Source: Mucinivorans hirudinis (lineage in GTDB: Bacteria > Bacteroidota > Bacteroidia > Bacteroidales > Rikenellaceae). From it: DNA of 64,000 nucleotides. The notes beneath the pieces are model-generated. The model made no database searches. It was not told the origin of the DNA and saw only the letters and a program-made list of their open reading frames with translations. The position numbers and the translations under genes were made by a program. The stretch spans positions 2,450,798-2,514,797 of the forward strand of contig HG934468.1 in NCBI GenBank assembly GCA_000723505.1, in the 5' to 3' direction. Below, one piece after another: positions 1 to 64,000 of the stretch (positions are counted from its first letter, which is position 1; each line of letters begins with the position of its first letter).

Positions 1-2
1 GT

Positions 3-185
3 GCTCGGGTTGTCGCCGTCAAGGATGAGCGTGCTCCTCTGCACTGTTTGCTCGGACGGGAAGTAGACCAAGAGTTTGTGCGTGACATCGAGGCGATGGA
101 GGGAGTTGATTTGTGTGGCGAAAACGGGGAATATCATACCTTTGTCTACGATTCGCCACTATATGACAAGTCGATAGATTTTTAA
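3..185 (+). CDS. Dph6-like ATP pyrophosphatase, C-terminal end (partial)
   Basis: Only the last 60 residues are in the window; the reading frame is open to the left edge. The segment contains DLCGENGEYHTFVYD, which resembles the conserved GENGEYHT motif of the MJ0570/Dph6 adenine-nucleotide alpha-hydrolase family (diphthine-ammonia ligase-like). In bacteria the substrate of these proteins is not established. The stop lies 13 bases before the btuF-like start. Members of this family often sit with B12 uptake genes in Bacteroidota, which fits the neighbours. The family call is from one motif, so it is good but not certain. Confidence 0.75.
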   Translation, partial: ARVVAVKDERAPLHCLLGREVDQEFVRDIEAMEGVDLCGENGEYHTFVYDSPLYDKSIDF

Positions 186-198
186 TGTAACTTAGACG

Positions 199-1059
199 AT
201 GGAACAACATAATAGACGTCCGCCATTACTGCTCATATCGGCAATTATCCTGATTGTCTTTGGTATATACCTCTCTTTCGAGTATCATAAAAGGCAGCAG
301 GATGATGAAGCGGGCAATTTGCGAATAGTATCGCTGATGCCCTCGCTCACTCAGAGTCTATACTATCTTGACGCCCAAAAGAGCCTTGTCGGTTGCACGA
401 GTTACTGTCTGGCGGCTAAGGCAGACGATATTGAGTGTGTCTCTTCGGTGCTCAAACCCAACCTCGAGAAGATTGCAACCCTCCGCCCCAACCTTGTTTT
501 GGCTTCGGGGATGACTCCACAGCGGGATGTCGAGACACTTCGTAAATTGGATGTAAGGGTGGAGCAATTTGACTCTCCGAAATCCTTCGAGCAGATATTA
601 AGCGAATTTCTTCGACTGGGCGAGATGGTGGGCAGAGCCGAGCGGGCAAGAGAGATTATCGGGCAGACGCGCGCACACCTTCGCCTACTCGCACTGTCGG
701 ATACGATGCAGACTAAACCCAAGATATTTTTTCAAATCGGAGCCTCGCCCATCTACGCTGTCATACCCGGCACTTTTATGGATGACTATATCACCCTGTG
801 CGGCGGTACGAATATAGCTCGGGAGTTGTCGAGCGGAATTGTCGGGCGCGAGTTTGTGGTTTCGCGTGACCCTGACTATATATTTATCGTAACAATGGGA
901 ATTGCGGCAGAGGAGCAGGCAAATCAGTGGCGGCAATTTGAGCAGATGAGTGCCGTCAAGAACGACAGAATCTATATTCTCGACTCGGACGTTGCCTGCT
1001 TACCCACCCCCGTAACCTTTGTTCAGACTTTGGAGATGATGCGGGAGGTGGTGCGATGA
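199..1059 (+). CDS. btuF: Cobalamin/iron-type ABC transporter substrate-binding protein (BtuF-like)
   Basis: This 286-residue protein starts with a hydrophobic segment (about residues 10-26) that would anchor it in the membrane or act as an uncleaved signal. The mature part reads as a type III periplasmic binding protein: LRIVSLMPSLTQSLYYL near the start of lobe one, then KPNLEKIATLRPNLVLAS, a long linking helix and a second lobe ending in VKNDRIYILDSDV. Such proteins deliver a cobalamin-type ligand to the permease. The stop overlaps the permease start by four bases, so the two are translationally coupled. The B12 assignment rests on the downstream cobC, cobU and cobT genes; a siderophore or haem ligand cannot be excluded from this protein alone. 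Confidence 0.85.
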   Translation: MEQHNRRPPLLLISAIILIVFGIYLSFEYHKRQQDDEAGNLRIVSLMPSLTQSLYYLDAQKSLVGCTSYCLAAKADDIECVSSVLKPNLEKIATLRPNLVLASGMTPQRDVETLRKLDVRVEQFDSPKSFEQILSEFLRLGEMVGRAERAREIIGQTRAHLRLLALSDTMQTKPKIFFQIGASPIYAVIPGTFMDDYITLCGGTNIARELSSGIVGREFVVSRDPDYIFIVTMGIAAEEQANQWRQFEQMSAVKNDRIYILDSDVACLPTPVTFVQTLEMMREVVR

Positions 1060-2039
1060 CTAACAATGCGATGACGATTCTGCTGTTGGTGGTCATATTG
1101 TTGGCGACAGCGATGTTGTCGCTTACTATGGGTGAGTTGTCGTTCGCTCCCTCGGAGCTTTGGGCTATCTTGGACGGCGGCTCGTCAATGGAGCGCGGTA
1201 TATTGGTGCACATACGCATTCCGCGAACAATGTTGGCTTTCGCCGTGGGGGGAAGTTTGAGTCTATGCGGAGTTATTTTGCAGGGTATCTATCGCAATCC
1301 GCTGGTGGAGCCATATACGTTGGGTATATCGGGAGGCGCTTGTTTTGGGATAACGTTGGCTATAATCACCGGAATGAACGCCGTGGGACGTTTCGTGATG
1401 CCGGCGATGGGTTTTGCGGGGGCTTTGGCGGCTATAGTTTTGGTCTACACGCTCAGCTTGGGGCGGGGGGTGGTCAGTGTGAGTAGGATGTTGCTCATAG
1501 GTGTGATGGTGAGTTTTATATGTTCGGCATTGGTTATGTTTTTGATGTCCGTAACGGCGGTGGAGAACATTCCGGGGATAGTGTTTTGGACGATGGGTTC
1601 GCTCAACGAGTCGGACGAGGTGATGGTCAATGGCATTGTCGTTCTCTCGCTCACGTTGCTTGCTCTCTCCTATCTCTTTGCCATACCGCTCAATGCACTG
1701 CGTATGGGTGAGTACAAGGCACGCCACTTGGGCATAAACACCGCGGTTGTGGTTAGGGTGCTCTTTGTTCTTACTTCGCTGCTCACGGGCAGTTGTATTG
1801 CAGTGGCGGGTGTTATCGGCTTTGTCGGGCTTATAATTCCTCATTTGGCGCGCCTGATGGTGGGGAGTGATTATAGGATGTTGTTGATAACCTCTTTCCT
1901 CGGTGGCAGCATATTTCTGATGATTTGCGATATGGCGGCACGATGGGTGATTGCCCCCAACGAGTTGCCAATCGGAGTGATAACCGGAATTTTTGGCGGT
2001 ATCGCCTTTATTGTTATAATGAGACGGAAATGGATATGA
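1056..2039 (+). CDS. btuC: FecCD/BtuC-family ABC transporter permease
   Basis: A 327-residue, very hydrophobic protein of the FecCD family. It has about nine or ten membrane segments and family motifs IRIPRTMLAFAVGGSLSLCG, NPLVEPYTLGISGGA and VAGVIGFVGLIIPHLARLMVG; the last is the ATPase-coupling loop. It forms the inner-membrane channel through which the ligand from the BtuF-like protein passes. The start overlaps the preceding stop as ATGA, and its own stop overlaps the ATPase start in the same way, so the three genes form a tightly coupled ABC import operon. Length is normal for the family. Confidence 0.93.
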   Translation: MTNNAMTILLLVVILLATAMLSLTMGELSFAPSELWAILDGGSSMERGILVHIRIPRTMLAFAVGGSLSLCGVILQGIYRNPLVEPYTLGISGGACFGITLAIITGMNAVGRFVMPAMGFAGALAAIVLVYTLSLGRGVVSVSRMLLIGVMVSFICSALVMFLMSVTAVENIPGIVFWTMGSLNESDEVMVNGIVVLSLTLLALSYLFAIPLNALRMGEYKARHLGINTAVVVRVLFVLTSLLTGSCIAVAGVIGFVGLIIPHLARLMVGSDYRMLLITSFLGGSIFLMICDMAARWVIAPNELPIGVITGIFGGIAFIVIMRRKWI

Positions 2040-2827
2040 GTTATTTGGAGATTAAAGATATGTCGTGCGGCTATCATAACGGTTTTTTTGTGAGCGATAT
2101 TAATCTCTCCCTGCCCAAGGGTGCTTTCCTTGGCATAATTGGGCGAAACGGCTCGGGAAAGAGCACCTTTTTCAGAGGTATTGCTGCCGATTTGCCGCTC
2201 AGCGGCGGAGAGGTGGTGGTTGGGGGTGTCAATCTGGCGGGGGTTGGGTTGAGGGGGTTGGCGCGCCTGATTGCCGTTGTGCCACAGTTTACCGAGCTTA
2301 GTGGAGTGAGTGTTCAGGAGTACGTTTTGATGGGGCGTATTGCTCATCGCCGACCCTTTCAATTCTCCTACACAGAGGCGGACAGGGCTGTGGCGGCTAA
2401 ATATATCGAGTTGATGGGTATTACTCATCTCAAGGATAAGCCGGTAACGGAGATTAGCGGCGGTGAGCAGCAGATGGCGGCGGTAGCCTGCGCGCTGACT
2501 CAACAGCCGACCTTGTTGCTCTTGGACGAACCTACCTCTCACTTGGATATCACCTATCAGGTGAGGATTATGAACCTCTTGGAGGAGCTTAGCCGGAGGG
2601 AGGGCATCACCATTATGATGATTGTGCACGATTTGAACCTCGCGGGAGAGTATTGCACCCATCTGATGCTGATGAGCGAGGGGAAGTCCCTTTGTCAGGG
2701 TGCGGCTACTGCGGTGCTCACCCGAGAAAATATCGAGAGGGCTTACCGGACGCGGGTGGAGGTGGGTGTAAATCCCGTGTCGAAGAGACCTTTTATCTTT
2801 CCGCTCTCCGGCAGGGTGACGGTATGA
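2036..2827 (+). CDS. btuD: ABC transporter ATP-binding protein (BtuD-like)
   Basis: The frame is open from 1925, but the ATG at 2036 is preferred because it overlaps the permease stop as ATGA and begins MSYLEIKDMSCGY, the normal start of this family. About 263 residues carry Walker A GRNGSGKST, the signature ISGGEQQMAAVACAL, Walker B LLLLDEPTSHLD and the switch histidine in MIVHDLN. It powers the BtuC-type permease on the cytoplasmic side. The gene closes the three-gene importer; the cobC-like phosphatase follows 22 bases later. Confidence 0.93.
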   Translation: MSYLEIKDMSCGYHNGFFVSDINLSLPKGAFLGIIGRNGSGKSTFFRGIAADLPLSGGEVVVGGVNLAGVGLRGLARLIAVVPQFTELSGVSVQEYVLMGRIAHRRPFQFSYTEADRAVAAKYIELMGITHLKDKPVTEISGGEQQMAAVACALTQQPTLLLLDEPTSHLDITYQVRIMNLLEELSRREGITIMMIVHDLNLAGEYCTHLMLMSEGKSLCQGAATAVLTRENIERAYRTRVEVGVNPVSKRPFIFPLSGRVTV

Positions 2828-2849
2828 GCAATCCATTAATCAAAAAAAA

Positions 2850-3392
2850 ATGACAATAACACTTATACGCCACGGCGAGACCATAGATAATCTTAATCGC
2901 ATCTGTCAGGGACAAACCCACGGCATATTGACCGCCACGGGTATATCTCAAGCCCATAACGTAGCACGCCGCCTGTTGCACAACCACTATGAGTGTTGCT
3001 ACACGAGCGACTTGGAACGTGCTCACCACACCGCCCGTATCATATGCTCGCAACTCGGCATCCCTCTTTTTCCCGATGCGAGGCTGCGCGAGAGGGGCTT
3101 GGGTAGATTGCAGGGGCAGCCTCTGCCCGTGGGTGAGAATGGATTTGGTGAGTGGGAGGGTTCAGAGAGACTCGAGGCTCTCAGGCTAAGAGTTGCGGAC
3201 TTTGTGGCTGAGGTCAGCCGCCGCCACCACGAGCAGGTGTTGGTGGTCTCCCACGGTGTTACCTTGCGAATGATGGTAAACCTTTGTACCGGGGAGGAAA
3301 ACTACCCACCGCCGATGGGCAACTGCTCGCTCTCGCAACTGCGGCTCGTCTCAGGCGATACCTTTGAACTAATCGAATATAACACCATCTAA
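2850..3392 (+). CDS. cobC: Histidine phosphatase, probable alpha-ribazole phosphatase
   Basis: A 180-residue member of the phosphoglycerate-mutase-like histidine phosphatases. The catalytic RHGET motif is at residues 8-12, a second arginine is in YTSDLERAHHTARI, and the partner histidine lies in VVSHGVTLRMM. In B12 salvage, CobC removes phosphate from alpha-ribazole phosphate, or from adenosylcobalamin phosphate, late in nucleotide-loop assembly. That role is inferred from the neighbours (importer upstream, cobU and cobT downstream), since the fold alone covers many phosphatases. Confidence 0.8.
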   Translation: MTITLIRHGETIDNLNRICQGQTHGILTATGISQAHNVARRLLHNHYECCYTSDLERAHHTARIICSQLGIPLFPDARLRERGLGRLQGQPLPVGENGFGEWEGSERLEALRLRVADFVAEVSRRHHEQVLVVSHGVTLRMMVNLCTGEENYPPPMGNCSLSQLRLVSGDTFELIEYNTI

Positions 3393-3409
3393 CAGAGTAA
3401 ATCAAAACA

Positions 3410-3441
3410 GGGCACGCCTACTCAAGGAGTAGACTCTGCCC
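3410..3441 (+). promoter_or_regulatory. Stem-loop upstream of the BtuB-like gene
   Basis: The spacer before the receptor gene holds CTACTC-AAG-GAGTAG, flanked by an outer GGGC/GCCC pair, with a short T run at 3454-3460. It may end cobC transcription or act as a leader element. I see no B12-box consensus, so I do not call it a cobalamin riboswitch. Confidence 0.35.
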
Positions 3442-3492
3442 GCAAGATAGATATTTTTTTGAACAAATGACCAATTTTAATACCAAGTAATT

Positions 3493-5616
3493 ATGAGACT
3501 AAGATTATTTTCCGGCATCATTGCCCTTGCTCTTCCTCTTGTGCTTCAAGCCTCGGAGCTTGACAAAGTGGACTCAACAAAAGTTTATAGAATAGACCCT
3601 GCGATGGTTGCTGCCAGCAGGATGCAACTGCCTTTGAAGAACATTCCTCAAAAGGTCGAAATAATAGACAAATCGCTTTTGGAGTCTGCTCCTCACGAAA
3701 ACTTGGGCGAGATTCTAAAACGCACAATCAATCTCGATATTATCCAGTACCCGGGAGCTTTGACCACCGTCGGGATGCGGGGCTTCTCGCCAACGGCACA
3801 CTCGCGCAACTACACCCTGCTCCTAATCGATGGTCAGCCTGCCGGCACGAACAATTTGACGACCATACCAACTGACTTTATCGAGAGGGTCGAGGTTGTC
3901 AAAGGTCCCTACTCGCTCCTCTACGGCTCGGACGCTATGGGCGGAGTTATCAACGTCATCACCAAGCGAAGTTCGGCAGCCACTGCCGTAAATGTGGGTC
4001 TGAGCGGCGGTAGCTTTGCCCAGACCAACTACACAGGGTTCGTATCGGGGGCGATAGCTCCCAAGCTCCTCTTGGCAATGGGCTTTTCGCTCAAAAGTCA
4101 GGATGCAGACTACCGCATCGGCTCTAAAAACCTGCTCGAGCTATCCAATGTCGAAAAGTTGATTTTGGACGAGAAATCCTATGGCGATATTATGACTCAT
4201 ACGAAGTATCGAATCAACGACTTCAACGGCAAATTAGAGTATATCATTAACAATCGCTGGAGTGCGCAGCTCTACTCCTCGGCAACTCTTGCCAACGATG
4301 TTCAGACACCGGGCAACTATTGGCACAGTTACGGAATGTCCAAAAAGGATATTACTCGATTTGCAAACTACCTCCAAATCAACAATATCACTGCCAATAA
4401 CGAGCTCAATATTGCCCCTTATCTTACCATTCAGCAGGATGCCAACTACGACAGCAAAAAGGCTGATGCCGCTTTTATCAACTCGCGTGAGACGATTCGT
4501 GGTTGTGGTGTCAAGGTTGGTAATACCCACACTTGGGGCAACCTCAAGTGGCTATTGGGTGTGGATTTGGATAGCTACGATGTCACCTCTAAACGCTATT
4601 CCGAGAAATTTACGCCAACCGCACCCTACCGTCCCGATAATAGTAGACTGTCCGTGTCTGGATTTACCCAACTCGCCTACAATCTGCGCAACCTCTCGCT
4701 CAATGGTGGGGTTAGGTATGATGCCATTCAATATACCTTGCAGGCAAGTTCTCTGCTTGGCAGTGAGAAGAGAAGCGAATTTTATTCACACCTAAGTCCC
4801 TCGCTGGGAGTGCGCTACTATCCGCTGCCCGAGCTTTCGCTCCACGGTAGTCTCGGCAGTGCCTTCTATGTTCCGGATGCCTACAAGACGGCGGGTTCAT
4901 ATATGATTGGCAAGGTGAAGTATGTGGGAAACAAGGATTTGAAGCCCGAAAAGACAACCTCTTTCGATGTGGGAGTAAGCTACTCCACGGGCGGGTTGTT
5001 GAGTATGGATTTGACCTACTTCCAAAACTTCTACAGCGATAAAATCATCAACGACAACAGCGAGAAGGGCGTTACCACGTATAAAAATGCGGGCAAGGGG
5101 CAGATGAGCGGTCTGGAATTTATGCTCTCGTGGGACGTGGCGCGCCTGTGGACGCGCTCCTATATACTCAAGCTCTACACCGGAGTAACATATATGCTCA
5201 AAAACGATTTTGAGGATGTCTCTCCCTCGAAACCGACCATCACCAAGAAGTCGTTGTATACTCGGGATGCCACGGCAAACGTCTCCTTGGTTTTCAATAA
5301 CACCACCGGTTTCGAGGCGCGCCTGAGCGGACGTTATATCGGCAGCAGACTCGAGAACGACTGGATGGTGTGGGGCAACCTGCGCCCGGCAATCAAACCG
5401 GATGACTATTATGCCGAAGGTGGTTACACGACAAAAGACCAAATTTTGAGGCACTCTGCCCACATAGTTGTGGATTTCTCCTCCTACTACACCTTCAAGA
5501 ATAGGTACAAAGTGGGTATTTCGGTGTCGAACCTACTCGATGAGAACTACACCGAGAAGGATGGCTACAATATGCCGGGCAGGAGTGTGATGGGGCATTT
5601 CGTATTTCAGTTGTGA
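3493..5616 (+). CDS. btuB: TonB-dependent outer-membrane receptor, BtuB-like
   Basis: A 707-residue outer-membrane protein with a cleavable signal peptide (about residues 1-20, ending LVLQAS). The plug domain follows (residues about 45-155) with NLGEILKRTINLDI, MRGFSPTAHSRNYTLLLIDGQP and RVEVVKGPYSLLYGSDAMGGVINVITK, typical of ligand-gated receptors. The barrel ends in the aromatic C-terminal strand SVMGHFVFQL. It uses TonB energy to bring a scarce ligand across the outer membrane. Placement between the BtuFCD-like importer and cobU/cobT points to cobalamin or a cobinamide. It lacks the extra N-terminal carboxypeptidase-like domain of SusC proteins. Confidence 0.85.
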   Translation: MRLRLFSGIIALALPLVLQASELDKVDSTKVYRIDPAMVAASRMQLPLKNIPQKVEIIDKSLLESAPHENLGEILKRTINLDIIQYPGALTTVGMRGFSPTAHSRNYTLLLIDGQPAGTNNLTTIPTDFIERVEVVKGPYSLLYGSDAMGGVINVITKRSSAATAVNVGLSGGSFAQTNYTGFVSGAIAPKLLLAMGFSLKSQDADYRIGSKNLLELSNVEKLILDEKSYGDIMTHTKYRINDFNGKLEYIINNRWSAQLYSSATLANDVQTPGNYWHSYGMSKKDITRFANYLQINNITANNELNIAPYLTIQQDANYDSKKADAAFINSRETIRGCGVKVGNTHTWGNLKWLLGVDLDSYDVTSKRYSEKFTPTAPYRPDNSRLSVSGFTQLAYNLRNLSLNGGVRYDAIQYTLQASSLLGSEKRSEFYSHLSPSLGVRYYPLPELSLHGSLGSAFYVPDAYKTAGSYMIGKVKYVGNKDLKPEKTTSFDVGVSYSTGGLLSMDLTYFQNFYSDKIINDNSEKGVTTYKNAGKGQMSGLEFMLSWDVARLWTRSYILKLYTGVTYMLKNDFEDVSPSKPTITKKSLYTRDATANVSLVFNNTTGFEARLSGRYIGSRLENDWMVWGNLRPAIKPDDYYAEGGYTTKDQILRHSAHIVVDFSSYYTFKNRYKVGISVSNLLDENYTEKDGYNMPGRSVMGHFVFQL

Positions 5617-5621
5617 GATAG

Positions 5622-6131
5622 ATGGGCGAGATAATATTCATCACCGGCGGACAACGCTCGGGTAAGAGCAGTTACGCTCAGAGTTTAGCAGAGGGCTTTT
5701 CGCAAAGCCCTCTCTATTTAGCCACAGCCCGCCGATGGGATGCCGACTTCGAGCAACGTATCGAAAGACACCGCCGTGACCGCGGCAATCAGTGGCGAAC
5801 CATCGAAGAACCCAAGGAGTTGAGCCGACTGTCACTTTCCGGCGAAACTGTTCTTCTGGATTGCGTCACCCTGTGGCTCACCAATATATACCACGATAGC
5901 GGTTACCGTCTCCAAGAGTCGCTTGACTACGCTCGGCAGGAGTGGGAGAGTTTTATCAACCAAGATTTCAGGCTCATTGTGGTGAGTAACGAAATAGGTA
6001 TGGCGTTGCACGCTCCCCAGATGAGCGCGCGCCACTTTGCCGACCTACAAGGGTGGGTGAACCAATTCATAGCTGCCCGTTCAACAATCGCTTACCTGAT
6101 GATTAGTGGTATTCCGGTAAAAATTAAATGA
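5622..6131 (+). CDS. cobU: Adenosylcobinamide kinase / cobinamide-phosphate guanylyltransferase
   Basis: A 169-residue protein of normal CobU length. The P-loop GGQRSGKS is at residues 9-16, and RIERHRRDRGNQW contains the histidine that carries GMP in this family. The conserved VLLDCVTLWLTNI and VVSNEIGMALHAP stretches follow. It phosphorylates adenosylcobinamide and then transfers GMP to make adenosyl-GDP-cobinamide. The gene starts five bases after the receptor stop and overlaps cobT as ATGA, so all three are likely cotranscribed. Confidence 0.95.
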   Translation: MGEIIFITGGQRSGKSSYAQSLAEGFSQSPLYLATARRWDADFEQRIERHRRDRGNQWRTIEEPKELSRLSLSGETVLLDCVTLWLTNIYHDSGYRLQESLDYARQEWESFINQDFRLIVVSNEIGMALHAPQMSARHFADLQGWVNQFIAARSTIAYLMISGIPVKIK

Positions 6132-7141
6132 TTATGAATTTAGAACAGAGACTTCGACATAAACTTGCCACGCGCACAAAGCCTGTTGGCTCATTGGGGC
6201 GGCTGGAGGATATAGCCCTTCGCATAGGTCTAATTCAGCAGAGCACCGTGCCCGAGCTTCATAACCCTGCCATCATCCTCTTTGCTGCCGACCACGGCAT
6301 TGCCTGCGAGGGTGTAAGCTCCTGCCCAAGGGAGATTACCCACCAAATGGTGTTAAACTTTGTGGCGGGAGGCGGTGGCATTAACGTCTTGGCGCGGCAA
6401 CACGGGATTCGGCTGAGTGTGGTGGATGCCGGTGTAGATTTCGACTTCGAGGGGCTATCCGGCGTTGTCGATGCCAAAGTTGCCCGTGGCAGCAATAATA
6501 TGTTGTATGAACCGGCAATGACCATCGAGCAGTGCGAGCGGGCGATGGAGTGGGGTAGGCAGATGGTGGAGACGGAGTTCGAGCGCGGCTGCAACGTCAT
6601 CGGATTCGGAGAGATGGGCATCGGCAACAGCTCGCCTGCCGCCTTGTTATTACATAAATACTCGGGCATAGCGCTTGAGGATTGTGTGGGCAGGGGTGCA
6701 GGATTGAGTGATAGCGGGTTGGAGCGCAAGTACTCTGTTCTGAAGAGCGTTGCCCGAAGGTACGATGTGCGAGAGCCGTTGCAGATACTCGCCACATTCG
6801 GCGGGTTGGAGATAGCGATGATCTGCGGCGGTGTCTTACAGGCAAGAAGGCGCAATATGGTCATCATAGCAGATGGCTTCATTGCCACCTCGGGTTTTGT
6901 TGCGGCGCACAGTATGGAACCGGATATATTGGACAACACTCTTTTCAGCCACCTCTCGCACGAGAAGGGGCACAGAGCAATGCTAGACTACTTGGGAGTA
7001 GAGGCTATATTGCAGTTAGACCTCCGCTTGGGCGAGGGTACGGGCGTGGCGTTGGCATACCCCATTATACGGTCGGCAACGCTGTTGATCAATCAAATGG
7101 CTAGTTTCGAGAGTGCCGCCGTGGCAGAGACAGCCATATGA
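6128..7141 (+). CDS. cobT: Nicotinate-nucleotide:dimethylbenzimidazole phosphoribosyltransferase
   Basis: A 337-residue CobT. It opens with TKPVGSLGRLEDIALRIG, has FAADHGIACEGVSS and the glycine-rich GFGEMGIGNSSPAALL, and near the C-terminus LRLGEGTGVALAYPII, whose glutamate is the catalytic base. It activates the lower-ligand base by making alpha-ribazole phosphate, the substrate for CobC after joining. The start overlaps cobU by four bases. The usual next gene, cobS (cobalamin synthase), is not found downstream; it must be elsewhere or absent. Confidence 0.95.
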   Translation: MIMNLEQRLRHKLATRTKPVGSLGRLEDIALRIGLIQQSTVPELHNPAIILFAADHGIACEGVSSCPREITHQMVLNFVAGGGGINVLARQHGIRLSVVDAGVDFDFEGLSGVVDAKVARGSNNMLYEPAMTIEQCERAMEWGRQMVETEFERGCNVIGFGEMGIGNSSPAALLLHKYSGIALEDCVGRGAGLSDSGLERKYSVLKSVARRYDVREPLQILATFGGLEIAMICGGVLQARRRNMVIIADGFIATSGFVAAHSMEPDILDNTLFSHLSHEKGHRAMLDYLGVEAILQLDLRLGEGTGVALAYPIIRSATLLINQMASFESAAVAETAI

Positions 7142-7714
7142 TGTAGTATGGTCGATGCGGAGCAGGTAAACTCGCCCCCATTCATCTATCAACTCGGCTT
7201 TAAGCAATTTGGATTTTAGACGACTCTTTCACTCAATTTCAGCGTTGTGCCCACCCAGTAACAATCAAACTTGTTTGAATTGCCGAATGGCGCAGAATCT
7301 ATTCGATAATATCCAAATTGTTTGAATCCGAGTTAATAAAAACCGAACCTCCACCCCCTGCAAATTTGCCCAAAATATCTAAAATGTAGAGTTTTACAAA
7401 AATTTCATAGAAAAATTATAATCGAGCGATATTTGTATATGTTTCTCATTAACAGCACTGTAATTCGCCCTGCATTTGCGAAAACGTAATTCTTTGTGTC
7501 TAACTTCGTATAAGATTAGGAATATCGGAATAATATATCTACCTTTGCCCACAAGTAAACAATCGGGTTTATTCTGAGAATCTATTTTGTGCGTGTAATT
7601 TTCCGCCGTCTTCGGGCGGAATAGTCCATCCCAAAACGACATCATTATCTGCTCCTTTGTTTGGAGTAGCCGGTTATGGGATTCTCTTTAAGGCTAACGC
7701 ATTTAATTATAGTT
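7142..7714 (+). other. Gene-poor spacer after cobT
   Basis: About 570 bases without a supportable gene. The end of cobT is followed by an AT-rich stretch with stop codons in most frames; the longest minus-strand frame (7394-7645) has no recognisable motif. A short inverted repeat, TGCTCC/GGAGTA, lies near 7650-7667 just before the next gene. There is no trace of cobS. Confidence 0.5.
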
Positions 7715-8779
7715 ATGAAATCATTTTTTATCGGAGGACTTGAGGTTCGCCTACCTGTCATTCAGGGAGGGATGGGTGTTGGCGTATCACTGTCGGGACT
7801 CGCCTCGGCTGTGGCTAACGAGGGGGGAGTCGGAGTTATCTCTTGCGCGGGAATGGGGCTGCTATACCGCGAAAAGGCGGGCGACTACTTGCGTAACTGC
7901 ATCTTTGGGCTCAAGGAAGAGCTCAGAAAAGCTCGCGAAAAATCTAAAGGGGTTATCGGCGTAAATATTATGGTTGCACTTTCGAACTACGCAGATATGG
8001 TTCGTACAGCTATCGCTGAAAAGTGTGATGTTATCTTTGCCGGAGCGGGGCTGCCTTTGGATTTACCCTCGTATCTAGACAAGGAGAGCACCACGCGTCT
8101 CGTACCAATCGTATCATCGGCACGGGCGGCAAGGGTTATCTGCGACAAGTGGGATAGCGCGTATGGTTATTTGCCGGATGCTATTGTGGTGGAGGGTCCC
8201 AAGGCGGGAGGACACCTTGGCTTCAAACGTAACCAGATTGAGGACGAAAACTTTTCGTTGGAACATATTATCCCCGAGGTGGTTGCCGTTGCAGCAACAT
8301 ACAGAGAGCGTAAGGTCATTCCTGTCATTGCCGCAGGTGGTATTATGACGGGTGAGGATATTATGAAGTTTATTGAGCTTGGGGCGTCGGGTGTGCAAAT
8401 GGGTAGTATATTTGTGCCGACTGACGAGTGCGATGCTTCTATTGAGTTCAAGCAGGCTTACATCAACTCCTCGGCACAGGATGTGGTAATTATCGACAGT
8501 CCTGTGGGTATGCCGGGAAGGGCTTTCGACGGCGAGTTCATCCGAAGGGTTAGGGCGGGGCTGACCAAACCGAAGGGGTGTCCGTTCCACTGCATTAAAA
8601 CTTGCGACTACACCAAAAGCCCCTATTGTATCATCAAGGCACTATACAATGCCGCCAAGGGTAATACCGACAAAGGGTATGTCTTTGCAGGAGCACGTGC
8701 CTACCTATCACAGAAAATCAGCAGCGTGAACGAAGTAATTTCACGGCTCAAGACTGAGTATAATCTCTGTGAAAAATAA
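7715..8779 (+). CDS. Nitronate monooxygenase (2-nitropropane dioxygenase family)
   Basis: The frame is open from 7676, but the ATG at 7715 (MKSFFIGGLEVRLPVIQGGMG) matches the family start. The roughly 354-residue FMN-dependent TIM barrel shows the N-terminal PVIQGGMGVGVS, the catalytic-histidine motif EGPKAGGHLG, the phosphate-binding VIAAGGI and the GASGVQMGSIF strand. Members oxidise alkyl nitronates; some act as enoyl-ACP reductases (FabK), and the two are hard to separate by sequence. A cysteine cluster near the C-terminus (CPFHCIKTCDYTKSPYC) is a known variant extension. The helicase gene starts eight bases later. Confidence 0.85.
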   Translation: MKSFFIGGLEVRLPVIQGGMGVGVSLSGLASAVANEGGVGVISCAGMGLLYREKAGDYLRNCIFGLKEELRKAREKSKGVIGVNIMVALSNYADMVRTAIAEKCDVIFAGAGLPLDLPSYLDKESTTRLVPIVSSARAARVICDKWDSAYGYLPDAIVVEGPKAGGHLGFKRNQIEDENFSLEHIIPEVVAVAATYRERKVIPVIAAGGIMTGEDIMKFIELGASGVQMGSIFVPTDECDASIEFKQAYINSSAQDVVIIDSPVGMPGRAFDGEFIRRVRAGLTKPKGCPFHCIKTCDYTKSPYCIIKALYNAAKGNTDKGYVFAGARAYLSQKISSVNEVISRLKTEYNLCEK

Positions 8780-8787
8780 CAAACCAT

Positions 8788-9918
8788 ATGACATTTAAGG
8801 AACTTAATATTTCTGAGCCCGTTATGCGGGCTTTAGAGGAGAAGAATTACGACACACCAACACCTATTCAGCAGCAGGCAATTCCTGTGGCATTGCAAGG
8901 AAGAGATATGCTCGGCATAGCGCAGACCGGTACGGGAAAGACGGCAGCATTTGCGATTCCCATTATCGAACATCTGGCGAGCAACCTGTCTCAAAACAGA
9001 AAAGATAAACGCCACATACGAGCACTTGTACTAACTCCCACGCGTGAGCTTGCCATCCAGATTGAGGAGGCATTTGCCTGCTACGGAAAATACACGGGGT
9101 TGAAACACACCGTTATTTTCGGTGGAGTGAAACAGAAGCCACAGACCGATAGCCTCAACCGAGGCACTGATATATTGATAGCGACGCCCGGTAGACTATT
9201 AGACTTGATATCCCAGGGGTTTATACATCTCGATACTTTGACTCACTTTGTTTTGGACGAAGCAGACCGTATGTTGGATATGGGTTTTATCCACGACATC
9301 CGACGACTTTTACCGATGTTGCCTAAAAATAAACAGACGATGCTCTTTTCGGCAACAATGCCCACAGAGATTGTTTCCATATCCAAGAGTCTCTTGGATA
9401 GACCCGCAAGGGTGGAGGTTGCGCCGGTGGCTTCGGTGGTTGATGCTATCGAACAGCACGTCTACTTTGTGGAGAAACCGCAGAAGATAGAGCTTTTGGT
9501 GAGTGTGTTGGACGAGCAGAGCGATAAGTCGATACTTATTTTTTCGCGCACCAAGCACGGTGCGGATAAGATAGCACGGATACTTAATAAGAGACATATC
9601 GGTTGTGAGGCTATCCACGGCAACAAGTCGCAGAATGCGCGTCAGAGCGCGCTCAGCAACTTCAAGTCAGGCAAGACACGCATTATTGTGGCTACTGATA
9701 TTGCGGCTCGCGGCATTGATATACAAAACCTTGGCGTGGTCATTAACTTTGATTTGCCGGATGTTGCCGAGACCTATGTTCACCGAATTGGACGCACCGG
9801 ACGTGCCGGTAGGAGTGGTGTGGCGTTCACATTCTGTTCGCAGGACGAGCACACAATGGTGCGCGACATTCAACAATTAATGGGTAAGAAACTTAATACG
9901 GTATTGATACCGGCATAG
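8788..9918 (+). CDS. rhlE: DEAD-box RNA helicase, RhlE type
   Basis: A compact 376-residue helicase with every core motif: TPTPIQ (Q motif), AQTGTGKT (I), PTRELAIQ (Ia), TPGR (Ib), DEAD (II), SAT (III), ATDIAARGID (V) and HRIGRTGRAGR (VI). It has almost no C-terminal extension, unlike larger CsdA/DeaD proteins. RhlE-type helicases unwind short RNA duplexes during ribosome assembly and RNA decay. The next two genes encode small RNA-binding proteins, so this looks like an RNA-remodelling operon. Confidence 0.93.
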   Translation: MTFKELNISEPVMRALEEKNYDTPTPIQQQAIPVALQGRDMLGIAQTGTGKTAAFAIPIIEHLASNLSQNRKDKRHIRALVLTPTRELAIQIEEAFACYGKYTGLKHTVIFGGVKQKPQTDSLNRGTDILIATPGRLLDLISQGFIHLDTLTHFVLDEADRMLDMGFIHDIRRLLPMLPKNKQTMLFSATMPTEIVSISKSLLDRPARVEVAPVASVVDAIEQHVYFVEKPQKIELLVSVLDEQSDKSILIFSRTKHGADKIARILNKRHIGCEAIHGNKSQNARQSALSNFKSGKTRIIVATDIAARGIDIQNLGVVINFDLPDVAETYVHRIGRTGRAGRSGVAFTFCSQDEHTMVRDIQQLMGKKLNTVLIPA

Positions 9919-9927
9919 GACAATAGA

Positions 9928-10374
9928 ATGGCACAACGGATAACCACAGGAAAACGCGACCGCGAGAAGCTCAAGGAGCAGAAACGCAAAGAGAAACAAC
10001 ACCGTAAGGAGGAGCGTCAGAGTGGCGGAGTGAGCACCTTTGAGGATATGATAGCTTATGTGGATGAGAATGGGATGCTATGCTCGAAACCACCGGAACG
10101 GAGCAAGCGCGAGATTGACGCTTCGGAGATAGCCGTATCGGTTCCCAAGCAGGAGGATATTGAGGTTGTGCCGCTCAACGGGCGGGTAGAGCACTTTAAC
10201 TCATCCAAGGGTTACGGTTTTGTGAAGGATTTGGGCAGTAGCGAGAAATATTTTTTCCACATCACTGCCGCTCCTGCCTCCATTACCGAGGGAGACAAGG
10301 TAACATTTGAACTTGAACGCGGTACGCGCGGAATGAACGCGGTACGGATTTCAATATTAACAAACAAACAATAA
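9928..10374 (+). CDS. Cold-shock-domain protein with basic N-terminal extension
   Basis: A 148-residue protein. The first 35 or so residues are strongly charged (KRDREKLKEQKRKEKQHRK), probably a flexible RNA-binding tail. The C-terminal half is a cold-shock domain with GRVEHFNSSKGYGFV (RNP1-like) and KYFFHIT (RNP2-like). Such fusions are common in Bacteroidota and probably act as RNA chaperones. It lies nine bases after the helicase gene and 13 before the RRM gene, so joint expression is likely. Confidence 0.88.
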   Translation: MAQRITTGKRDREKLKEQKRKEKQHRKEERQSGGVSTFEDMIAYVDENGMLCSKPPERSKREIDASEIAVSVPKQEDIEVVPLNGRVEHFNSSKGYGFVKDLGSSEKYFFHITAAPASITEGDKVTFELERGTRGMNAVRISILTNKQ

Positions 10375-10387
10375 TTAAACAAACAAG

Positions 10388-10714
10388 ATGAACATTTTTG
10401 TTTCACATCTGAGCTGGGGCACTAAAAGTGACAGTTTGCAGGCACTATTTGAACAATATGGCGAGGTAAGCTCGGCAAATGTGGTTACCGACCGCGAAAC
10501 AGGTCGTTCACGCGGCTTCGGCTTTGTGGAGATGCCAAACGAGGCTGAGGGCGAAGCGGCAATCAATGCGCTTAACGAGACTGAGTTTGAGGGAAGAACA
10601 ATCAACGTGAACGTTGCACGTCCTAAGACGGAGCGTACTGACGGCGGCTCACGCGGTGGCTACGGTGGTGGCTCGCGCGGTGGTGAAAGAGACGGATATC
10701 GTAGAAGATTCTAA
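10388..10714 (+). CDS. RRM-domain RNA-binding protein
   Basis: A 108-residue protein with one RNA-recognition motif: RNP2 IFVSHLSW at residues 3-10 and RNP1 RGFGFVEM near residue 40. A glycine/arginine-rich tail (GGSRGGYGGGSRGG) ends it. It resembles the small Rbp proteins of cyanobacteria and Bacteroidota, which bind single-stranded RNA. It is the last gene of the helicase, cold-shock and RRM run and is followed by a clear terminator. Confidence 0.93.
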   Translation: MNIFVSHLSWGTKSDSLQALFEQYGEVSSANVVTDRETGRSRGFGFVEMPNEAEGEAAINALNETEFEGRTINVNVARPKTERTDGGSRGGYGGGSRGGERDGYRRRF

Positions 10715-10741
10715 GGTTCCTTCCGCCTTTGCGTATATTAT

Positions 10742-10773
10742 GCCCCTGCCACTCAACATCGAGAGGCAGGGGC
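10742..10773 (+). terminator. Intrinsic terminator of the RNA-remodelling operon
   Basis: A perfect nine-base stem, GCCCCTGCC/GGCAGGGGC, with a 14-base loop is followed by the T-rich ATCTTTATTT. It lies 27 bases after the RRM gene. Confidence 0.88.
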
Positions 10774-10836
10774 ATCTTTATTTGTAGTTATATAGCGCGT
10801 TTTGCCGTAAAGAGTTGTTCCGATATCAGATTATGA

Positions 10837-10922
10837 GAGGGCTTCTAAAAATCCCAGAACAACAACGGAGTATTCCTCTGAACAACACCAAGATGATGAT
10901 TTACTGGTTTTTAGAAGTCTCC
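10837..10922. mobile_element. 86-bp MITE with IS5-type ends
   Basis: The ends GAGGGCTTCTAAAAA and (reverse complement) GGAGACTTCTAAAAA are inverted repeats and closely match the ends of the IS5-family element at 33747-35025. A five-base repeat, TATGA, flanks both sides (10832-10836 and 10923-10927) as a target duplication would. The element has no coding capacity. It is probably a deletion derivative moved by a transposase of the kind encoded at 33887-34954. Confidence 0.65.
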
Positions 10923-10992
10923 TATGATAATCCGCTCTTATTCACCTCTTCTAACGTAGTGGGGTTGGTTGGCCACACTGCCGCTAGCTGCT

Positions 10993-11427
10993 TCACTTCC
11001 CCCCTTGTGCCCGTTTAAGCAGAGTGCTCTTAAACTTCTCGTCCGCCACAAACATTTTTGCCGCCTTGTCTGCCGAGAGTGCCTTCGACACCTCCTCTGC
11101 ATACTTTGCAATAATTCGAATTTCGGCATCGTTGAGTTTTATGAGCGACTCTATCTCTGCCTCTGTTGCCACATTCTCCTCAATTTTTTTGTAGAGAACG
11201 CGTTTGTCGTGAACTATTTTCATACGTTCTCCCCAGTATCTGTTATAGAGTGGCCAAAATTTTTCGGACTCGGTGGGCGTAAGTTTCAGAAAATCTGTCA
11301 TAAAGGCGATTTTCATAGATTGAATCTCCTCTGACATACGCTGCCCGCCGCCACCGCCGCGGTTTTGTGCATTACTTGCAGTCGTTAAGACAAATAATAA
11401 TGCTAAAATTGTTACTATCTTTTTCAT
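10993..11427 (-). CDS. Spy/CpxP-like periplasmic protein
   Basis: A 144-residue exported protein with a signal peptide ending around SNAQ (residue 21). A glycine-rich patch (RGGGGGQR) follows, then a helical, charged body with FLKLTPTESEKFWPLYNRYW, similar to the LTxxQ-type repeats of Spy/CpxP proteins. In Bacteroidota such proteins commonly sit last in ECF sigma operons and are thought to be chaperones or sensors in the periplasm. The start touches the preceding membrane-protein stop, so it is coupled to the sigma-factor operon. Confidence 0.7.
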   Translation of the reverse strand: MKKIVTILALLFVLTTASNAQNRGGGGGQRMSEEIQSMKIAFMTDFLKLTPTESEKFWPLYNRYWGERMKIVHDKRVLYKKIEENVATEAEIESLIKLNDAEIRIIAKYAEEVSKALSADKAAKMFVADEKFKSTLLKRAQGGK

Positions 11428-11813
11428 TATTCCTCTGATGTTAAGTCGTAGCCGTGTAAATCCAAGTAGTTGTATGCCGCCTCGGCAAAGAGTTCGCTGC
11501 TGAGTTCGTCAGCCTCGTTGGCTGCGAGAATCTCGTCCAGCTGAATGTCGTAGAGCGAAACCAAATAGAGGTTGTCTTGCTCTATTTCACTGTTAAGCGC
11601 CTTATGACCAGTGAAATAATAGCCTGTAACTGCTATCATCACCATTGCCGCAAAGGAGGCTGCAAAGGCAGTCAGACTGCGAAACGTTGCCCAGCGCGTT
11701 GGTTTTTCTGTTGTGGCAGCCGTAACAACTCGCTCGTTGAGCTGTGCAAAATAGCCATCCGGAACGCGAAAACCGGCGCGGTGGTCTCTTGGTATCTCTT
11801 CTATGTTTTTCAT
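11427..11813 (-). CDS. Single-pass membrane protein, possible anti-sigma factor
   Basis: A 128-residue protein with one transmembrane helix near residues 45-68 (FAASFAAMVMIAVTGYYF). The cytoplasmic N-terminal part is short and contains FRVPDGYFAQLNERV; the outer part is acidic. It lies directly between an ECF sigma gene and a Spy-like gene, the position of an anti-sigma factor. The zinc-binding HxxxCxxC motif of classical ZAS anti-sigma proteins is absent, so the role is from position only. Confidence 0.55.
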   Translation of the reverse strand: MKNIEEIPRDHRAGFRVPDGYFAQLNERVVTAATTEKPTRWATFRSLTAFAASFAAMVMIAVTGYYFTGHKALNSEIEQDNLYLVSLYDIQLDEILAANEADELSSELFAEAAYNYLDLHGYDLTSEE

Positions 11814-11846
11814 TTCACAACTTTGATGCCTTTTGTTAATAAAAGT

Positions 11847-12425
11847 TTAATCTCGCTCCAAAAAATTTTCCATTTTCAATTGCTCTTCAATCTTTTGGAC
11901 AGCGTGGTGGTATGATGCTTTGAGTGCTCCTACGGAAGTATCCAATATCTCGGACATCTCTTGATAGGGCACCTCGTCATAGTATCTGAGGTTGAAAACC
12001 AGTCGCTGTTTAGTGGGTAGACGCAGTACGGCGCGGTTGAGGGCATCTGTGAGTGTGTTGCCGTCCGAGAGACCCTCTTCCTGAATTAGCGCGTCCAACT
12101 GGTGCGAAACGTCACTTTCGGACACTATGAACCCCCTCTTTTTGCTGCGTAGTGTACTCAACGCCTCGTTCACGGCAATTTTATAAATCCACGTATAAAG
12201 CCCCGATTCACCTCTGAAAGTTGGTAGCGCGCTCCAAAGTTTTATTAGTACATTTTGGATAATATCGTCCGTATCGTGGTGGCTGATAACCATTTTGCGT
12301 ACCACCCAATAGAGCCGCTGCGAATACTTCTCCACAAGAAGCGAAAAGGCGCGCTCCCGCGAACCTTCATCTTCGGTCGAGGCGTACATCTCTAATAGCT
12401 CTTTGTCGGAAAGGTCTCTGTTCAC
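11847..12425 (-). CDS. ECF RNA polymerase sigma factor
   Basis: A 192-residue sigma-70 factor of the extracytoplasmic-function group. Region 2 spans FSLLVEKYSQRLYWVVRKMV to DTDDIIQNVLIKLW, and region 4 has LPTKQRLVFNLRYYDEVPYQEMSEILDTSVGALKASYHHAVQKI, which contains the DNA-binding helix-turn-helix. It heads a three-gene minus-strand operon with a membrane protein and a Spy-like periplasmic protein, so it probably responds to an envelope signal and may activate its own operon. Confidence 0.92.
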   Translation of the reverse strand: MNRDLSDKELLEMYASTEDEGSRERAFSLLVEKYSQRLYWVVRKMVISHHDTDDIIQNVLIKLWSALPTFRGESGLYTWIYKIAVNEALSTLRSKKRGFIVSESDVSHQLDALIQEEGLSDGNTLTDALNRAVLRLPTKQRLVFNLRYYDEVPYQEMSEILDTSVGALKASYHHAVQKIEEQLKMENFLERD

Positions 12426-12448
12426 AATTTTTAGATGTAAGAATTAGG

Positions 12449-12506
12449 CAAAAGTAACATTTTTTTCAAAATATATTTCGCCGAACGGCAAAAATAATTA
12501 ACTTTG
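12449..12506. promoter_or_regulatory. Divergent promoters between sigma and CoA-transferase genes
   Basis: Two Bacteroidota -7 boxes face away from each other. TACTTTTG (minus strand, 12449-12456) serves the sigma-factor gene, and TAACTTTG (plus strand, 12499-12506) lies 45 bases before the CoA-transferase start. The stretch between them is AT-rich. Confidence 0.6.
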
Positions 12507-12550
12507 CTGTCATTTGCGATGACTTAAATTTAACTATTAAACAAATAACT

Positions 12551-13867
12551 ATGAGAGTAGAACCAAGAATTGTGTCGCCTGCCGAGGCGGTAAAGGTCGT
12601 AAAGAGCGGCGACCACATCCATTTTAGCTCCGTGGCTTCGGCTCCGGCGTGCCTCATTAAAGCACTTATGGCGCGCGGTGATGCGGGCGAATTGAAGGAT
12701 GTGCATATTCACCACCTCCACACAGAGGGTGCAGCACCTTACGGAGAAGCGCGTTATGAGGGCATCTTCCAAGCCGACCAATTTTTCGTAGGCGGCAACC
12801 TCCGCAAACACACCCAAGGCGGATTTGCAGACTACATCCCCGTATTCCTGAGCGAGACACAAAAGTTATACCGTTGTGGTGCACTGCCAATCAACGTTGC
12901 GATGATTCAGGTCTCGCCTCCCGATAAGCACGGATTTGTATCGCTCGGAACTTCCGTTGATGCTACCTTGGCGGCTGTCGAATGCGCTGACCACGTCATT
13001 GCCGTTATCAACAAATATGTGCCACGTTCATTTGGCGATGCAATGATTCCTACCTCTATGATTGATATTTGGTGTGTGGATGATGAGCCGTTGGAAGAGG
13101 CGCATTTCTCTACCCCGACTGATGTCGAGGTGTTGATTGGTAATAACTGTGCGGCTCTTATCGAGGACGGAGCTTGTCTGCAGATGGGTATTGGTGCAAT
13201 CCCTAACGCGGTGCTTGCACAGCTCGGTAACCACAAAAACCTTGGTATTCACACTGAGATGTTTGCCGACGGTGTTCTCCCACTGGTGGAGTCAGGCGTT
13301 ATCAACGGTATGAACAAGGGCATTGACCGTGGCAAGATGGTTTCGACCTTCTTGATGGGTTCACAAAAGGTTTACGACTTTATTGATGATAACCCAATGG
13401 TACGTATGATGGATGTGGGTTATACTAACGACCCATTTATAATTGCTAAGAATGAGAAGGTGACGGCTATCAACTCTGCACTGCAGGTGGATATTACAGG
13501 TCAAGTTTGTGCCGACTCACTCGGAACAACTCACTATTCGGGCGTTGGTGGTCAGGTAGACTTCATCTATGGTGCATCACTCAGTAAAGGCGGCAAGGCG
13601 ATTATTGCTATGCCTGCCGTAACCAACAAAGGTGTATCTAAGATTGCTCCAACACTAAATCTTGGTGCGGGCGTGGTTACAACTCGTGCCCATATGCACT
13701 ACTTCGTAACTGAGTTTGGTGCTGTGGATTTGTACGGAAAAACTTTGCAGGAGCGTGCGCGCTTGGTGATTTCGGTTGCTGCGCCCGAGCACCGCGAGGC
13801 TTTGGACAAGGCGGCGTTCGAGCGTTTCGGCTCTCACCACCACTACGTTAAGGGTTATATGAAATAG
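12551..13867 (+). CDS. Acetyl-CoA hydrolase/transferase, 4-hydroxybutyrate CoA-transferase type
   Basis: A 438-residue CoA-transferase. Conserved stretches include VSPPDKHGFVSLG, QMGIGAIPNAVLAQL, GIHTEMFADG (its glutamate is the usual acyl-CoA-forming residue), YSGVGGQVDFIYGA and VTEFGAVDLYGKTLQERA. Members move CoA between acetyl-CoA and 4-hydroxybutyrate or butyrate, so this may take part in fermentative acid formation. The exact substrate cannot be read from sequence. It is transcribed alone, from its own promoter box, with a terminator after it. Confidence 0.88.
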   Translation: MRVEPRIVSPAEAVKVVKSGDHIHFSSVASAPACLIKALMARGDAGELKDVHIHHLHTEGAAPYGEARYEGIFQADQFFVGGNLRKHTQGGFADYIPVFLSETQKLYRCGALPINVAMIQVSPPDKHGFVSLGTSVDATLAAVECADHVIAVINKYVPRSFGDAMIPTSMIDIWCVDDEPLEEAHFSTPTDVEVLIGNNCAALIEDGACLQMGIGAIPNAVLAQLGNHKNLGIHTEMFADGVLPLVESGVINGMNKGIDRGKMVSTFLMGSQKVYDFIDDNPMVRMMDVGYTNDPFIIAKNEKVTAINSALQVDITGQVCADSLGTTHYSGVGGQVDFIYGASLSKGGKAIIAMPAVTNKGVSKIAPTLNLGAGVVTTRAHMHYFVTEFGAVDLYGKTLQERARLVISVAAPEHREALDKAAFERFGSHHHYVKGYMK

Positions 13868-13877
13868 TAGACGGCAT

Positions 13878-13906
13878 AAAAAAAGCGGAGCAAAACTCCG
13901 CTTTTT
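13878..13906. terminator. Bidirectional terminator
   Basis: AAAGCGGAG-CAAAA-CTCCGCTTT is flanked by an A run on one side and a T run on the other. It separates the convergent CoA-transferase and DUF4293 genes and can end transcription from both. Confidence 0.88.
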
Positions 13907-13912
13907 CTATAC

Positions 13913-14443
13913 CTATCGGATTCGCTCATATGAGCGTAAGAGCGCAATGTCGCGCACAACTCCCTTATAGGCAAGCCACGTCAGCACTAGCGAAAGGGCG
14001 GGGAAGAGAAGGGTAACCGAATATTTGACGGCAGCGTAGGGCTGCGTAGATGCAATGCCTTGTAATTTATAGATATACATTCCCTCGAAGAGTAATATTC
14101 CCAAGAGGAGTATTGCCAAAACAAAGCAGAGACGTACCTGTAGCCAGTGTCTTTTGAAAAGCAAGATATTGACAAGAGATAGTGCGGCGGTGGCAAACAC
14201 AAGTAATGTTAGGTAGATAAGTTCGGTGTGTTGTGCCGAGTCGATGTAGAGCCCCCATACATTGAGTTCCAGTGTGCTTTGGGAGATAGTTGAGGTTTTT
14301 GTGATTGTTCCGTCTGCGGCAGTTTCCAACTCAACACCGGGTGTCGAGGCTGTGTAGTCCATCGTTGCCAATGGCAGAAAAAGCATTACGGTCGTAAGGA
14401 TCGTAACTGCAAAGAGGTAGATGGTTTGTTTGCGCTGAAGCAT
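13913..14443 (-). CDS. DUF4293 family membrane protein
   Basis: A 176-residue protein beginning MLQRKQTIYLFAV, the typical start of the DUF4293 family of Bacteroidota. Four hydrophobic segments can be seen (residues about 6-26, 80-98, 105-125 and 140-160). Its function is unknown; family members are widely conserved in the phylum as single genes. A -7 box, TATCTTTG on the minus strand, lies at 14475-14482. Confidence 0.85.
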   Translation of the reverse strand: MLQRKQTIYLFAVTILTTVMLFLPLATMDYTASTPGVELETAADGTITKTSTISQSTLELNVWGLYIDSAQHTELIYLTLLVFATAALSLVNILLFKRHWLQVRLCFVLAILLLGILLFEGMYIYKLQGIASTQPYAAVKYSVTLLFPALSLVLTWLAYKGVVRDIALLRSYERIR

Positions 14444-14559
14444 ATTTTTTATGGGAGATTATGTTAATTACCCGCAAAGATAGTAAATTAAAACGAGACT
14501 ACGAACAGAGAGGAATTGTTAAATTGATATAGATTTATTATCTTTGCAAAAAAGCTGTT

Positions 14560-15015
14560 GTGAATTGTCCAAGATGCAGGAGCGCGAATTATTGCAAAGA
14601 TGGCATAGTAAAGGGTCGTCAGCGATATAGGTGTAGTGTTTGTAAATATCATTACACTGTTGAAAAGAAGTCTGATGTAAAGTATGCGGATACTAAACGT
14701 TTGGCATTGTCAATGTACTTAGAAGGCTTGGGTTTTCGAGCCATCGGCAGAATACTAAACATAAACCATGTTACTGTTTATTACTGGATTAAAGAGTGGG
14801 GTTCTCGTGTAGAATTGCCTGTAAATGAGCAAAGTGCATCCATTGTTGAGCTTGATGAGTTGCATACATATTTACTGTCAAAAAAACTACTGTTGGATAT
14901 GGATTGCTGTTGATACACTTGCAAAACGGTTTATCTCTTTTGTCTGCGGAGACCGCTCCACAAAGACAGGGTTAATGTTATGGGATGGACTACGGAATAT
15001 AGATGTAGGTACATA
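14560..15015 (+). pseudogene. IS1-family transposase, N-terminal part with frameshift
   Basis: The GTG start gives MNCPRCRSANYCKDGIVKG, an InsA-type zinc finger (CPRC...RYRCSVC), followed by a helix-turn-helix region and VELDELHTY with the first catalytic aspartate. The frame then stops at 14911-14913. The continuing IS1 homology (WIWIAVDTLAKRFISFVCGDRS) lies in the next frame, and the switch maps to an A7 run at 14880-14886. Removing one A restores one frame. This may be a mutation or a site of transcript slippage. The gene is then cut by IS-A at 15016. Confidence 0.8.
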
Positions 15016-16466
15016 GTCGCCCCTTAAAAGCCATTCAACACGCTGATTTATTGTAAATTAATAGTAATTATTTTTGGATTAGTCTGCAATTTTTCGTATC
15101 TTTGTGTTATAAACCTTGCAAAATTGAGCTATGTTACCACGCCCCAAAGATACTCTGCAAAGCAGCCTTTTCTTCGACCTTAGAAGCACCTTAAACCACC
15201 GCCACCCGCTCTTCCAACTCGCCAACAAAATCGACTGGGCGATGTTTGAGCGAGAGTTTTCGCCACTCTACTCACCGGATAAAGGAGTCGAAGCAAAGCC
15301 AATACGACTGATGGTTGGATTGCTGATACTAAAACATATACGCAATGTTTCGGACGAAAGTGTTGTAGAGCAGTGGAGCGAAAATGTATATTATCAATAC
15401 TTCTGTGGAGGTACTGAATTTGTCGCGGCACAACCTATTGATGCGAGTAGTTTAGTGCATTTTCGCCACAGAATTGGCGAGGCTGGGTTTGAGTTGATTT
15501 TGGCAGAGAGTATCCGCGTGAATGATGATGTAGATTTCGACAAGCCGCAAGTTGTTTTTGTAGACACGACTGTACAAGAGAAGAACATAACATATCCCAC
15601 TGATGCTAAGTTACATAAGAAGATAGTTGAGAATTGCAGAGGTATAGCTGCAAAATCGGGTGTTACCCTTCGTCAGAGTTATGCTCGGGTTGTCAAGGCG
15701 TTGAATAGAGATATCCGTTTTAATAAAAAGCAGAGCAAGGCAGCTCGCCGTAAGCTCAAGTGCATAGCAGGGCGATTGGTCAGGGAGTTAGATAGAGAGT
15801 TGCCTTTGGAATCATTACACAGAGAGCAGATAGATTTGTATAAGAGAGTTTTATCTCAGACTAAAGATAGTAAGAACAAGGTATATTCATTGCACGAGCC
15901 TAGTGTTTGTTGCATCTCTAAGGGTAAGGAGCACGAGAAATGGGAGTTTGGGAACAAGGTTTCTGTGGCGTACAATGAAGATGGATTGATAGTTGGGGCG
16001 TTGTCGTTTCGTAATGAGTATGATGGGCACACACTTTTGCCTGCTATTGAGCAGGTTGTACGATTGAATCATCGCCCTATAAAGATTGTTCCGTGCGACA
16101 GGGGTTACAAGGGTGTTTCACAGGTTTTGGGTATTCCTGTTTTGATACCGAGCAATGGTAAGGGCTGTAAGAGTGAGTATGAGCGAAAGAAGCTGAAGAA
16201 GTTGTTCGCGCAAAGAGCAGGTATAGAACCAATTAATGGGCACTTAAAGAGTGACCACCGGATGGGTCGTAACTTTTACAAAGGTATATTTGGTGATAAT
16301 ATCAATTCTATGCTCGCCGCCGCCGCATTCAACTTCAAAAGAGCTATGAATGTTCTTTTGGACTATATTTTACGATGGATATTACAGCTATTTGAACAAA
16401 ATATCTCCATAAAACTCCAAAACTAAAAGAACCCTGAAAACGAAAATGCCCCTTTTAAGGCACGAC
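15016..16466 (+). mobile_element. IS1182-like element IS-A, copy 1
   Basis: A 1451-bp insertion sequence with ends GTCGCCCCTTAAAAG and (reverse complement) GTCGTGCCTTAAAAG. It is flanked by a six-base repeat, TACATA (15010-15015 and 16467-16472), and joining the flanks restores the IS1 transposase frame. A promoter box, TATCTTTG, lies at 15097-15104. A second copy with the same length and orientation is at 54989-56439. Confidence 0.92.
15131..16426 (+). CDS. IS1182-family transposase (IS-A copy 1)
   Basis: A 431-residue DDE transposase. The N-terminal domain (IDWAMFEREFSPLYS...GLLILKHIRNVSDESVVEQWSEN) is typical of the IS1182/IS5-related group. Catalytic residues are likely in VVFVDTTVQEKNITYPTD, VPCDRGYKG and GIEPINGHLKSDHRMGRN. 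It differs from the copy at 55104-56399 by two residues near the C-terminus (WILQ/WISQ and KLQN/KPQN), so both moved recently. The gene appears intact. Confidence 0.93.
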   Translation: MLPRPKDTLQSSLFFDLRSTLNHRHPLFQLANKIDWAMFEREFSPLYSPDKGVEAKPIRLMVGLLILKHIRNVSDESVVEQWSENVYYQYFCGGTEFVAAQPIDASSLVHFRHRIGEAGFELILAESIRVNDDVDFDKPQVVFVDTTVQEKNITYPTDAKLHKKIVENCRGIAAKSGVTLRQSYARVVKALNRDIRFNKKQSKAARRKLKCIAGRLVRELDRELPLESLHREQIDLYKRVLSQTKDSKNKVYSLHEPSVCCISKGKEHEKWEFGNKVSVAYNEDGLIVGALSFRNEYDGHTLLPAIEQVVRLNHRPIKIVPCDRGYKGVSQVLGIPVLIPSNGKGCKSEYERKKLKKLFAQRAGIEPINGHLKSDHRMGRNFYKGIFGDNINSMLAAAAFNFKRAMNVLLDYILRWILQLFEQNISIKLQN

Positions 16467-16472
16467 TACATA

Positions 16473-16674
16473 TTGTTCAGATCATTGGAAAAGTTATTGC
16501 GAATTTATTACTGCCGAAAAACACATACAATCAAAAGCTCAAACATTTACAGTAGAGGGATATAACAGTAGAATTAGGCATTATTTAGCTCGCTTCAAAC
16601 GTAAAGGAAAATGTTACAGCAAAGCTGTACATTATGATAGAAAAATCCTTGAAACTACTATTTCTAAAACTTAA
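16473..16674 (+). pseudogene. IS1-family transposase, C-terminal part
   Basis: After the second TACATA repeat the IS1 homology resumes: SDHWKSYCEFI holds the second aspartate and FTVEGYNSRIRHYLARFKRKGKCYSKA the catalytic glutamate region. Joining to the left half across one copy of the target repeat reads GTYCSDHW without a break. With the frameshift and the insertion, the transposase cannot be made as one protein. Confidence 0.85.
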
Positions 16675-16921
16675 TGGGGAGCTATCAATACTAATTTAAC
16701 AATACTAAAAGAGAGTTAAATCGAACTATCATAATATTTTGTTTGCCCAACTTTGTCGAGATTTTATTTCTATTTTTCCAGTCGCATCACAAGCACGTAT
16801 CGCTATCGCAAAAACGCACAGAATTGAGTCTGTGCAAATCATTCTATCGCTTTAATCGTTTTCGTAAGTCAGCTACTGCCGTAGAGTATAAACTCAAAAC
16901 GGGTTAGGAATAGTTCCGCTA

Positions 16922-17160
16922 CTTTTCAAGTGGTGGAACTATCGCCTTTTTTGAATAAACGCAGAGGGGTTAAGCAGCTGAATATAAGTTCAAATATAGG
17001 ATAATATCATTACACTCACATCACAATTCGCATATAATTTGTTTGGCAATTTTAATCACTAATAGTGTTGTGATGTAACGGATGATTTAGCCTATATTTG
17101 ACTTATATATCAGATAATTAACTCGAAGTTGCGAAAGCGATAGTTCCACCACTTGAAAAG
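16922..17160. repeat. 239-bp palindromic element (MITE-like or foldback)
   Basis: The ends are perfect 24-base inverted repeats (16922-16945 and 17137-17160, beginning CTTTTCAAGTGG). Inside, imperfect complementarity continues: CTGAATATAAGTTCAAATATAGG pairs with the complement of the segment near 17090-17112, and a CATCACAA/TTGTGATG pair lies deeper. The element could fold into one long hairpin. It has no coding capacity. It could be a non-autonomous mobile element or a regulatory structure for the susC operon. Confidence 0.6.
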
Positions 17161-17237
17161 AGGGAGCATCGTTTGCAACTTATTTTTGTATATGACCATT
17201 GATTTATACAGACACATATGTCGGCAGTGATGGTGAT

Positions 17238-17282
17238 GGACTCCGCCTGACTCTGTCGGCTTAAACTTTAGACTCGGAGTCC
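17238..17282 (+). promoter_or_regulatory. Hairpin just upstream of the SusC gene
   Basis: GGACTCCG and CGGAGTCC form an eight-base stem with a 29-base loop, ending 22 bases before the SusC ATG. It may be a leader structure or an operator. Confidence 0.35.
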
Positions 17283-17304
17283 GATTTAACTCTTATTTGT
17301 TACG

Positions 17305-20300
17305 ATGAATTTTACTTATCTAACCCGAACAGCTGTCATCACATTGACCTTGGCTTTTGGAGTGTTGCAACCGACAACGCTTCGTGCAGGCAATAGTGAG
17401 ACTAGCTATCTTAATTTGCAACAAAAAAACATCACCGTAGCTGTGAAGGTAACAGATGTAACGGATATGCCCATTGTGGGTGCAACTGTTTTTCTTGAGT
17501 CCAACACACGCATCAGTGCCGCAACCGATGTTCAGGGGATTGCGGTTCTGAGGAACGTACCTGAGGAGGGGACGCTCGAAATCTCATTTTTGGGGATGGT
17601 AACTCAAAAAATCAAAATTAACGGACGTGCCCAGATTCACGTCACCTTGAAAGAGGATGTCAAAGCCATAGATGAGGTGGTGGTTGTCGGTTACGGCAAA
17701 CAGAAGCGCAGCGGGATGGTATCCTCGGTGAACACGGTGACCTCGAAAGAGATTAGGCTACCCACTCGTAATCTCACCAATAATCTCGCAGGTCAGCTTG
17801 CCGGTCTTATAGCTATTCAGCGTTCGGGCGAACCGGGCGAGGACGATGCCTCCTTTTGGATTCGCGGAGTCAGCACCTTTAGAGGCGGCACGGCTCCTCT
17901 TGTTCTTGTGGATGGCGTACCTCGTCGAATGCAGGATATTGAGCCGGACGAGATAGACACATTTTCGCTCTTGAAGGATGCTGCTGCCACGGCTGTCTAC
18001 GGCGCTGAGGGGGCGAACGGCGTTATTCTTATAACGACAAAACGCGGGCGCGTGGAGCGCCCCAAAATATCGTTCAGTGCCGAGCACAGCATTGTTACGC
18101 CGACCCGTCTTCCCGGATTCCTCGGCTCTGTGGAGTTTATGAACGCATATAATGAGGCATTGTGGAATGAAGGCTCACCCGACATTTGGACACAGGAGTA
18201 TATATCTCGATTCGACAAAAACAGTCCCGACCGGGATAGCGACCTATATCCCAACGTGAATTGGTTAGACCTTCTCAACAAGACCACCAGCTCCACACGA
18301 GCCACAGTTAGTTTCCAAGGGGGAACAGAGAAAGCTCGATACTTCGTGGGCACATCTTACTATACCGAGAGCGGTATCTTCAAAAAAAATAGGCAGGCGG
18401 AGTACAACAACAATATCGGTCTTGACCGTTTTGGTCTCCGCTCCAACATTGACCTAAATGTCTCCAACACGACCCTTCTTTCGCTGGATGTAAACAGCAC
18501 ATATACCGAACTTAACTCTACAGGATTTCCCAGCGCATACATCTTCAGACAAATGCTTACGACGTGTCCGAACCTCTTTCCGATGGTCTATTCGGACGGT
18601 ACACTGGCAGGACACCCCCAAGGTAAGGACGAGAGCCGTCAGAATCCGTACAATATGCTTATGAATTCGGGATACCAGAAGGAGTGGCGTGTAAATCTTC
18701 AAACTAAAATAGCTCTCACTCAGCAGTTGAAGTTCATCACCGAAGGGCTGAATGCGAGGATAAACGTAGCCTTCGATGCCAATGTTGATTTCAACACAGA
18801 GCGTATGAAGAATCCGATAGAGTATAATGCCACCGGTCGAGATGACAATGGAAAGCTTATATACACCAATGTTAACCCCAATGGTACGGACAACTTAAGT
18901 ATGACCACAGGAGCTTCTGCATCTAAGAATATCTACATTGATGCCTCTCTGAACTATAATCGGACATTCAACGAAAATCACGATGTAACTGCAATGTTTC
19001 TGTATATGCAAAAAGACAGACAAGTTCACAGCACCCCTCTGGCATACAGAAAGCAGAGTTTGGTTGGTCGGATAACATACTCTTACAAATCACGTTATAA
19101 CTTCGAGGGTAACTTCGGATATACAGGTTCCGAAAATTTTGCCGCAGGTCACCGTTTCGGTCTCTTTCCGGCGGTGGGGGTGAGTTGGTATCTGTCGAAT
19201 GAAAAATTCTACTCGGGCAAAGTTAAAGATATCCTCTCCAAGCTCAAATTCCGAGTCTCATACGGTCTTACGGGTAACGATGCCACCGGCGGTGCTCGCT
19301 TTCTATTCCGCGGAACGATCGATCAGCGCGCTACACCATACTCTTTGGGTTGGACTGATACGAACCTTCTAAACAGTTTAAGTGGTATCAGAGAGTCTCA
19401 GTTCGCGGCACCTAATCTCACGTGGGAAATCGAAACCAAGAGAAACTACGGTATCGACATTGGTATGTTCAACGGCAAATTAGATTTAGCGATAGACTAT
19501 TTCGACAACCTTCGTGAGGACATTCTGTTGCGACGTCAGACGATCCCCAAGGTAACCGGTTTCGTTCAGATGCCTTGGCAAAACTTCGGCAGGGTGCAAA
19601 ATAGAGGTTTTGATGCTTCGCTAGTCTATAATCAAACCTTTGGAGCTGTTCGCTTGGGATTTCGTGCCAACGTAACCTACGCACGCAACAAAATTCTCGA
19701 AATAGACGAAGTGCCGCCCAGATACGAATGGATGGCACGAACAGGCACGCGTATTGGTGAGCGATATTTGCTTCAGGCTGACGGGTTCTATCGTTACGAA
19801 GATTTCGATATTACAGGTGAGGGGTTGGCGCGCAGGTTTACATTAAAAGAGGGTGTTGTCCGCTCATCTTACAACGCCAATATTCGTCCGGGCGACCTCA
19901 AATATAAAGACTTGAACGGAAGCGGCGTAATTGAGAACTACGACCATGCCTTCGGTGGAGCCCCCCCTAATCCGGAGTTGGTATACGGCTTCGGCATTAA
20001 CGTTGAATACAAAGGATTCTATGCCGGGGTATTCTTCCAAGGCGCGGGTAGTACATCAACCGTTCTCGGGGGTTACTTTGACGCCGGTTTTTTCCCATTT
20101 AGTCGGAGTTATACACAATCCTCTCTTCGATCATTTGCAACAGACCGTTGGTCTGACCGCGGAGCTAACGGCACAGTGGTCGAACCCCGTTGGGATGCCC
20201 TCTACCCCCGATTGAGTACAATGGGGAACGAGAACAATTCCCGCCTATCTACCCACTATTTGCGTGATGCAAGTTTCATACGTCTCAAGAATGCCCAAGT

Positions 20301-20490
20301 CGGCTACAACTTTCCGAAAAGATGGTTGAGTAGAATTGGTGTAAACTCAGCGCGGGTCTTCTGTACGGGTACAAACCTTGCCGTATGGGATAAAATCAAA
20401 TATTGGGACCCCGAAATGGGTAATGCTAATGAAGGTTTGAACTACCCTTTGACAATGAATATCTCCTTTGGTCTTGAGGTTGTACTATAA
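17305..20490 (+). CDS. SusC/RagA-family TonB-dependent outer-membrane transporter
   Basis: A 1061-residue protein with a signal peptide (to about residue 29). A carboxypeptidase-regulatory-like domain follows (about 45-125), then the SusC hallmark EVVVVGYGKQKRSGMVSSV. The plug contains RGVSTFRGGTAPLVLVDGVPR and DEIDTFSLLKDAAATAVYGAEGANGVILITTKRG. The barrel ends NISFGLEVVL. Together with the SusD-like lipoprotein downstream it forms a pair that binds and imports a nutrient, usually a glycan but sometimes a peptide. No glycoside hydrolase or regulator is next to it, so the substrate cannot be named. Confidence 0.95.
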   Translation: MNFTYLTRTAVITLTLAFGVLQPTTLRAGNSETSYLNLQQKNITVAVKVTDVTDMPIVGATVFLESNTRISAATDVQGIAVLRNVPEEGTLEISFLGMVTQKIKINGRAQIHVTLKEDVKAIDEVVVVGYGKQKRSGMVSSVNTVTSKEIRLPTRNLTNNLAGQLAGLIAIQRSGEPGEDDASFWIRGVSTFRGGTAPLVLVDGVPRRMQDIEPDEIDTFSLLKDAAATAVYGAEGANGVILITTKRGRVERPKISFSAEHSIVTPTRLPGFLGSVEFMNAYNEALWNEGSPDIWTQEYISRFDKNSPDRDSDLYPNVNWLDLLNKTTSSTRATVSFQGGTEKARYFVGTSYYTESGIFKKNRQAEYNNNIGLDRFGLRSNIDLNVSNTTLLSLDVNSTYTELNSTGFPSAYIFRQMLTTCPNLFPMVYSDGTLAGHPQGKDESRQNPYNMLMNSGYQKEWRVNLQTKIALTQQLKFITEGLNARINVAFDANVDFNTERMKNPIEYNATGRDDNGKLIYTNVNPNGTDNLSMTTGASASKNIYIDASLNYNRTFNENHDVTAMFLYMQKDRQVHSTPLAYRKQSLVGRITYSYKSRYNFEGNFGYTGSENFAAGHRFGLFPAVGVSWYLSNEKFYSGKVKDILSKLKFRVSYGLTGNDATGGARFLFRGTIDQRATPYSLGWTDTNLLNSLSGIRESQFAAPNLTWEIETKRNYGIDIGMFNGKLDLAIDYFDNLREDILLRRQTIPKVTGFVQMPWQNFGRVQNRGFDASLVYNQTFGAVRLGFRANVTYARNKILEIDEVPPRYEWMARTGTRIGERYLLQADGFYRYEDFDITGEGLARRFTLKEGVVRSSYNANIRPGDLKYKDLNGSGVIENYDHAFGGAPPNPELVYGFGINVEYKGFYAGVFFQGAGSTSTVLGGYFDAGFFPFSRSYTQSSLRSFATDRWSDRGANGTVVEPRWDALYPRLSTMGNENNSRLSTHYLRDASFIRLKNAQVGYNFPKRWLSRIGVNSARVFCTGTNLAVWDKIKYWDPEMGNANEGLNYPLTMNISFGLEVVL

Positions 20491-20522
20491 AATTCTTTCA
20501 TAAATTAATCCTTATACAACAA

Positions 20523-22454
20523 ATGAAAAATATATTGACAGCATTGACCGCGTTAATAATCAGTGTAACGATACAATCGTGCAAGTTTCTGAATGTATCA
20601 GACCAGCGGGCAGGTGAACTAACCATTGAAGAAGCTTTTAACAACGTGAATTGGACAAGGCGTTGGCATCGCTTTATTTATACCGGTATTCCCGACATCG
20701 GTTCGCGCTCCCACAAAGGAACTGATTTGAACGGCTTAACAATGCCGTGGGGCGGATTCTCGGACGAGATTTGGGGATATAGCATCATAGAGTATGCCTG
20801 CCGAGACGGCTACAACGCATCCTCGGCACAATTCCACCGCTGGGGGGTTTATCAGCAAATTCGTCAGGCTTGGCAGTTTATCGACAACGCCCACGAAATT
20901 CCGCAGGTAGGTCAAGGAGACTACCTCCTACAAGAGGATGTGGATAAACTCAAAGCCGAAGCATACTTCTTTATCGGCTACTACCATTGGCTGCTATTTG
21001 AACTCTACGGTCCTATACCAATCGTAGACAAAGCTATTGACCCGACCCTCTCGGACATCACCTTTTCCCGAGCAAGTGTAGACGAATGCGTCTCATTTAT
21101 TGAAGAGATGTATACCAAAGCTGACAAAAACCTCAATCTAATCAATCAGGAGGCTAACCTTCGCTCAATTCCCAGTAGGATTACTACTGCCGCCCTGCGC
21201 GTAAAACTATATGCCTATGCGGCAAGTCCGCTCTACAACGGAGCACATCAGGCTGCTATGGCTCTACAAAATGAAGACGGCAAAAAGCTATTCCCCCTCA
21301 AGGATGAATCTAAATGGCAACGGGCAAAAGAGGCAGTGGAAGCCTATCTAACCATCTCTGCCCCATATCACGAAATTCACCGATGCGGTCCTCCTGAAAA
21401 TCGAAATGTCGGCTTCGATGCCAATGAATCACTATACACCCTTTTCCAACAATACAACAAAGAGATTATTTGGGCAACATCAAGTAGCTCTTGGGGTGGA
21501 ACAAATACCGCGGGACACATTCCGCATATTACCCCTCGCGGTTTAGCCTTTGCACTGCCCGCTTATGGCTGGCTGCAGGAGGTTATTGATGACTTTCGTA
21601 TGGCTAACGGTAAGAAAATAGATGACCCAGGCTCGGGGTATAGTATGGATGAAGAGTTCAAGCGTACTCCAATGGAGGTCAAGATGTTTAACCGTGCCGT
21701 ACATCCGAATGCAGGTACATATGAAACATTCAATGACAACATTGCAAAGATGTACCAAAATCGCGAACCTCGATTCTACCAATGGGTTACATACCAAGGC
21801 AGACGCTGGCAAATCAAAACATCATTGATTATAGATTATCGCAAGGGGGGCAATAACGATAACTCATCGGGAAGTAATTCGCGCACGGGTTACCTTGTCA
21901 AGAAGTTCTATCCTGAAAATATTATCAGCGAGGGGAGACCTGCCCGTATTAAGTTCATTCCCAGCATACAGATTCGTCACGCCGAGATGTTGCTTCTATC
22001 TGCCGAAGTGCTTAATGAGGCTACAAACGGCTCTGATGCTCGTATTATGCAGTTTATCAATGACGTTCGCACTCGTGGCGGCCTGCCCACTCTGGAGGAG
22101 ACCTACCCGGGGAAGAGCTGGAATAAGGAGGCAAAGTGGCAAGCTATGGCTGAGGAGAAACGAATCGAGTTCCTGGACGAGGGTCAGCGCTACTTCGATG
22201 TTCGACGCTGGATGGTTGCCCACCGGGCGCGCGTCCCCATCACAGAGGGTGGTAAGACTCACCAATTCGGTCAGAAAGGTCAGTTCCATATACTATACCA
22301 AGACGGAGAGGTCGGAAGCTATGACGATTTGTTCCGACGCTATGCTCACGCAAGTGCAATGCGACAATTCAACGAATCGTGGTATCTATACCCCATCTCA
22401 TTCGACGAAATACAAAAATCAAAAGGAAAATTGATTCAAAACCCGGGATGGTAA
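20523..22454 (+). CDS. SusD/RagB-family nutrient-binding outer-membrane lipoprotein
   Basis: A 643-residue lipoprotein with a signal peptide and lipobox ending at the cysteine in VTIQSCKFLNV (residue 20). SusD-typical stretches are AEAYFFIGYYHWLLFELYGPIPIV, TTAALRVKLYAYAASPLYN, IRHAEMLLLSAEVLNEA and the C-terminal EEKRIEFLDEGQRYFDVRRW. It sits on the cell surface as a lid over the SusC partner. It starts 32 bases after the SusC gene. The length is somewhat above the family average. Confidence 0.95.
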   Translation: MKNILTALTALIISVTIQSCKFLNVSDQRAGELTIEEAFNNVNWTRRWHRFIYTGIPDIGSRSHKGTDLNGLTMPWGGFSDEIWGYSIIEYACRDGYNASSAQFHRWGVYQQIRQAWQFIDNAHEIPQVGQGDYLLQEDVDKLKAEAYFFIGYYHWLLFELYGPIPIVDKAIDPTLSDITFSRASVDECVSFIEEMYTKADKNLNLINQEANLRSIPSRITTAALRVKLYAYAASPLYNGAHQAAMALQNEDGKKLFPLKDESKWQRAKEAVEAYLTISAPYHEIHRCGPPENRNVGFDANESLYTLFQQYNKEIIWATSSSSWGGTNTAGHIPHITPRGLAFALPAYGWLQEVIDDFRMANGKKIDDPGSGYSMDEEFKRTPMEVKMFNRAVHPNAGTYETFNDNIAKMYQNREPRFYQWVTYQGRRWQIKTSLIIDYRKGGNNDNSSGSNSRTGYLVKKFYPENIISEGRPARIKFIPSIQIRHAEMLLLSAEVLNEATNGSDARIMQFINDVRTRGGLPTLEETYPGKSWNKEAKWQAMAEEKRIEFLDEGQRYFDVRRWMVAHRARVPITEGGKTHQFGQKGQFHILYQDGEVGSYDDLFRRYAHASAMRQFNESWYLYPISFDEIQKSKGKLIQNPGW

Positions 22455-22455
22455 G

Positions 22456-22530
22456 AGGTGTATTATCAATGCACTTAAGGTAACCGTAGCAGGGCGGGAA
22501 AGCCAGCCAAACACCTCGCAAGAGGCGTGC
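22456..22530 (+). ncRNA. Structured RNA segment after the SusD gene (uncharacterised)
   Basis: Directly after the SusD stop, GAGGTGT pairs with ACACCTC at 22511-22517. Within it lies GGC-GGGAAA-GCC, and CCTC-GCAA-GAGG follows with a GNRA-type loop. The arrangement resembles a folded RNA domain upstream of a terminator. I could not match it to a known riboswitch class, so it may simply be a stabilised 3' untranslated region. Confidence 0.25.
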
Positions 22531-22543
22531 GGATGAGTTTCTA

Positions 22544-22587
22544 ACACACAGCAAAGCATCGAATTCATTCGGTGCTTTGCTGTGTGT
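22544..22587 (+). terminator. Strong hairpin terminator after susCD
   Basis: A 15-base stem (ACACACAGCAAAGCA with its complement) and a 14-base loop lie about 90 bases after the SusD stop. A modest T-containing stretch follows. It most likely ends the susCD transcript. Confidence 0.75.
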
Positions 22588-22605
22588 TGTATCTTAAATT
22601 GCTAA

Positions 22606-22712
22606 CCCAACTTCAACGCAGTATGTATGCAAATCTGCTATTCTTTATCCCAACTTCAACGCAGTATGTATGCAAATTTGCTGTTCTTTAACCCAACTTC
22701 AACGCCAAAAGT
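22606..22712. repeat. 43-bp tandem repeat, about 2.4 copies
   Basis: The unit starting CCCAACTTCAACGCAG recurs at 22606, 22649 and 22692. The first two copies differ at three positions or so and the third is cut short. There is no spacer diversity and no cas gene, so it is not CRISPR. Confidence 0.85.
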
Positions 22713-22842
22713 TTTTTCAGTGTTTTTTTGCTCAAAAACGGGGGTGATTTCATACTATTGAGTTGATTTTCAGAAGATGCTTATTTGGTGAAGTGCTTTG
22801 TAATACCCACGGGAGTAAATTTTATGTTGTACCTTAGCGGGC

Positions 22843-23447
22843 ATGTACTTCACATCGAACATACGCTTGAGCCCCGAGCACGGCAGGGAACTCCCTTATT
22901 ATAAAATCAAGGAGTCCTTCCGTGACGTTATAGGACGTGTGCATACCCGTGTAATGTTGACTCCGGGCTATCTTCCCGATTTGTGCAGCGATGAGATTGT
23001 GCAGATTCGCCGCGGTCTGACCTATATGATGGAGCAGAGTGCGTATATCCCAGCTCAGCAGGCGATGTTTACTGCCGATCCCAGAGGAGAGTACAGTGAA
23101 AAGGTTCGTGGATACATCGAGAAGTTTTGGAGTCAGATAAAGGATAGCGGCAAGATTGATTCCGCACGGGCAAGTTATGATGAGGCAGATGGCAAATCAA
23201 AATCAGCCAAGACCAGGCTGAGCAACGCTTTGGTACATACTTCCTGCGCACCAACGTAGCCACCCTTGACGAGCGATCTGCGTGGGACTACTATAACTTG
23301 ATTAGAGAGATAGAGACATCAAACCGGCAACTCAAAACAGACCTGTAATTGCGCCCCATATACCATCAGACAGATGACAACTCCGACGCCCATCTATTCT
23401 TCGGACTCCTATCATACTGGATTGTAAACACGCTTCGACACAAACTA
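22843..23447 (+). pseudogene. IS1634-type transposase, 5' part, degenerate
   Basis: It starts MYFTSNIRLSPEHGRELPYYKIKESFRD, the typical beginning of IS1634/IS4-related transposases of Bacteroidota. The open frame ends at 23259 after an apparent internal deletion. Homology resumes in another frame (AEQRFGTYFLRTNVATLDERSAWDYYNLIREIE) and continues through an in-frame TAA to AHLFFGLLSYWIVNTLRHK, where IS-B is inserted. The rest of the gene is at 27408-27584. The copy is dead. Confidence 0.8.
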
Positions 23448-24907
<1,460 letters not shown>

Positions 24908-24917
24908 TATTTATATT

Positions 24918-25667
24918 ATGGGAATCTGGTTTGTAATTCTATTCATAGCGGAGATCGTAATCTTTCTGCTTTACATATATCTTTGGAAACGCTATCCTGC
25001 GTTGGGGATGCCATTTGACAGCCGTTATTGGGTTTTCAAACGGGCTTATCGTGCTTATGCCCCTGTTCGGCAGGGCAAGAAACTCTATAAAGTTTTCGCC
25101 GAAGAGTTTCTTTGTGTCTACAAGCGTGCCTGTGAGGGAAAAATCAAAAGCTATTCGGGCGAATATGCAACCGCAAACCGCCTATGTAACATTATCGAAA
25201 ACCATCGTGCGACGGTCGAGCGTTACTTTTCGGGGCGTTTCACCTATTCCGACTATCTCAATATGATGAGCGAATACGACCTGTTTCAAGAACAAGTTGT
25301 CGAAGCAAAGCAGGAAGACGCTCCCGAAGAAAACATCAAATTTCAACGAAATATCACTTTGCGTAAAAAAGTTTTGATATTCGAAAGCCTTTTTCGGGTT
25401 TGCAATGTTGATGCAAGCAATGCTCAAAAGGCTCGCTTTATCCGCGACTTGTTGGAGGTGGAGCCGAACACAAAAGAGATAGCCAACACAAATACATATA
25501 AGGTTCTGAAAAACAATCGTAAAGAGCTGCTTGCCAAAGGAGAGATAACGGCACGTATAAAGGATTACGAGTATGTTGCCGAGCAATTGGAGCAGTTAGG
25601 TTTGGAAAAAGAACGCACGTTAATTCTCAGTGAAATAAAAGAGTTGCGAAACTCTATCGACGAATAA
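24918..25667 (+). CDS. Hypothetical membrane-anchored protein from a mobile element
   Basis: A 249-residue protein with one N-terminal transmembrane helix (WFVILFIAEIVIFLLYIYLW, residues 3-22) and a long charged, mostly helical body. I do not recognise a family. It is followed by an excisionase-like gene and a VirE-type gene, a gene order typical of Bacteroidota mobilisable elements. It lies wholly between two IS-B copies, ten bases after the end of the full copy, so its original promoter may be missing. Confidence 0.55.
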   Translation: MGIWFVILFIAEIVIFLLYIYLWKRYPALGMPFDSRYWVFKRAYRAYAPVRQGKKLYKVFAEEFLCVYKRACEGKIKSYSGEYATANRLCNIIENHRATVERYFSGRFTYSDYLNMMSEYDLFQEQVVEAKQEDAPEENIKFQRNITLRKKVLIFESLFRVCNVDASNAQKARFIRDLLEVEPNTKEIANTNTYKVLKNNRKELLAKGEITARIKDYEYVAEQLEQLGLEKERTLILSEIKELRNSIDE

Positions 25668-25791
25668 TATCTAAAATCTTATCGTTCAATGTTTTTTGGG
25701 GTATCCTTTGGGGTACCCCATCGCTTTTTGCGCCCCTTACCTTCGCCGCCGAGAACTCCACGTTGGAGCATCACGTAAAACCAAGGTAAGT

Positions 25792-26044
25792 ATGAAAACA
25801 ATCTTTGAAAAACTATTCCGAAAATCGGAAACTGTTGAAATTGCAGTAAAAACCAAGCCAGCACCCCCCTCCGAGGGGATGGAGAACCTAATCAAGATGA
25901 AGGAGGCGATGAAGCTCATCAAAGCCTCCGCCCCCACTGTCCGCAAATACGCCCGACTCGGTTATTACAAGGAGTACCGTTTCGGCGAAAAGTTGGTCTT
26001 CTACAACCGAGAGGAGATGTTGAACTTTATTCTGAGCGGTAGCA

Positions 26045-26058
<14 letters not shown>
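25792..26058 (+). CDS. Helix-turn-helix (excisionase-like) protein
   Basis: About 88 residues starting MKTIFEKLFRK; the upstream part of the open frame has no support. The C-terminal half, MKLIKASAPTVRKYARLGYYKEYRFGEKLVFYNREEML, is a MerR/Xis-type winged helix as used by Bacteroidota excision and mobilisation proteins. It overlaps the VirE-like gene by 14 bases. It probably regulates excision or replication of the element it came from. Confidence 0.75.
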
Positions 26059-27401
<1,343 letters not shown>

Positions 27402-27407
27402 AAACTA

Positions 27408-27584
27408 AAGTTACAAGGCATAACCCATTACTGGACTGAATTAAAGCGCATTCTATCCACCCAAAAGGCTATTACCACCAAAGCAGAAAACGCCCTTGGA
27501 GAACAAATAGAACTACGCATCTGTTCAGACCCAACAGATGCTATAATACTTCCCTCTCTTCGGACAGTTTTTGTATCTGCTTAA
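27408..27584 (+). pseudogene. IS1634-type transposase, 3' end
   Basis: After the right AAACTA repeat the transposase continues as KLQGITHYWTELKRILSTQKAITTKAENALGEQIELRICSDPTD and stops at 27584. Read together with 22843-23447 it completes the C-terminus of the same gene. Confidence 0.82.
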
Positions 27585-27634
27585 GATAGTATTTGTTTCT
27601 TTGCTCTCGGGTTATTGTTAGTTGTTGTTTTAGT

Positions 27635-27680
27635 GTTTGTTTCATTTCGTTGCCCTTAAGGGCAACGAAATGAAACAAAC
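27635..27680. repeat. 46-bp perfect palindrome
   Basis: Two 23-base arms meet at CCCTTAAGGG without a loop (left arm starts GTTTGTTTCATTTCG). It lies between the IS1634 remnant and the IS3 orfB stop at 27686. A T run follows on the plus strand. It may act as a terminator or mark a head-to-head junction. Confidence 0.8.
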
Positions 27681-27685
27681 TTTTT

Positions 27686-28540
27686 CTATGCCGCCGTCAT
27701 ATAGACCTCACTCGGAGTCTTGTATTCAAGCGATTGATGTAGCCTTTCGGTGTTGTAAAGACGAAAATAGTCAGTCAAGCCATCATATAACTCTTTGCCG
27801 CTGCCGGGGTTCGACAGGTAAATATACTCATATTTTACGCTGCGCCACAACCTTTCGACAAAAATATTATCCAAAGCCCTACCTTTACCGTCCATACTTA
27901 TCTGTATCTCATTTTCTTCAAGTATCTTAACGAACTCCTTGGCCGTGAACTCACTCCCTTGGTCGGTGTTGAATATCTCCGGCTTGCCGTATCTGGCAAT
28001 AGCCTCTTTGAGCAACTCTTGGCAGAACTCGCTATCGTGGGTATTGCTTATCCCCCAAGCCAACACAAAGCGTGAATGCCAATCAATGATGGCGCACAGG
28101 TACATATAACCTCCATTCATTGGGATATAGGTGATGTCGGTACTCCAAACCTGATTTACCCTGTCAATAGTTAATCCTCGCAATAGATAGGGGTATATCT
28201 TATGCTCCTTATTATGCCACGTGGTGTTAGGCTTGGGGTAGATAGCACTGATGCACATATCCCGAAAGTAACGACGCACTCGCTTAGGGCTTATCGTAAA
28301 ACCTTTCTTTCGCAAGTGTTCAGTCATCCGCTCGACACCATAGAAAGGCATTTTGGTATAGGTGCGGTCTATCTCTGCTTTAACAGCAAGCTCATCTGCA
28401 CTTGCTCTTCCTTTGCTCGCATAGTATATGCCACTGCGGCAAATGTTTAGCAATATGCACTGCTGAACTAAACTCAGCCGAGGATGATTCTTTTCTACCA
28501 TCTCTCTACGCTCGGCTAACGGGATTTGAGTAGCTCCCAC
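27686..28540 (-). CDS. IS3-family transposase OrfB
   Basis: A 284-residue integrase-type catalytic protein, made after a frameshift from OrfA. The DDE residues lie in WSTDITYIP, FNTDQGSEFTAKEF and VERLWRSVKYEYIYL. The N-terminal HTH_21-type region has YGVERMTEHLRKKGFTISPKRVRRYFRDM. It appears intact and ends SLEYKTPSEVYMTAA. Confidence 0.93.
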   Translation of the reverse strand: MGATQIPLAERREMVEKNHPRLSLVQQCILLNICRSGIYYASKGRASADELAVKAEIDRTYTKMPFYGVERMTEHLRKKGFTISPKRVRRYFRDMCISAIYPKPNTTWHNKEHKIYPYLLRGLTIDRVNQVWSTDITYIPMNGGYMYLCAIIDWHSRFVLAWGISNTHDSEFCQELLKEAIARYGKPEIFNTDQGSEFTAKEFVKILEENEIQISMDGKGRALDNIFVERLWRSVKYEYIYLSNPGSGKELYDGLTDYFRLYNTERLHQSLEYKTPSEVYMTAA

Positions 28541-28803
28541 TTTTTTTTTAAGAACTCGTTCTCTATCTCAAGCTGACCAATCTTGCGATAAAGATTGTTC
28601 TCTACCTGCTCATCAGACTTGACTTTACGCTCCTTGTCAGTCGAGAAAATGGCGGTCGCTCCCTCCTTGAACTGCTTCTTCCATACCCCAACCTGCGTCG
28701 GATGAACTTCATAAATCGAAGCAATCTCATTGACCGTCTTCAAGCCCTTGATAGCCTCCAAGGCTACTGCCGCTTTGGTCTCTGCCGAAATCTTTTTCCT
28801 CAT
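28516..28803 (-). CDS. IS3-family transposase OrfA
   Basis: A 95-residue helix-turn-helix and leucine-zipper protein (MRKKISAETKAAVALEAIKG...VHPTQVGVWKKQFKEG...LEIENEFLKKKWELLKSR). The A9 run on the coding strand (28541-28549) near its end is a standard -1 slippage site. Shifting there joins EFLKKK to VGATQIPLAERREMVE of OrfB, giving the OrfAB transposase. Confidence 0.92.
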   Translation of the reverse strand: MRKKISAETKAAVALEAIKGLKTVNEIASIYEVHPTQVGVWKKQFKEGATAIFSTDKERKVKSDEQVENNLYRKIGQLEIENEFLKKKWELLKSR

Positions 28804-28875
28804 CGTTTGTCTCCTTTTTTATGAGACCAAAGATAACCAAATTATAGCTTAAACTGCTGTCCTATTTTGGGGGAG

Positions 28876-28983
28876 TATTATACCAACAAAAACATCTCGG
28901 TGAGCTACCTACGAGCCCAAAAGCAGGGCGACACCGACCGTGTGATGGCTCTCTATGGCAGTGCTAACGATAGATACTGGTAG
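28876..28983 (+). pseudogene. traI: TraI (DUF4141-like) C-terminal fragment
   Basis: Thirty-five codons reading YYTNKNISVSYLRAQKQGD...VMALYGSANDRYW and then a stop, three bases before traJ. This matches my recollection of the end of CTnDOT-type TraI proteins, which precede TraJ. The rest of the gene is missing to the left of the IS3 element, so the conjugation operon is broken at its 5' side. Confidence 0.7.
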
Positions 28984-28986
28984 GCG

Positions 28987-29985
28987 ATGGACTTTTCAAA
29001 CTTACACGAGATTCTGCGGAATCTCTACACCGAGATGATGCCCTTGTGCGGAACAATGGCTGGCGTAGCGAAAGGTATTGCAGGACTTGGGGCATTGTTC
29101 TATGTAGCCTCACGTGTGTGGCAATCCTTGGCTCGTGCCGAACCTATTGATGTCTATCCGATGCTCCGACCATTTGCCATTGGACTATGTATAATGTTCT
29201 TCCCCTCCATTGTTTTGGGGACGATTAACGGTGTGATGTCGCCTGTTGTCAAGGGTACGCACCAAATGCTCGAAACACAGACGATGGATATGAACAAGTA
29301 CCGACAACAAAAGGATAAACTCGAATACGAGGCGATGCTTCGCAATCCCGAAACTGCTTATCTGGTCTCCAACGAGGAGTTCGACAAGCAGCTTGAGGAG
29401 TTGGGCTGGAGTCCGGGAGATATGATGACGATGACAGGGATGTATATCGAACGAGGTATGTATAATATGAAAAAATCAATGCGGGATTGGTTTCGGGAGC
29501 TGCTCGAACTGCTCTTTGCGGCAGCGGCACTCGTGATAGATACGATACGAACATTTTTTCTGATTGTCCTTGCCATTCTAGGACCCATCGCTTTTGCAAT
29601 TTCGGTCTGGGACGGTTTTCAGAGTACCCTCACGCAGTGGATTACACGCTATATCTCGGTCTATCTGTGGTTGCCCGTGTCGGATCTGTTCAGCTCCATA
29701 CTTGCCAAAATTCAAGTATTGATGCTCCAAAACGATATTTCGGAGTTGCAGAATAACCCCAACTTCTCGATTGAAGCGAGCAACGGTGTGTATCTGGTAT
29801 TTATGATTATCGGCATCATCGGCTACTTCACCATTCCTACCGTAGCAGGGTGGATTATCCAATCGGGTGGTGCAGGTAACTATGGCAAGAATGTCAACTC
29901 AACCGCTGGCAAAGCAGGCTCAATGGCGGGAGCCGGAGCAGGTGCGGCAGCAGGAAATATCTCAGGTAGATTATTAGGTAAATAA
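28987..29985 (+). CDS. traJ: Conjugative transposon protein TraJ
   Basis: A 332-residue membrane protein of the Bacteroidota conjugation system, considered VirB6-like. Several hydrophobic segments (about 22-45, 63-85, 170-215 and 265-290) flank an acidic central region with NPETAYLVSNEEFDKQLEELGW. The C-terminal tail is rich in glycine and alanine (AGSMAGAGAGAAAGNISG). It forms part of the inner-membrane channel. It is followed by traK, traL and traM in the standard order. Confidence 0.92.
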   Translation: MDFSNLHEILRNLYTEMMPLCGTMAGVAKGIAGLGALFYVASRVWQSLARAEPIDVYPMLRPFAIGLCIMFFPSIVLGTINGVMSPVVKGTHQMLETQTMDMNKYRQQKDKLEYEAMLRNPETAYLVSNEEFDKQLEELGWSPGDMMTMTGMYIERGMYNMKKSMRDWFRELLELLFAAAALVIDTIRTFFLIVLAILGPIAFAISVWDGFQSTLTQWITRYISVYLWLPVSDLFSSILAKIQVLMLQNDISELQNNPNFSIEASNGVYLVFMIIGIIGYFTIPTVAGWIIQSGGAGNYGKNVNSTAGKAGSMAGAGAGAAAGNISGRLLGK

Positions 29986-29998
29986 AAAGATTAAAACA

Positions 29999-30622
29999 AT
30001 GGAATTTAAGTCATTAAAAAACATCGAGAGCAGTTTCAAGCAGATACGCCTCTTCGCCATCATCTTCATCTGCTTGTGCGTAGGCATTTCGGGGTACTCC
30101 ATTTGGAGCTCCTACACCTTTGCCGAAGCACAACGCCAAAAGATTTACGTATTGGACGGTGGCAAATCGTTGATGCTCGCACTCTCGCAGGACTTGTCGC
30201 AAAACCGACCTGTCGAAGCACGAGAACACGTCAAGCGTTTTCACGAGCTATTTTTCACCCTCTCGCCAGATAAAAATGCGATTGAGAGCAACATCAAACG
30301 AGCACTGCTCTTGGCAGACAAAAGTGCATTTAACTACTACACAGACTTTGCTGAAAAGGGATATTACAACCGCATTATTGCCGGCAACATCAATCAGGTG
30401 GTGCAGGTGGATAGTGTAGCGTGCAATTTTGATAATTATCCTTACAAGGTCAACACCTATGCCCGTCAGATGATTATCCGAGAGAGCAACGTCACCGAGC
30501 GTAGTCTGGTTACAAAATGTAACCTATTGAACTCAGTCCGCTCAGACAACAACCCTCACGGCTTTATCATCGAAGCTTTTGAGGTGATCGAGAATAAGGA
30601 CATCAAAACGCAAAAGCGATGA
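29999..30622 (+). CDS. traK: Conjugative transposon protein TraK
   Basis: A 207-residue protein starting MEFKSLKNIESSFKQIRLFAI, with a single membrane helix at about 19-38 and a periplasmic domain. TraK is regarded as the VirB8-like assembly factor of these systems. Conserved stretches are VLDGGKSLMLALSQD, EHVKRFHELFFTLSPD and YYNRIIAGNINQVVQVDSV. The stop overlaps the traL start by four bases. Confidence 0.93.
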   Translation: MEFKSLKNIESSFKQIRLFAIIFICLCVGISGYSIWSSYTFAEAQRQKIYVLDGGKSLMLALSQDLSQNRPVEAREHVKRFHELFFTLSPDKNAIESNIKRALLLADKSAFNYYTDFAEKGYYNRIIAGNINQVVQVDSVACNFDNYPYKVNTYARQMIIRESNVTERSLVTKCNLLNSVRSDNNPHGFIIEAFEVIENKDIKTQKR

Positions 30623-30897
30623 TACGCCGATTAGTAATCAAAATACAGGATTGGACAGAAGATAAACTTCGCCACCTGTGCGGACGGATAACCCCCGAAA
30701 AGCGGCTGGCTGTCATCCTTGTGATGTTTGCCGTGTTCGGAATCACCTCGCTCTACATCTTCGTTTCAGCAATCTATCAGATAGGCAAAAACGAGGGGCA
30801 GCGTATCGAAATCGAACACATAGAGGGGCTGAAACTACAACAAAAAGATAGTATTAACCAATTAAAATTTTACGACAATGGACGAAAACAAGATTGA
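30619..30897 (+). CDS. traL: Conjugative transposon protein TraL (DUF3989)
   Basis: A 92-residue protein with one membrane helix (LAVILVMFAVFGITSLYIFV, residues about 30-49), found between TraK and TraM in CTnDOT-type elements. Its ATG overlaps the traK stop, and its end overlaps the traM start by 20 bases. Its exact role in the channel is unknown. Confidence 0.88.
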   Translation: MIRRLVIKIQDWTEDKLRHLCGRITPEKRLAVILVMFAVFGITSLYIFVSAIYQIGKNEGQRIEIEHIEGLKLQQKDSINQLKFYDNGRKQD

Positions 30898-32002
30898 AAC
30901 AAAGGCTCGCAGTGAGCCCGACAAACCCCGTAAGGAGCTGACCGAAGCGGAGCGTCAGAAACGCAAGAAGCTATTTATCTATCCGCTAATGGTGGCACTA
31001 TTCGTAGGGGCGATGTGGCTGATTTTTGCACCCTCAGACGAGGATAAGGCGAAAGAGCAGGAGCAGGCAGGTTACAACACCGAAGTTCCATCACCCACCA
31101 ATAAGCAGATGGTTGGCGATAAACAATCCGCTTACGAGCAGGAGCTTATGGAACGCAAACAGGAGGAGCGTCGCTCTCAGATGCAGGATTTAGCTTCTAT
31201 GTTTGGCAGCGATGATGAGTACGAAGAGGATTATTCCGAACCCTACACCGAGCCGCAGCGAAGCTATGGCAGTGGTGGCGGAAGCTCCCGACCTCGTGAA
31301 ACCATCTACGCCTCGGCAAATGCCTATCAGGACATCAACCGCACCTTGGGTAATTTCTACGAAACACCCAAAGAAGACCCCGAAAAGGAGGAGATGCGGT
31401 TGAAGTTGGAGGAGCTGAATGCACGATTGGAGCAGGCAGAGTCGCCACGCAACGCAATGGACGAGCAACTTGCCCTTATGGAAAAATCTTACGAATTGGC
31501 TGCTAAGTATCTGCCGTCAGGTCAAAGCGGAGCAACGCCACCGACACAGCCCACTGTTTCGGTAACTGAAACCGCCAAACCCGTAGAAGCTTACAAAAAC
31601 GGCAAGGCTCAAATGACCCCTATCGGTCAAGTTCAGCAGCGGATTGTGTCGGGACTTTCTCAACCTGTTAGCGACTCTGAATTCATAGCCGACTACTCAC
31701 AGGAGCGAAATATGGGTTTCCACACGGCAGTCGGCACGGAGGGTAAGTCGGAGAAGAACACCATCAAGGCGTGCATCCACGATAACCAAACCATCACAGA
31801 TGGTCAAGCGGTCAGAATGCGGCTACTCGAACCGATGAGGGCAGGCGAAACTATTGTCCCACGCAATGCACTCGTTACCGGTATGGCGAAGATTCAAGGC
31901 GAACGGCTCGGCATCTCAATCACCTCACTCGAATACGAGGGTTTGATTATCCCTGTAACGCTGACGGTTATCGACTCCGACGGACAAGAGCTGCGCTCGT
32001 AA
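30878..32002 (+). pseudogene. traM: Conjugative transposon protein TraM, 5' exon
   Basis: Starts MDENKIETKARSEPDKPRKELTEAERQKRKK, with a membrane helix at about residues 30-48 and a proline/glutamate-rich linker. The C-terminal domain (VRMRLLEPMRAGETIVPRNALVTGMAKIQGERLGISITSLEYEG) is VirB10-like. The frame ends after DSDGQELRS because a group II intron starts here. The missing end, GIFIPSSMEMSAIKEVAANMGAGLGSS, is at about 35776-35884. Precise splicing would be needed to make TraM, and its downstream exon is itself cut short. Confidence 0.88.
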
Positions 32003-32554
32003 GGGTGTGTAATAAATATCTCTTTGGCAAGAGATTAGGTTAGTGTTCGAAAAACCTATCATCAACTGACTTATCTGTTCAAGGAAACGCGACAGGGAGT
32101 GTAGCATGTCAGGAAAGCCATAAGTCAACTAATTGCCAAGTTGCGACTGAATGGCAAGATGAAACGATGAATATGAGGATAAAATCTGGATTGATTGAAC
32201 GATAGTCTGAGCGGTTAGACCGTAAGCTAAAACGTAAGGCAGTTAATATTGACTGAAAGAATTTAGACAATAACGTTTAATCGTGATACTCTACCTTACC
32301 CTCTTGGAGGTTAGAGCAATGGAACTTATCACGACGCAATTGCAATAAGCATAAAAGGACGAAAGTCGTATCCGACAATTCATCAAGCTAAGTTATTACA
32401 CAACTAAACGAGGATTACCTAAACTGGAATGCCTAAGGGCTATGAGGTGAAGCCTCTGAATATCCAGCATGGTAACGGAGCTCTCGTAGTAGTCTGAGCG
32501 AGGGAAAGCCTCGTACATGGCGAAGGGGAGCAGTTAATATCTTTAATACAATTA

Positions 32555-33746
32555 ATGAAAAATGTGAGAGACATTATGAGAAATTCGGAGAAAGTATTAA
32601 ACAGTCTAATGGGACATAGCGATAATTCGGCTTATAAGTACAACCGTCTTTACCGTATCATGTTCAACGAAGAGATGTATTATGTTGCTTATCAGAACAT
32701 ATATGCAAATCAAGGGAATATGACTAAAGGGTTAGATGGAAGGACTGCTGACCAAATGAGTTTGTCTCGAATCGAAAATCTAATTGATACGCTCAAAAAT
32801 GAGACGTACCAACCACACCCTTCAAAGAGGGTTTATATTCCAAAGAAAAACGGCAAAAAACGCCCACTTGGAATACCCTCTTTTGAAGACAAATTAGTGC
32901 AGGAAGTCATAAGAATGGTATTGGAAGCCATATATGAAGGATACTTTGAATATTCTTCTCATGGGTTTAGACCAAAAAGAAGTTGTCATACTGCATTGTC
33001 AAACATTCAAAACACATTCAGTGGTGTAAAATGGTTTATCGAAGGAGATATAAAAGGCTTCTTCGACAATATAAATCATCAAATATTGATAAATATACTG
33101 AAAGAAAGGGTTGATGATGAACGGTTTATAAATCTCATCAGAAAGTTCTTGAATGCGGGGTACGTCGAAGACTGGACATTTCATAGAACGTATAGTGGAA
33201 CACCTCAAGGAGGTATCATTAGCCCAATATTGGCTAATATCTACCTTGACAAGTTCGACAAATACATGAAAGAGTATATCCAAAACTTCGATTGTGGAAA
33301 GAAAAGGAGATTAGATACGAGAAGCGGCACATTAACAGTGCGAAAAGGTCGGCTGTCTACAAAGCTTAAAATCGAAAAAGATCCGAATGTAAGAAAGCAA
33401 TTAGCCTCTTCCATTCGAGAAATTGAGAAAGAAAGAACAAAAATTCCACATGGTAACGAAATGGATGATAGGTACAGACGATTAAAATACGTCAGATATG
33501 CTGATGACTTTCTAATTGGAATTACGGGTAGTAAAGCAGATTGTATCCAACTCAAAAAGGATATTTCTCAATATATGGAGAATTGTCTGAAATTGGAATT
33601 GTCCGCAGAAAAAACTCTGATAACCAATGCGAAAGAACCGGCAAAATTTCTGGGATACGACATCTTTGTGCGTAAATCATACGATACCAAAAGAGATAAG
33701 AATGGAATACTAAAGCGTGCGTTCAATGGTAAAGTCGTACTGTATA
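32555..33746 (+). pseudogene. Group II intron reverse transcriptase/maturase, 5' part
   Basis: The first 397 codons encode the reverse transcriptase domains: KKNGKKRPLGIPSFEDKLVQEVIRMVLE, GFRPKRSCHTAL, EGDIKGFFDNINH, GTPQGGIISPILANIYLD and the catalytic YADD in VRYADDFLIGI, then FLGYDIFV. At 33747 the sequence enters an IS5 element, and the frame ends in IS DNA at 33784. The rest of the protein is at 35026-35661. Confidence 0.9.
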
Positions 33747-35025
33747 GGTGGGTTCTAAAAATTAGTATTTTTGGGTTGATTTAAGAGCAAGAACTCGTTA
33801 TGCTCTCTCGCAAGCGATTTTTTCTTTTGCGGGTACAATCAATTAGACTCTATTTCGACTGTCAGTTCTACATTTCAGCTTGATTATTAGTTTTTTATCG
33901 GTAATAGATTCAGTCGTACAACCTGTTCGTATCTAAACAGATTGTAGGTGAGGTTCATAAGACCAAGTATCCCAGTGGCTCGCACTATACCAACGCACTC
34001 CACCTTGATACCGTGCATCGACTGCTCCATAAACCCAAAAACGTGCTCCACACGAGAGCGAACACTTGACTTCTCGCGATTGCTCGCCTTCTGCTCGTTG
34101 GTCAAAGGATGATTCCTATAACCCCTCTCGCACACCTGATTTATCATCTTCGCATTCTCAATGACATCATCCTGATTAGCACCAGTATAAGCACTGTCTC
34201 CATATAGAGGTTGCCCCTTGTCGTTATCATCTAGTAAATCCTCTAACGGCTGTGAATCGTGCACCGAAGCATCAGTAACTTTATAACAATCAATAAACTT
34301 GCTCTTAGCATCCACCTTTGTGTGATTCTTATAGCCATAGTAATTCTGCCCACCTTTCTGTGTCCATCTTGCATCAATGTCTTTGTGCCTCTTCTTGTGG
34401 GGTTTATTATTCCATAATGCAGCACCATCGCCATCTTTTATCTGCTTGTTCTCCTCACGGGTATTGCGTTGAATAGGAGCAGTTGCGAATGTAGCATCAA
34501 CCATCTTTCCCTCATTGAGAATCAAACCTTTCGCATTGAGTACATCGCGAAAAAGAACGAAGGTCTTTTCTATGGTTTGGTTGTTGGTCAATTTCTCGCG
34601 AAAAGACCAAACCGTCTTCTCATCGGGAACTTTATCACCCGAAGATAACCCTAAAAACGCCTTAAAACTTGCTCTGTCAATGATTTGGTACTCTACCTGA
34701 CCATCAGATAATCCGAAGTAGCGTTGAAGTATCAAAATCTTGAATAGCATTACGACATCGTATGGTTTTGCACCCGCGTTGTTCTTCTTCTCTTTGGTCA
34801 AAATGGAATCCTCCAATAACTCGCGAAATATCTCAAAATCTAATACTTCACTTAATCGTTCAAGAGCATTACCCTTGTTAGATAACTGCTCTAATGCTTG
34901 CTCGTGGTCAAATAAACCAGCGATGCCTGTAGACTTGTATTGTATCTTGCGCATATTCCCTTATTTATACTACAAAGATACACATAATTATTTGAATTAC
35001 AAAGAATTAAATTTTAGAAGTCCCC
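33747..35025 (-). mobile_element. IS5-family element in the maturase gene
   Basis: A 1279-bp element with 14-base imperfect inverted ends, GGTGGGTTCTAAAA and (reverse complement) GGGGACTTCTAAAA. The four bases TATA occur on both sides (33743-33746 and 35026-35029). Joining across one copy restores the maturase frame (VVLYITTDTIRQK). Confidence 0.88.
33887..34954 (-). CDS. IS5-family transposase
   Basis: A 355-residue DDE transposase. The N-terminal DUF772-type domain is seen in AKPYDVVMLFKILILQRYFGLSDGQVEYQI. Catalytic stretches are GKMVDATFATAPIQRNTREEN, PLYGDSAYTGA and VRSRVEHVFGFMEQSMHG. The gene appears intact and its ends resemble those of the 86-bp MITE at 10837, which it or a relative may have moved. 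Confidence 0.93.
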   Translation of the reverse strand: MRKIQYKSTGIAGLFDHEQALEQLSNKGNALERLSEVLDFEIFRELLEDSILTKEKKNNAGAKPYDVVMLFKILILQRYFGLSDGQVEYQIIDRASFKAFLGLSSGDKVPDEKTVWSFREKLTNNQTIEKTFVLFRDVLNAKGLILNEGKMVDATFATAPIQRNTREENKQIKDGDGAALWNNKPHKKRHKDIDARWTQKGGQNYYGYKNHTKVDAKSKFIDCYKVTDASVHDSQPLEDLLDDNDKGQPLYGDSAYTGANQDDVIENAKMINQVCERGYRNHPLTNEQKASNREKSSVRSRVEHVFGFMEQSMHGIKVECVGIVRATGILGLMNLTYNLFRYEQVVRLNLLPIKN

Positions 35026-35661
35026 TATATCACTACAGATACTATTAGGCAGAAATTAGAAAGCTATGATGCGATACAATACACCTACCCGAAAGGGAAG
35101 GAAGCATGGGAGTCAAAAGCAAGAAAATTTCTCATAAACTATAGTCTACTGGATATACTGGACAAATACAACGCAGAAATCAGAGGGTTCTACAATTACT
35201 ACTCTTTAGCAAACAATAGTGGATACATAAATTCTTTCTACCACATTATGGAGTACAGTATGTATAAAACTTTCTCCGGTAAACTTGAAAGCTCTGTCAG
35301 TAAGGTAATAAACAAGTTCAAAATAAATAAAGAGTTTGCAATACCATATAATGATGAAAAAGGAGTAACTAAATATCGGAAATTCTATAATGAAGGATTC
35401 AAACGCAAGAAAAAGTGTCCAAAAATCCTTTACAGTGATTTACTGCCAAGCAGATACATTCAAAAGGAGCCCAGTCTAATAAAAAGACTGCAAACCCGCA
35501 AATGTGAACTCTGCGGAGCAAATGGTGAAGTCGTTATGTTCCAAGTCAAAAACATCAAGAAATTGAAAGGTGAAAAAGACTGGGAACGTTTAATGATGAA
35601 AAAGAACCGTAAAACTCTGGTAGTATGCGAGCACTGTAACAAGAGGGTACATGACAATTAG
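35026..35661 (+). pseudogene. Group II intron maturase, 3' part
   Basis: About 211 codons continuing the maturase: domain X with KARKFLINYSLLDILDKYNAEIRGFYNYYSLANN, then a C-terminal HNH-like zinc region, CELCGANGEVVMFQVKNI and LVVCEHCNKRVHDN. An ATG-initiated frame exists from 35248, but it is only a fragment. With the IS5 element in place no full maturase can be made from this copy. Confidence 0.85.
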
Positions 35662-35679
35662 GCTGATGATATTAATGGA

Positions 35680-35765
35680 GAGCCGTATACGTGGAGACAT
35701 GTACGTACGGTTCGGGGGCGAGTATCCGCAATCCTACCACAGAAATGTGGTGACTGGCAGCGGAT
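35680..35765 (+). ncRNA. Group II intron domains V and VI
   Basis: GAGCCGTATACG with its partner CGTACGGTTCGGGGG (35680 to about 35722) is a classic domain V. Next, ATCCGC (35724-35729) pairs with GCGGAT (35760-35765) to give domain VI with an internal bulged region for the branch adenosine. These lie shortly before TraM coding resumes. Confidence 0.85.
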
Positions 35766-35775
35766 GCTTAGCCTA

Positions 35776-35884
35776 CGGCATCTTTATCCCCAGCTCGATG
35801 GAGATGAGTGCCATTAAAGAAGTTGCCGCCAATATGGGTGCAGGATTGGGCAGCTCCATCAACATTTTAAAATTTTTGTTTTAG
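35776..35884 (+). pseudogene. traM: TraM 3' exon, truncated
   Basis: Codons for GIFIPSSMEMSAIKEVAANMGAGLGSSINI match the C-terminal VirB10-like region of TraM; the frame then drifts into LKFLF and a stop. Intact TraM proteins continue for some tens of residues. The break near 35866 coincides with a switch to AT-rich DNA, suggesting a deletion or insertion that also removed traN, traO and traP. Confidence 0.75.
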
Positions 35885-36108
35885 ATTTGTTAAATTTAAA
35901 TAATCTTGAACAATTATTTATCGAGACTTCGTAACCTAATGTGGATTTGTAGAATAAAGCTATAATTCAGGAGCAATTGCAAGTTGAATTAAGCATTAAT
36001 TAATCATCTCTTACGCCTCTTGGTTGGTAGTGCTCCGCACACCACTTTCAAAAGAGCGAATACTGCAAGATGGAATTTATTTAGTACTAAGATGCATTAA
36101 CTCAGAGG

Positions 36109-36552
36109 TTATTTGCATGGTATTGGGTGTGCTAATAATGCAATAATTGCCAATGCAATTAGCAATGCCTGAATAGTGAACAATATCCATGTTAAGCAAC
36201 CTAAAAACTGAGTGCAGATTCGTAATCTATCTATTTCGTAAGTTTTAGGGTTCTTCCATTTAAGTTTCGTCATTTTAGTCGTGATATTAAAATCAGCCAA
36301 TCTAGAGATTATTGAGCCCAATCCAAATAATGAAGAGAGACAAATTAGAGTTATAAGAGTTTTTTGTAGATTATTACACATTGATGATTTCAATACAGAG
36401 TTATCATTTAGCAACGAACCAAGTATAAAAATATCTAATGTAAATAGCAGATTAATAGAGAATGATAAAAGATCTTGTGATTTATTTTGCCATCTAATAA
36501 ATCTTTCTCTTTTTAATCCATTTTCAGTATCATTCCCTTGGTTATTATTCAT
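36109..36552 (-). CDS. Small multi-pass membrane protein, unknown
   Basis: A 147-residue AT-rich gene encoding about four hydrophobic segments (residues about 29-47, 62-82, 112-125 and 127-142) with a basic N-terminal region ERFIRWQNKSQDL. The size and layout recall SLATT-type membrane effectors, but I see no diagnostic motif. A -7 box, TATCTTTG on the minus strand, lies at 36591-36598. It stands alone, against the tra genes, in DNA that replaces traN-traP, and is probably acquired cargo. Confidence 0.55.
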   Translation of the reverse strand: MNNNQGNDTENGLKRERFIRWQNKSQDLLSFSINLLFTLDIFILGSLLNDNSVLKSSMCNNLQKTLITLICLSSLFGLGSIISRLADFNITTKMTKLKWKNPKTYEIDRLRICTQFLGCLTWILFTIQALLIALAIIALLAHPIPCK

Positions 36553-37061
36553 GGTTTTATGTATTTAGATGCAACAGTAGTACGATATAGCAAAGATAAA
36601 AAATAAAATCGACATTTTCAGAGCCACCAAAGAAAAAACATAAGAAATAGGTTTGGTGACTTTATAAGTTATTATAAAACAGGCTAACGCACTGAAAATG
36701 TAATAGAAATAAATATCATCTGTCATCCCACATCGGGATGCGAGGTGATAGATTAGTTAAGAATTAAGAATTTTGAGTTTAGCGGTAGAGACAGGGTATG
36801 GGTGGGTAGAGCTCGATAATATACAGATGACTATCAGTAAAAAATTAACGTGCCAGCCTTAAAACACGACTAAGATGAAAAAGATTATGAAATTCTCATA
36901 ATCTCATTTTGGGCATACCAACAGGGATGAGTACCTGCCCATTGTGCGCCCTCAGACCGTCGCCGCCCCACGCGGCGGGCTGCCCGATTTTCGCAGAAAA
37001 TCGGCTTAGCAACTAATACAGTAAATTACCGATATTAAACTAATTATAAAAATATACACAG
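36553..37061. other. Spacer with several hairpins, remnant of tra region
   Basis: About 500 bases without a convincing gene. Hairpins occur at 36724-36740 (CATCCC/GGGATG) and 36984-37004 (CCGATTTTC-GCA-GAAAATCGG), with a GC-rich stretch between 36955 and 36980. The last hairpin lies 58 bases before the small lipoprotein gene and may end readthrough or shape the leader. Confidence 0.45.
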
Positions 37062-37238
37062 ATGAAATTGGGCTTTTTAACCCTCCTACTGGCGAGCGCA
37101 ACGTTTGTCGGTTGCACCAAACTGCACGAAGAGGTCGTCGAAGAGCACCTGCACCGACCTAACCACGATGTGGATATATCTATTAATCCTCCGTGGAATT
37201 CAATTCCACAATCACCTGAAAGCCAGATAGGCAAATAA
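37062..37238 (+). CDS. Small lipoprotein of the conjugation region
   Basis: A 58-residue peptide with a clear lipoprotein signal: MKLGFLTLLLASATFVGC, cysteine at residue 18. The short mature part is histidine- and glutamate-rich (KLHEEVVEEHLHRPNHD). It starts upstream of the traQ-like gene with a 21-base gap, so the two are probably cotranscribed. It may be an entry-exclusion or channel accessory factor, but no family was recognised. Confidence 0.65.
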   Translation: MKLGFLTLLLASATFVGCTKLHEEVVEEHLHRPNHDVDISINPPWNSIPQSPESQIGK

Positions 37239-37259
37239 CACTTAAAAAACAGTAAAAAG

Positions 37260-37691
37260 ATGAAAATAACAATAATTATTTTGATAGCCACTTGTGTTTG
37301 TGGCACTCTCTTTTCGCTCACCTCGTGCAGCGACAAACTCGACATTCAGCAGATGTATGACTTCTCGCTCTCCACGATGCCTGTGCAGAAACGTATCGTC
37401 AAAGGAGAAACAGCCGAAATCCGCTGTCAGCTCCACAAGTCGGGCAACTATGCCGATGCACAATTCTACATCGGCTACTTCCAACCCGACGGCAAAGGCG
37501 AACTCCGCAACGATGAGGGACAGGTCTTCGCTCCCAACGACATCTACAAGCTGAACAAAGAGACCTTTCGGCTCTACTACACCTCCCACTGCACCGACCA
37601 ACAACAGATAGACATCTACATTTGGGATAACTTCGGGCAGCGATATGACCTCTCTATTTCGTTTCAGAATGATTCAGATAAAGAGGAGTAA
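37260..37691 (+). CDS. traQ: TraQ-like protein (DUF3872)
   Basis: A 143-residue exported protein with a lipoprotein-like signal (LFSLTSCSDKLD, cysteine near residue 23). The body IQQMYDFSLSTMPVQKRIVKGETAEIRCQL...YIGYFQPDGKGEL...RLYYTSHCTDQQQIDIYIWDNFGQ fits the DUF3872/TraQ family of CTnDOT-type elements. It usually follows traP. Here it follows a truncated traM and foreign DNA, so it is likely a survivor of a deletion. Confidence 0.85.
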   Translation: MKITIIILIATCVCGTLFSLTSCSDKLDIQQMYDFSLSTMPVQKRIVKGETAEIRCQLHKSGNYADAQFYIGYFQPDGKGELRNDEGQVFAPNDIYKLNKETFRLYYTSHCTDQQQIDIYIWDNFGQRYDLSISFQNDSDKEE

Positions 37692-37862
37692 CCATTTTGC
37701 AATGAACAAAAAAATATTCTTGTACTATTACACTTCGGCATACATCAACCAGCACACCATTGGTATACCTAAAAGATACTTGCCAATAATTGGTTAAACA
37801 GACTTTATCTTTCAATACTGATAGTAGCGAGGATAAAGGTGTTGAATTTACTTTAGGTTCTA

Positions 37863-37914
37863 CAGAAAAAGTCTGAAAAATATTTGGCATTCAGACTTTT
37901 CTGTATTATCTTTG
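37863..37914 (+). promoter_or_regulatory. Terminator followed by promoter of the unknown operon
   Basis: A hairpin with arms CAGAAAAAGTCTGAA and TTCAGACTTTTCTG (37863-37903) runs directly into the -7 box TATCTTTG at 37907-37914. This isolates the next three genes from the tra operon and gives them their own promoter, 46 bases before the first ATG. Confidence 0.7.
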
Positions 37915-37959
37915 TACAACGGGGTATTATCTGCTTTGACATAATGATTAAACTAAGAT

Positions 37960-38697
37960 ATGATAGATTATAGATTAAAATACCAAGCATCAATCTTTCT
38001 GAATGCTTTGGATATGGGAGCAACACCCAAAAATATATCAGATATGATAACTATTTTTTCTGATAAAGGATTTATTCCAAATATCTTCCAAGAGATAAAT
38101 AGCCAAAATCCTCAGCCACAGAATAGATTTTGCTTGCAATCTCCTAATAATGAATGGAGAATTAATATTGCAACAACAAGAATAGATGTAGAGAAAAATC
38201 CTACTGATCTGAAAGGCTCTAATCTAGGGTCTGAATCTGATTTTTGTCGAGAAGCAGCAGACTTCTTTTGTAGAATTATTAAAAGATTTCCACGCAAAGC
38301 AAATAGATTAGCTTTTGTTTCTCGTTTTCTTTTAAATGAAATACCTGCTGCTGAATTAAATGACACTTATAATAAGTTATTTAATAGTCCTGTCCTGTAT
38401 AAAGAGAATATTCCGTTTGAATGGAATTGGAGGATTGTATCTCATATAGAAAAGAACATAACAGATGACAAATCAGAGTTATTCAATTATGTGACATCAA
38501 TTAATAGGATAAATGGCGAGGTGAGAAATGGAAACTCTATTTCAAATATAGATAGATTAGATTTATCATTGGATATTAACTCTATTCCTGCAAGAATTGA
38601 TGATCGATTTGGATGTGATGAAATAGAATGCTTTCTTAAATCCGTTACAACTTGGCATGAAGAATTAAAGAATGATATTTTTACGTTTATAAAATAG
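37960..38697 (+). CDS. Unknown protein, first gene of AT-rich three-gene operon
   Basis: A 245-residue soluble protein without signal or membrane segments. It begins MIDYRLKYQASIFLNALDMGATPKNISDMITIF and has a block WRINIATTRIDVEKNPTD followed by a helical region with FCREAADFFCRIIKRFPRKANRLAFV. The layout faintly recalls TIGR04255-type proteins, but I cannot confirm this. Base composition is much more AT-rich than the tra genes, a sign of recent acquisition. It is the first of three genes with a shared promoter. Confidence 0.6.
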   Translation: MIDYRLKYQASIFLNALDMGATPKNISDMITIFSDKGFIPNIFQEINSQNPQPQNRFCLQSPNNEWRINIATTRIDVEKNPTDLKGSNLGSESDFCREAADFFCRIIKRFPRKANRLAFVSRFLLNEIPAAELNDTYNKLFNSPVLYKENIPFEWNWRIVSHIEKNITDDKSELFNYVTSINRINGEVRNGNSISNIDRLDLSLDINSIPARIDDRFGCDEIECFLKSVTTWHEELKNDIFTFIK

Positions 38698-38707
38698 TTT
38701 GAGCTGT

Positions 38708-39334
38708 ATGGAAATAACACATAATAGTGCAGATACAGATATGGGAACAATGACCGCATTTAAAGAAAATGAAATTGTTCTTGCTAATGATATTCGTTCT
38801 AGTAGTATTCGTGACAGTATTATATCAACGAGTGATGATTCCATGATTTCATTTATGTCATCTACATCAAATGAAAATGAAATGAACAAACGCCGATTAA
38901 CTTTTTTTGAAAAAGAATTTTCCGTTAAACTCATTTCTTTAATTCTCGGAGAGCATTTTGAATATGGGTTTGATAATCAATCCGATATATTAATAAGATC
39001 ACTAATGAATACTAATAGTAGTGTCGCAAAAGAATGGCTTAATAATATATACAATCAAAGTTATGGGAATTCCGAAATCATAATTGGAATTTTAAGACTT
39101 ATCGCTAGGTTTGACATCGAGGATGTTAGTCCTCAGGGACAAACTATGGCAATAGCCGCATTGTCTCATCGAAATACAGAAGTTCAAGAATGTGGAATAA
39201 GAGCATTTGAAAGTTGGGCTTCTTTTGCAAGTCTCGAAATATTGAAAAATGCCAATATAACTAAAGGCTGGTTGAAAGAATATTTAGATTCAGTCATTAA
39301 AGATATTGAAATTAAATATGGGATTGCTAGTTAG
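38708..39334 (+). CDS. Unknown protein, second gene of operon (helical-repeat-like)
   Basis: About 208 residues starting at the ATG of MEITHNSADTDMG; the open frame extends back to a TTG at 38699. The N-terminal 60 residues are serine- and acid-rich and probably disordered. The rest is helical, and GIRAFESWASFASLEILKNANITKGWLKEYLDSVI resembles a HEAT-like repeat. It starts ten bases after the first gene and overlaps the third by 17 bases. Confidence 0.6.
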   Translation: MEITHNSADTDMGTMTAFKENEIVLANDIRSSSIRDSIISTSDDSMISFMSSTSNENEMNKRRLTFFEKEFSVKLISLILGEHFEYGFDNQSDILIRSLMNTNSSVAKEWLNNIYNQSYGNSEIIIGILRLIARFDIEDVSPQGQTMAIAALSHRNTEVQECGIRAFESWASFASLEILKNANITKGWLKEYLDSVIKDIEIKYGIAS

Positions 39335-39806
39335 AAAAATAAACAGGAGCAAATGGCCACAAGAAGATGACGCTAATGTATTTAATGTCAAATCGGATGC
39401 TATTACAATTTGCTTAAAATCGAGCAGTAATACTCTTTCTGTTTGGGAAATTCAAGACGAACAACACTTAGATGAAGCTGTATTAGCTCTTGCTTCAGGT
39501 TTTCAACACTTAGAAAGTATTGATGTGGTTATACTTGAAAGAGAGAAACTAAAAAAAGATATTGAATGCAAACAAACAAAAGGAAATACACCTGTTGTTG
39601 ATTTAGAAAATACACATTTTGATTTGAGTGGTTTAAATTATTACACAATCGGAATTGTTGCTGAACATATTGTTGAAAAAATTAGAACTAAGAAGATAAA
39701 AAGATACTCATTAGGTGAGCTGAAAAAGATTTTAAACAATGCTATTGATTCTGGTCGATTAAAACGTGATGATTTAAAAGAAGACGTATTAAAAAAATTA
39801 CAATAG
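39318..39806 (+). CDS. Unknown protein, third gene of operon
   Basis: About 162 residues from MGLLVRKINRSKW; the TTG at 39306 is an alternative start. The N-terminal half is a compact alpha/beta region (ITICLKSSSNTLSVWEIQDEQHLDEAVLALASGFQHLESIDVVIL), and the C-terminal part is basic and helical (YSLGELKKILNNAIDSGRLKRDDLKEDVLKKLQ). It overlaps the second gene, so the proteins are probably made in a fixed ratio and may act together. No family recognised. Confidence 0.6.
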   Translation: MGLLVRKINRSKWPQEDDANVFNVKSDAITICLKSSSNTLSVWEIQDEQHLDEAVLALASGFQHLESIDVVILEREKLKKDIECKQTKGNTPVVDLENTHFDLSGLNYYTIGIVAEHIVEKIRTKKIKRYSLGELKKILNNAIDSGRLKRDDLKEDVLKKLQ

Positions 39807-39860
39807 CTCAAGAGGTTTCTTTGTTACTTTCTTCCCGCTCAGGCTCACGAAAGAAAGTAA

Positions 39861-39887
39861 CGGGCGGACTTTTTGCAAGTCTGCCCG
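39861..39887. terminator. Terminator between convergent genes
   Basis: CGGGCGGACTT and AAGTCTGCCCG form a stem with one mismatch or none, followed by ATTCTTTTA. A second, longer-looped repeat, GTTACTTTCTT with AAAGAAAGTAAC, lies just upstream (39823-39860). Together they separate the unknown operon from the DUF3873 gene. Confidence 0.75.
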
Positions 39888-39894
39888 TATTCTT

Positions 39895-40206
39895 TTATCT
39901 CTTTACTCTCCGACAAGTTCCATCACAATAGCCATCAATATCACACGTAGCACACATTTCTCGTGTAGGAGCTTCGCATAATGTTGCAATGTTTATTTCT
40001 TGAGATTTGCTCAGTAACCATATATCTCGCTTGGCTCGGCACTGCTCCAAAGTCGGTGCGACGGTTGAGAATAGCTCTCCATCTGTGTGGCGGTAGTCGT
40101 ATTGGCAATGCTTTTTACGATTACGGGGTAGTAAACTGAAATATACATATCGTTCTTCTCCTTGTGGGCATACGGATATTCCGTTGCAGTTGATTGAATT
40201 GTTCAT
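39895..40206 (-). CDS. DUF3873 family protein of conjugative elements
   Basis: A 103-residue protein with INCNGISVCPQGEERYVYF and QYDYRHTDGELFSTVAPTLEQCRAKRDIWL, the signature of DUF3873 proteins encoded by Bacteroidota conjugative transposons. Its C-terminus is cysteine-rich (CATCDIDGYCDGTC). The function is unknown. It is the last gene of a minus-strand run with the PcfJ- and PcfK-like genes. Confidence 0.85.
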   Translation of the reverse strand: MNNSINCNGISVCPQGEERYVYFSLLPRNRKKHCQYDYRHTDGELFSTVAPTLEQCRAKRDIWLLSKSQEINIATLCEAPTREMCATCDIDGYCDGTCRRVKR

Positions 40207-40271
40207 AAGTTCAGGTGATTTCTCGGTGATTATTGGGTGATTTCTTGGTGATTATTAGGTGTTTTTTGCGG

Positions 40272-41543
40272 TTACGCTGATAACCGTCTGCTTATAAGAC
40301 TCTTATTCTTGTTTACAAGTTTTACAATTTGGTCGTGGTACTCGGTGTTGCTGTTGCACACGCCACGAGATTGTACGACTTTGAGTGTTTTAAGCGATAC
40401 TTCGATTGTCTCGATGCGTTTACCGTCAATGGTTGCCGAAAATACAAGGCTATCGGGGCGGAGGTAATAATCATTTGTAAACACACAATGGTGCATCGCT
40501 TTTCCCTCCTCGAAAAACTCATCCACACTCTCCAATACTCGCACCTCAATCGCTCCATCAGAAAAGGCGATGCCGAAAAACTTGGCTTTGAGTTCTCGGA
40601 AACGCTCCTCGTTCTCTCGTGCCTTTTGGCGTTGTTGCTCCAAACGCTCCCTCTCCAGTCGGGCTTGTTTCTTCGCCACAAGGCGGTCGTGTACGGATTT
40701 TAGGTTCGTAGGGCAAACGTATGTCGGGTTGGTCAAGTCCTTGCCAAAGTAGCGGAGTAGGTCGATGTAGTCGCACCACTCGGAGCCGTCCTCAATGGTG
40801 TAGCCGTTACGAATAGCTATGCGGATAGATTGCCAATAGTTGTCGATATTTCGGCTGTGTGAGCGTACAAAATGACGTAATAGTGCCGTTTGTCCTGTTT
40901 TGAGTAGCGTTTCGGCTCTGTTCTCGGTCAAAAGGGTGTGGAACATCTCAAATGGTGTAAGGCTGTGAAACTCGCCACAAAAACCGTTGCGTTTCACTTC
41001 GGGTAATAGGTTCATTCTCGGATAGGTGCAAGAGGGAATAATGTCGTATAGCTCCTTTTCGGGGCGTATCTCTAACTCGCTTGACCACTGCCAATAATCC
41101 GCAAAACCAAACAACGGACGCAACATCGCCATTGTCGCAAACTTGCCGTTGGGTGCTATCCAACGTTGCACCACCTCACGGCAATAGTAGTAGGCTGGCT
41201 CGCCCTTGCGTGTGTTGCTCTCGATGTAGAAAAATCGCAACACTTGAAAGTCGGCACACTTGGTAACGATGCAGAGATACTCCACTTGTTTGAATTTATA
41301 GGCTCGTGTCTCTTTAACTGTTAGCTCTGCTCCACAATGAGGGCAAACGGTCTTCTCGGCTGTCAGGTGCTTATCTGTCCACTCCTTGCCACACTCAAGG
41401 CATGAGATAACTCCCTGCTTGGTCTTGCGTGCATAGTGTTCAAAACAGTTTTTCTCTGCCCAACGTTGTTGTGTGGCGGTTATTTTGGGTAGTCGCTTTG
41501 ATGTGGCGACTACCTCTGCTTGGAATTTATTGCGTGGTCTCAT
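40272..41543 (-). CDS. PcfJ-like protein
   Basis: A 423-residue protein. The N-terminal part has zinc-ribbon pairs (CLECGKEW and CPHCGAEL). The C-terminal part holds the PcfJ domain hallmark, VDEFFEEGKAMHHCVFTNDYY, followed by IETIEVSLKTLKVVQSRGVCN. PcfJ-like proteins are encoded on Gram-positive plasmids and Bacteroidota conjugative elements, without a known activity. It lies five bases after the PcfK-like gene, its standard partner. Confidence 0.88.
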   Translation of the reverse strand: MRPRNKFQAEVVATSKRLPKITATQQRWAEKNCFEHYARKTKQGVISCLECGKEWTDKHLTAEKTVCPHCGAELTVKETRAYKFKQVEYLCIVTKCADFQVLRFFYIESNTRKGEPAYYYCREVVQRWIAPNGKFATMAMLRPLFGFADYWQWSSELEIRPEKELYDIIPSCTYPRMNLLPEVKRNGFCGEFHSLTPFEMFHTLLTENRAETLLKTGQTALLRHFVRSHSRNIDNYWQSIRIAIRNGYTIEDGSEWCDYIDLLRYFGKDLTNPTYVCPTNLKSVHDRLVAKKQARLERERLEQQRQKARENEERFRELKAKFFGIAFSDGAIEVRVLESVDEFFEEGKAMHHCVFTNDYYLRPDSLVFSATIDGKRIETIEVSLKTLKVVQSRGVCNSNTEYHDQIVKLVNKNKSLISRRLSA

Positions 41544-41548
41544 ACGGC

Positions 41549-41959
41549 TTAAAAATCAAATAGTGATGCTTGGGGTTGTGTTTCTACTGGCTTGGTCGGC
41601 TTTTTGGTCTGTTTCATTTTGGCATACGCCTCGTTCTCGATGCGTTTCATTGCATCTTTACGTGCCTGTGCTTTCTCCTCTTGGGTGAGTTCAACGTGGT
41701 GATTGATTACCACTTTTCCCTCGATTGGCTTGCCCACTACGATGTCGGTCTCATCGTAGTAGTGCATAGCCATTGAGAATATCTCATCATCGGCAAAGCC
41801 GTTACAACCGCTCCGTTGAACCTCGCTCAAAATGTAGGTAACACAGTCGTCGATGTTCTTATCGGGGTTAAGGTATGATGTGGCAAATAGTTCGTCATAT
41901 TCGGCACGTTGGTCGAGATAGGCTTGTATCACGGTTTTGAAATGGTCGGTTGCTTTCAT
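41549..41959 (-). CDS. PcfK-like protein
   Basis: A 136-residue protein with MKATDHFKTVIQAYLDQRAEYDELFATSY and the C-terminal basic-acidic helix LTQEEKAQARKDAMKRIENEAYAKMKQ ending in SLFDF, typical of the PcfK-like family. Its function is unknown; it is paired with PcfJ on mobile elements. Confidence 0.85.
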   Translation of the reverse strand: MKATDHFKTVIQAYLDQRAEYDELFATSYLNPDKNIDDCVTYILSEVQRSGCNGFADDEIFSMAMHYYDETDIVVGKPIEGKVVINHHVELTQEEKAQARKDAMKRIENEAYAKMKQTKKPTKPVETQPQASLFDF

Positions 41960-41972
41960 CGCTCTATGGGTA

Positions 41973-42236
41973 TTAAATGGTTGCTCTAATGATTTCCAAT
42001 CTGTATTCGGGGTTTACCTGCTCGAACACGTACTCTATAAACTGTTTTCGTGCATCGGTGCATAGCTCTTTGTACAGTTCTTTGAATTGGGCAAAATTTC
42101 CATTGATATACACACTAACTATATATTCATAGATATTCTCTACCTCGTAGTGTCGGCATTGCTGTGCTACTGTCTTATTTCTTCTTGCTCTCATAACTGT
42201 GTTAGATAAGGTTATACACTGCGATTGCGTAATCAT
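41973..42236 (-). CDS. Conserved small protein of conjugative elements
   Basis: An 87-residue protein (MITQSQCITLSNTVMRARRNKTVAQQ, then IYEYIVSVYINGNFAQFKELYKELC). It is predicted to be soluble and helical, with no named family. It starts upstream of the PcfK-like gene with a 13-base gap and overlaps the next small gene, so it belongs to the same operon. Confidence 0.6.
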   Translation of the reverse strand: MITQSQCITLSNTVMRARRNKTVAQQCRHYEVENIYEYIVSVYINGNFAQFKELYKELCTDARKQFIEYVFEQVNPEYRLEIIRATI

Positions 42237-42333
42237 ATTGCTGTTCGCTCACTTGTGGGTAACGGCTCAAAAAATCACTCTTGCTAAGGGTTACAAAATC
42301 GTGTAACTTCTGTGTGTCTGCTAAAAAACTCAT
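42202..42333 (-). CDS. Very small protein in the PcfK/PcfJ operon
   Basis: A 43-residue frame starting MSFLADTQKLHDFVTLSKSDFLSRYP. Its end overlaps the next gene by 35 bases. Short proteins of this look are frequent in Bacteroidota conjugative elements, but nothing in the sequence shows a function. The call rests on a good start, protein-like composition and position. Confidence 0.45.
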   Translation of the reverse strand: MSFLADTQKLHDFVTLSKSDFLSRYPQVSEQQYDYAIAVYNLI

Positions 42334-42346
42334 AATGGTATCTGTT

Positions 42347-42556
42347 TTAATTGATTAATATCCAAAGTACTCCAGCGATGATAAGAGCGTAAAACAGTAC
42401 ATATAGGACAACTGCCAATGCTACGGTAAGGATAAGACGGAGAGCGAATTTGCCCACAACTGCACCTGCTAACCACCATAATGGATTGGTGTGTGTGATA
42501 ATTGCACCTGCAACGGCTACCACTACCCAAGCTGCTATTTTATACCCTGTTTTCAT
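42347..42556 (-). CDS. Small membrane protein of the conjugative element
   Basis: The frame is open from 42643, but the ATG at 42556 (MKTGYKIAAWVVVAVAGAI) follows a purine-rich ribosome-binding stretch (AAAAAAAGAGCAG) and begins a hydrophobic protein. Two or three membrane helices fill the 69 residues. The function is unknown; it heads the small-gene run that leads to PcfK and PcfJ. Confidence 0.6.
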   Translation of the reverse strand: MKTGYKIAAWVVVAVAGAIITHTNPLWWLAGAVVGKFALRLILTVALAVVLYVLFYALIIAGVLWILIN

Positions 42557-42954
42557 CGTCTGCTCTTTTTTTAAGTTTATGCGGATTTTAGGAGGTGAGG
42601 GAGTTAAGTTTCCATTCTTTTTGCCTCTTCGTGAATCCGACATTTTTTTTATGCGTCTTTTCTATCGGGTCGGTCGTTTTCGTTTCAGGGGCATAAATGG
42701 TGTAGGGTTTAGGTGGTGCAAGGTTTTGGGCAAGAATACTACCCCAAAGGGTGTGGAGATTGTTGAACAAACCTGTAAGGCTTGACCTTGCAACGCCGTC
42801 AAGAACCCGTAAATACCTTTGCCACTGAGAACGAAATACCGACCCCGATTCCAAAGTCATCGCTTAATGTGGAGGGTTCACACAGGGAAGAGGTAAGATG
42901 AAAGAATTGAGTTGATAGTATTCAGATACTATCCATTAGCTGACGAATGGGCAT

Positions 42955-42981
42955 AAAAAAACCACCCGAAGGTGGTTTCTG
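42955..42981. terminator. Terminator (mainly minus strand)
   Basis: ACCACC-CGAA-GGTGGT with an A run before it and TTTC after it ends the unknown gene at 43001-43639. A further hairpin, GATAGTAT-TCA-ATACTATC-like, lies at 42916-42935. Confidence 0.75.
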
Positions 42982-43000
42982 TCATTTAAGATATTAATTA

Positions 43001-43639
43001 TTAAATTTTAAGGGTCAAGGAATTTACTATTACTGGCTGTATGTGGTCTAACAACTTCCGTAATTTTTCTTCAAATTCAAACATTAAAGTCTTAATATCA
43101 TATGGATTTATTGATGTAATCACATCAAGCTGATTGTTGATATTTTGATCCCGATGACCGCTAACGTTTAATCTGATTTTTTTGAGATATTCATGATTCT
43201 TTGATTTAAAAGAATTTAGTTCACTCAAATGAGTCTTTAATTCTTCAATCCAAGGATCCGCTTTAGGTGTGGAACTGAAGATAGTCTTAAAATATTTCCC
43301 TAGAAGTTCTGGGAGGTCTTCTTTCCCTTCATATAGCAATAATGCTACTTGTCTAGCAAAATATACCTTTTGCCAAGGTCTGTTTTCTAATATCATTGAA
43401 TAACCGACAGAGATTAAATCATACGACAAAAGATTAATATATCCAAAGGCATTCCACAAAGTAGTCATTTCAATATTGCCGTCATCAACAGCAATATTTT
43501 TCACCTTTGAGATCAATAGTATATTAGATTCTAACACCTCGAATCTTTTGTTAAATCTTTCTTTGTATGCAGTTAAGTTCTTAGCTAAGTCTGCTTCAAA
43601 ACTATCATCTGTCTTGTAATCAAATAATTTAGGAGACAT
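43001..43639 (-). CDS. Unknown soluble protein, single-gene cargo
   Basis: About 212 residues from MSPKLFDYKTDDSFEADLAKNL. The frame is open further to 43678, but those codons overlap the -7 box (TACCTTTG, minus strand, 43666-43673), so the later ATG is chosen. The protein is helical, with a central NAFGYINLLSYDLISVGYSMI and a C-terminal KTLMFEFEEKLRKLLDHI. It is AT-rich with its own promoter and terminator, like a cargo gene of the conjugative element. No family was recognised. Confidence 0.6.
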   Translation of the reverse strand: MSPKLFDYKTDDSFEADLAKNLTAYKERFNKRFEVLESNILLISKVKNIAVDDGNIEMTTLWNAFGYINLLSYDLISVGYSMILENRPWQKVYFARQVALLLYEGKEDLPELLGKYFKTIFSSTPKADPWIEELKTHLSELNSFKSKNHEYLKKIRLNVSGHRDQNINNQLDVITSINPYDIKTLMFEFEEKLRKLLDHIQPVIVNSLTLKI

Positions 43640-43665
43640 GTATATTGTTTTATTAATTGTTTGTA

Positions 43666-43673
43666 CAAAGGTA
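43666..43673 (-). promoter_or_regulatory. -7 promoter box of the unknown cargo gene
   Basis: TACCTTTG on the minus strand lies 27 bases before the chosen ATG. It decides the start: translation from the upstream ATG would need a transcript start before this box. Confidence 0.6.
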
Positions 43674-43720
43674 ATCATTATATCAATAGAGTAATATCAA
43701 AGATTTCAATAGGACAATCT

Positions 43721-44101
43721 TTAGGACAAAAATGTATTCTTGCCAAGTTGAATAATAATCGGCTGCTGGCGACTTTCGACTATCGGGCGTTTCGCCTGTT
43801 CTCGCAGCCACTCCCTGAAAGCACGGCAGAAGCCACCTTTCATTCGGAATGCAAGAGAGATAACCACGTCCAGATTGTAGTACATCACCTCGTTGTGGTA
43901 GCGGGTAACTTCGGTCTCAAACAACTCTTTGTTCTTGAAAATCACCCGAAGATTAGCCGAAACAGCTGGCACAAAAACATCGAATAGCCTCGCTATCTCA
44001 TTTTTAGTCAGCCACACTGTGCCACCTGCGGTCTCAATCATCACTTTGAAAGAGCCACTTGTGCTATGTTCTATTGATATTTTCCCACGTTCCATAATCA
44101 A
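43721..44101 (-). CDS. RhuM-like DNA-binding protein next to integrase (resident element)
   Basis: A 126-residue protein with TVWLTKNEIARLFDVFVPAVSANLRVIFKNKELFETEV, a helix-turn-helix of the RhuM type, and YYNLDVVISLAFRMKGGFCRAFREWLREQ, also typical of RhuM-like proteins. The long C-terminal region of full RhuM proteins is missing. A paralogue, 60234-60596, follows the integrases of the inserted island in the same orientation, which suggests a conserved int-RhuM module. Confidence 0.7.
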   Translation of the reverse strand: MIMERGKISIEHSTSGSFKVMIETAGGTVWLTKNEIARLFDVFVPAVSANLRVIFKNKELFETEVTRYHNEVMYYNLDVVISLAFRMKGGFCRAFREWLREQAKRPIVESRQQPIIIQLGKNTFLS

Positions 44102-44265
44102 TCGTTGTTTATGTCATATCCTATTCGTTTTCTCGGAGCGGGCGAGTGCTTGAGCTTGTTGGGGAAGTGGTCACAATTTGTGACCACTTGTAGTAAGGAT
44201 AACTCAAACATCACTCGGCAACCATGCACCTCGAAAATCTTTTGTTGAATGATTTGTAGTTCCAT
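44098..44265 (-). pseudogene. ORF6N-like protein remnant
   Basis: The start MELQIIQQKIFEVHGCRVMFEL matches the first 20 or so residues of ORF6N-domain proteins. It then departs abruptly into SLLQVVTNCDHFPNKL and ends at residue 55 or so, where ORF6N proteins would run on for over 100 residues. The departure coincides with a 25-base perfect palindrome at 44165-44189. It may be a deletion product or a re-used short protein. Confidence 0.45.
44165..44189. repeat. 25-bp perfect palindrome
   Basis: AAGTGGTCACAA-T-TTGTGACCACTT, twelve-base arms around one base. It lies in the ORF6N remnant, about 65 bases upstream of the RhuM-like start on the same strand, so it could be an operator for that gene or a transcript hairpin. 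Confidence 0.6.
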
Positions 44266-44269
44266 AGTA

Positions 44270-44538
44270 TTAGCCGTTATATGTTTCATTTAAGCTCTGA
44301 AGTTTGCCTGCAAGTGCCTGCATATCGTTACCTATTTTGGAATCGGTAATTCGGGCGTAGATCTGAGTGGTTTTTATATTGGTGTGCCCCAGCATTTTAG
44401 AGACAGTTTCAATCGGCACACCCTTAGCGAGCGTAATGGTTGTTGCGAAGGTATGACGAGCAAGGTGAAAGGTCAAATTCTTCTCCAGACCACACAAATC
44501 ACCAATCTCCTTGAGGTAGGCATTCATTTTTTGGTTGC
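44270..44538 (-). pseudogene. Resident tyrosine integrase, C-terminal part
   Basis: Reads NQKMNAYLKEIGDLCGLEKNLTFHLARHTFATTITLAKGVPIETVSKMLGHTNIKTTQIYARITDSKIG: the HxxR motif, the LGH motif and the catalytic tyrosine of a Bacteroidota integrase. Everything before NQ is missing here and is found at 63413-64000, on the same strand, ending VLPVMSNQ. The open frame to 44557 continues into island DNA. The gene was split by the island at 44539-63419. Confidence 0.88.
44532..44538. other. Left attachment core of the island
   Basis: TGGTTGC occurs here and at 63413-63419, at the exact points where the integrase homology breaks. On the minus strand the wider sequences CCTGTTATATGCAACCA (here) and CCTGTAATGAGCAACCA (right side) agree at 14 of 17 bases, as expected for recombining att sites. 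Confidence 0.75.
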
Positions 44539-44887
44539 ATATAACAGGGTATGTCATATGTTTTTGTAATTCAGATATTTACAATAGAGCTTAGGGTGAA
44601 GTGCTAACGGATTTGCAACGTGGTGTATGCTGCTTATTGCTTTTGGTTGCATAGCGGATTCGTTGCTTGTAGCGTTCCTTGCTCGTGAATATAAAGGTAT
44701 AAAAAAAGGATGAATTTACAAGAAATTCACCCGTTTTCTTTATTTCATTTTTATTTTCAATGCTCATAAGATTACCTGTAGCCTTTTGATAAATCTAATG
44801 GTTTTAAGAAGCGGTAAATTTCAATTAATCTTGTAATTCTGCCTGGCAACAAATAGTTGCTGATTATGCGTACTATCGAATAAAAAA
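44539..44887. other. Left end of island, non-coding
   Basis: About 350 bases without a gene. TTTTGGTTGCATA occurs at 44529-44541, across the junction, and again at 44641-44653, so it may be an integrase-binding repeat. A hairpin with arms GAATTT/AAATTC lies near 44711-44727. Confidence 0.5.
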
Positions 44888-44913
44888 GTCCTTAACCTGA
44901 ATGCGTTAAGGAC
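44888..44913. terminator. Terminator of the RiPP operon
   Basis: GTCCTTAAC-8-GTTAAGGAC is flanked by an A run on one side and T residues on the other. It lies 15 bases after the HlyD-like stop on the minus strand. Confidence 0.85.
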
Positions 44914-44927
44914 TTTTCTTGTTTAAC

Positions 44928-45626
44928 CTAATCGGCGTTTCTGCTAATTTTCAGCGAGTTGATAAACCTCTTCAAAATTGTCGTTTGCGAGATAATCACT
45001 TTCCCGCTCAGCTTTTCATAAGGGGTAAGGAGCGAGTGGGGAGTGTCGCGAAAGTCGATTACGACCTTGTGTCGGTTGCCGGATGAGGCAAGGGGGGAGA
45101 TTTCACGCATATAACCGATAATATCTTCTGTGGCTGTGGTTTGCAAGATAACTTTGGAATTGGCGGCAATACGCGATTTGTCGCCCACTGAAATTTCTGC
45201 CGCACCGTAGTAATACAAGCTATCACGGGGAATTACAATGCAAATCAGAGAGCCGACACTTACGGCTTCCCTGCTCTTGGCATTGAAAACTACTCTGCCC
45301 GAAATAGGCGTGATGATTGGGGAGAGAGTCTCTCGATGGTAAAGGTAACCCACCGTGCCTCCCGCTTCGATGCTCTTCTCAATGGCTCCCGCGTGAACGA
45401 ATATACCATCTTCAACGGCATTTATCTCCCGAATTGCAGGGGTGGTACTTATCGTTACTTCAACGGGAACACTCTCTTGGTAAGGTATAAATGCCGAAAT
45501 TGAGACCATAGCCAACAATGCAGCACCGATAATGGCAGCGCCATACCTCAAAAGCATCGGAGGAATTTGACCGATGATGTTTCGCACTTTTTCACTACGT
45601 AGCTCAATATTTCTTTCCATTGTCAA
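44928..45626 (-). CDS. HlyD-like membrane fusion/adaptor protein
   Basis: A 232-residue protein with one N-terminal membrane helix (RYGAAIIGAALLAMVSISAFI, residues about 27-47) and a short periplasmic part containing a lipoyl-like hairpin (GTVGYLYHRETLSPIITPISGRVVFNAKSREAVSVGSLICIVIP) and a beta-barrel end. It lacks a long coiled coil, so it is shorter than classic HlyD proteins, as in several Bacteroidota peptide exporters. It overlaps the C39 ABC transporter gene by four bases and probably works with it to move peptide across the envelope. Confidence 0.82.
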   Translation of the reverse strand: MTMERNIELRSEKVRNIIGQIPPMLLRYGAAIIGAALLAMVSISAFIPYQESVPVEVTISTTPAIREINAVEDGIFVHAGAIEKSIEAGGTVGYLYHRETLSPIITPISGRVVFNAKSREAVSVGSLICIVIPRDSLYYYGAAEISVGDKSRIAANSKVILQTTATEDIIGYMREISPLASSGNRHKVVIDFRDTPHSLLTPYEKLSGKVIISQTTILKRFINSLKISRNAD

Positions 45627-47830
45627 CTTCCTAATTCTAACTGGTTTTTGACCAACTCGTAATACTTGCCTCTTTTAATGGTCAGCTCTTCGTGCGAGCC
45701 AATCTCCACAATCGTTCCGCCATCGAGAACCACTATCTGGTCGGCATTCTTAACCGTGCTCAATCTGTGGGCGACAACGACAACCGTTTTGCCTCGGTAA
45801 AAATCTTGCAGGTTCTCGACAATAGCTTTTTCGTTGTTTGCGTCCAAGGCATTGGTTGCTTCATCAAAAAAGACAAATTGCGGATTTTTATAGACCACTC
45901 GTGCGATAAGGATTCTCTGCCTCTGCCCCTGACTTACCCCCTGCCCATCCTGACCGATTAGCGTATTGTATCCCAGTGGCAGAGCTTCGATATAGTCGGA
46001 TATATTTGCTACACGGGCGGCATAACGCAGGCGCTCCAAATCCACCTCATCTTCGGATATGGCGATGTTGCGAGCGACGGTGTCCGAAAAGAGATAACCC
46101 TCCTGCATAACCGTGCCGCACATTGTACGCCACCAAGCGAGATTAAATTGGTCTATATTGACATTTCCCACCTCAATTTTACCTTCATTGAGTGAGTAAT
46201 AACCGAGCAGCAGTTTGATTAGCGTCGTTTTGCCGCTGCCGCTTGCCCCAACAATGGCTGTGACCTTGCCTTGCGGAATGCGAAGATTGATGTTATTGAG
46301 GACATAATCAGCCCTTGCCCCGTCATATTTGAAGCATAGATTCTCGATATGAATATCACTTTTATGAGGTAATTGAACAATTTCTCTGTTATCATCCTCT
46401 TCGTTTTGCTCTGTATGAATCTCGTTCATACGATCTAAGCTTATGCTCACATCCTGCCACTGATAGATGAATCCAAGTATCTGCTCAACAGGGCTATTGA
46501 GTTGTCCGATGATATATTGGATTGCCAACATCATACCCAAGGTCAGATTGCCGTTGATGACGGCTGCCGCCGCAACAACGGTTATCAAGGTGTTTTTTAG
46601 CTCGTTTATCAAGATGCTCCCCGCCTCCTGATTTTGTCGGAGTGTGAGCGATTTCAAATTCACATCGAAGAGGTTTGCCTGCACATCCTCCCACTCCCAC
46701 CGCTTGCGTTGTTCGCACCCTTGGAGCTTTATCTCCTGCATACCGTTGATAAGCTGATAGACCACATTTCGATTTATGCCCTGCTGCTCAAAGAATTTGT
46801 AATCCAAAATGCGCCGCTTCTTCAAAAATACGACTATCCAAAAACCGTAGATAATGCTGCCGATGATGAATATGAGAAAGATAGTCAAACTGTATATATA
46901 TAGCACTATCCCAAAAACGATAAAGCTGAATACCGAGAAGAGCATACCCAGTGTCTGAGCCGTAAGAAAGTTTTCTATACGCCTGTGGTCTTCGATTCGT
47001 TGTAACAAATCGCCTGTGAGTTTGGTGTCAAAAAACTTCATCGGCAACTTCATCAACTTGATAAAGAAGTCAGATATCAGCGACACATTGATACGCGTGC
47101 TTATGTGAAGCAATATTTTGCGGCGAATGAAGTCGATGGCTGTGCGGCTGAGAATGAGCATCAATTGTGCAATGAGTATCAGCCATATAAAACCTATATC
47201 CTTTCCGTTGATTCCCGTGTCCACAATGGCTTGTGTCAAAAACGGAAAAATGAGTTGCAAAATACTGCCAATGAGCAATCCGAGAATCAGGTGTCCGAAA
47301 AAACGTTTGTATTTCACGAGATAGCTGCCTAAGAATTTGAAGCGGTTGGCGGAGGGAACATAATCGCCCTCTTGCTCATAAAAGAGGCTTGTCGGCTCAA
47401 GCAACAACACTATTCCCTTCTCTTCGCTGTTGGTCTGGGTGCTAATCCAGTTGGTGCAAAACTCCTCTTTCGAGTAGCTTAGCAGCCCCTTGCCGGGGTC
47501 GGCAACTAATATCGTAACTTTTCCTTTACGACTCTTTTTGATGTCGTATACCACAACAAAATGGTTTTGCTTCCAGTGCACAATGCAGGGAAGTAAAACC
47601 TTCTCCGTGAGCTTATCAAAAGTCAATCTGCCGCCCAAAGTCCTGAAGCCAATCTTCTCCGCCGCCCTACTAATCCCGAGCAACGACACACCATCCTTGC
47701 CGATAAAGGAGTTTTGCCGCAACCCCTCAAGAGTGTACTTCTTGCCATAATGACCGGCAATCATACACAAACACGCGGGGCCGCAATCCATTGCGTCAGG
47801 CTGCTTAATAAATGACCATTTAGTTTTCAT
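45623..47830 (-). CDS. Peptidase-containing ABC transporter (C39 bacteriocin type)
   Basis: A 735-residue exporter. Residues 1-130 are a C39 peptidase with Gln10, Cys16 (AMDCGPAC), His90 (QNHFVVVYDI) and Asp111 (ADPGKG). Six membrane helices follow (about 165-450). The ATPase domain has GASGSGKTTLIKLLLG, GVSQGQRQRILIARV and FVFFDEATNALD, and a late AHRLSTVKNADQI. These enzymes cut leaders after a double glycine and export the core peptide. The likely substrate is the precursor at 51921-52127, which has such a site. All catalytic residues are present. Confidence 0.95.
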   Translation of the reverse strand: MKTKWSFIKQPDAMDCGPACLCMIAGHYGKKYTLEGLRQNSFIGKDGVSLLGISRAAEKIGFRTLGGRLTFDKLTEKVLLPCIVHWKQNHFVVVYDIKKSRKGKVTILVADPGKGLLSYSKEEFCTNWISTQTNSEEKGIVLLLEPTSLFYEQEGDYVPSANRFKFLGSYLVKYKRFFGHLILGLLIGSILQLIFPFLTQAIVDTGINGKDIGFIWLILIAQLMLILSRTAIDFIRRKILLHISTRINVSLISDFFIKLMKLPMKFFDTKLTGDLLQRIEDHRRIENFLTAQTLGMLFSVFSFIVFGIVLYIYSLTIFLIFIIGSIIYGFWIVVFLKKRRILDYKFFEQQGINRNVVYQLINGMQEIKLQGCEQRKRWEWEDVQANLFDVNLKSLTLRQNQEAGSILINELKNTLITVVAAAAVINGNLTLGMMLAIQYIIGQLNSPVEQILGFIYQWQDVSISLDRMNEIHTEQNEEDDNREIVQLPHKSDIHIENLCFKYDGARADYVLNNINLRIPQGKVTAIVGASGSGKTTLIKLLLGYYSLNEGKIEVGNVNIDQFNLAWWRTMCGTVMQEGYLFSDTVARNIAISEDEVDLERLRYAARVANISDYIEALPLGYNTLIGQDGQGVSQGQRQRILIARVVYKNPQFVFFDEATNALDANNEKAIVENLQDFYRGKTVVVVAHRLSTVKNADQIVVLDGGTIVEIGSHEELTIKRGKYYELVKNQLELGS

Positions 47831-47855
47831 ATTTTCACCTATATCTATCTTATGT

Positions 47856-50162
47856 CTATCTTATGTCTTTTATATCTTTATAACCCTGCATCCCCTCAGT
47901 TGCACTAACTTGGACCTTCTTACCACCCGAGAAACGCCAACGAACCGATAGCCCAATACTCTGAACAGGAGTTGTATAATGATAACTTATTGTATTGCCG
48001 TTTGCGTTTCTATCGTAGCGGCGACGGTTGCCAAGAGCATTAAAGTTTAGAGTGAATTGGAGAGCATCCTTGAATAGAGATTTATAGATTTGTCCGCCAA
48101 TATTATAAATTGCGTGGTAAGTACGGTCATAGTCACGGTATGTCGGCTCGAAGATGGCATTCAACATCGCACCCCAACCTTGCTTGAAGGTAAAATTATT
48201 ATTCAGGGTATGGTATTGACGAAATCTCGTGTCGCCGTAATGCACTCCTGCGATTGTGAGATTTTCAGGATGCACCTCCAAGCGAGATGATAGCTTCATC
48301 TTCCACTGCTTTACCGGATTCAGATTCAGCTCTACACCGACACCGTATGCCTCTTGCGATGGTAAATTTATCGGAGTCGTATAAAAAATCTCTGCAGAAC
48401 TCTGTTTGGTCTCCCAATATATACTATTGTTTGCTTTTATGTATAGTGCCGTAATATTAAAGATGTTACCAAACAATGAGACTCCTCCCATTAAGATGTC
48501 ATAGGTGGGAGCTTTCAGGTACGGATTACCGACAGTATAGTTATAGGGGTCTATCCAACGGATTGTCGATGATATTGCGGCGTAGGGTATATCGTCAAGA
48601 GAGTGTTTATAGTTGAACATCAGAGCATTTTTCCCGGACTCGCCCACCGGCATCATCATCTGCACAGTGGGGTTGATTCCCCACTGGGTATTGGAAATTT
48701 TTTCGCCTATTTTGTCTAACTCTTCATACTCTATTCCGTTGAGTTGCCAATTAATTCCGACACTGTATTGTATTTTCCAAAATGCACCCATCGCCTGTGC
48801 GTAGGCATGAGGTATCAAACCTTTTGTTCGTGTAGGAATTACACTAATTGGGAAATGTTGACTTTCGCTTATTGTGGGGTCATAAGCCGAAGAAATTAGT
48901 TGTACTGATGCTCCATATTTCAAAGATATTTTCTCACTGAGCGGATGTGTGATATCGGCGGATAACTTCCAAAGGTCAAGGGACGATTCGTAGTAAGATT
49001 TTTTCTGAGCCTCATTCTCGAATAAGTAATGAGAGTCGTATGAGGCACGACGGTTGTAGTAGTCGCCCACAACCTCTAACGATGCTCCGCGCTCGTTGAG
49101 CGTGGAAGAGTACTTTACGGTAGCCTCCTGCACGAGAGTAATATCTTGTGAAGAGATAGTCGATTTGTCGTTTGAGACGGTCTCTATAAACGGATTCTGA
49201 CGATTGGTAGATACATAGTAACTGCCGCTGATTTTGCTCCATTTGTCGATTTGCTGCGTGAGACTCAGGCGATTAGTCGCATTAAATCCTTTGATTCGGC
49301 TTTCTTCATAGATTTGCGTAATAAGCGATGATGATGTATTCCAAATTGTCTGCTCAGCACTTTCTCGATAGTTGTTCCAATTCAGCGACAGATTGTTATA
49401 TAGACTCAGATTCTTGTATCGGTAGTAAATCACTCCACCTAAATCCTCGCTCGATATTCCGTTCTTACTACTGTAATCTGCTCCGGCTGAAAGGCTGCCG
49501 TAGAAGCCGCCCTTTGGTGGTTGTCGCAGGGTGATGTCGATAGTCCCGCCACTGGCTGAGGCATTTTGATTGCCGCCGGCAAGATAATTTACTTTAACCT
49601 TATCAATCATATCGGCAGGCAATCTATTGAGTTCGTCAAGGTTGGTGAGCTTTACACCGTCAACATAGATTTCGCTCACGGTCAAGCCGTTGATTTTAAG
49701 ACGTGTATCTTCCTTGGTTACTCCCGGCAGGAATGTCAATGCGTCAGCGGTCTGCTTTCCCTTTACGATGTCGGATGCACGGAGATTAACAGTGTAGCCA
49801 TCAGCACTATGCTTAGTACGCTGTGCTATTACCACAACTTCTTTTATTACTTGGACATCCTCCTTCATAACCAATGTGCCGAGCGAACCGACTTCGCAAC
49901 TCTTTCGGATTGGCTCATAACCCAAAAATGAGAGCAGAATCGAGTATTTCTCGCCCTCTATGGCGGACAGTTCAAAACTTCCGTCTGAGCGACTTACGGT
50001 CGATGCAACATATACGCTGTCTGGCAATGTGCTCAGGATAATGCCGATGTATGGCAAGGGTTTTTGCTTTTCGTCTACTATTTTTCCGGTGATGGTTTGT
50101 GCTATTACAGGACTGGAAAGCAGACAAAATAGAGATATGATTGCGATAATTTTATTTTTCAT
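47856..50162 (-). CDS. TonB-dependent receptor-like outer-membrane protein of the RiPP cluster
   Basis: A 768-residue protein with a signal peptide ending at about residue 21 (PVIAQ), a carboxypeptidase-regulatory-like domain (TITGKIVDEKQKPLPYIGIILS, about 23-100), a plug (VVVIAQRTKHSADGYTVNL...LPGVTKEDTRLKINGLTVSEIYVDGVKL) and an outer-membrane beta-barrel of the OMP_b-brl_3 type. In peptide-export operons such proteins may release the product across the outer membrane or take it back. It overlaps the radical SAM gene by 11 bases and precedes the ABC gene by 25. Confidence 0.88.
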   Translation of the reverse strand: MKNKIIAIISLFCLLSSPVIAQTITGKIVDEKQKPLPYIGIILSTLPDSVYVASTVSRSDGSFELSAIEGEKYSILLSFLGYEPIRKSCEVGSLGTLVMKEDVQVIKEVVVIAQRTKHSADGYTVNLRASDIVKGKQTADALTFLPGVTKEDTRLKINGLTVSEIYVDGVKLTNLDELNRLPADMIDKVKVNYLAGGNQNASASGGTIDITLRQPPKGGFYGSLSAGADYSSKNGISSEDLGGVIYYRYKNLSLYNNLSLNWNNYRESAEQTIWNTSSSLITQIYEESRIKGFNATNRLSLTQQIDKWSKISGSYYVSTNRQNPFIETVSNDKSTISSQDITLVQEATVKYSSTLNERGASLEVVGDYYNRRASYDSHYLFENEAQKKSYYESSLDLWKLSADITHPLSEKISLKYGASVQLISSAYDPTISESQHFPISVIPTRTKGLIPHAYAQAMGAFWKIQYSVGINWQLNGIEYEELDKIGEKISNTQWGINPTVQMMMPVGESGKNALMFNYKHSLDDIPYAAISSTIRWIDPYNYTVGNPYLKAPTYDILMGGVSLFGNIFNITALYIKANNSIYWETKQSSAEIFYTTPINLPSQEAYGVGVELNLNPVKQWKMKLSSRLEVHPENLTIAGVHYGDTRFRQYHTLNNNFTFKQGWGAMLNAIFEPTYRDYDRTYHAIYNIGGQIYKSLFKDALQFTLNFNALGNRRRYDRNANGNTISYHYTTPVQSIGLSVRWRFSGGKKVQVSATEGMQGYKDIKDIR

Positions 50163-51459
50163 TTCTATTCAAATTTTTTACGTCATGAAAATATTTCTTA
50201 ATATTCATATCTGCATTTCCCCTGACAGCTGGAATTGGACATTTGTCATCCATTGATTCAAACCGTTGCTGAAAGCAAATTGTACATATTGGGAGAAGAC
50301 GACAATCAGAGCACTGAGATGTCAACCTATTCCTTTTCCTCAAGTATGCATTATCATTTAGGATAATTTCACCTGATGATGACAGATGACCTATGCGATT
50401 TTCAGGCTTAAAATCTCTTGCAGTACATTTATAGACGTCACCATTGTAGTTGGCTACATAGTTATTATCAAAATCACCATAACAAGGAGATATACTATCT
50501 CCAAGAAATGACTGAATATTAGACTGAAAAGTCATGCCAGAAACTTTGTCTTTTAATTCATTTATTTTGGAATGAAGTTCTAAGGTCTCAGGTTCTTGCC
50601 ATACTTTGTGAAATGAAAATCTTAAATTAGGAAATTCCCAATACTCTCGAAAATCATCAACTAAAAATTTGAAGGAATCCAAGTTTTCGAGAGTATAGTT
50701 ACATCTAATAGTGGTTAAAATTTCATTCTGTATAGCATTAAAAAGATTACTCTTTACAATGTCATAGCTACCCAAGCCCGAAGGAAAGCACTTGACTTTA
50801 TTGTGAAAATCCCGACCTCCGTCAAATGCAACCTGCACGCTGATTTCTGATGATAAATTTTTAAGCTCTTCTACTACTTTGTTTGTTAAACAGACACCAT
50901 TAGTTGTAAAACTAACTACCAATTTTTTTTCATACTTAGTACAAATACTTTTCACAGTTTCGGCTAGCGGTTTCACAACTTTTTTATATTGCAATAACGG
51001 TTCTCCTCCAAAGAACGACAATTGAACCTTCTTTAGAGTTTGTGACTTAACAGAGTTCTCTATGAAAAGCTCTACACCTTTAATAATGTCATTGGTCATT
51101 ACACTATCCTTGACGTGATTTTCGTAGCAATACCAACATTTTAAGTTACAATCCAAAGTTGGATTTACAGTAATTCGCAGAATCTCATCTGAACTAAATT
51201 TTCGATCAATCGCATTTACGCACTCTGCTACTTCATTAATTTCATCAGAAATTACGAATCTATCATCAAGCAAACTTTTGTAAAGGTCTGGATGAATTTT
51301 TGAGATTTTTGTTGGGTCATCCGAACTACTCTCAATCAGACTCGCTAACCTTTTATCTAAAGTCAATAATTTGCTCCTAAAGTAGTTGTAGAAAAAAACA
51401 ACTTCATTATCTTCAGAGCTATCAATCAACTTATTGTATATACTCCATTTCATATACAT
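50152..51459 (-). CDS. Radical SAM/SPASM peptide-modifying enzyme
   Basis: About 435 residues from MYMKWSIYNKLID. The radical SAM cluster motif is in NPTLDCNLKCWYC (residues 104, 108 and 111), followed by SFFGGEPLLQYK. The C-terminal SPASM region has SPCYGDF, VYKCTARDF, CSDCRLLPICTICFQQ and DDKCP, binding extra iron-sulfur clusters. Such enzymes form thioether or carbon-carbon cross-links in RiPPs. The open frame extends to a TTG at 51495, but those codons belong to an inserted ISL3 fragment. Before that insertion the gene could have started further upstream at MLFTNFRFSLNN, now 51859, and run on in frame. Confidence 0.9.
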   Translation of the reverse strand: MYMKWSIYNKLIDSSEDNEVVFFYNYFRSKLLTLDKRLASLIESSSDDPTKISKIHPDLYKSLLDDRFVISDEINEVAECVNAIDRKFSSDEILRITVNPTLDCNLKCWYCYENHVKDSVMTNDIIKGVELFIENSVKSQTLKKVQLSFFGGEPLLQYKKVVKPLAETVKSICTKYEKKLVVSFTTNGVCLTNKVVEELKNLSSEISVQVAFDGGRDFHNKVKCFPSGLGSYDIVKSNLFNAIQNEILTTIRCNYTLENLDSFKFLVDDFREYWEFPNLRFSFHKVWQEPETLELHSKINELKDKVSGMTFQSNIQSFLGDSISPCYGDFDNNYVANYNGDVYKCTARDFKPENRIGHLSSSGEIILNDNAYLRKRNRLTSQCSDCRLLPICTICFQQRFESMDDKCPIPAVRGNADMNIKKYFHDVKNLNRNEK

Positions 51460-51469
51460 TAAATTATTA

Positions 51470-51822
51470 GGTTCTACTGGTTTTCGTGTGGGCAAAGTTT
51501 GAGGTTTGTATTGAAGAATAGTATTGCGGTTCTGAAGTTTTCAAATTTATGGTATCCTCTGCCTATTCTTTTTATCTCTTCGATAGAGCTGTTTAACCTC
51601 TCTGCTTTTGCATTACTTGAGCCGGTTAGTATCGCATTTACAATTCCGTAATTACCATTTGATTGTTATAGACAAGTTCAATACGAACTTCCTCTTTTTG
51701 CTCGTCGATGTCTACACTTCCTATAGACCAATCACTGTTCGTAGGCAATAATAATTTACTCAATACTTCGGTTGCTGTCATTCGGCAAAGATAACTATTC
51801 TCACACGAAATCCTGTAGAACC
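51470..51822 (-). mobile_element. ISL3-family deletion derivative with 8-bp target repeat
   Basis: The inverted ends GGTTCTACTGGTTTTCGTG (51470) and GGTTCTACAGGATTTCGTG (from 51822, minus strand) are flanked on both sides by AATTATTA (51462-51469 and 51823-51830). Inside, the first residues of an ISL3 transposase (MTATEVLSKLLLPTNSDWSIGSVDIDEQKEE, from 51781) are joined to its C-terminus (NAKAERLNSSIEEIKRIGRGYHKFENFRTAILFF). Most of the transposase is deleted. It sits right before, or in, the start of the radical SAM gene. Confidence 0.88.
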
Positions 51823-51920
51823 AATTATTAAGGGAAAAGCGAAAGTTGGTAAATAGCATTGAGTGTAGATTATTTGCTTTCTTCCGCTCTTCCCATTTTT
51901 TTTATCAACAATAATAATTA

Positions 51921-52127
51921 CTACACTTCTGGTTTTTCCTCTGCATTGATGTTGCAATTTTTGCAAGTACCAGTGCAATTAGTGTTAGTATCACCCCATC
52001 CACCACCTAAACAATTGCCATTGGTTGCCCATAAATCGGATTCGATTTTCAGTGGTTGATTAGAGAAACCGCCGTGAAGCATTCCAGCTTCATCTTCGGT
52101 CAATTGTGAAATTTTCATTTTTTCCAT
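51921..52127 (-). CDS. RiPP precursor peptide with double-glycine leader
   Basis: A 68-residue peptide. The leader, MEKMKISQLTEDEAGMLHGG, ends in Gly19-Gly20, the cleavage site for C39 peptidases; it resembles the GG-Bacteroidales precursor leaders (TIGR04149-like). The 48-residue core begins FSNQPLKIESDLW and contains Cys39, Cys51, Cys55 and Cys58 with the stretch CLGGGWGDTNTNCTGTCKNC, then an acidic tail ending KPEV. Clustered cysteines near Gly, Thr and Asn fit thioether formation by the radical SAM enzyme. Met4 is an alternative start. No second precursor was found nearby. Confidence 0.82.
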   Translation of the reverse strand: MEKMKISQLTEDEAGMLHGGFSNQPLKIESDLWATNGNCLGGGWGDTNTNCTGTCKNCNINAEEKPEV

Positions 52128-52351
52128 TGATTTAAATTATTAGTTTATTATTGCCTATTCATATAGCTTTTCGGCTTACGCTCCTTTTGTCAGTGTGGTC
52201 TGAACTATAATTTTACCGGTATAAAATATGGTCTTAGTTTTACAATATTTTGGGTAGCTTAAACAAAATCATCACTATTCTTTTCCTACTCTATATAGGA
52301 TTTTCGGCTTTCTCCCTTCTTGCAAGAATATTATTAGACTTCGATTGTCTG
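52128..52351 (-). promoter_or_regulatory. Leader region of the precursor with a duplicated hairpin
   Basis: Two related segments on the minus strand, AAGCCGAAAATCCTATATAG (around 52281-52313) and AAGCCGAAAAGCTATATGA (around 52150-52178), can each form a short hairpin (TCCTA/TAGGA and GCTAT/ATAGGC). Between them lies TACCCAAAATAT (52245-52256 region), half of the palindrome seen at the regulator. The -7 box for this gene is not clear. Confidence 0.4.
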
Positions 52352-52981
52352 TCAATGCTTTATTAGAGATAGTTGTTTATGATTATTGTAGAAAAATTCA
52401 AGCCCATCCCTTGTAACGTACATCGGTATTGTCAATGAGCCGAGATATTCAATACCATCGGACAGTGGTTTTGCTGCAATACCCATTAGATGAAGCATTC
52501 TCAGAAGTTTGGAATCGCATTCTGATAGCATTACTCCCCTTTCATATCTGCAAATCAGAGATATAACACTACTCATCAAAATCTTAAAAACCACAACCCC
52601 AAGTCTGCCAACTTTTGAACTTATTGCGAATCTACCAATATGCCATATACGTTCATTACAACGAGTTGGAACAATATGATTGAATGGGTCTATGCTGAAT
52701 AACTTTGTCATCGGAAGAGTGTCTTTACGATTCCATTCCAATATCCTTATTGCTCCAACAATATCCATTTTTTCATCCCTTGCAATAAAAATCCGTGAGT
52801 ACCCCAAGTAATGCAACTCTTATTCGAATACTTGCTTAGCTTCGATTTCAATTATTCTTTCGGAAGTGCTCTGATGATGCTTTTAGTTTTCGGTAACGAT
52901 AAACTTTGCAAGTTCATAGAGGTTCTCGTTAGATAGCTCCCAAAATGAGTATCCTTCGTAAGAGTTGATATACTTGTCCAT
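52352..52981 (-). pseudogene. FeeM-type N-acyl amino acid synthase, broken by two stops
   Basis: From the ATG at 52981 the frame reads MDKYINSYEGYSFWEL...FIVTEN, then TAA (codon 33), then 20 codons, a second TAA (codon 54), and the rest ELHYLGYSRIFIARDEKMDIVGAIRILEW...ERIWHIGRFAISSKVGRLG...SECDSKLLRMLHLMGIAAKPLSDGIEYLGS. The body resembles FeeM/LuxI-like GNAT acyltransferases that make N-acyl amino acids from acyl-ACP. A good -7 box (TACCTTTG, minus strand, 53009-53016) and a regulator palindrome lie upstream. Translation from the TTG at 52816 would lack the N-terminal region. Confidence 0.72.
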
Positions 52982-53038
52982 TTTTGGTTTTGGTGTTAAT
53001 TTCTACTGCAAAGGTATGGTGCATTCCAAAGCCCTCCT

Positions 53039-53055
53039 ATACCCAAATAGGTAAT
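53039..53055 (-). promoter_or_regulatory. Palindromic operator before the FeeM-type gene
   Basis: ATACCCAAATAGGTAAT on the plus strand. It lies 22 bases upstream of the -7 box of the acyltransferase gene, the same spacing as at the E1-like gene, and it matches that site at 15 of 17 bases. Confidence 0.65.
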
Positions 53056-53075
53056 ACTGTATTGTAAGATAAAGA

Positions 53076-53115
53076 ATTACCCATTTGGGTAATAGACATA
53101 ATTTTTATACCTTTG
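53076..53115 (+). promoter_or_regulatory. Perfect palindrome and promoter of the LuxR-type gene
   Basis: ATTACCCATTTGGGTAAT (53076-53093) has perfect seven-base half sites around ATTT. The -7 box TACCTTTG follows at 53108-53115, 14 bases later, so a protein bound here could activate or repress the regulator gene itself. Confidence 0.7.
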
Positions 53116-53137
53116 CATAGAAAAATTGTACTCCGAG

Positions 53138-53899
53138 ATGGTTAATCAAACAGATTTCTTCATCAGTGAAAACATAATTGAACATATTCCCGCTGAGGAG
53201 TATTTCAAGATTGACCACATTATCGAGGATGTGGATGCCTTCGCACGTACCACATACAAAAGCGTATATGTAATTGATTATTACAGGCAATCATTCCTGT
53301 ATGTCTCTGAAAACCCTCTGTTTCTGTGTGGTTTGACAGCCGAGCGTGTCAAGGAGTTAGGATACAATTTCTACATAAACCACACCACACCCGAAGACCT
53401 GACAATGTTGTTGGAAATCAATAGAGCAGGTTTCAAATTCTTTGAGAAAATTCCAAATGAGCATAGAAAGCAATATACAATCTCGTATGATTTTCAAATT
53501 ATTAACAAAGAGTATCGAAATAAAAGTCTTATCAATCACCAAATAACCGCCCTCAGACTGACAAGTGACGGAAAGATTTGGCTCGGTTTATGTGTCGCAT
53601 CGGTATCTTCTGCCGACAATTCGGGCAATATAATGATGTTGAAAAATAAATCTCGTGACTATTGGGAGTACAACAGGGTCTCTCAACACTGGGAACAGAG
53701 ACTCAGACCCGAATTAAAGGAGATAGAGAAAGATGTGCTGAAACTTTCTGCAATGGGCTACACTATGAACGAAATTGCCGATACAGTGAACCGCTCCGTA
53801 GATTCTGTAAAGGTGTATCGAAAGAATTTATTTGAAAAACTTGGCGTTGACAACATTGCCGAAGCAATAAATTATGCGATGAACCATAGACTTTTATAG
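53138..53899 (+). CDS. PAS-LuxR transcription regulator
   Basis: About 253 residues from MVNQTDFFISENIIEH; a TTG at 53126 is less likely. The N-terminal and middle part (SVYVIDYYRQSFLYVSENPLFLCGLTAERVKELGYNFYINHTTPEDL) is a PAS-like sensor. The C-terminal part, LKEIEKDVLKLSAMGYTMNEIADTVNRSVDSVKVYRKNLFEKLGVDNIAEAINYAM, is a LuxR helix-turn-helix. It is divergent from the FeeM-type gene and probably controls the cluster through the ATTACCC-4-GGGTAAT sites. The PAS ligand is unknown; an N-acyl product of the neighbouring enzyme is a possibility. Confidence 0.88.
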   Translation: MVNQTDFFISENIIEHIPAEEYFKIDHIIEDVDAFARTTYKSVYVIDYYRQSFLYVSENPLFLCGLTAERVKELGYNFYINHTTPEDLTMLLEINRAGFKFFEKIPNEHRKQYTISYDFQIINKEYRNKSLINHQITALRLTSDGKIWLGLCVASVSSADNSGNIMMLKNKSRDYWEYNRVSQHWEQRLRPELKEIEKDVLKLSAMGYTMNEIADTVNRSVDSVKVYRKNLFEKLGVDNIAEAINYAMNHRLL

Positions 53900-53933
53900 A
53901 AAAGAGGGACTTGAAAATTCAAGTCCCTCTTTT
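53900..53933. terminator. Terminator after the LuxR-type gene
   Basis: AAAAGAGGGACTTGAA and its perfect complement are separated by two bases and flanked by A and T runs. It ends the regulator gene. Confidence 0.9.
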
Positions 53934-54050
53934 CTGTTAAGTAGGGGAAAATAATTATTGGTGTGTTTTTAGAAGTTAATTTTTACATAAATTCTGTCGT
54001 CATTCGGCAATTCAAGCAAGCTTGATTGCTCTCATTCCTAAGAATTTTGA

Positions 54051-54118
54051 GCAGATTTTTTGTTTGAAAGTTGCGATTTTATTGGAATAAATGAGTGTTT
54101 TTCAAACAAAAAATCTGC
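54051..54118. repeat. 19-bp inverted repeat between convergent genes
   Basis: GCAGATTTTTTGTTTGAAA (54051-54069) and its exact complement (54100-54118) enclose 30 bases. It lies 45 bases after the end of the E1-like gene on the minus strand and may be its terminator. Confidence 0.65.
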
Positions 54119-54162
54119 CAAAAAGGAACGATAAAAATGTATCAATAATTCTTTTTCACTAC

Positions 54163-54921
54163 TTAATTTCTATCATCAATAATTGAGGAGAGATAGAATT
54201 TCGGATAGCGTTTAACGGGCTGTCCGGTTGCGATAAAAAATATGATATTGGTGCACAACCCACCAACAATCCACGAGGCAATAGAGAGTTGCGGAGGGGG
54301 CAGTACTGCATCTTCATTTTTATACTGTGTGATAATATTTTCAATCCACGGCTTGGGCACGTTCCAAAATTTGAAGTAATTGACAATGTGCTCTATCAGT
54401 TGCACTTCAAAATTTCGCGGTTCCTTTGCAAACTCTTTTAGTTGGATACCGGTAGGTTCAACTAAAATAACCATACCTCCCCACCCGATATTGTAGGGGT
54501 GCAGCACGGGAATCGAATATTTCTTACACCAATCGTCAAAAACAAACGGGATGTCAGATTTGAAGTCCAACGCATTTATTGCAATATCGTGGTCTCGTAC
54601 GATTTCCTCCACATTGTCGTGGTCAATAAATTTGTTTATCACAGTGATATCTGCACCCGGATTGATGCTTAATAATCTCTCTGCTAATGCTTCTGCCTTT
54701 GGTTTTCCAATATCCTCGACGCGATAATTTTGCCGATTCAGATTAGACTCCTCAACAACATCACCATCTACAATAGTAATCGTTTCAAAGCCGAACCTGA
54801 GAGCACATTCCGCAATAATGCTGCCTATACCTGCGCCTCCCAATAGTACCCGATAGTTTTTGATTAGATTTTGCTCCTCGGGACGAACATAAATCCTGTT
54901 TCTGCTGTATCTCATTGTCAT
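54163..54921 (-). CDS. E1/ThiF-like adenylating enzyme
   Basis: A 252-residue protein with the nucleotide-binding VLLGGAGIGSIIAECALRFGFETITIVDGDVVEESNLNRQNY, typical of ThiF/MoeB/HesA enzymes, and VINKFID...HDIAINALDFKSD with the following catalytic region. The zinc-binding CxxC pairs are missing. It ends in a hydrophobic GGLCTNIIFFIATGQPV segment. These enzymes activate a C-terminal carboxylate with ATP. No ubiquitin-like partner is near, so the target could be a peptide or amino acid. The promoter has the same operator and spacing as the FeeM-type gene. Confidence 0.85.
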   Translation of the reverse strand: MTMRYSRNRIYVRPEEQNLIKNYRVLLGGAGIGSIIAECALRFGFETITIVDGDVVEESNLNRQNYRVEDIGKPKAEALAERLLSINPGADITVINKFIDHDNVEEIVRDHDIAINALDFKSDIPFVFDDWCKKYSIPVLHPYNIGWGGMVILVEPTGIQLKEFAKEPRNFEVQLIEHIVNYFKFWNVPKPWIENIITQYKNEDAVLPPPQLSIASWIVGGLCTNIIFFIATGQPVKRYPKFYLSSIIDDRN

Positions 54922-54931
54922 ATCTTTTTTG

Positions 54932-54978
54932 CAAAGGTCGTCATAGCTGCAATTTCACACAATACCCAAAAGGGTAAT
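54932..54978 (-). promoter_or_regulatory. Operator and promoter of the E1-like gene
   Basis: ATACCCAAAAGGGTAAT (54962-54978, plus strand) lies 22 bases upstream of the minus-strand -7 box GACCTTTG (54932-54939). The IS-A copy begins 11 bases beyond the operator, so the control region was spared. Confidence 0.65.
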
Positions 54979-54988
54979 TTTGTAAATA

Positions 54989-56439
54989 GTCGCCCCTTAA
55001 AAGCCATTCAACACGCTGATTTATTGTAAATTAATAGTAATTATTTTTGGATTAGTCTGCAATTTTTCGTATCTTTGTGTTATAAACCTTGCAAAATTGA
55101 GCTATGTTACCACGCCCCAAAGATACTCTGCAAAGCAGCCTTTTCTTCGACCTTAGAAGCACCTTAAACCACCGCCACCCGCTCTTCCAACTCGCCAACA
55201 AAATCGACTGGGCGATGTTTGAGCGAGAGTTTTCGCCACTCTACTCACCGGATAAAGGAGTCGAAGCAAAGCCAATACGACTGATGGTTGGATTGCTGAT
55301 ACTAAAACATATACGCAATGTTTCGGACGAAAGTGTTGTAGAGCAGTGGAGCGAAAATGTATATTATCAATACTTCTGTGGAGGTACTGAATTTGTCGCG
55401 GCACAACCTATTGATGCGAGTAGTTTAGTGCATTTTCGCCACAGAATTGGCGAGGCTGGGTTTGAGTTGATTTTGGCAGAGAGTATCCGCGTGAATGATG
55501 ATGTAGATTTCGACAAGCCGCAAGTTGTTTTTGTAGACACGACTGTACAAGAGAAGAACATAACATATCCCACTGATGCTAAGTTACATAAGAAGATAGT
55601 TGAGAATTGCAGAGGTATAGCTGCAAAATCGGGTGTTACCCTTCGTCAGAGTTATGCTCGGGTTGTCAAGGCGTTGAATAGAGATATCCGTTTTAATAAA
55701 AAGCAGAGCAAGGCAGCTCGCCGTAAGCTCAAGTGCATAGCAGGGCGATTGGTCAGGGAGTTAGATAGAGAGTTGCCTTTGGAATCATTACACAGAGAGC
55801 AGATAGATTTGTATAAGAGAGTTTTATCTCAGACTAAAGATAGTAAGAACAAGGTATATTCATTGCACGAGCCTAGTGTTTGTTGCATCTCTAAGGGTAA
55901 GGAGCACGAGAAATGGGAGTTTGGGAACAAGGTTTCTGTGGCGTACAATGAAGATGGATTGATAGTTGGGGCGTTGTCGTTTCGTAATGAGTATGATGGG
56001 CACACACTTTTGCCTGCTATTGAGCAGGTTGTACGATTGAATCATCGCCCTATAAAGATTGTTCCGTGCGACAGGGGTTACAAGGGTGTTTCACAGGTTT
56101 TGGGTATTCCTGTTTTGATACCGAGCAATGGTAAGGGCTGTAAGAGTGAGTATGAGCGAAAGAAGCTGAAGAAGTTGTTCGCGCAAAGAGCAGGTATAGA
56201 ACCAATTAATGGGCACTTAAAGAGTGACCACCGGATGGGTCGTAACTTTTACAAAGGTATATTTGGTGATAATATCAATTCTATGCTCGCCGCCGCCGCA
56301 TTCAACTTCAAAAGAGCTATGAATGTTCTTTTGGACTATATTTTGCGATGGATATCACAGCTATTTGAACAAAATATCTCCATAAAACCCCAAAACTAAA
56401 AGAACCCTGAAAACGAAAATGCCCCTTTTAAGGCACGAC
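54989..56439 (+). mobile_element. IS1182-like element IS-A, copy 2
   Basis: A 1451-bp copy with the same ends as the one at 15016, flanked by TAAATA (54983-54988 and 56440-56445). It lies inside the island between the E1-like gene and the mobilisation genes. Confidence 0.93.
55104..56399 (+). CDS. IS1182-family transposase (IS-A copy 2)
   Basis: A 431-residue transposase identical to that at 15131-16426 except near the C-terminus (WISQ, KPQN). Catalytic stretches DTTVQEKNITYPTD, CDRGYKG and EPINGHLKSDHR are intact. The near identity means one copy is the recent source of the other, or both come from a third. Confidence 0.93.
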   Translation: MLPRPKDTLQSSLFFDLRSTLNHRHPLFQLANKIDWAMFEREFSPLYSPDKGVEAKPIRLMVGLLILKHIRNVSDESVVEQWSENVYYQYFCGGTEFVAAQPIDASSLVHFRHRIGEAGFELILAESIRVNDDVDFDKPQVVFVDTTVQEKNITYPTDAKLHKKIVENCRGIAAKSGVTLRQSYARVVKALNRDIRFNKKQSKAARRKLKCIAGRLVRELDRELPLESLHREQIDLYKRVLSQTKDSKNKVYSLHEPSVCCISKGKEHEKWEFGNKVSVAYNEDGLIVGALSFRNEYDGHTLLPAIEQVVRLNHRPIKIVPCDRGYKGVSQVLGIPVLIPSNGKGCKSEYERKKLKKLFAQRAGIEPINGHLKSDHRMGRNFYKGIFGDNINSMLAAAAFNFKRAMNVLLDYILRWISQLFEQNISIKPQN

Positions 56440-56561
56440 TAAATAATCTTTTTCTAAGTTGGCTCTCTCGACTTGATGCTAATAAATTGAGTTAGGTGTT
56501 AAGCTTATCATATCAAGAAAATCTGCCGCCGCCATAAATAATTTGATTAAACTGTTATAAA

Positions 56562-57869
56562 TTAGAGACCGAAGCTCCGTTTTCTCTTTTTGCGTTGCAT
56601 TCTTCGGCGGAACTCATCTTCTTCCGAGTCGGTGGTGTTGGGGAGTATCGGGATGTCGAAGAGGGAGCCGATGGAGTCGTCGATGCTGCTGCTTTCGTAG
56701 TGCTGCTCTGTGCGATGAATTGGTTGTGCTTCTTGCGTTGGATATGGTGGTTGTAAGCTGGCTTGGGAAGACCGAGAAATGGGGTCGTTCGATTGCGGAC
56801 TGTTAGTTAAGTGCTCATATCGTTGAGGATTTTCAAGCCTATCAACAATTGCATTTGCTGCGTACTCCTTACCTAAGCGTGATCCGTTGAGAACTGCGCC
56901 TGTGTTGTGGTCAATGAAAGTAACACCATAGAGGCGACCTGCTGCATTCTCTCGATATACTACACCGACACCACTTTGGAATAGGTTGTAGCGGAGCTGC
57001 TCTTTGTTCGTTGCTCCTGCGAATGCTTGATTAATGGCTCTCTTTAATGGAGCTGCCGGACGGCTCTTTTCCAAGTGTTCTTTTGAGGCTTGGTACTTTC
57101 TCTCTAACGCTTCGCTTCCGGCAAATTTACCCAGTGTGGCTGACGAGAATGGGTTGCCAACCTTGTTGTCGTCGGTGTCGGTGGCAGAGTAGACAATACC
57201 ACTAAATGGGCTACCATAGTGCGAACCTTTCACCTCTTCGGCTGCAATATTGAACTTCGTGAGCACAGCTTTATACTCCGTAAAGGTCAGAAAATGGTAT
57301 TTGTTTATCACCTCTCTAACAACATTTTCAACCTGCTCTTTGGCGTTTCCCTGACTCACATCAACCATTTTAAGCTCTGGCTTTTTCTCTTTTGATACCT
57401 TTTCTGCTGTGTGAAGTCCATATTTTTGCTCCAAAGAGCGAGTTATATCCTTGCTTCTCCGCCTCTCAAACTTATCGTTTATCTTCTTTCCCTTCTCATT
57501 TACACGCACCGAAACGATGTGAATATGATGTCGACTTATGTCCTGATGCTTGAAAACAACGTAGGGTTGCGAACCGTATCCCATACGCTTCATATACTCC
57601 TCGGCTACCAGCGAAAGCTCCATATCCGAGAGCTTATCATCGGGGTGAGGGTTCAATGATACGTGAAAAACAGGGTTTTCGGTACGGTATCTTTGAGGCA
57701 TAAAGAGCTCAAAATCCTTTATCATATCATTCGCCTTAAACACTTCGTTTGGCTCAGGACAGAGCATTTTATTGGTTAGAAGTATCTGAGCGGTGTCGGC
57801 TTTGAGCTTGTTCATATTATAATTTACTGCCCCTGCGAGTGATCCGCTGACGCTGATTTTTGCAACCAT
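56562..57869 (-). CDS. mobB: MobB-type relaxase
   Basis: A 435-residue mobilisation nuclease of Bacteroidota. The N-terminal half has MVAKISVSGSLAGAVNYNMNKL, VFHVSLNPHPDDKLSDMEL and the histidine motif VVFKHQDISRHHIHIVSVRV, which binds the metal at the nicking centre. The C-terminal part is charged and ends in an arginine/lysine cluster (RRRMQRKKRKRSFGL). It would nick oriT and lead the strand into a helper conjugation channel. It overlaps the MobA-like gene by 46 bases. Confidence 0.9.
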   Translation of the reverse strand: MVAKISVSGSLAGAVNYNMNKLKADTAQILLTNKMLCPEPNEVFKANDMIKDFELFMPQRYRTENPVFHVSLNPHPDDKLSDMELSLVAEEYMKRMGYGSQPYVVFKHQDISRHHIHIVSVRVNEKGKKINDKFERRRSKDITRSLEQKYGLHTAEKVSKEKKPELKMVDVSQGNAKEQVENVVREVINKYHFLTFTEYKAVLTKFNIAAEEVKGSHYGSPFSGIVYSATDTDDNKVGNPFSSATLGKFAGSEALERKYQASKEHLEKSRPAAPLKRAINQAFAGATNKEQLRYNLFQSGVGVVYRENAAGRLYGVTFIDHNTGAVLNGSRLGKEYAANAIVDRLENPQRYEHLTNSPQSNDPISRSSQASLQPPYPTQEAQPIHRTEQHYESSSIDDSIGSLFDIPILPNTTDSEEDEFRRRMQRKKRKRSFGL

Positions 57870-58276
57870 AGTTCTTTGAATTTTTGTGATAATTCGGAAA
57901 TTTGTCGGCTAATGAGAACTAACTCTACGGTCTGTTGCTCCAACTTATAGAGCATCGCCAGAGCTTTTCGCTCCTCAAATTTGCTCTTTAGAGTGACGAC
58001 AGTTTGGTTGTAGTTGACCCCGATGGCTCGGTACTGACCATATAAAGAGGATAGTAGTTGCGTATATTCAAGCAACGATCCATCAACTTTTACCACCCGA
58101 AAGGTCTCGTTAAATATCCGTGCCTTGATGAACGATGCCATGCTATGCACTCCCGATTTCTCAAATAGCGTGAGAAAATCTGCATACTCAACATCACTCA
58201 AATTAACACTGATACGATTCTTGGCAGGGTCTATTTTTGGTGGTCTGCCACCCATTTTATTCTTTATTCTATTCAT
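57824..58276 (-). CDS. mobA: MobA/MobC-type relaxosome accessory protein
   Basis: About 150 residues from MNRIKNKMGGRPPKIDPAKNRISVNLSDVEYADFL; the open frame extends to 58396, but that part covers the hairpin array and is unlikely to be coding. The GRPPK stretch and ribbon-helix-helix-like start bind DNA, and the middle (LSSLYGQYRAIGVNYNQTVVTLKSKF) is typical of mobilisation proteins. It probably binds oriT beside its own start and helps the MobB-type relaxase. Confidence 0.82.
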   Translation of the reverse strand: MNRIKNKMGGRPPKIDPAKNRISVNLSDVEYADFLTLFEKSGVHSMASFIKARIFNETFRVVKVDGSLLEYTQLLSSLYGQYRAIGVNYNQTVVTLKSKFEERKALAMLYKLEQQTVELVLISRQISELSQKFKELWLQKSASADHSQGQ

Positions 58277-58333
58277 TTTACATACGACTTTGGAGTGTGT
58301 AACTAATTCGGTGTCGAGCGTTCTCGACCGAGG

Positions 58334-58424
58334 CTTTTGCGTTGCGCAAAAGGTTTTCCGCAGCGGAAAACACACCTCGCCTATATCTCTAATCAAGATA
58401 TAGAGTTCGCCCCGAAAGGCGAAC
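58334..58424. other. Hairpin array, candidate oriT
   Basis: Four hairpins follow one another: CTTTTGCG/CGCAAAAG (58334-58352), TTTTCCGC/GCGGAAAA (58354-58370), CTATATCT/AGATATAG (58381-58403) and GTTCGCC/GGCGAAC (58405-58424). They lie between the MobA-like and DUF3408 genes, the normal place of oriT in Bacteroidota mobilisable elements. No nick consensus was identified. Confidence 0.65.
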
Positions 58425-58450
58425 CTATGAATCTTCGATGCTTTAATTTA

Positions 58451-58837
58451 CTACATTCGTTTCCACCCATCAAGTTCACTGGCGTAGTCGCTAAGGTGCG
58501 CACGAACAAGGTTTTCTACAAAACCCGATACGCTCAGTTTTCTATCTCCCAACCGTCTGACGACTACATCAACTTCATCTCGTAGCGTTCGACTGATAAA
58601 AATAGTCTGCCTATCAACTATCTTTGGAGTAGTGAGATAGGTTTGTTGATACTCCTCTATAGATGCCTTGCGCTGCTTGGGTGAACTACGTTTAGTCGGT
58701 TCGATTGGTGGAATAGGTAAAGTTGGTGAACTCTGCTCGGTTCGCTCGGTTCGCTCATTTGCGAAAGGATGATTTTTCTCTTTTGGCAAGCCTGCAATCT
58801 GCCCCTGTGTGATGAATTCCTCTAAATTGTCTGACAT
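58451..58837 (-). CDS. DUF3408 protein of mobile elements
   Basis: A 128-residue protein. The N-terminal half is polar and proline-rich; the C-terminal half, RQTIFISRTLRDEVDVVVRRLGDRKLSVSGFVENLVRAHLSDYASELDGWKR, is a ribbon-helix-helix-like region typical of DUF3408. Such proteins lie next to mobilisation genes and probably bind DNA near oriT. It is on the same strand as, and upstream of, the mob genes. Confidence 0.8.
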   Translation of the reverse strand: MSDNLEEFITQGQIAGLPKEKNHPFANERTERTEQSSPTLPIPPIEPTKRSSPKQRKASIEEYQQTYLTTPKIVDRQTIFISRTLRDEVDVVVRRLGDRKLSVSGFVENLVRAHLSDYASELDGWKRM

Positions 58838-59325
58838 AATTTTCAGTTGTTAAATTAATACTGTTTTGCTGTGCCGAGTTCACTCGCTCGGCACGATTCT
58901 CAGAGCAAAGTAATAGCGTTAATTTTCAATATACAAGCAACTTAGACGAATCGGATAACTCTTCACTATATGGCAGCAAAATGCACTTGACTACCTCCGA
59001 CGAGTCGGTTTAGTTTGCGTTATATTGCGGAATGACCAAGTCAGCAGATTAAATTCGTGGAGTTGGTGGAGCGACCAATGAAAATACAGATAGTAGAGTT
59101 GGTTAAGATAGCAAAGTGGTGCAATTTAGTGAATAAGAACCCATTGGTGTGCCGGATTTGGTATTATCAAAAAAGATTCATTACTTTTGCCGCTGAAGCC
59201 CCGGAGCTCGCCCTTGGATAAGGCGAAACAAAAAGTAAAGGGCATCATTTTACTGTGGATTTTTAGTGGTAAGCGGAAGTGCAGAGCGCATTATCTTCTG
59301 TACAAAACTTACTAACTAAAAAATT
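58838..59325. other. Divergent control region of the island
   Basis: About 490 bases without a gene between the DUF3408 gene (minus) and the first excisionase-like gene (plus). A hairpin with arms GTGCCGAG/CTCGGCAC lies at 58873-58896, with a TTACTTTG box (minus strand) near 58917. A plus-strand box, TACTTTTG, lies at about 59183, leaving a leader of some 140 bases before 59326. Confidence 0.5.
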
Positions 59326-59598
59326 ATGACAATTTTAAATATTGAAGAGAGTGCCTTTGAATTGATGATGGCACGCTTTGAGGCTCTAGCCCAAAAGGTG
59401 GAGCAGCTATGCAGCAATGCTGGCGACAAAAGAGTAAAGGAGTGGCTGGATGCTACCGACGTATGTTTTCTGCTTAATATCAGAAAACGGCAGTTGCAGA
59501 ATTACCGTGATAGCGGTAAGATAGGCTTCTCTAAAATCGGCAACGTGATAATGTATCGTCCCGATGATGTTATGAAACTACTAAAAAAAGCGGAGTAA
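59326..59598 (+). CDS. Excisionase-like helix-turn-helix protein 1
   Basis: A 90-residue protein. After a helical N-terminal part with LMMARFEALAQKVEQLC, the C-terminal WLDATDVCFLLNIRKRQLQNYRDSGKIGFSKIGNVIMYRPDDVMKLLKKAE is a MerR/Xis-type winged helix. It is followed two bases later by a related gene. Such pairs control excision in Bacteroidota elements. Confidence 0.85.
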   Translation: MTILNIEESAFELMMARFEALAQKVEQLCSNAGDKRVKEWLDATDVCFLLNIRKRQLQNYRDSGKIGFSKIGNVIMYRPDDVMKLLKKAE

Positions 59599-59600
59599 CT

Positions 59601-59900
59601 ATGTCGGAGATTATCACACACCAGAGTGAGAGAGTAACAAGGTTTCTCTCCACTATCGACCGTATGATGGAGGCGTTGGATGGGCTATCTAAGAGCCACG
59701 CCCCACGATTCGGTGGCGAACATTACGTTACGGATGCTGAACTGACGGAAAGGCTTAAAATCAGCGACCGAACCACCCAAGAGTGGCGAAGTAGTGGCAA
59801 GATTGATTACATCCAATTTGAGAAAAAGGGCAAAATCCTCTATCGAGAGTCGGATATTCAAAAATTCCTCGAAAAGCACTACCTAAAGTCGTGGAAGTAA
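59601..59900 (+). CDS. Excisionase-like helix-turn-helix protein 2
   Basis: A 99-residue paralogue of the preceding protein, with TRFLSTIDRMMEALDGL followed by YVTDAELTERLKISDRTTQEWRSSGKIDYIQFEKKGKILYRESDIQKFLEKHY. The same winged-helix pattern suggests binding near the attachment site, to aid excision or to regulate the integrases. It is probably cotranscribed with the first. Confidence 0.85.
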   Translation: MSEIITHQSERVTRFLSTIDRMMEALDGLSKSHAPRFGGEHYVTDAELTERLKISDRTTQEWRSSGKIDYIQFEKKGKILYRESDIQKFLEKHYLKSWK

Positions 59901-59950
59901 GTTTTATCCAGATTAGAGGGAGTCTGAAGCTGCAACATTAACAAATAAAA

Positions 59951-59987
59951 GCGATGAACCGAGATTGAAAAATCTACCGTTCATCGC
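59951..59987 (+). terminator. Terminator after the excisionase-like genes
   Basis: GCGATGAAC and GTTCATCGC form a nine-base stem with a 19-base loop, followed by CTTTGTTTT. It ends the two-gene transcript. Confidence 0.8.
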
Positions 59988-60233
59988 CTTTGTTTTAAGT
60001 TTTTATCCGTCATATCGGTCGCCCTTGCTGCTATGACTTTTAATTGTATTTAGCTAAGAATTAGACAAGCCTTACGACTGTAAGGAGTAACCCTTTAGGG
60101 CTTGGGCTTGGCTATTTCGTGCGAAATACTCCCTTTACATAAAATTGGATGCGCCTCAGCATAACTCAAATAAATTTGGTTCTGCATTCGGCTTTCACAA
60201 TTTTTGTCATAGCAGTAAGGGTGATTGATATGA

Positions 60234-60596
60234 TTAATTACAAAAATTATCTTTCGCTTCACTGACTCTGATATATATAGGTTGCAAATTGCTCCGCATC
60301 ATCTTACACATTATCCACTGCCGAAACAATTCCGCTTTGTGTGATTGAATCCGAAACGCTACTGCCACAACCATATCCAACCCGTGATAATCCGGTACAA
60401 CGTTGCAACCAACCAACGTTGCGCCACCCGTCATGTTAGCCGTTGCAACACCTGTTTTGAGAATTGCACGTATATTGGAACGTATGGTCGGCACCATTAC
60501 CCCGAACAATTCGGCAATCTCAAAATCTCGCATCTGCACATTTGCAGGCACGATTACCGTGCCGTTATCACTGATTTTTACCATATCTCTTTTCAT
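60234..60596 (-). CDS. RhuM-like DNA-binding protein next to integrases (island)
   Basis: About 120 residues from MKRDMVKISDNGTVIV; the frame extends to 60656, but the early part lies in the integrase gene. RDFEIAELFGVMVPTIRSNIRAILKTGV and YHGLDMVVAVAFRIQSHKAELFRQWIMCKM are the RhuM-like hallmarks, as in the protein at 43721-44101. The start overlaps the integrase end by 29 bases. It may regulate integrase expression or recombination direction. Confidence 0.68.
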   Translation of the reverse strand: MKRDMVKISDNGTVIVPANVQMRDFEIAELFGVMVPTIRSNIRAILKTGVATANMTGGATLVGCNVVPDYHGLDMVVAVAFRIQSHKAELFRQWIMCKMMRSNLQPIYIRVSEAKDNFCN

Positions 60597-61884
60597 ACCT
60601 ATCTCTAAATTCAAAATAATTATACTCCTCCACGATTGGCATATCCCTGTCTTCAAAGAGCTTGAATTTACTTTTGCTGCTCTTGACTATCCGCTTCATA
60701 TCATCACCCACCTTTTTATTACTCATACGTGCGTAGATCTCGGTAGTTTTCAAATCTTTATGTCCCATCATCTTGGCTACCGTCTCAATAGGCACATCGT
60801 TCAGCAGAGTAATCAGCGTTCCGAAATTATGGCGACTTTGGTGGTATGAGATGGGCTCTTTTAGTCCGCAAAGTTTTTGCATCTTACCCAGATTCTCGTA
60901 CATCGTAGACCACGTAGTCATATTAAAGAGCCTCTCGCTTTTACGCTCACTCCGATATTTATCAATGATTTTCAGCGGAATATCAAGCAGAGGGACATAA
61001 CATTCCGTGCCCGTCTTTTGTCGCTTGAAGGTGAGGTGCTTATCCCCTTTATTGTTAATGCCTATGTTTTTATCCGTCAGTTTTACAACATCCGAAAATG
61101 AAGTGCCTGTAAATGTGGAAAATATAAACATATCACGACTAAAACAGAGGGCTTTCGATTTAACCTCTGTTGTCATCAGCTTGTGCAAATCCTCTTCTAT
61201 TTGGTGGCGACACTCCGGTGGTACTACATCAAACTTATACCCCACAAATGGATCTTTGCGTAGCGTTCCTTGATTTATTGCACATTTGATAACTCGCTTG
61301 AGTGAAATGGCAACCCCGTTGGCTGTATTTACAGACAATCCCTTTTCTCCCCTTAGAAAGAGCATCATATCTTCTAAGAACCTAAGGTTCAATTTGATTA
61401 GCTCTATATCTTCTGCACCATATTGAGATTTTATAAAATCGGCAATGTAGTTGATCGCATAGTGGTACATCAGAAAGCTTTTCTCTTCTCTATTAACCCC
61501 AACCATCTGTTTGTACTGCTCGTTATGCTCCCGAAAGAGTTCAAGCAACATATCGGTTTTCTGTCCGATGTTGCAAACTCTGTTTTTCAGAAGCTCTGCC
61601 GTTACATACCCCTGCTGCTTAATAAAATCCTTATGATAGCCGGTAATCGCATCTGTTAGCTCCTGTAATTGGTTGTTGATTTCAATGGACTCACGCTCTC
61701 GCCCTTTCAGACGATACCTTTTAGCATCCCAAAGAGTTGGATCTACTTCAATCTGTGTTGAGAATTGAACCATCTCACCGCTAACCGATATGCGCCCCAT
61801 AACGGTGGTCGTACCGTTTTTCTTGATTCGCCCTTTGTTGATGTAAAACATCACAGCAAAGGTGTTATACTTTACCTTATCCAT
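60568..61884 (-). CDS. Tyrosine recombinase, second integrase of the island
   Basis: A 438-residue IntDOT-like recombinase. The N-terminal arm-binding domain begins FAVMFYINKGRIKKNGTTTVMGRISV; a core-binding SAM-like domain follows. The catalytic domain has FTGTSFSDVVKL (the first arginine is replaced by serine, as in other IntDOT-like enzymes), YHQSRHNFGTLI and MMGHKDLKTTEIYARM with the tyrosine. It starts one base after the first integrase stop, so the two are cotranscribed. Confidence 0.92.
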   Translation of the reverse strand: MDKVKYNTFAVMFYINKGRIKKNGTTTVMGRISVSGEMVQFSTQIEVDPTLWDAKRYRLKGRERESIEINNQLQELTDAITGYHKDFIKQQGYVTAELLKNRVCNIGQKTDMLLELFREHNEQYKQMVGVNREEKSFLMYHYAINYIADFIKSQYGAEDIELIKLNLRFLEDMMLFLRGEKGLSVNTANGVAISLKRVIKCAINQGTLRKDPFVGYKFDVVPPECRHQIEEDLHKLMTTEVKSKALCFSRDMFIFSTFTGTSFSDVVKLTDKNIGINNKGDKHLTFKRQKTGTECYVPLLDIPLKIIDKYRSERKSERLFNMTTWSTMYENLGKMQKLCGLKEPISYHQSRHNFGTLITLLNDVPIETVAKMMGHKDLKTTEIYARMSNKKVGDDMKRIVKSSKSKFKLFEDRDMPIVEEYNYFEFRDRYEKRYGKNQ

Positions 61885-61885
61885 C

Positions 61886-63112
61886 TTATAAGTTTGCTAA
61901 ATGATATTTTCCTTTGATGCTTTTGGCAAGTTGCTTCATATCGCTATCCACTTTCTCATAAGATATTTGAGCGTAGATACGAGTGGATTTTATCGTGCTG
62001 TGCCCCAGCATCCGACTGACTGTCTCCATCGGGATACCTTGGGAGAGCGTAATGACACTGGCGTAGCAGTGCCGGGCTGCGTGAAAGCACAAGCACTTAT
62101 CTATACCGCACATTTGTGCTATCTTCTTTAGGTGTAGGTTGGTCTTTACATTACTCAACATTCTGAATACGTGTTCGCCATCGGTTGAGCCCCTATACTT
62201 GTCAATCAATTTTATAGGCAGGTCTAATAGAGGGACGTGAAATTCTACGCCTGTTTTAATACGTTTAGAGTGAATCCACACTGTCCCATCATCATTTGTT
62301 GCGAGGTCGCTATATTTCAGGTTGCGAAGATCACTAAATGAGATGCCTGTAAAGGCTGAAAACAGAAATAGGTCTCTCACCAAATACCTGCTTGGAATAT
62401 CGAGAGGGGTAGTCATAATCTGCTCAAGCTCCTGACGTGTCAAGGTCTTAGGCTTTGACTCTTCGCCTTCGCTGCGGAATGATATAAATGGGTCAAAAAC
62501 AATTACATCATCGGTAATTGCAGATTTAACCATCAGCTTGATTTTGCCGATTATACCGACAACGCTATTCGCTTTGAATTTTCGTTCTATGCGCAGATAG
62601 TGGTCAAATTTCTCGATAAAGGAGTAATCCAAGGCACCAAATGAGATCTCTTTGAGGTTGTATTTTGCTTTTATGAACTCCCTTAGATATTTGAAAGCTA
62701 TACGATATTGCTCGCAACTCTTTGCTTTCAGGTTGATGCCAACACGCTGAAGCATCATTTTGTGGAATTTATCACAATAGCCGAGCAGGGACTCTTGTCC
62801 CGATGCCATACCTTGAAAGGCTACTACAACTTCTTTCGGGGTGGCTGTACCTTTTCGCTCGATTAGCTCCTCGTAACTTGTGTGAATAGATACAGCGATC
62901 TTGTCTAAGGCGCGGTTTAGGTCGGTAGCAACCTTGCTTTTGCCTAATGCTCTGGCTGCTTTAATATCCCATAGGGATATAGCAACACTTAATTTGGCAC
63001 TAAATTGTGCCATCTGCTTGCCGATGGTGATGCGCCCCATAATTGGAACGGTTCCATCCTTTCTTATCTCTTTGTGCCGGAGATAAAAGCTAACTTTTAG
63101 TTCGTTACCCAT
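61886..63112 (-). CDS. Tyrosine recombinase, first integrase of the island
   Basis: A 408-residue recombinase nearest the right attachment site. The arm-binding part is VSFYLRHKEIRKDGTVPIMGRITIGKQMAQFS; the catalytic domain has FTGISFSDLRNLKYSDL, FHAARHCYASVITLSQGIPMETVSRMLGHSTIKSTRIYAQIS. As in its partner, the serine form of the first arginine motif is present. Together they probably make the island insert into and leave the resident integrase gene. Confidence 0.92.
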   Translation of the reverse strand: MGNELKVSFYLRHKEIRKDGTVPIMGRITIGKQMAQFSAKLSVAISLWDIKAARALGKSKVATDLNRALDKIAVSIHTSYEELIERKGTATPKEVVVAFQGMASGQESLLGYCDKFHKMMLQRVGINLKAKSCEQYRIAFKYLREFIKAKYNLKEISFGALDYSFIEKFDHYLRIERKFKANSVVGIIGKIKLMVKSAITDDVIVFDPFISFRSEGEESKPKTLTRQELEQIMTTPLDIPSRYLVRDLFLFSAFTGISFSDLRNLKYSDLATNDDGTVWIHSKRIKTGVEFHVPLLDLPIKLIDKYRGSTDGEHVFRMLSNVKTNLHLKKIAQMCGIDKCLCFHAARHCYASVITLSQGIPMETVSRMLGHSTIKSTRIYAQISYEKVDSDMKQLAKSIKGKYHLANL

Positions 63113-63412
63113 AATAATAAATTTTACTGTGATTTTTACGTCACAAAATTACTTTATCACGAGCAACAGAACGCCATCAAGATATACGCAAAATAGCGAA
63201 TAGTAATCTTAATATCAAATAGTTAGTCTCTACAAATTGCGTCATACTACATTCAGATAAACTGCTAACGCAATCGTAACGTAACTACTTCGTAAAACCA
63301 CTAAAAACTGCATTTACACCACTTAGCAATCTATTGCAGTTTTACCACATACAGCACACAATATCAGTAGTTTACTTCATTTATCACTCTATTGCATTTT
63401 TAGGTTGTTATC
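63113..63412. other. Right end of island, non-coding
   Basis: Three hundred AT-rich bases between the integrase start and the right att core. Apart from the repeated ATTGCA(G/T)TTTTA sites and the short integrase leader, I see no feature. Confidence 0.55.
63302..63402. promoter_or_regulatory. Candidate integrase arm-type sites
   Basis: Three related short sites: TAAAAACTGCATT (63302-63314, inverted), ATTGCAGTTTTA (63333-63344) and ATTGCATTTTTA (63391-63402). They lie between the first island integrase and the right core site, where arm-type sites are expected. Confidence 0.5.
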
Positions 63413-63419
63413 TGGTTGC
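63413..63419. other. Right attachment core of the island
   Basis: TGGTTGC, the partner of 44532-44538. The resident integrase homology (VLPVMSNQ) ends at this point, and the following codons (ITT, then a stop) come from island DNA. Confidence 0.75.
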
Positions 63420-64000
63420 TCATTACAGGCAGTACCAACTGACAGGGGAGTTTGCCCGAATACTTTTCGATAATCATTCGTGGCACATCAAGCAACAGAA
63501 CATTGACCGGGTTGTCAGTCTTTTGGCGTTTGGTCATAATCCACACCTTGCCATCAAAGGAAGTCCTTACATTACTGTGAGTTAAGTTGCGAACATCGAC
63601 ATACGAAAGCCCCGTGAAGCAACAAAACACAAACACGTCACGCACTTGGTCTAACCTCTTTATGTTAATCTCTTTAGACATCATTGTCTCTAACTCCTCA
63701 TTGGTGAGATAACCTCGGTCAACTCTGTTGAGTTTGATGTGGTAGTTGGCAAAGGGGTTAGACGAAATCATTCCGTTGTTGAAGGCAAGGGTAACTATCT
63801 TCTTGAGAAACATTATCATCTTGGCTGCTACATTGTTGCTCAGACTGCAATTTGTTCGCAAGAAAAGTTCATAATCACGGATGAAATTGAGATTTAGCTC
63901 TTTTAGAGATATATCCGAGAGGTTGTATTGGTAGCGTAAGAACTCCTCGACACGACGCATTGCGAGGTCGTACTTCTTATATGTGGAGCGAGTAGTGCTA
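63413..64000 (-). pseudogene. Resident tyrosine integrase, N-terminal part (runs off window)
   Basis: The frame is open past the right window edge. It reads TRSTYKKYDLAMRRVEEFLRYQYNLSDISLKELNLNFIRDYELFL, the core-binding domain, then TNEELETMMSKEINIKRLDQVRDVFVFCCFTGLSYVDVRNL and TGKLPCQ-like sequence up to VLPVMSNQ. The HxxR, LGH and tyrosine motifs are missing here; they lie at 44270-44538. Without excision of the island the resident element lacks this integrase. Confidence 0.88.

Follow-up and report, generated by a model that had tools for sequence, protein, structure and literature searches.

Signaling by N-acyl-cyclolysines (ACLs) reportedly combines the acylation of lysine with an ATP-dependent cyclization, and the system is said to include a dedicated transcription factor together with co-localized operons for secreted products. 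ACLs have been reported in the Bacteroidota (review PMC13419125, citing Linares-Otoya et al., Nature 2025, doi 10.1038/s41586-025-09418-9). Another point of reference is provided by the radical SAM (rSAM) plus PCAT RiPP clusters of the Bacteroidales, in which a precursor with a GG motif and a C39 exporter are accompanied in some cases by an MFP and an OMP (Fernandez-Cantos et al. 2023, PMC10352776); as regulators, the available text of that study names an HTH protein and a two-component system, and it does not mention a ThiF/LuxR/FeeM triad. In Streptomyces scabies, according to the available portion of the source (PMC4380410), the PAS-LuxR activator CfaR is co-transcribed with ORF1, whose product contains a ThiF domain and strengthens the activation of a biosynthetic cluster. 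A literature search for FeeM, or for ThiF/acyltransferase, with LuxR quorum sensing in Bacteroidetes found nothing.

Here, a locus within a 64,000-nucleotide stretch of the Mucinivorans hirudinis genome (the window) is compared with these systems. The genes were initially annotated as one probable new RiPP system; they are likely to represent two linked units, a RiPP operon and an ACL signaling module in which the acyltransferase is broken.

The RiPP Operon

The frame at 51921..52127 (minus strand) confirms the 68-residue precursor that had been described, with a leader extending to Gly19-Gly20 and a core containing Cys39, Cys51, Cys55, and Cys58. M1, G19, G20, C39, and C58 are invariant across 8 aligned precursors. 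The GG and the C-terminal cysteine cluster are retained in these relatives, and the conservation of the GG and of two cysteine columns is, judged from the sequences, more than chance. The initial annotation had regarded precursor homologues without the GG and cysteines, or a SPASM enzyme always paired with a different precursor, as counting against its proposal; the 8 aligned precursors keep both features, and the related rSAM enzymes adjoin GG-leader peptides rich in cysteine. The precursor gave no match to NCBIfam at E values up to 0.1. Membership in TIGR04149, the GG-Bacteroidales precursor family, was rejected, as the model gave no match. That the peptide is a new rSAM product is plausible but unproven.

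The rSAM/SPASM peptide maturase (50152..51459, minus strand; PF04055) bears out its original assignment, with the motif CNLKCWYC, in which CxxxCxxC corresponds to C102/C106/C109, and seven SPASM-type cysteines (C324, C343, C381, C384, C390, C393, and C405; all numbered from the M at 51453). Homology begins at the ATG at 51459 or 51453 and not at the TTG at 51495, which falls inside a transposon tail. Its best-scoring NCBIfam families are the maturases of Cys-rich peptides CefB (NF038107) and TIGR04463, both matched over nearly the full length, at 149 bits versus a cut-off of 600 and at 142 bits versus a cut-off of 525, respectively. With both scores under the curated cut-offs the enzyme falls outside these two families, and among the NCBIfam profiles it fits no named maturase. 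A plasmid search with the enzyme returned distant matches only.

Between the precursor and rSAM genes lies an ISL3-family deletion derivative (approximately 51466..51824, minus strand), identified by other copies in the same genome at 95–96% identity (356 bp at 96% in locus L065, and twice in L067). The 73-aa ORF in this interval is transposon, and many full-length ISL3 copies are found elsewhere in the 3.15-Mb genome, which was covered by searches and extracted stretches. The remnant may uncouple the precursor from the rSAM gene. The flanking DNA is mobile and full of insertion sequences, and several PCAT genes elsewhere in the genome are interrupted or truncated.

Three further genes on the minus strand are associated with export. 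As had been claimed, a C39 peptidase-containing ABC exporter (45623..47830) is present, matching PF03412 (8e-31), PF00664, and PF00005. The protein at 47856..50162 had been called a TonB-type receptor; its OMP_b-brl_3 (PF14905, 1.4e-48) and CarboxypepD_reg (PF13715) domains uphold the outer-membrane β-barrel, TonB-type receptor function is not demonstrated, and the protein is a candidate outer-membrane exit or receptor. Similarly, the short HlyD-like membrane fusion protein (44928..45626) has no match among Pfam and NCBIfam profiles, and the adaptor label is backed by its position and by same-position relatives, with 63% identity to the gene at the equivalent position in the paralogous cluster L051. 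These features make an rSAM-modified, C39-exported RiPP well supported at the sequence level. The SPASM enzyme would modify the 68-residue precursor, most likely by introducing thioether cross-links, as in sactipeptides or ranthipeptides, or other cross-links that involve the C-terminal cysteines; the C39 domain, as in its family, would cleave after Gly19-Gly20, and the PCAT, the HlyD-like protein, and the barrel protein would carry the peptide out.

The ThiF, LuxR, and FeeM Genes

The remaining three genes are very probably those of the ACL system, by indirect agreement with the features outlined above. The intact 252-aa ThiF/E1-like enzyme (54163..54921, minus strand), correctly called E1-type, matches PF00899 at 1e-36 and is 47–78% identical to 26 homologues, among which the glycine-rich loop, D52, N62, R63, Q64, K75, and D119 are conserved in at least 90%. 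Its close solved homologues are PDB 9egb, 9egc, and 9egd (E 6e-97); none of the papers searched names 9EGB-D. MccB and PaaA appear among the E1 matches, and a plasmid search with ThiF led to a Riemerella locus. The protein is probably the ATP-dependent cyclase of the ACL pathway.

The regulator (53126..53899, plus strand; ATG at 53138) is also intact, carries the GerE domain (PF00196) expected of the LuxR family, and shares 41–66% identity with 27 homologues. Its structure model (pLDDT 91) is of the PAS-HTH type, with Foldseek matches to 3clo and VqmA-autoinducer complexes; most of the rows listed in a VIA comparison span the HTH domain only. This PAS-LuxR protein is probably the ACL receptor.

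The acyltransferase, which had been read as an intact gene, is a broken FeeM/LuxI-like frame of 209 codons (52352..52981, minus strand). Read from its homologous start at 52981, the frame runs into two in-frame TAA stops (52883-52885 and 52820-52822), and a 154-aa ORF is its 3′ part. Identity to the intact gene of locus L071 is 43–44% over about 205 aa; the second stop replaces the invariant E55, and A140 and A154 are substituted. Given the two nonsense codons, the strain is probably unable to produce an ACL of its own; the 3′ fragment of the acyltransferase might still be active. A FeeM relative models as a FeeM/AHL-synthase-like fold, its top VIA rows being FeeM (Z 15.1), LasI, TofI, RpaI, and BjaI, with SbzI (14.1) within the tie range. 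Pfam FeeM is matched by 20 of 25 family members, and a PDB sequence search with the FeeM profile gave no credible match.

Conservation of the Module and Its Operators

The order ThiF-LuxR-FeeM is the same in 34 of 37 ThiF-seeded Bacteroidota loci (L071–L107), so that the synthesis genes have a dedicated transcription factor, LuxR, lying between them, and 13 of the 14 FeeM-seeded matches among 392 genomes adjoin LuxR. ThiF is missing from the retrieved stretch in six flavobacterial loci that carry LuxR-FeeM, so the triad is not obligatory. The clusters beside the block differ in class, including lanthipeptide (LanB/LanC), NRPS, NHLP leader-type, and rSAM plus C39 clusters, and a Tenacibaculum locus (L107) has the same RiPP set as the window, regulatory triad included. 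ThiF-LuxR-FeeM is very probably a separate regulatory or signaling module, the published ACL circuit. What survives of the new RiPP system first proposed is the rSAM-modified, C39-exported RiPP, with GG leaders and Cys clusters beside related enzymes and the Tenacibaculum set in its favor; a place in it for the FeeM- and E1-type genes is not supported, since the same block adjoins clusters of these other classes.

Acyltransferase lesions differ among loci, with an internal deletion (L073), a truncation (L074), a fragment (L143), and, in Riemerella (L060), absence. A tentative reading, to which we give well under an even chance, is that such circuits have, in some Bacteroidota, repeatedly lost the acyltransferase with LuxR and ThiF intact, peptide production being induced by the signals of other species or by N-acyl-lysine (a receiver-only ACL system).

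The shared operator noted earlier was found in three copies: ATACCCAAATAGGTAA (53039..53054), imperfect, with one mismatch to WTACCCN4GGGTAW; TTACCCATTTGGGTAA (53077..53092), with perfect palindromic arms, in the LuxR/FeeM divergent promoter, where relatives have equivalent sites; and ATACCCAAAAGGGTAA (54962..54977), upstream of ThiF. Only 2 mismatch-free copies occur in the 3.15-Mb genome, both at this locus, a placement that by such a count appears to be more than chance. Among the loci compared, 29 perfect palindromes are found in the LuxR-FeeM regions of 19 of 36, against an expectation of 0.0086 per 250 bp, and in several relatives a 16-bp palindrome also lies upstream of the first biosynthetic gene. 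The window lacks a strict operator ahead of the precursor, and the transposon remnant may uncouple the precursor and rSAM genes, which leaves LuxR control of the RiPP operon unproven here.

In the proposed circuit, an acyltransferase of FeeM/LuxI fold would acylate lysine, the ThiF-like enzyme would activate the carboxylate with ATP and close the lactam, and PAS-LuxR would bind the product and act, in a presumed direction, at the 16-bp palindromes that precede LuxR/FeeM, ThiF, and, in relatives, the biosynthetic operon. The present strain probably senses ACLs without acylating its own, and would depend on neighbors for the signal or for N-acyl-lysine to supply its intact ThiF.

Alternative Explanations

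The FeeM- and E1-type proteins might instead tailor the peptide itself, by N-acylation as in lipidated RiPPs and by C-terminal activation of the MccB/PaaA kind. Their genes adjoin the precursor; for some RiPPs the peptide C-terminus is activated by an E1-like enzyme (review PMC12250964), and MccB and PaaA are among the matches noted above. However, the block is also found beside clusters whose products are unrelated (NRPS, lanthipeptide, and NHLP-type), is linked to LuxR and its operators, and in the window has a broken FeeM beside open RiPP genes. Because of its recurrence with unrelated product classes, ThiF, LuxR, and FeeM are unlikely to tailor one peptide, and a tailoring role for FeeM and ThiF, rejected on this ground, is very improbable. 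A classical LuxI/LuxR acyl-homoserine-lactone system would accommodate the LuxI-like fold of the FeeM relative, the lux-box-like palindromes, and the C4-HSL production reported in Tenacibaculum and other Bacteroidetes (PMC4304359), but we consider it extremely improbable: the autoinducer synthase profile PF00765 has no match in the window genome (no control genome matched, so this search had no positive control), 2 of 198 Bacteroidota genomes score above the cut-off with partial matches, the receptor models as PAS, and the linked extra E1-like enzyme is not part of AHL synthesis.

The whole locus could also be a decaying relic from which no peptide is made, in keeping with the two nonsense codons in FeeM, the ISL3 remnant within the operon, the insertion-sequence-rich mobile flanks, and the damaged PCAT genes elsewhere in the genome. 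The LuxR, ThiF, precursor, rSAM, barrel, PCAT, and HlyD-like frames, however, are all open, with conserved motifs, and three operator copies remain, so that a relic is unlikely and two linked units remain the preferred reading.

Relationship to Known Systems

The RiPP encoded in the window is of ordinary Bacteroidales design. Its genes share the rSAM enzyme, GG-motif precursor, and C39 exporter with the clusters described in the available text of PMC10352776, and differ from them by the ThiF/LuxR/FeeM triad. The pairing of a PAS-LuxR protein with a ThiF-domain protein resembles that of CfaR and ORF1, whereas ORF1 has an extra nitroreductase domain and no FeeM-like gene is mentioned for S. scabies in the available part of that report (PMC4380410).

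Viewed as two units, the locus assigns a puzzling E1-like/acyltransferase/LuxR set beside a RiPP cluster to a circuit found beside many classes of Bacteroidota biosynthetic cluster, and the operator provides a DNA signature for finding clusters under its control. As a natural case of a broken signal-making step, it also allows the idea that other species induce peptide production to be put to a direct test. The ACL system belongs to the same phylum, and the FeeM, ThiF, and LuxR genes and operators found here fit its reported features, the gene match being indirect; the window differs in that its acyltransferase is a pseudogene, leaving the putative receptor and cyclase.

The peptide cluster and its mobile surroundings

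On the minus strand of the window, from 52127 down to 44928, lie genes for a precursor peptide, a radical SAM/SPASM enzyme, a CarboxypepD_reg/outer-membrane barrel protein, a C39 peptidase-ABC exporter and a short HlyD-like protein. Upstream of these is a triad comprising a FeeM-like acyltransferase gene (minus strand), a PAS-type LuxR regulator gene (plus) and a ThiF/E1-like gene (minus). The initial annotation joined all of these into one probable new RiPP system under a shared operator. Both the operator and the precursor residues stand, the latter being Gly19-Gly20 and cysteines 39, 51, 55 and 58 in a peptide of 68 amino acids, but the acyltransferase gene proved to be interrupted by two TAA codons. 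Alignment of eight precursors leaves M1, G19, G20, C39 and C58 invariant, an agreement that indicates compatibility rather than an unbiased test as the eight were picked for their GG and cysteines. Precursor and radical SAM genes are separated by an ISL3 deletion derivative of ~356 bp (51466-51824), which recurs elsewhere in the genome at 95-96% identity. The genome has about six copies of this short derivative and many full-length ISL3 copies. Because an upstream TTG falls in the transposon tail, the enzyme probably starts at 51459 or 51453.

The locus sits within mobile-element DNA, as judged from the genes around it: two nearly identical IS5-type transposases (15131-16426 and 55104-56399) and, identified by eye, further transposases (23495, 27686 and 33887), a reverse transcriptase (32555), conjugation-type genes (26045-32002), a relaxase-like gene (56562) and tyrosine recombinases (60568-63960). 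A C-terminal fragment of a tyrosine recombinase directly downstream of the HlyD-like gene (44270-44557) is possibly the relic of an integration event.

The best named families for the radical SAM enzyme, CefB and TIGR04463, score far under their cut-offs, and the closest relatives that a search of 393 genomes of the order gave share 29-36% identity with it. In a tree it pairs with the enzyme of locus L033 (support 0.78), inside a group with support of 0.99 that includes L032-L037, L039, L041, L044, L051 and L107. Small cysteine-rich peptides are encoded beside the relatives of this group, several with a GGF junction (L032, L034, L036 and L107), and NGNC/NGTC motifs are common to the window precursor core and the candidate peptides of L033 and L037. 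For the window peptide, the cross-link type, leader cleavage and export are predicted from these families.

A second cluster of this kind in the same genome (L051, G000:C1:1052000-1071000) has an exporter gene that is interrupted by an insertion sequence and shows 98-99% DNA identity to window positions 45417-47831. The start of the HlyD gene is identical, whereas the radical SAM, outer-membrane protein and distal HlyD regions have diverged. The exporter cassette appears to have been exchanged or converted between the two clusters. Around nine loci for such exporters occur in the 3.15-Mb, single-contig genome, which its nearest homologues place in Bacteroidales. Several of the nine are split or truncated, and insertion sequences account for some of this damage.

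A probable regulatory module beside unrelated products

Adjacent ThiF and LuxR homologues (54% and 46% identity, respectively) are found on a Riemerella plasmid, and a scan of genome contigs seeded with ThiF gave 40 loci. The order ThiF+, LuxR-, FeeM+ is kept in 34 of the 37 numbered L071-L107. A search seeded with FeeM gave 14 matches in 392 genomes of the phylum, 13 with LuxR adjoining; six of these LuxR-FeeM loci have no ThiF within the fetched stretch (L135-L137 and L139-L141, mostly beside NHLP-type or NRPS clusters). L142 has FeeM and ThiF without LuxR. The clusters downstream include lanthipeptide sets of LanB, LanC and luciferase-like genes, NRPSs, NHLP-leader clusters and radical SAM-C39 clusters. 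Locus L079 (Bacteroides sp. UBA7333) repeats the window's order of ThiF, LuxR, FeeM, precursor, radical SAM, outer-membrane protein, C39 exporter and HlyD, and L107 (Tenacibaculum) runs ThiF, LuxR, FeeM, outer-membrane protein, two precursors, radical SAM and C39 exporter, with a radical SAM enzyme of the window's group. Another Tenacibaculum locus (L105, 8434-8974) encodes, beside ThiF and LuxR, three nearly identical 41-residue peptides ending in CSSSSSCCG, a different cysteine-rich family with a Rieske oxygenase nearby.

The inclusion of FeeM and ThiF in the RiPP system would make them peptide-tailoring enzymes, a reading disfavored because the same module recurs beside clusters whose product classes are unrelated. 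The grouping initially proposed therefore survives in part, with the triad best read as regulation.

The operator has three sites in the window, at 53077 (TTACCCATTTGGGTAA), 53039 (ATACCCAAATAGGTAA) and 54962 (ATACCCAAAAGGGTAA). Across the genome that holds the window, mismatch-free copies of WTACCCN4GGGTAW are confined to 53077 and 54962, and no strict site was found before the window precursor. The usual form in relatives is CTACACN4GTGTAG, and in Kordia CTACCCN4GGGTAG. Of 36 loci, 19 carry perfect palindromes between LuxR and FeeM, 29 sites in all (counts that are not independent as many loci are close relatives from Chryseobacterium), against an expectation of 0.0086 per 250 bp calculated from the remainder of these loci. 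This background is more likely over- than underestimated, since the other palindromes, in the loci inspected, lie ahead of ThiF or of the biosynthetic gene that comes first after FeeM.

An interrupted acyltransferase-like gene

The FeeM-like gene starts at 52981, and TAA codons at 52883-52885 and 52820-52822 break its frame, the same two being counted when the genome is searched with FeeM. The second replaces the invariant E55, and substitutions are also present at A140 and A154, two columns that do not vary among 25 relatives. This is the genome's only FeeM match, and LuxR is likewise single. The predicted receptor and cyclase genes are intact in the window and the predicted acyltransferase gene is broken. 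LuxR and ThiF are also kept with FeeM part-deleted, truncated, fragmentary or missing in L073, L074, L143 and L060, in a comparison of five cases, which are few, to which draft assemblies may contribute and which, most loci being ThiF-seeded, sets mainly FeeM against LuxR. The window strain may be induced by its neighbors' signal, and such a receiver-only variant of the signalling circuit is testable. In L060, on a Riemerella anatipestifer plasmid, the ThiF-LuxR pair without FeeM (8995-12124) adjoins a 45-residue cysteine-rich reading frame (MHDLTVTGTCLTNCTRDNKC...) and an ABC ATPase, with ACACTTTTGT-type sites close to both promoters.

Relation to known systems

Pfam FeeM matches 20 of the 25 FeeM-like members. 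The model of an intact relative from L071 (pLDDT 88) gives FeeM as its top VIA-align 2 match (Z 15.1, rmsd 3.2, 171 aligned), followed by the AHL synthases LasI, TofI, RpaI and BjaI (Z 14.9-14.2), a small lead over generic GNATs, which begin at Z 14.1. With Foldseek the window LuxR model (pLDDT 91) matches 3clo from Bacteroides and VqmA-autoinducer complexes; its VIA matches mostly cover the HTH only, those to VqmA being longer (Z 10.9-11.5) with large rmsd. The ThiF family has close solved homologues in 9egb, 9egc and 9egd.

N-Acyl-cyclolysines (ACLs) are reportedly made by lysine acylation and then ATP-dependent cyclisation, and a dedicated transcription factor is said to sense them and to control co-localised operons whose products are secreted; structures have reportedly been solved for a key enzyme. 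Such a route is compatible with acylation by a FeeM-type enzyme and carboxylate activation by an E1-type one, and the triad is very probably an ACL signalling system. According to a 2026 review (PMC13419125), Linares-Otoya et al. (Nature 2025) found these compounds in Bacteroidota, and the system occurs widely in gut and oral samples. The peptide cluster itself follows a design already described in Bacteroidales, since PMC10352776 presents the same set of radical SAM enzyme, GG precursor, C39 peptidase-ABC exporter, HlyD-like protein and outer-membrane protein.
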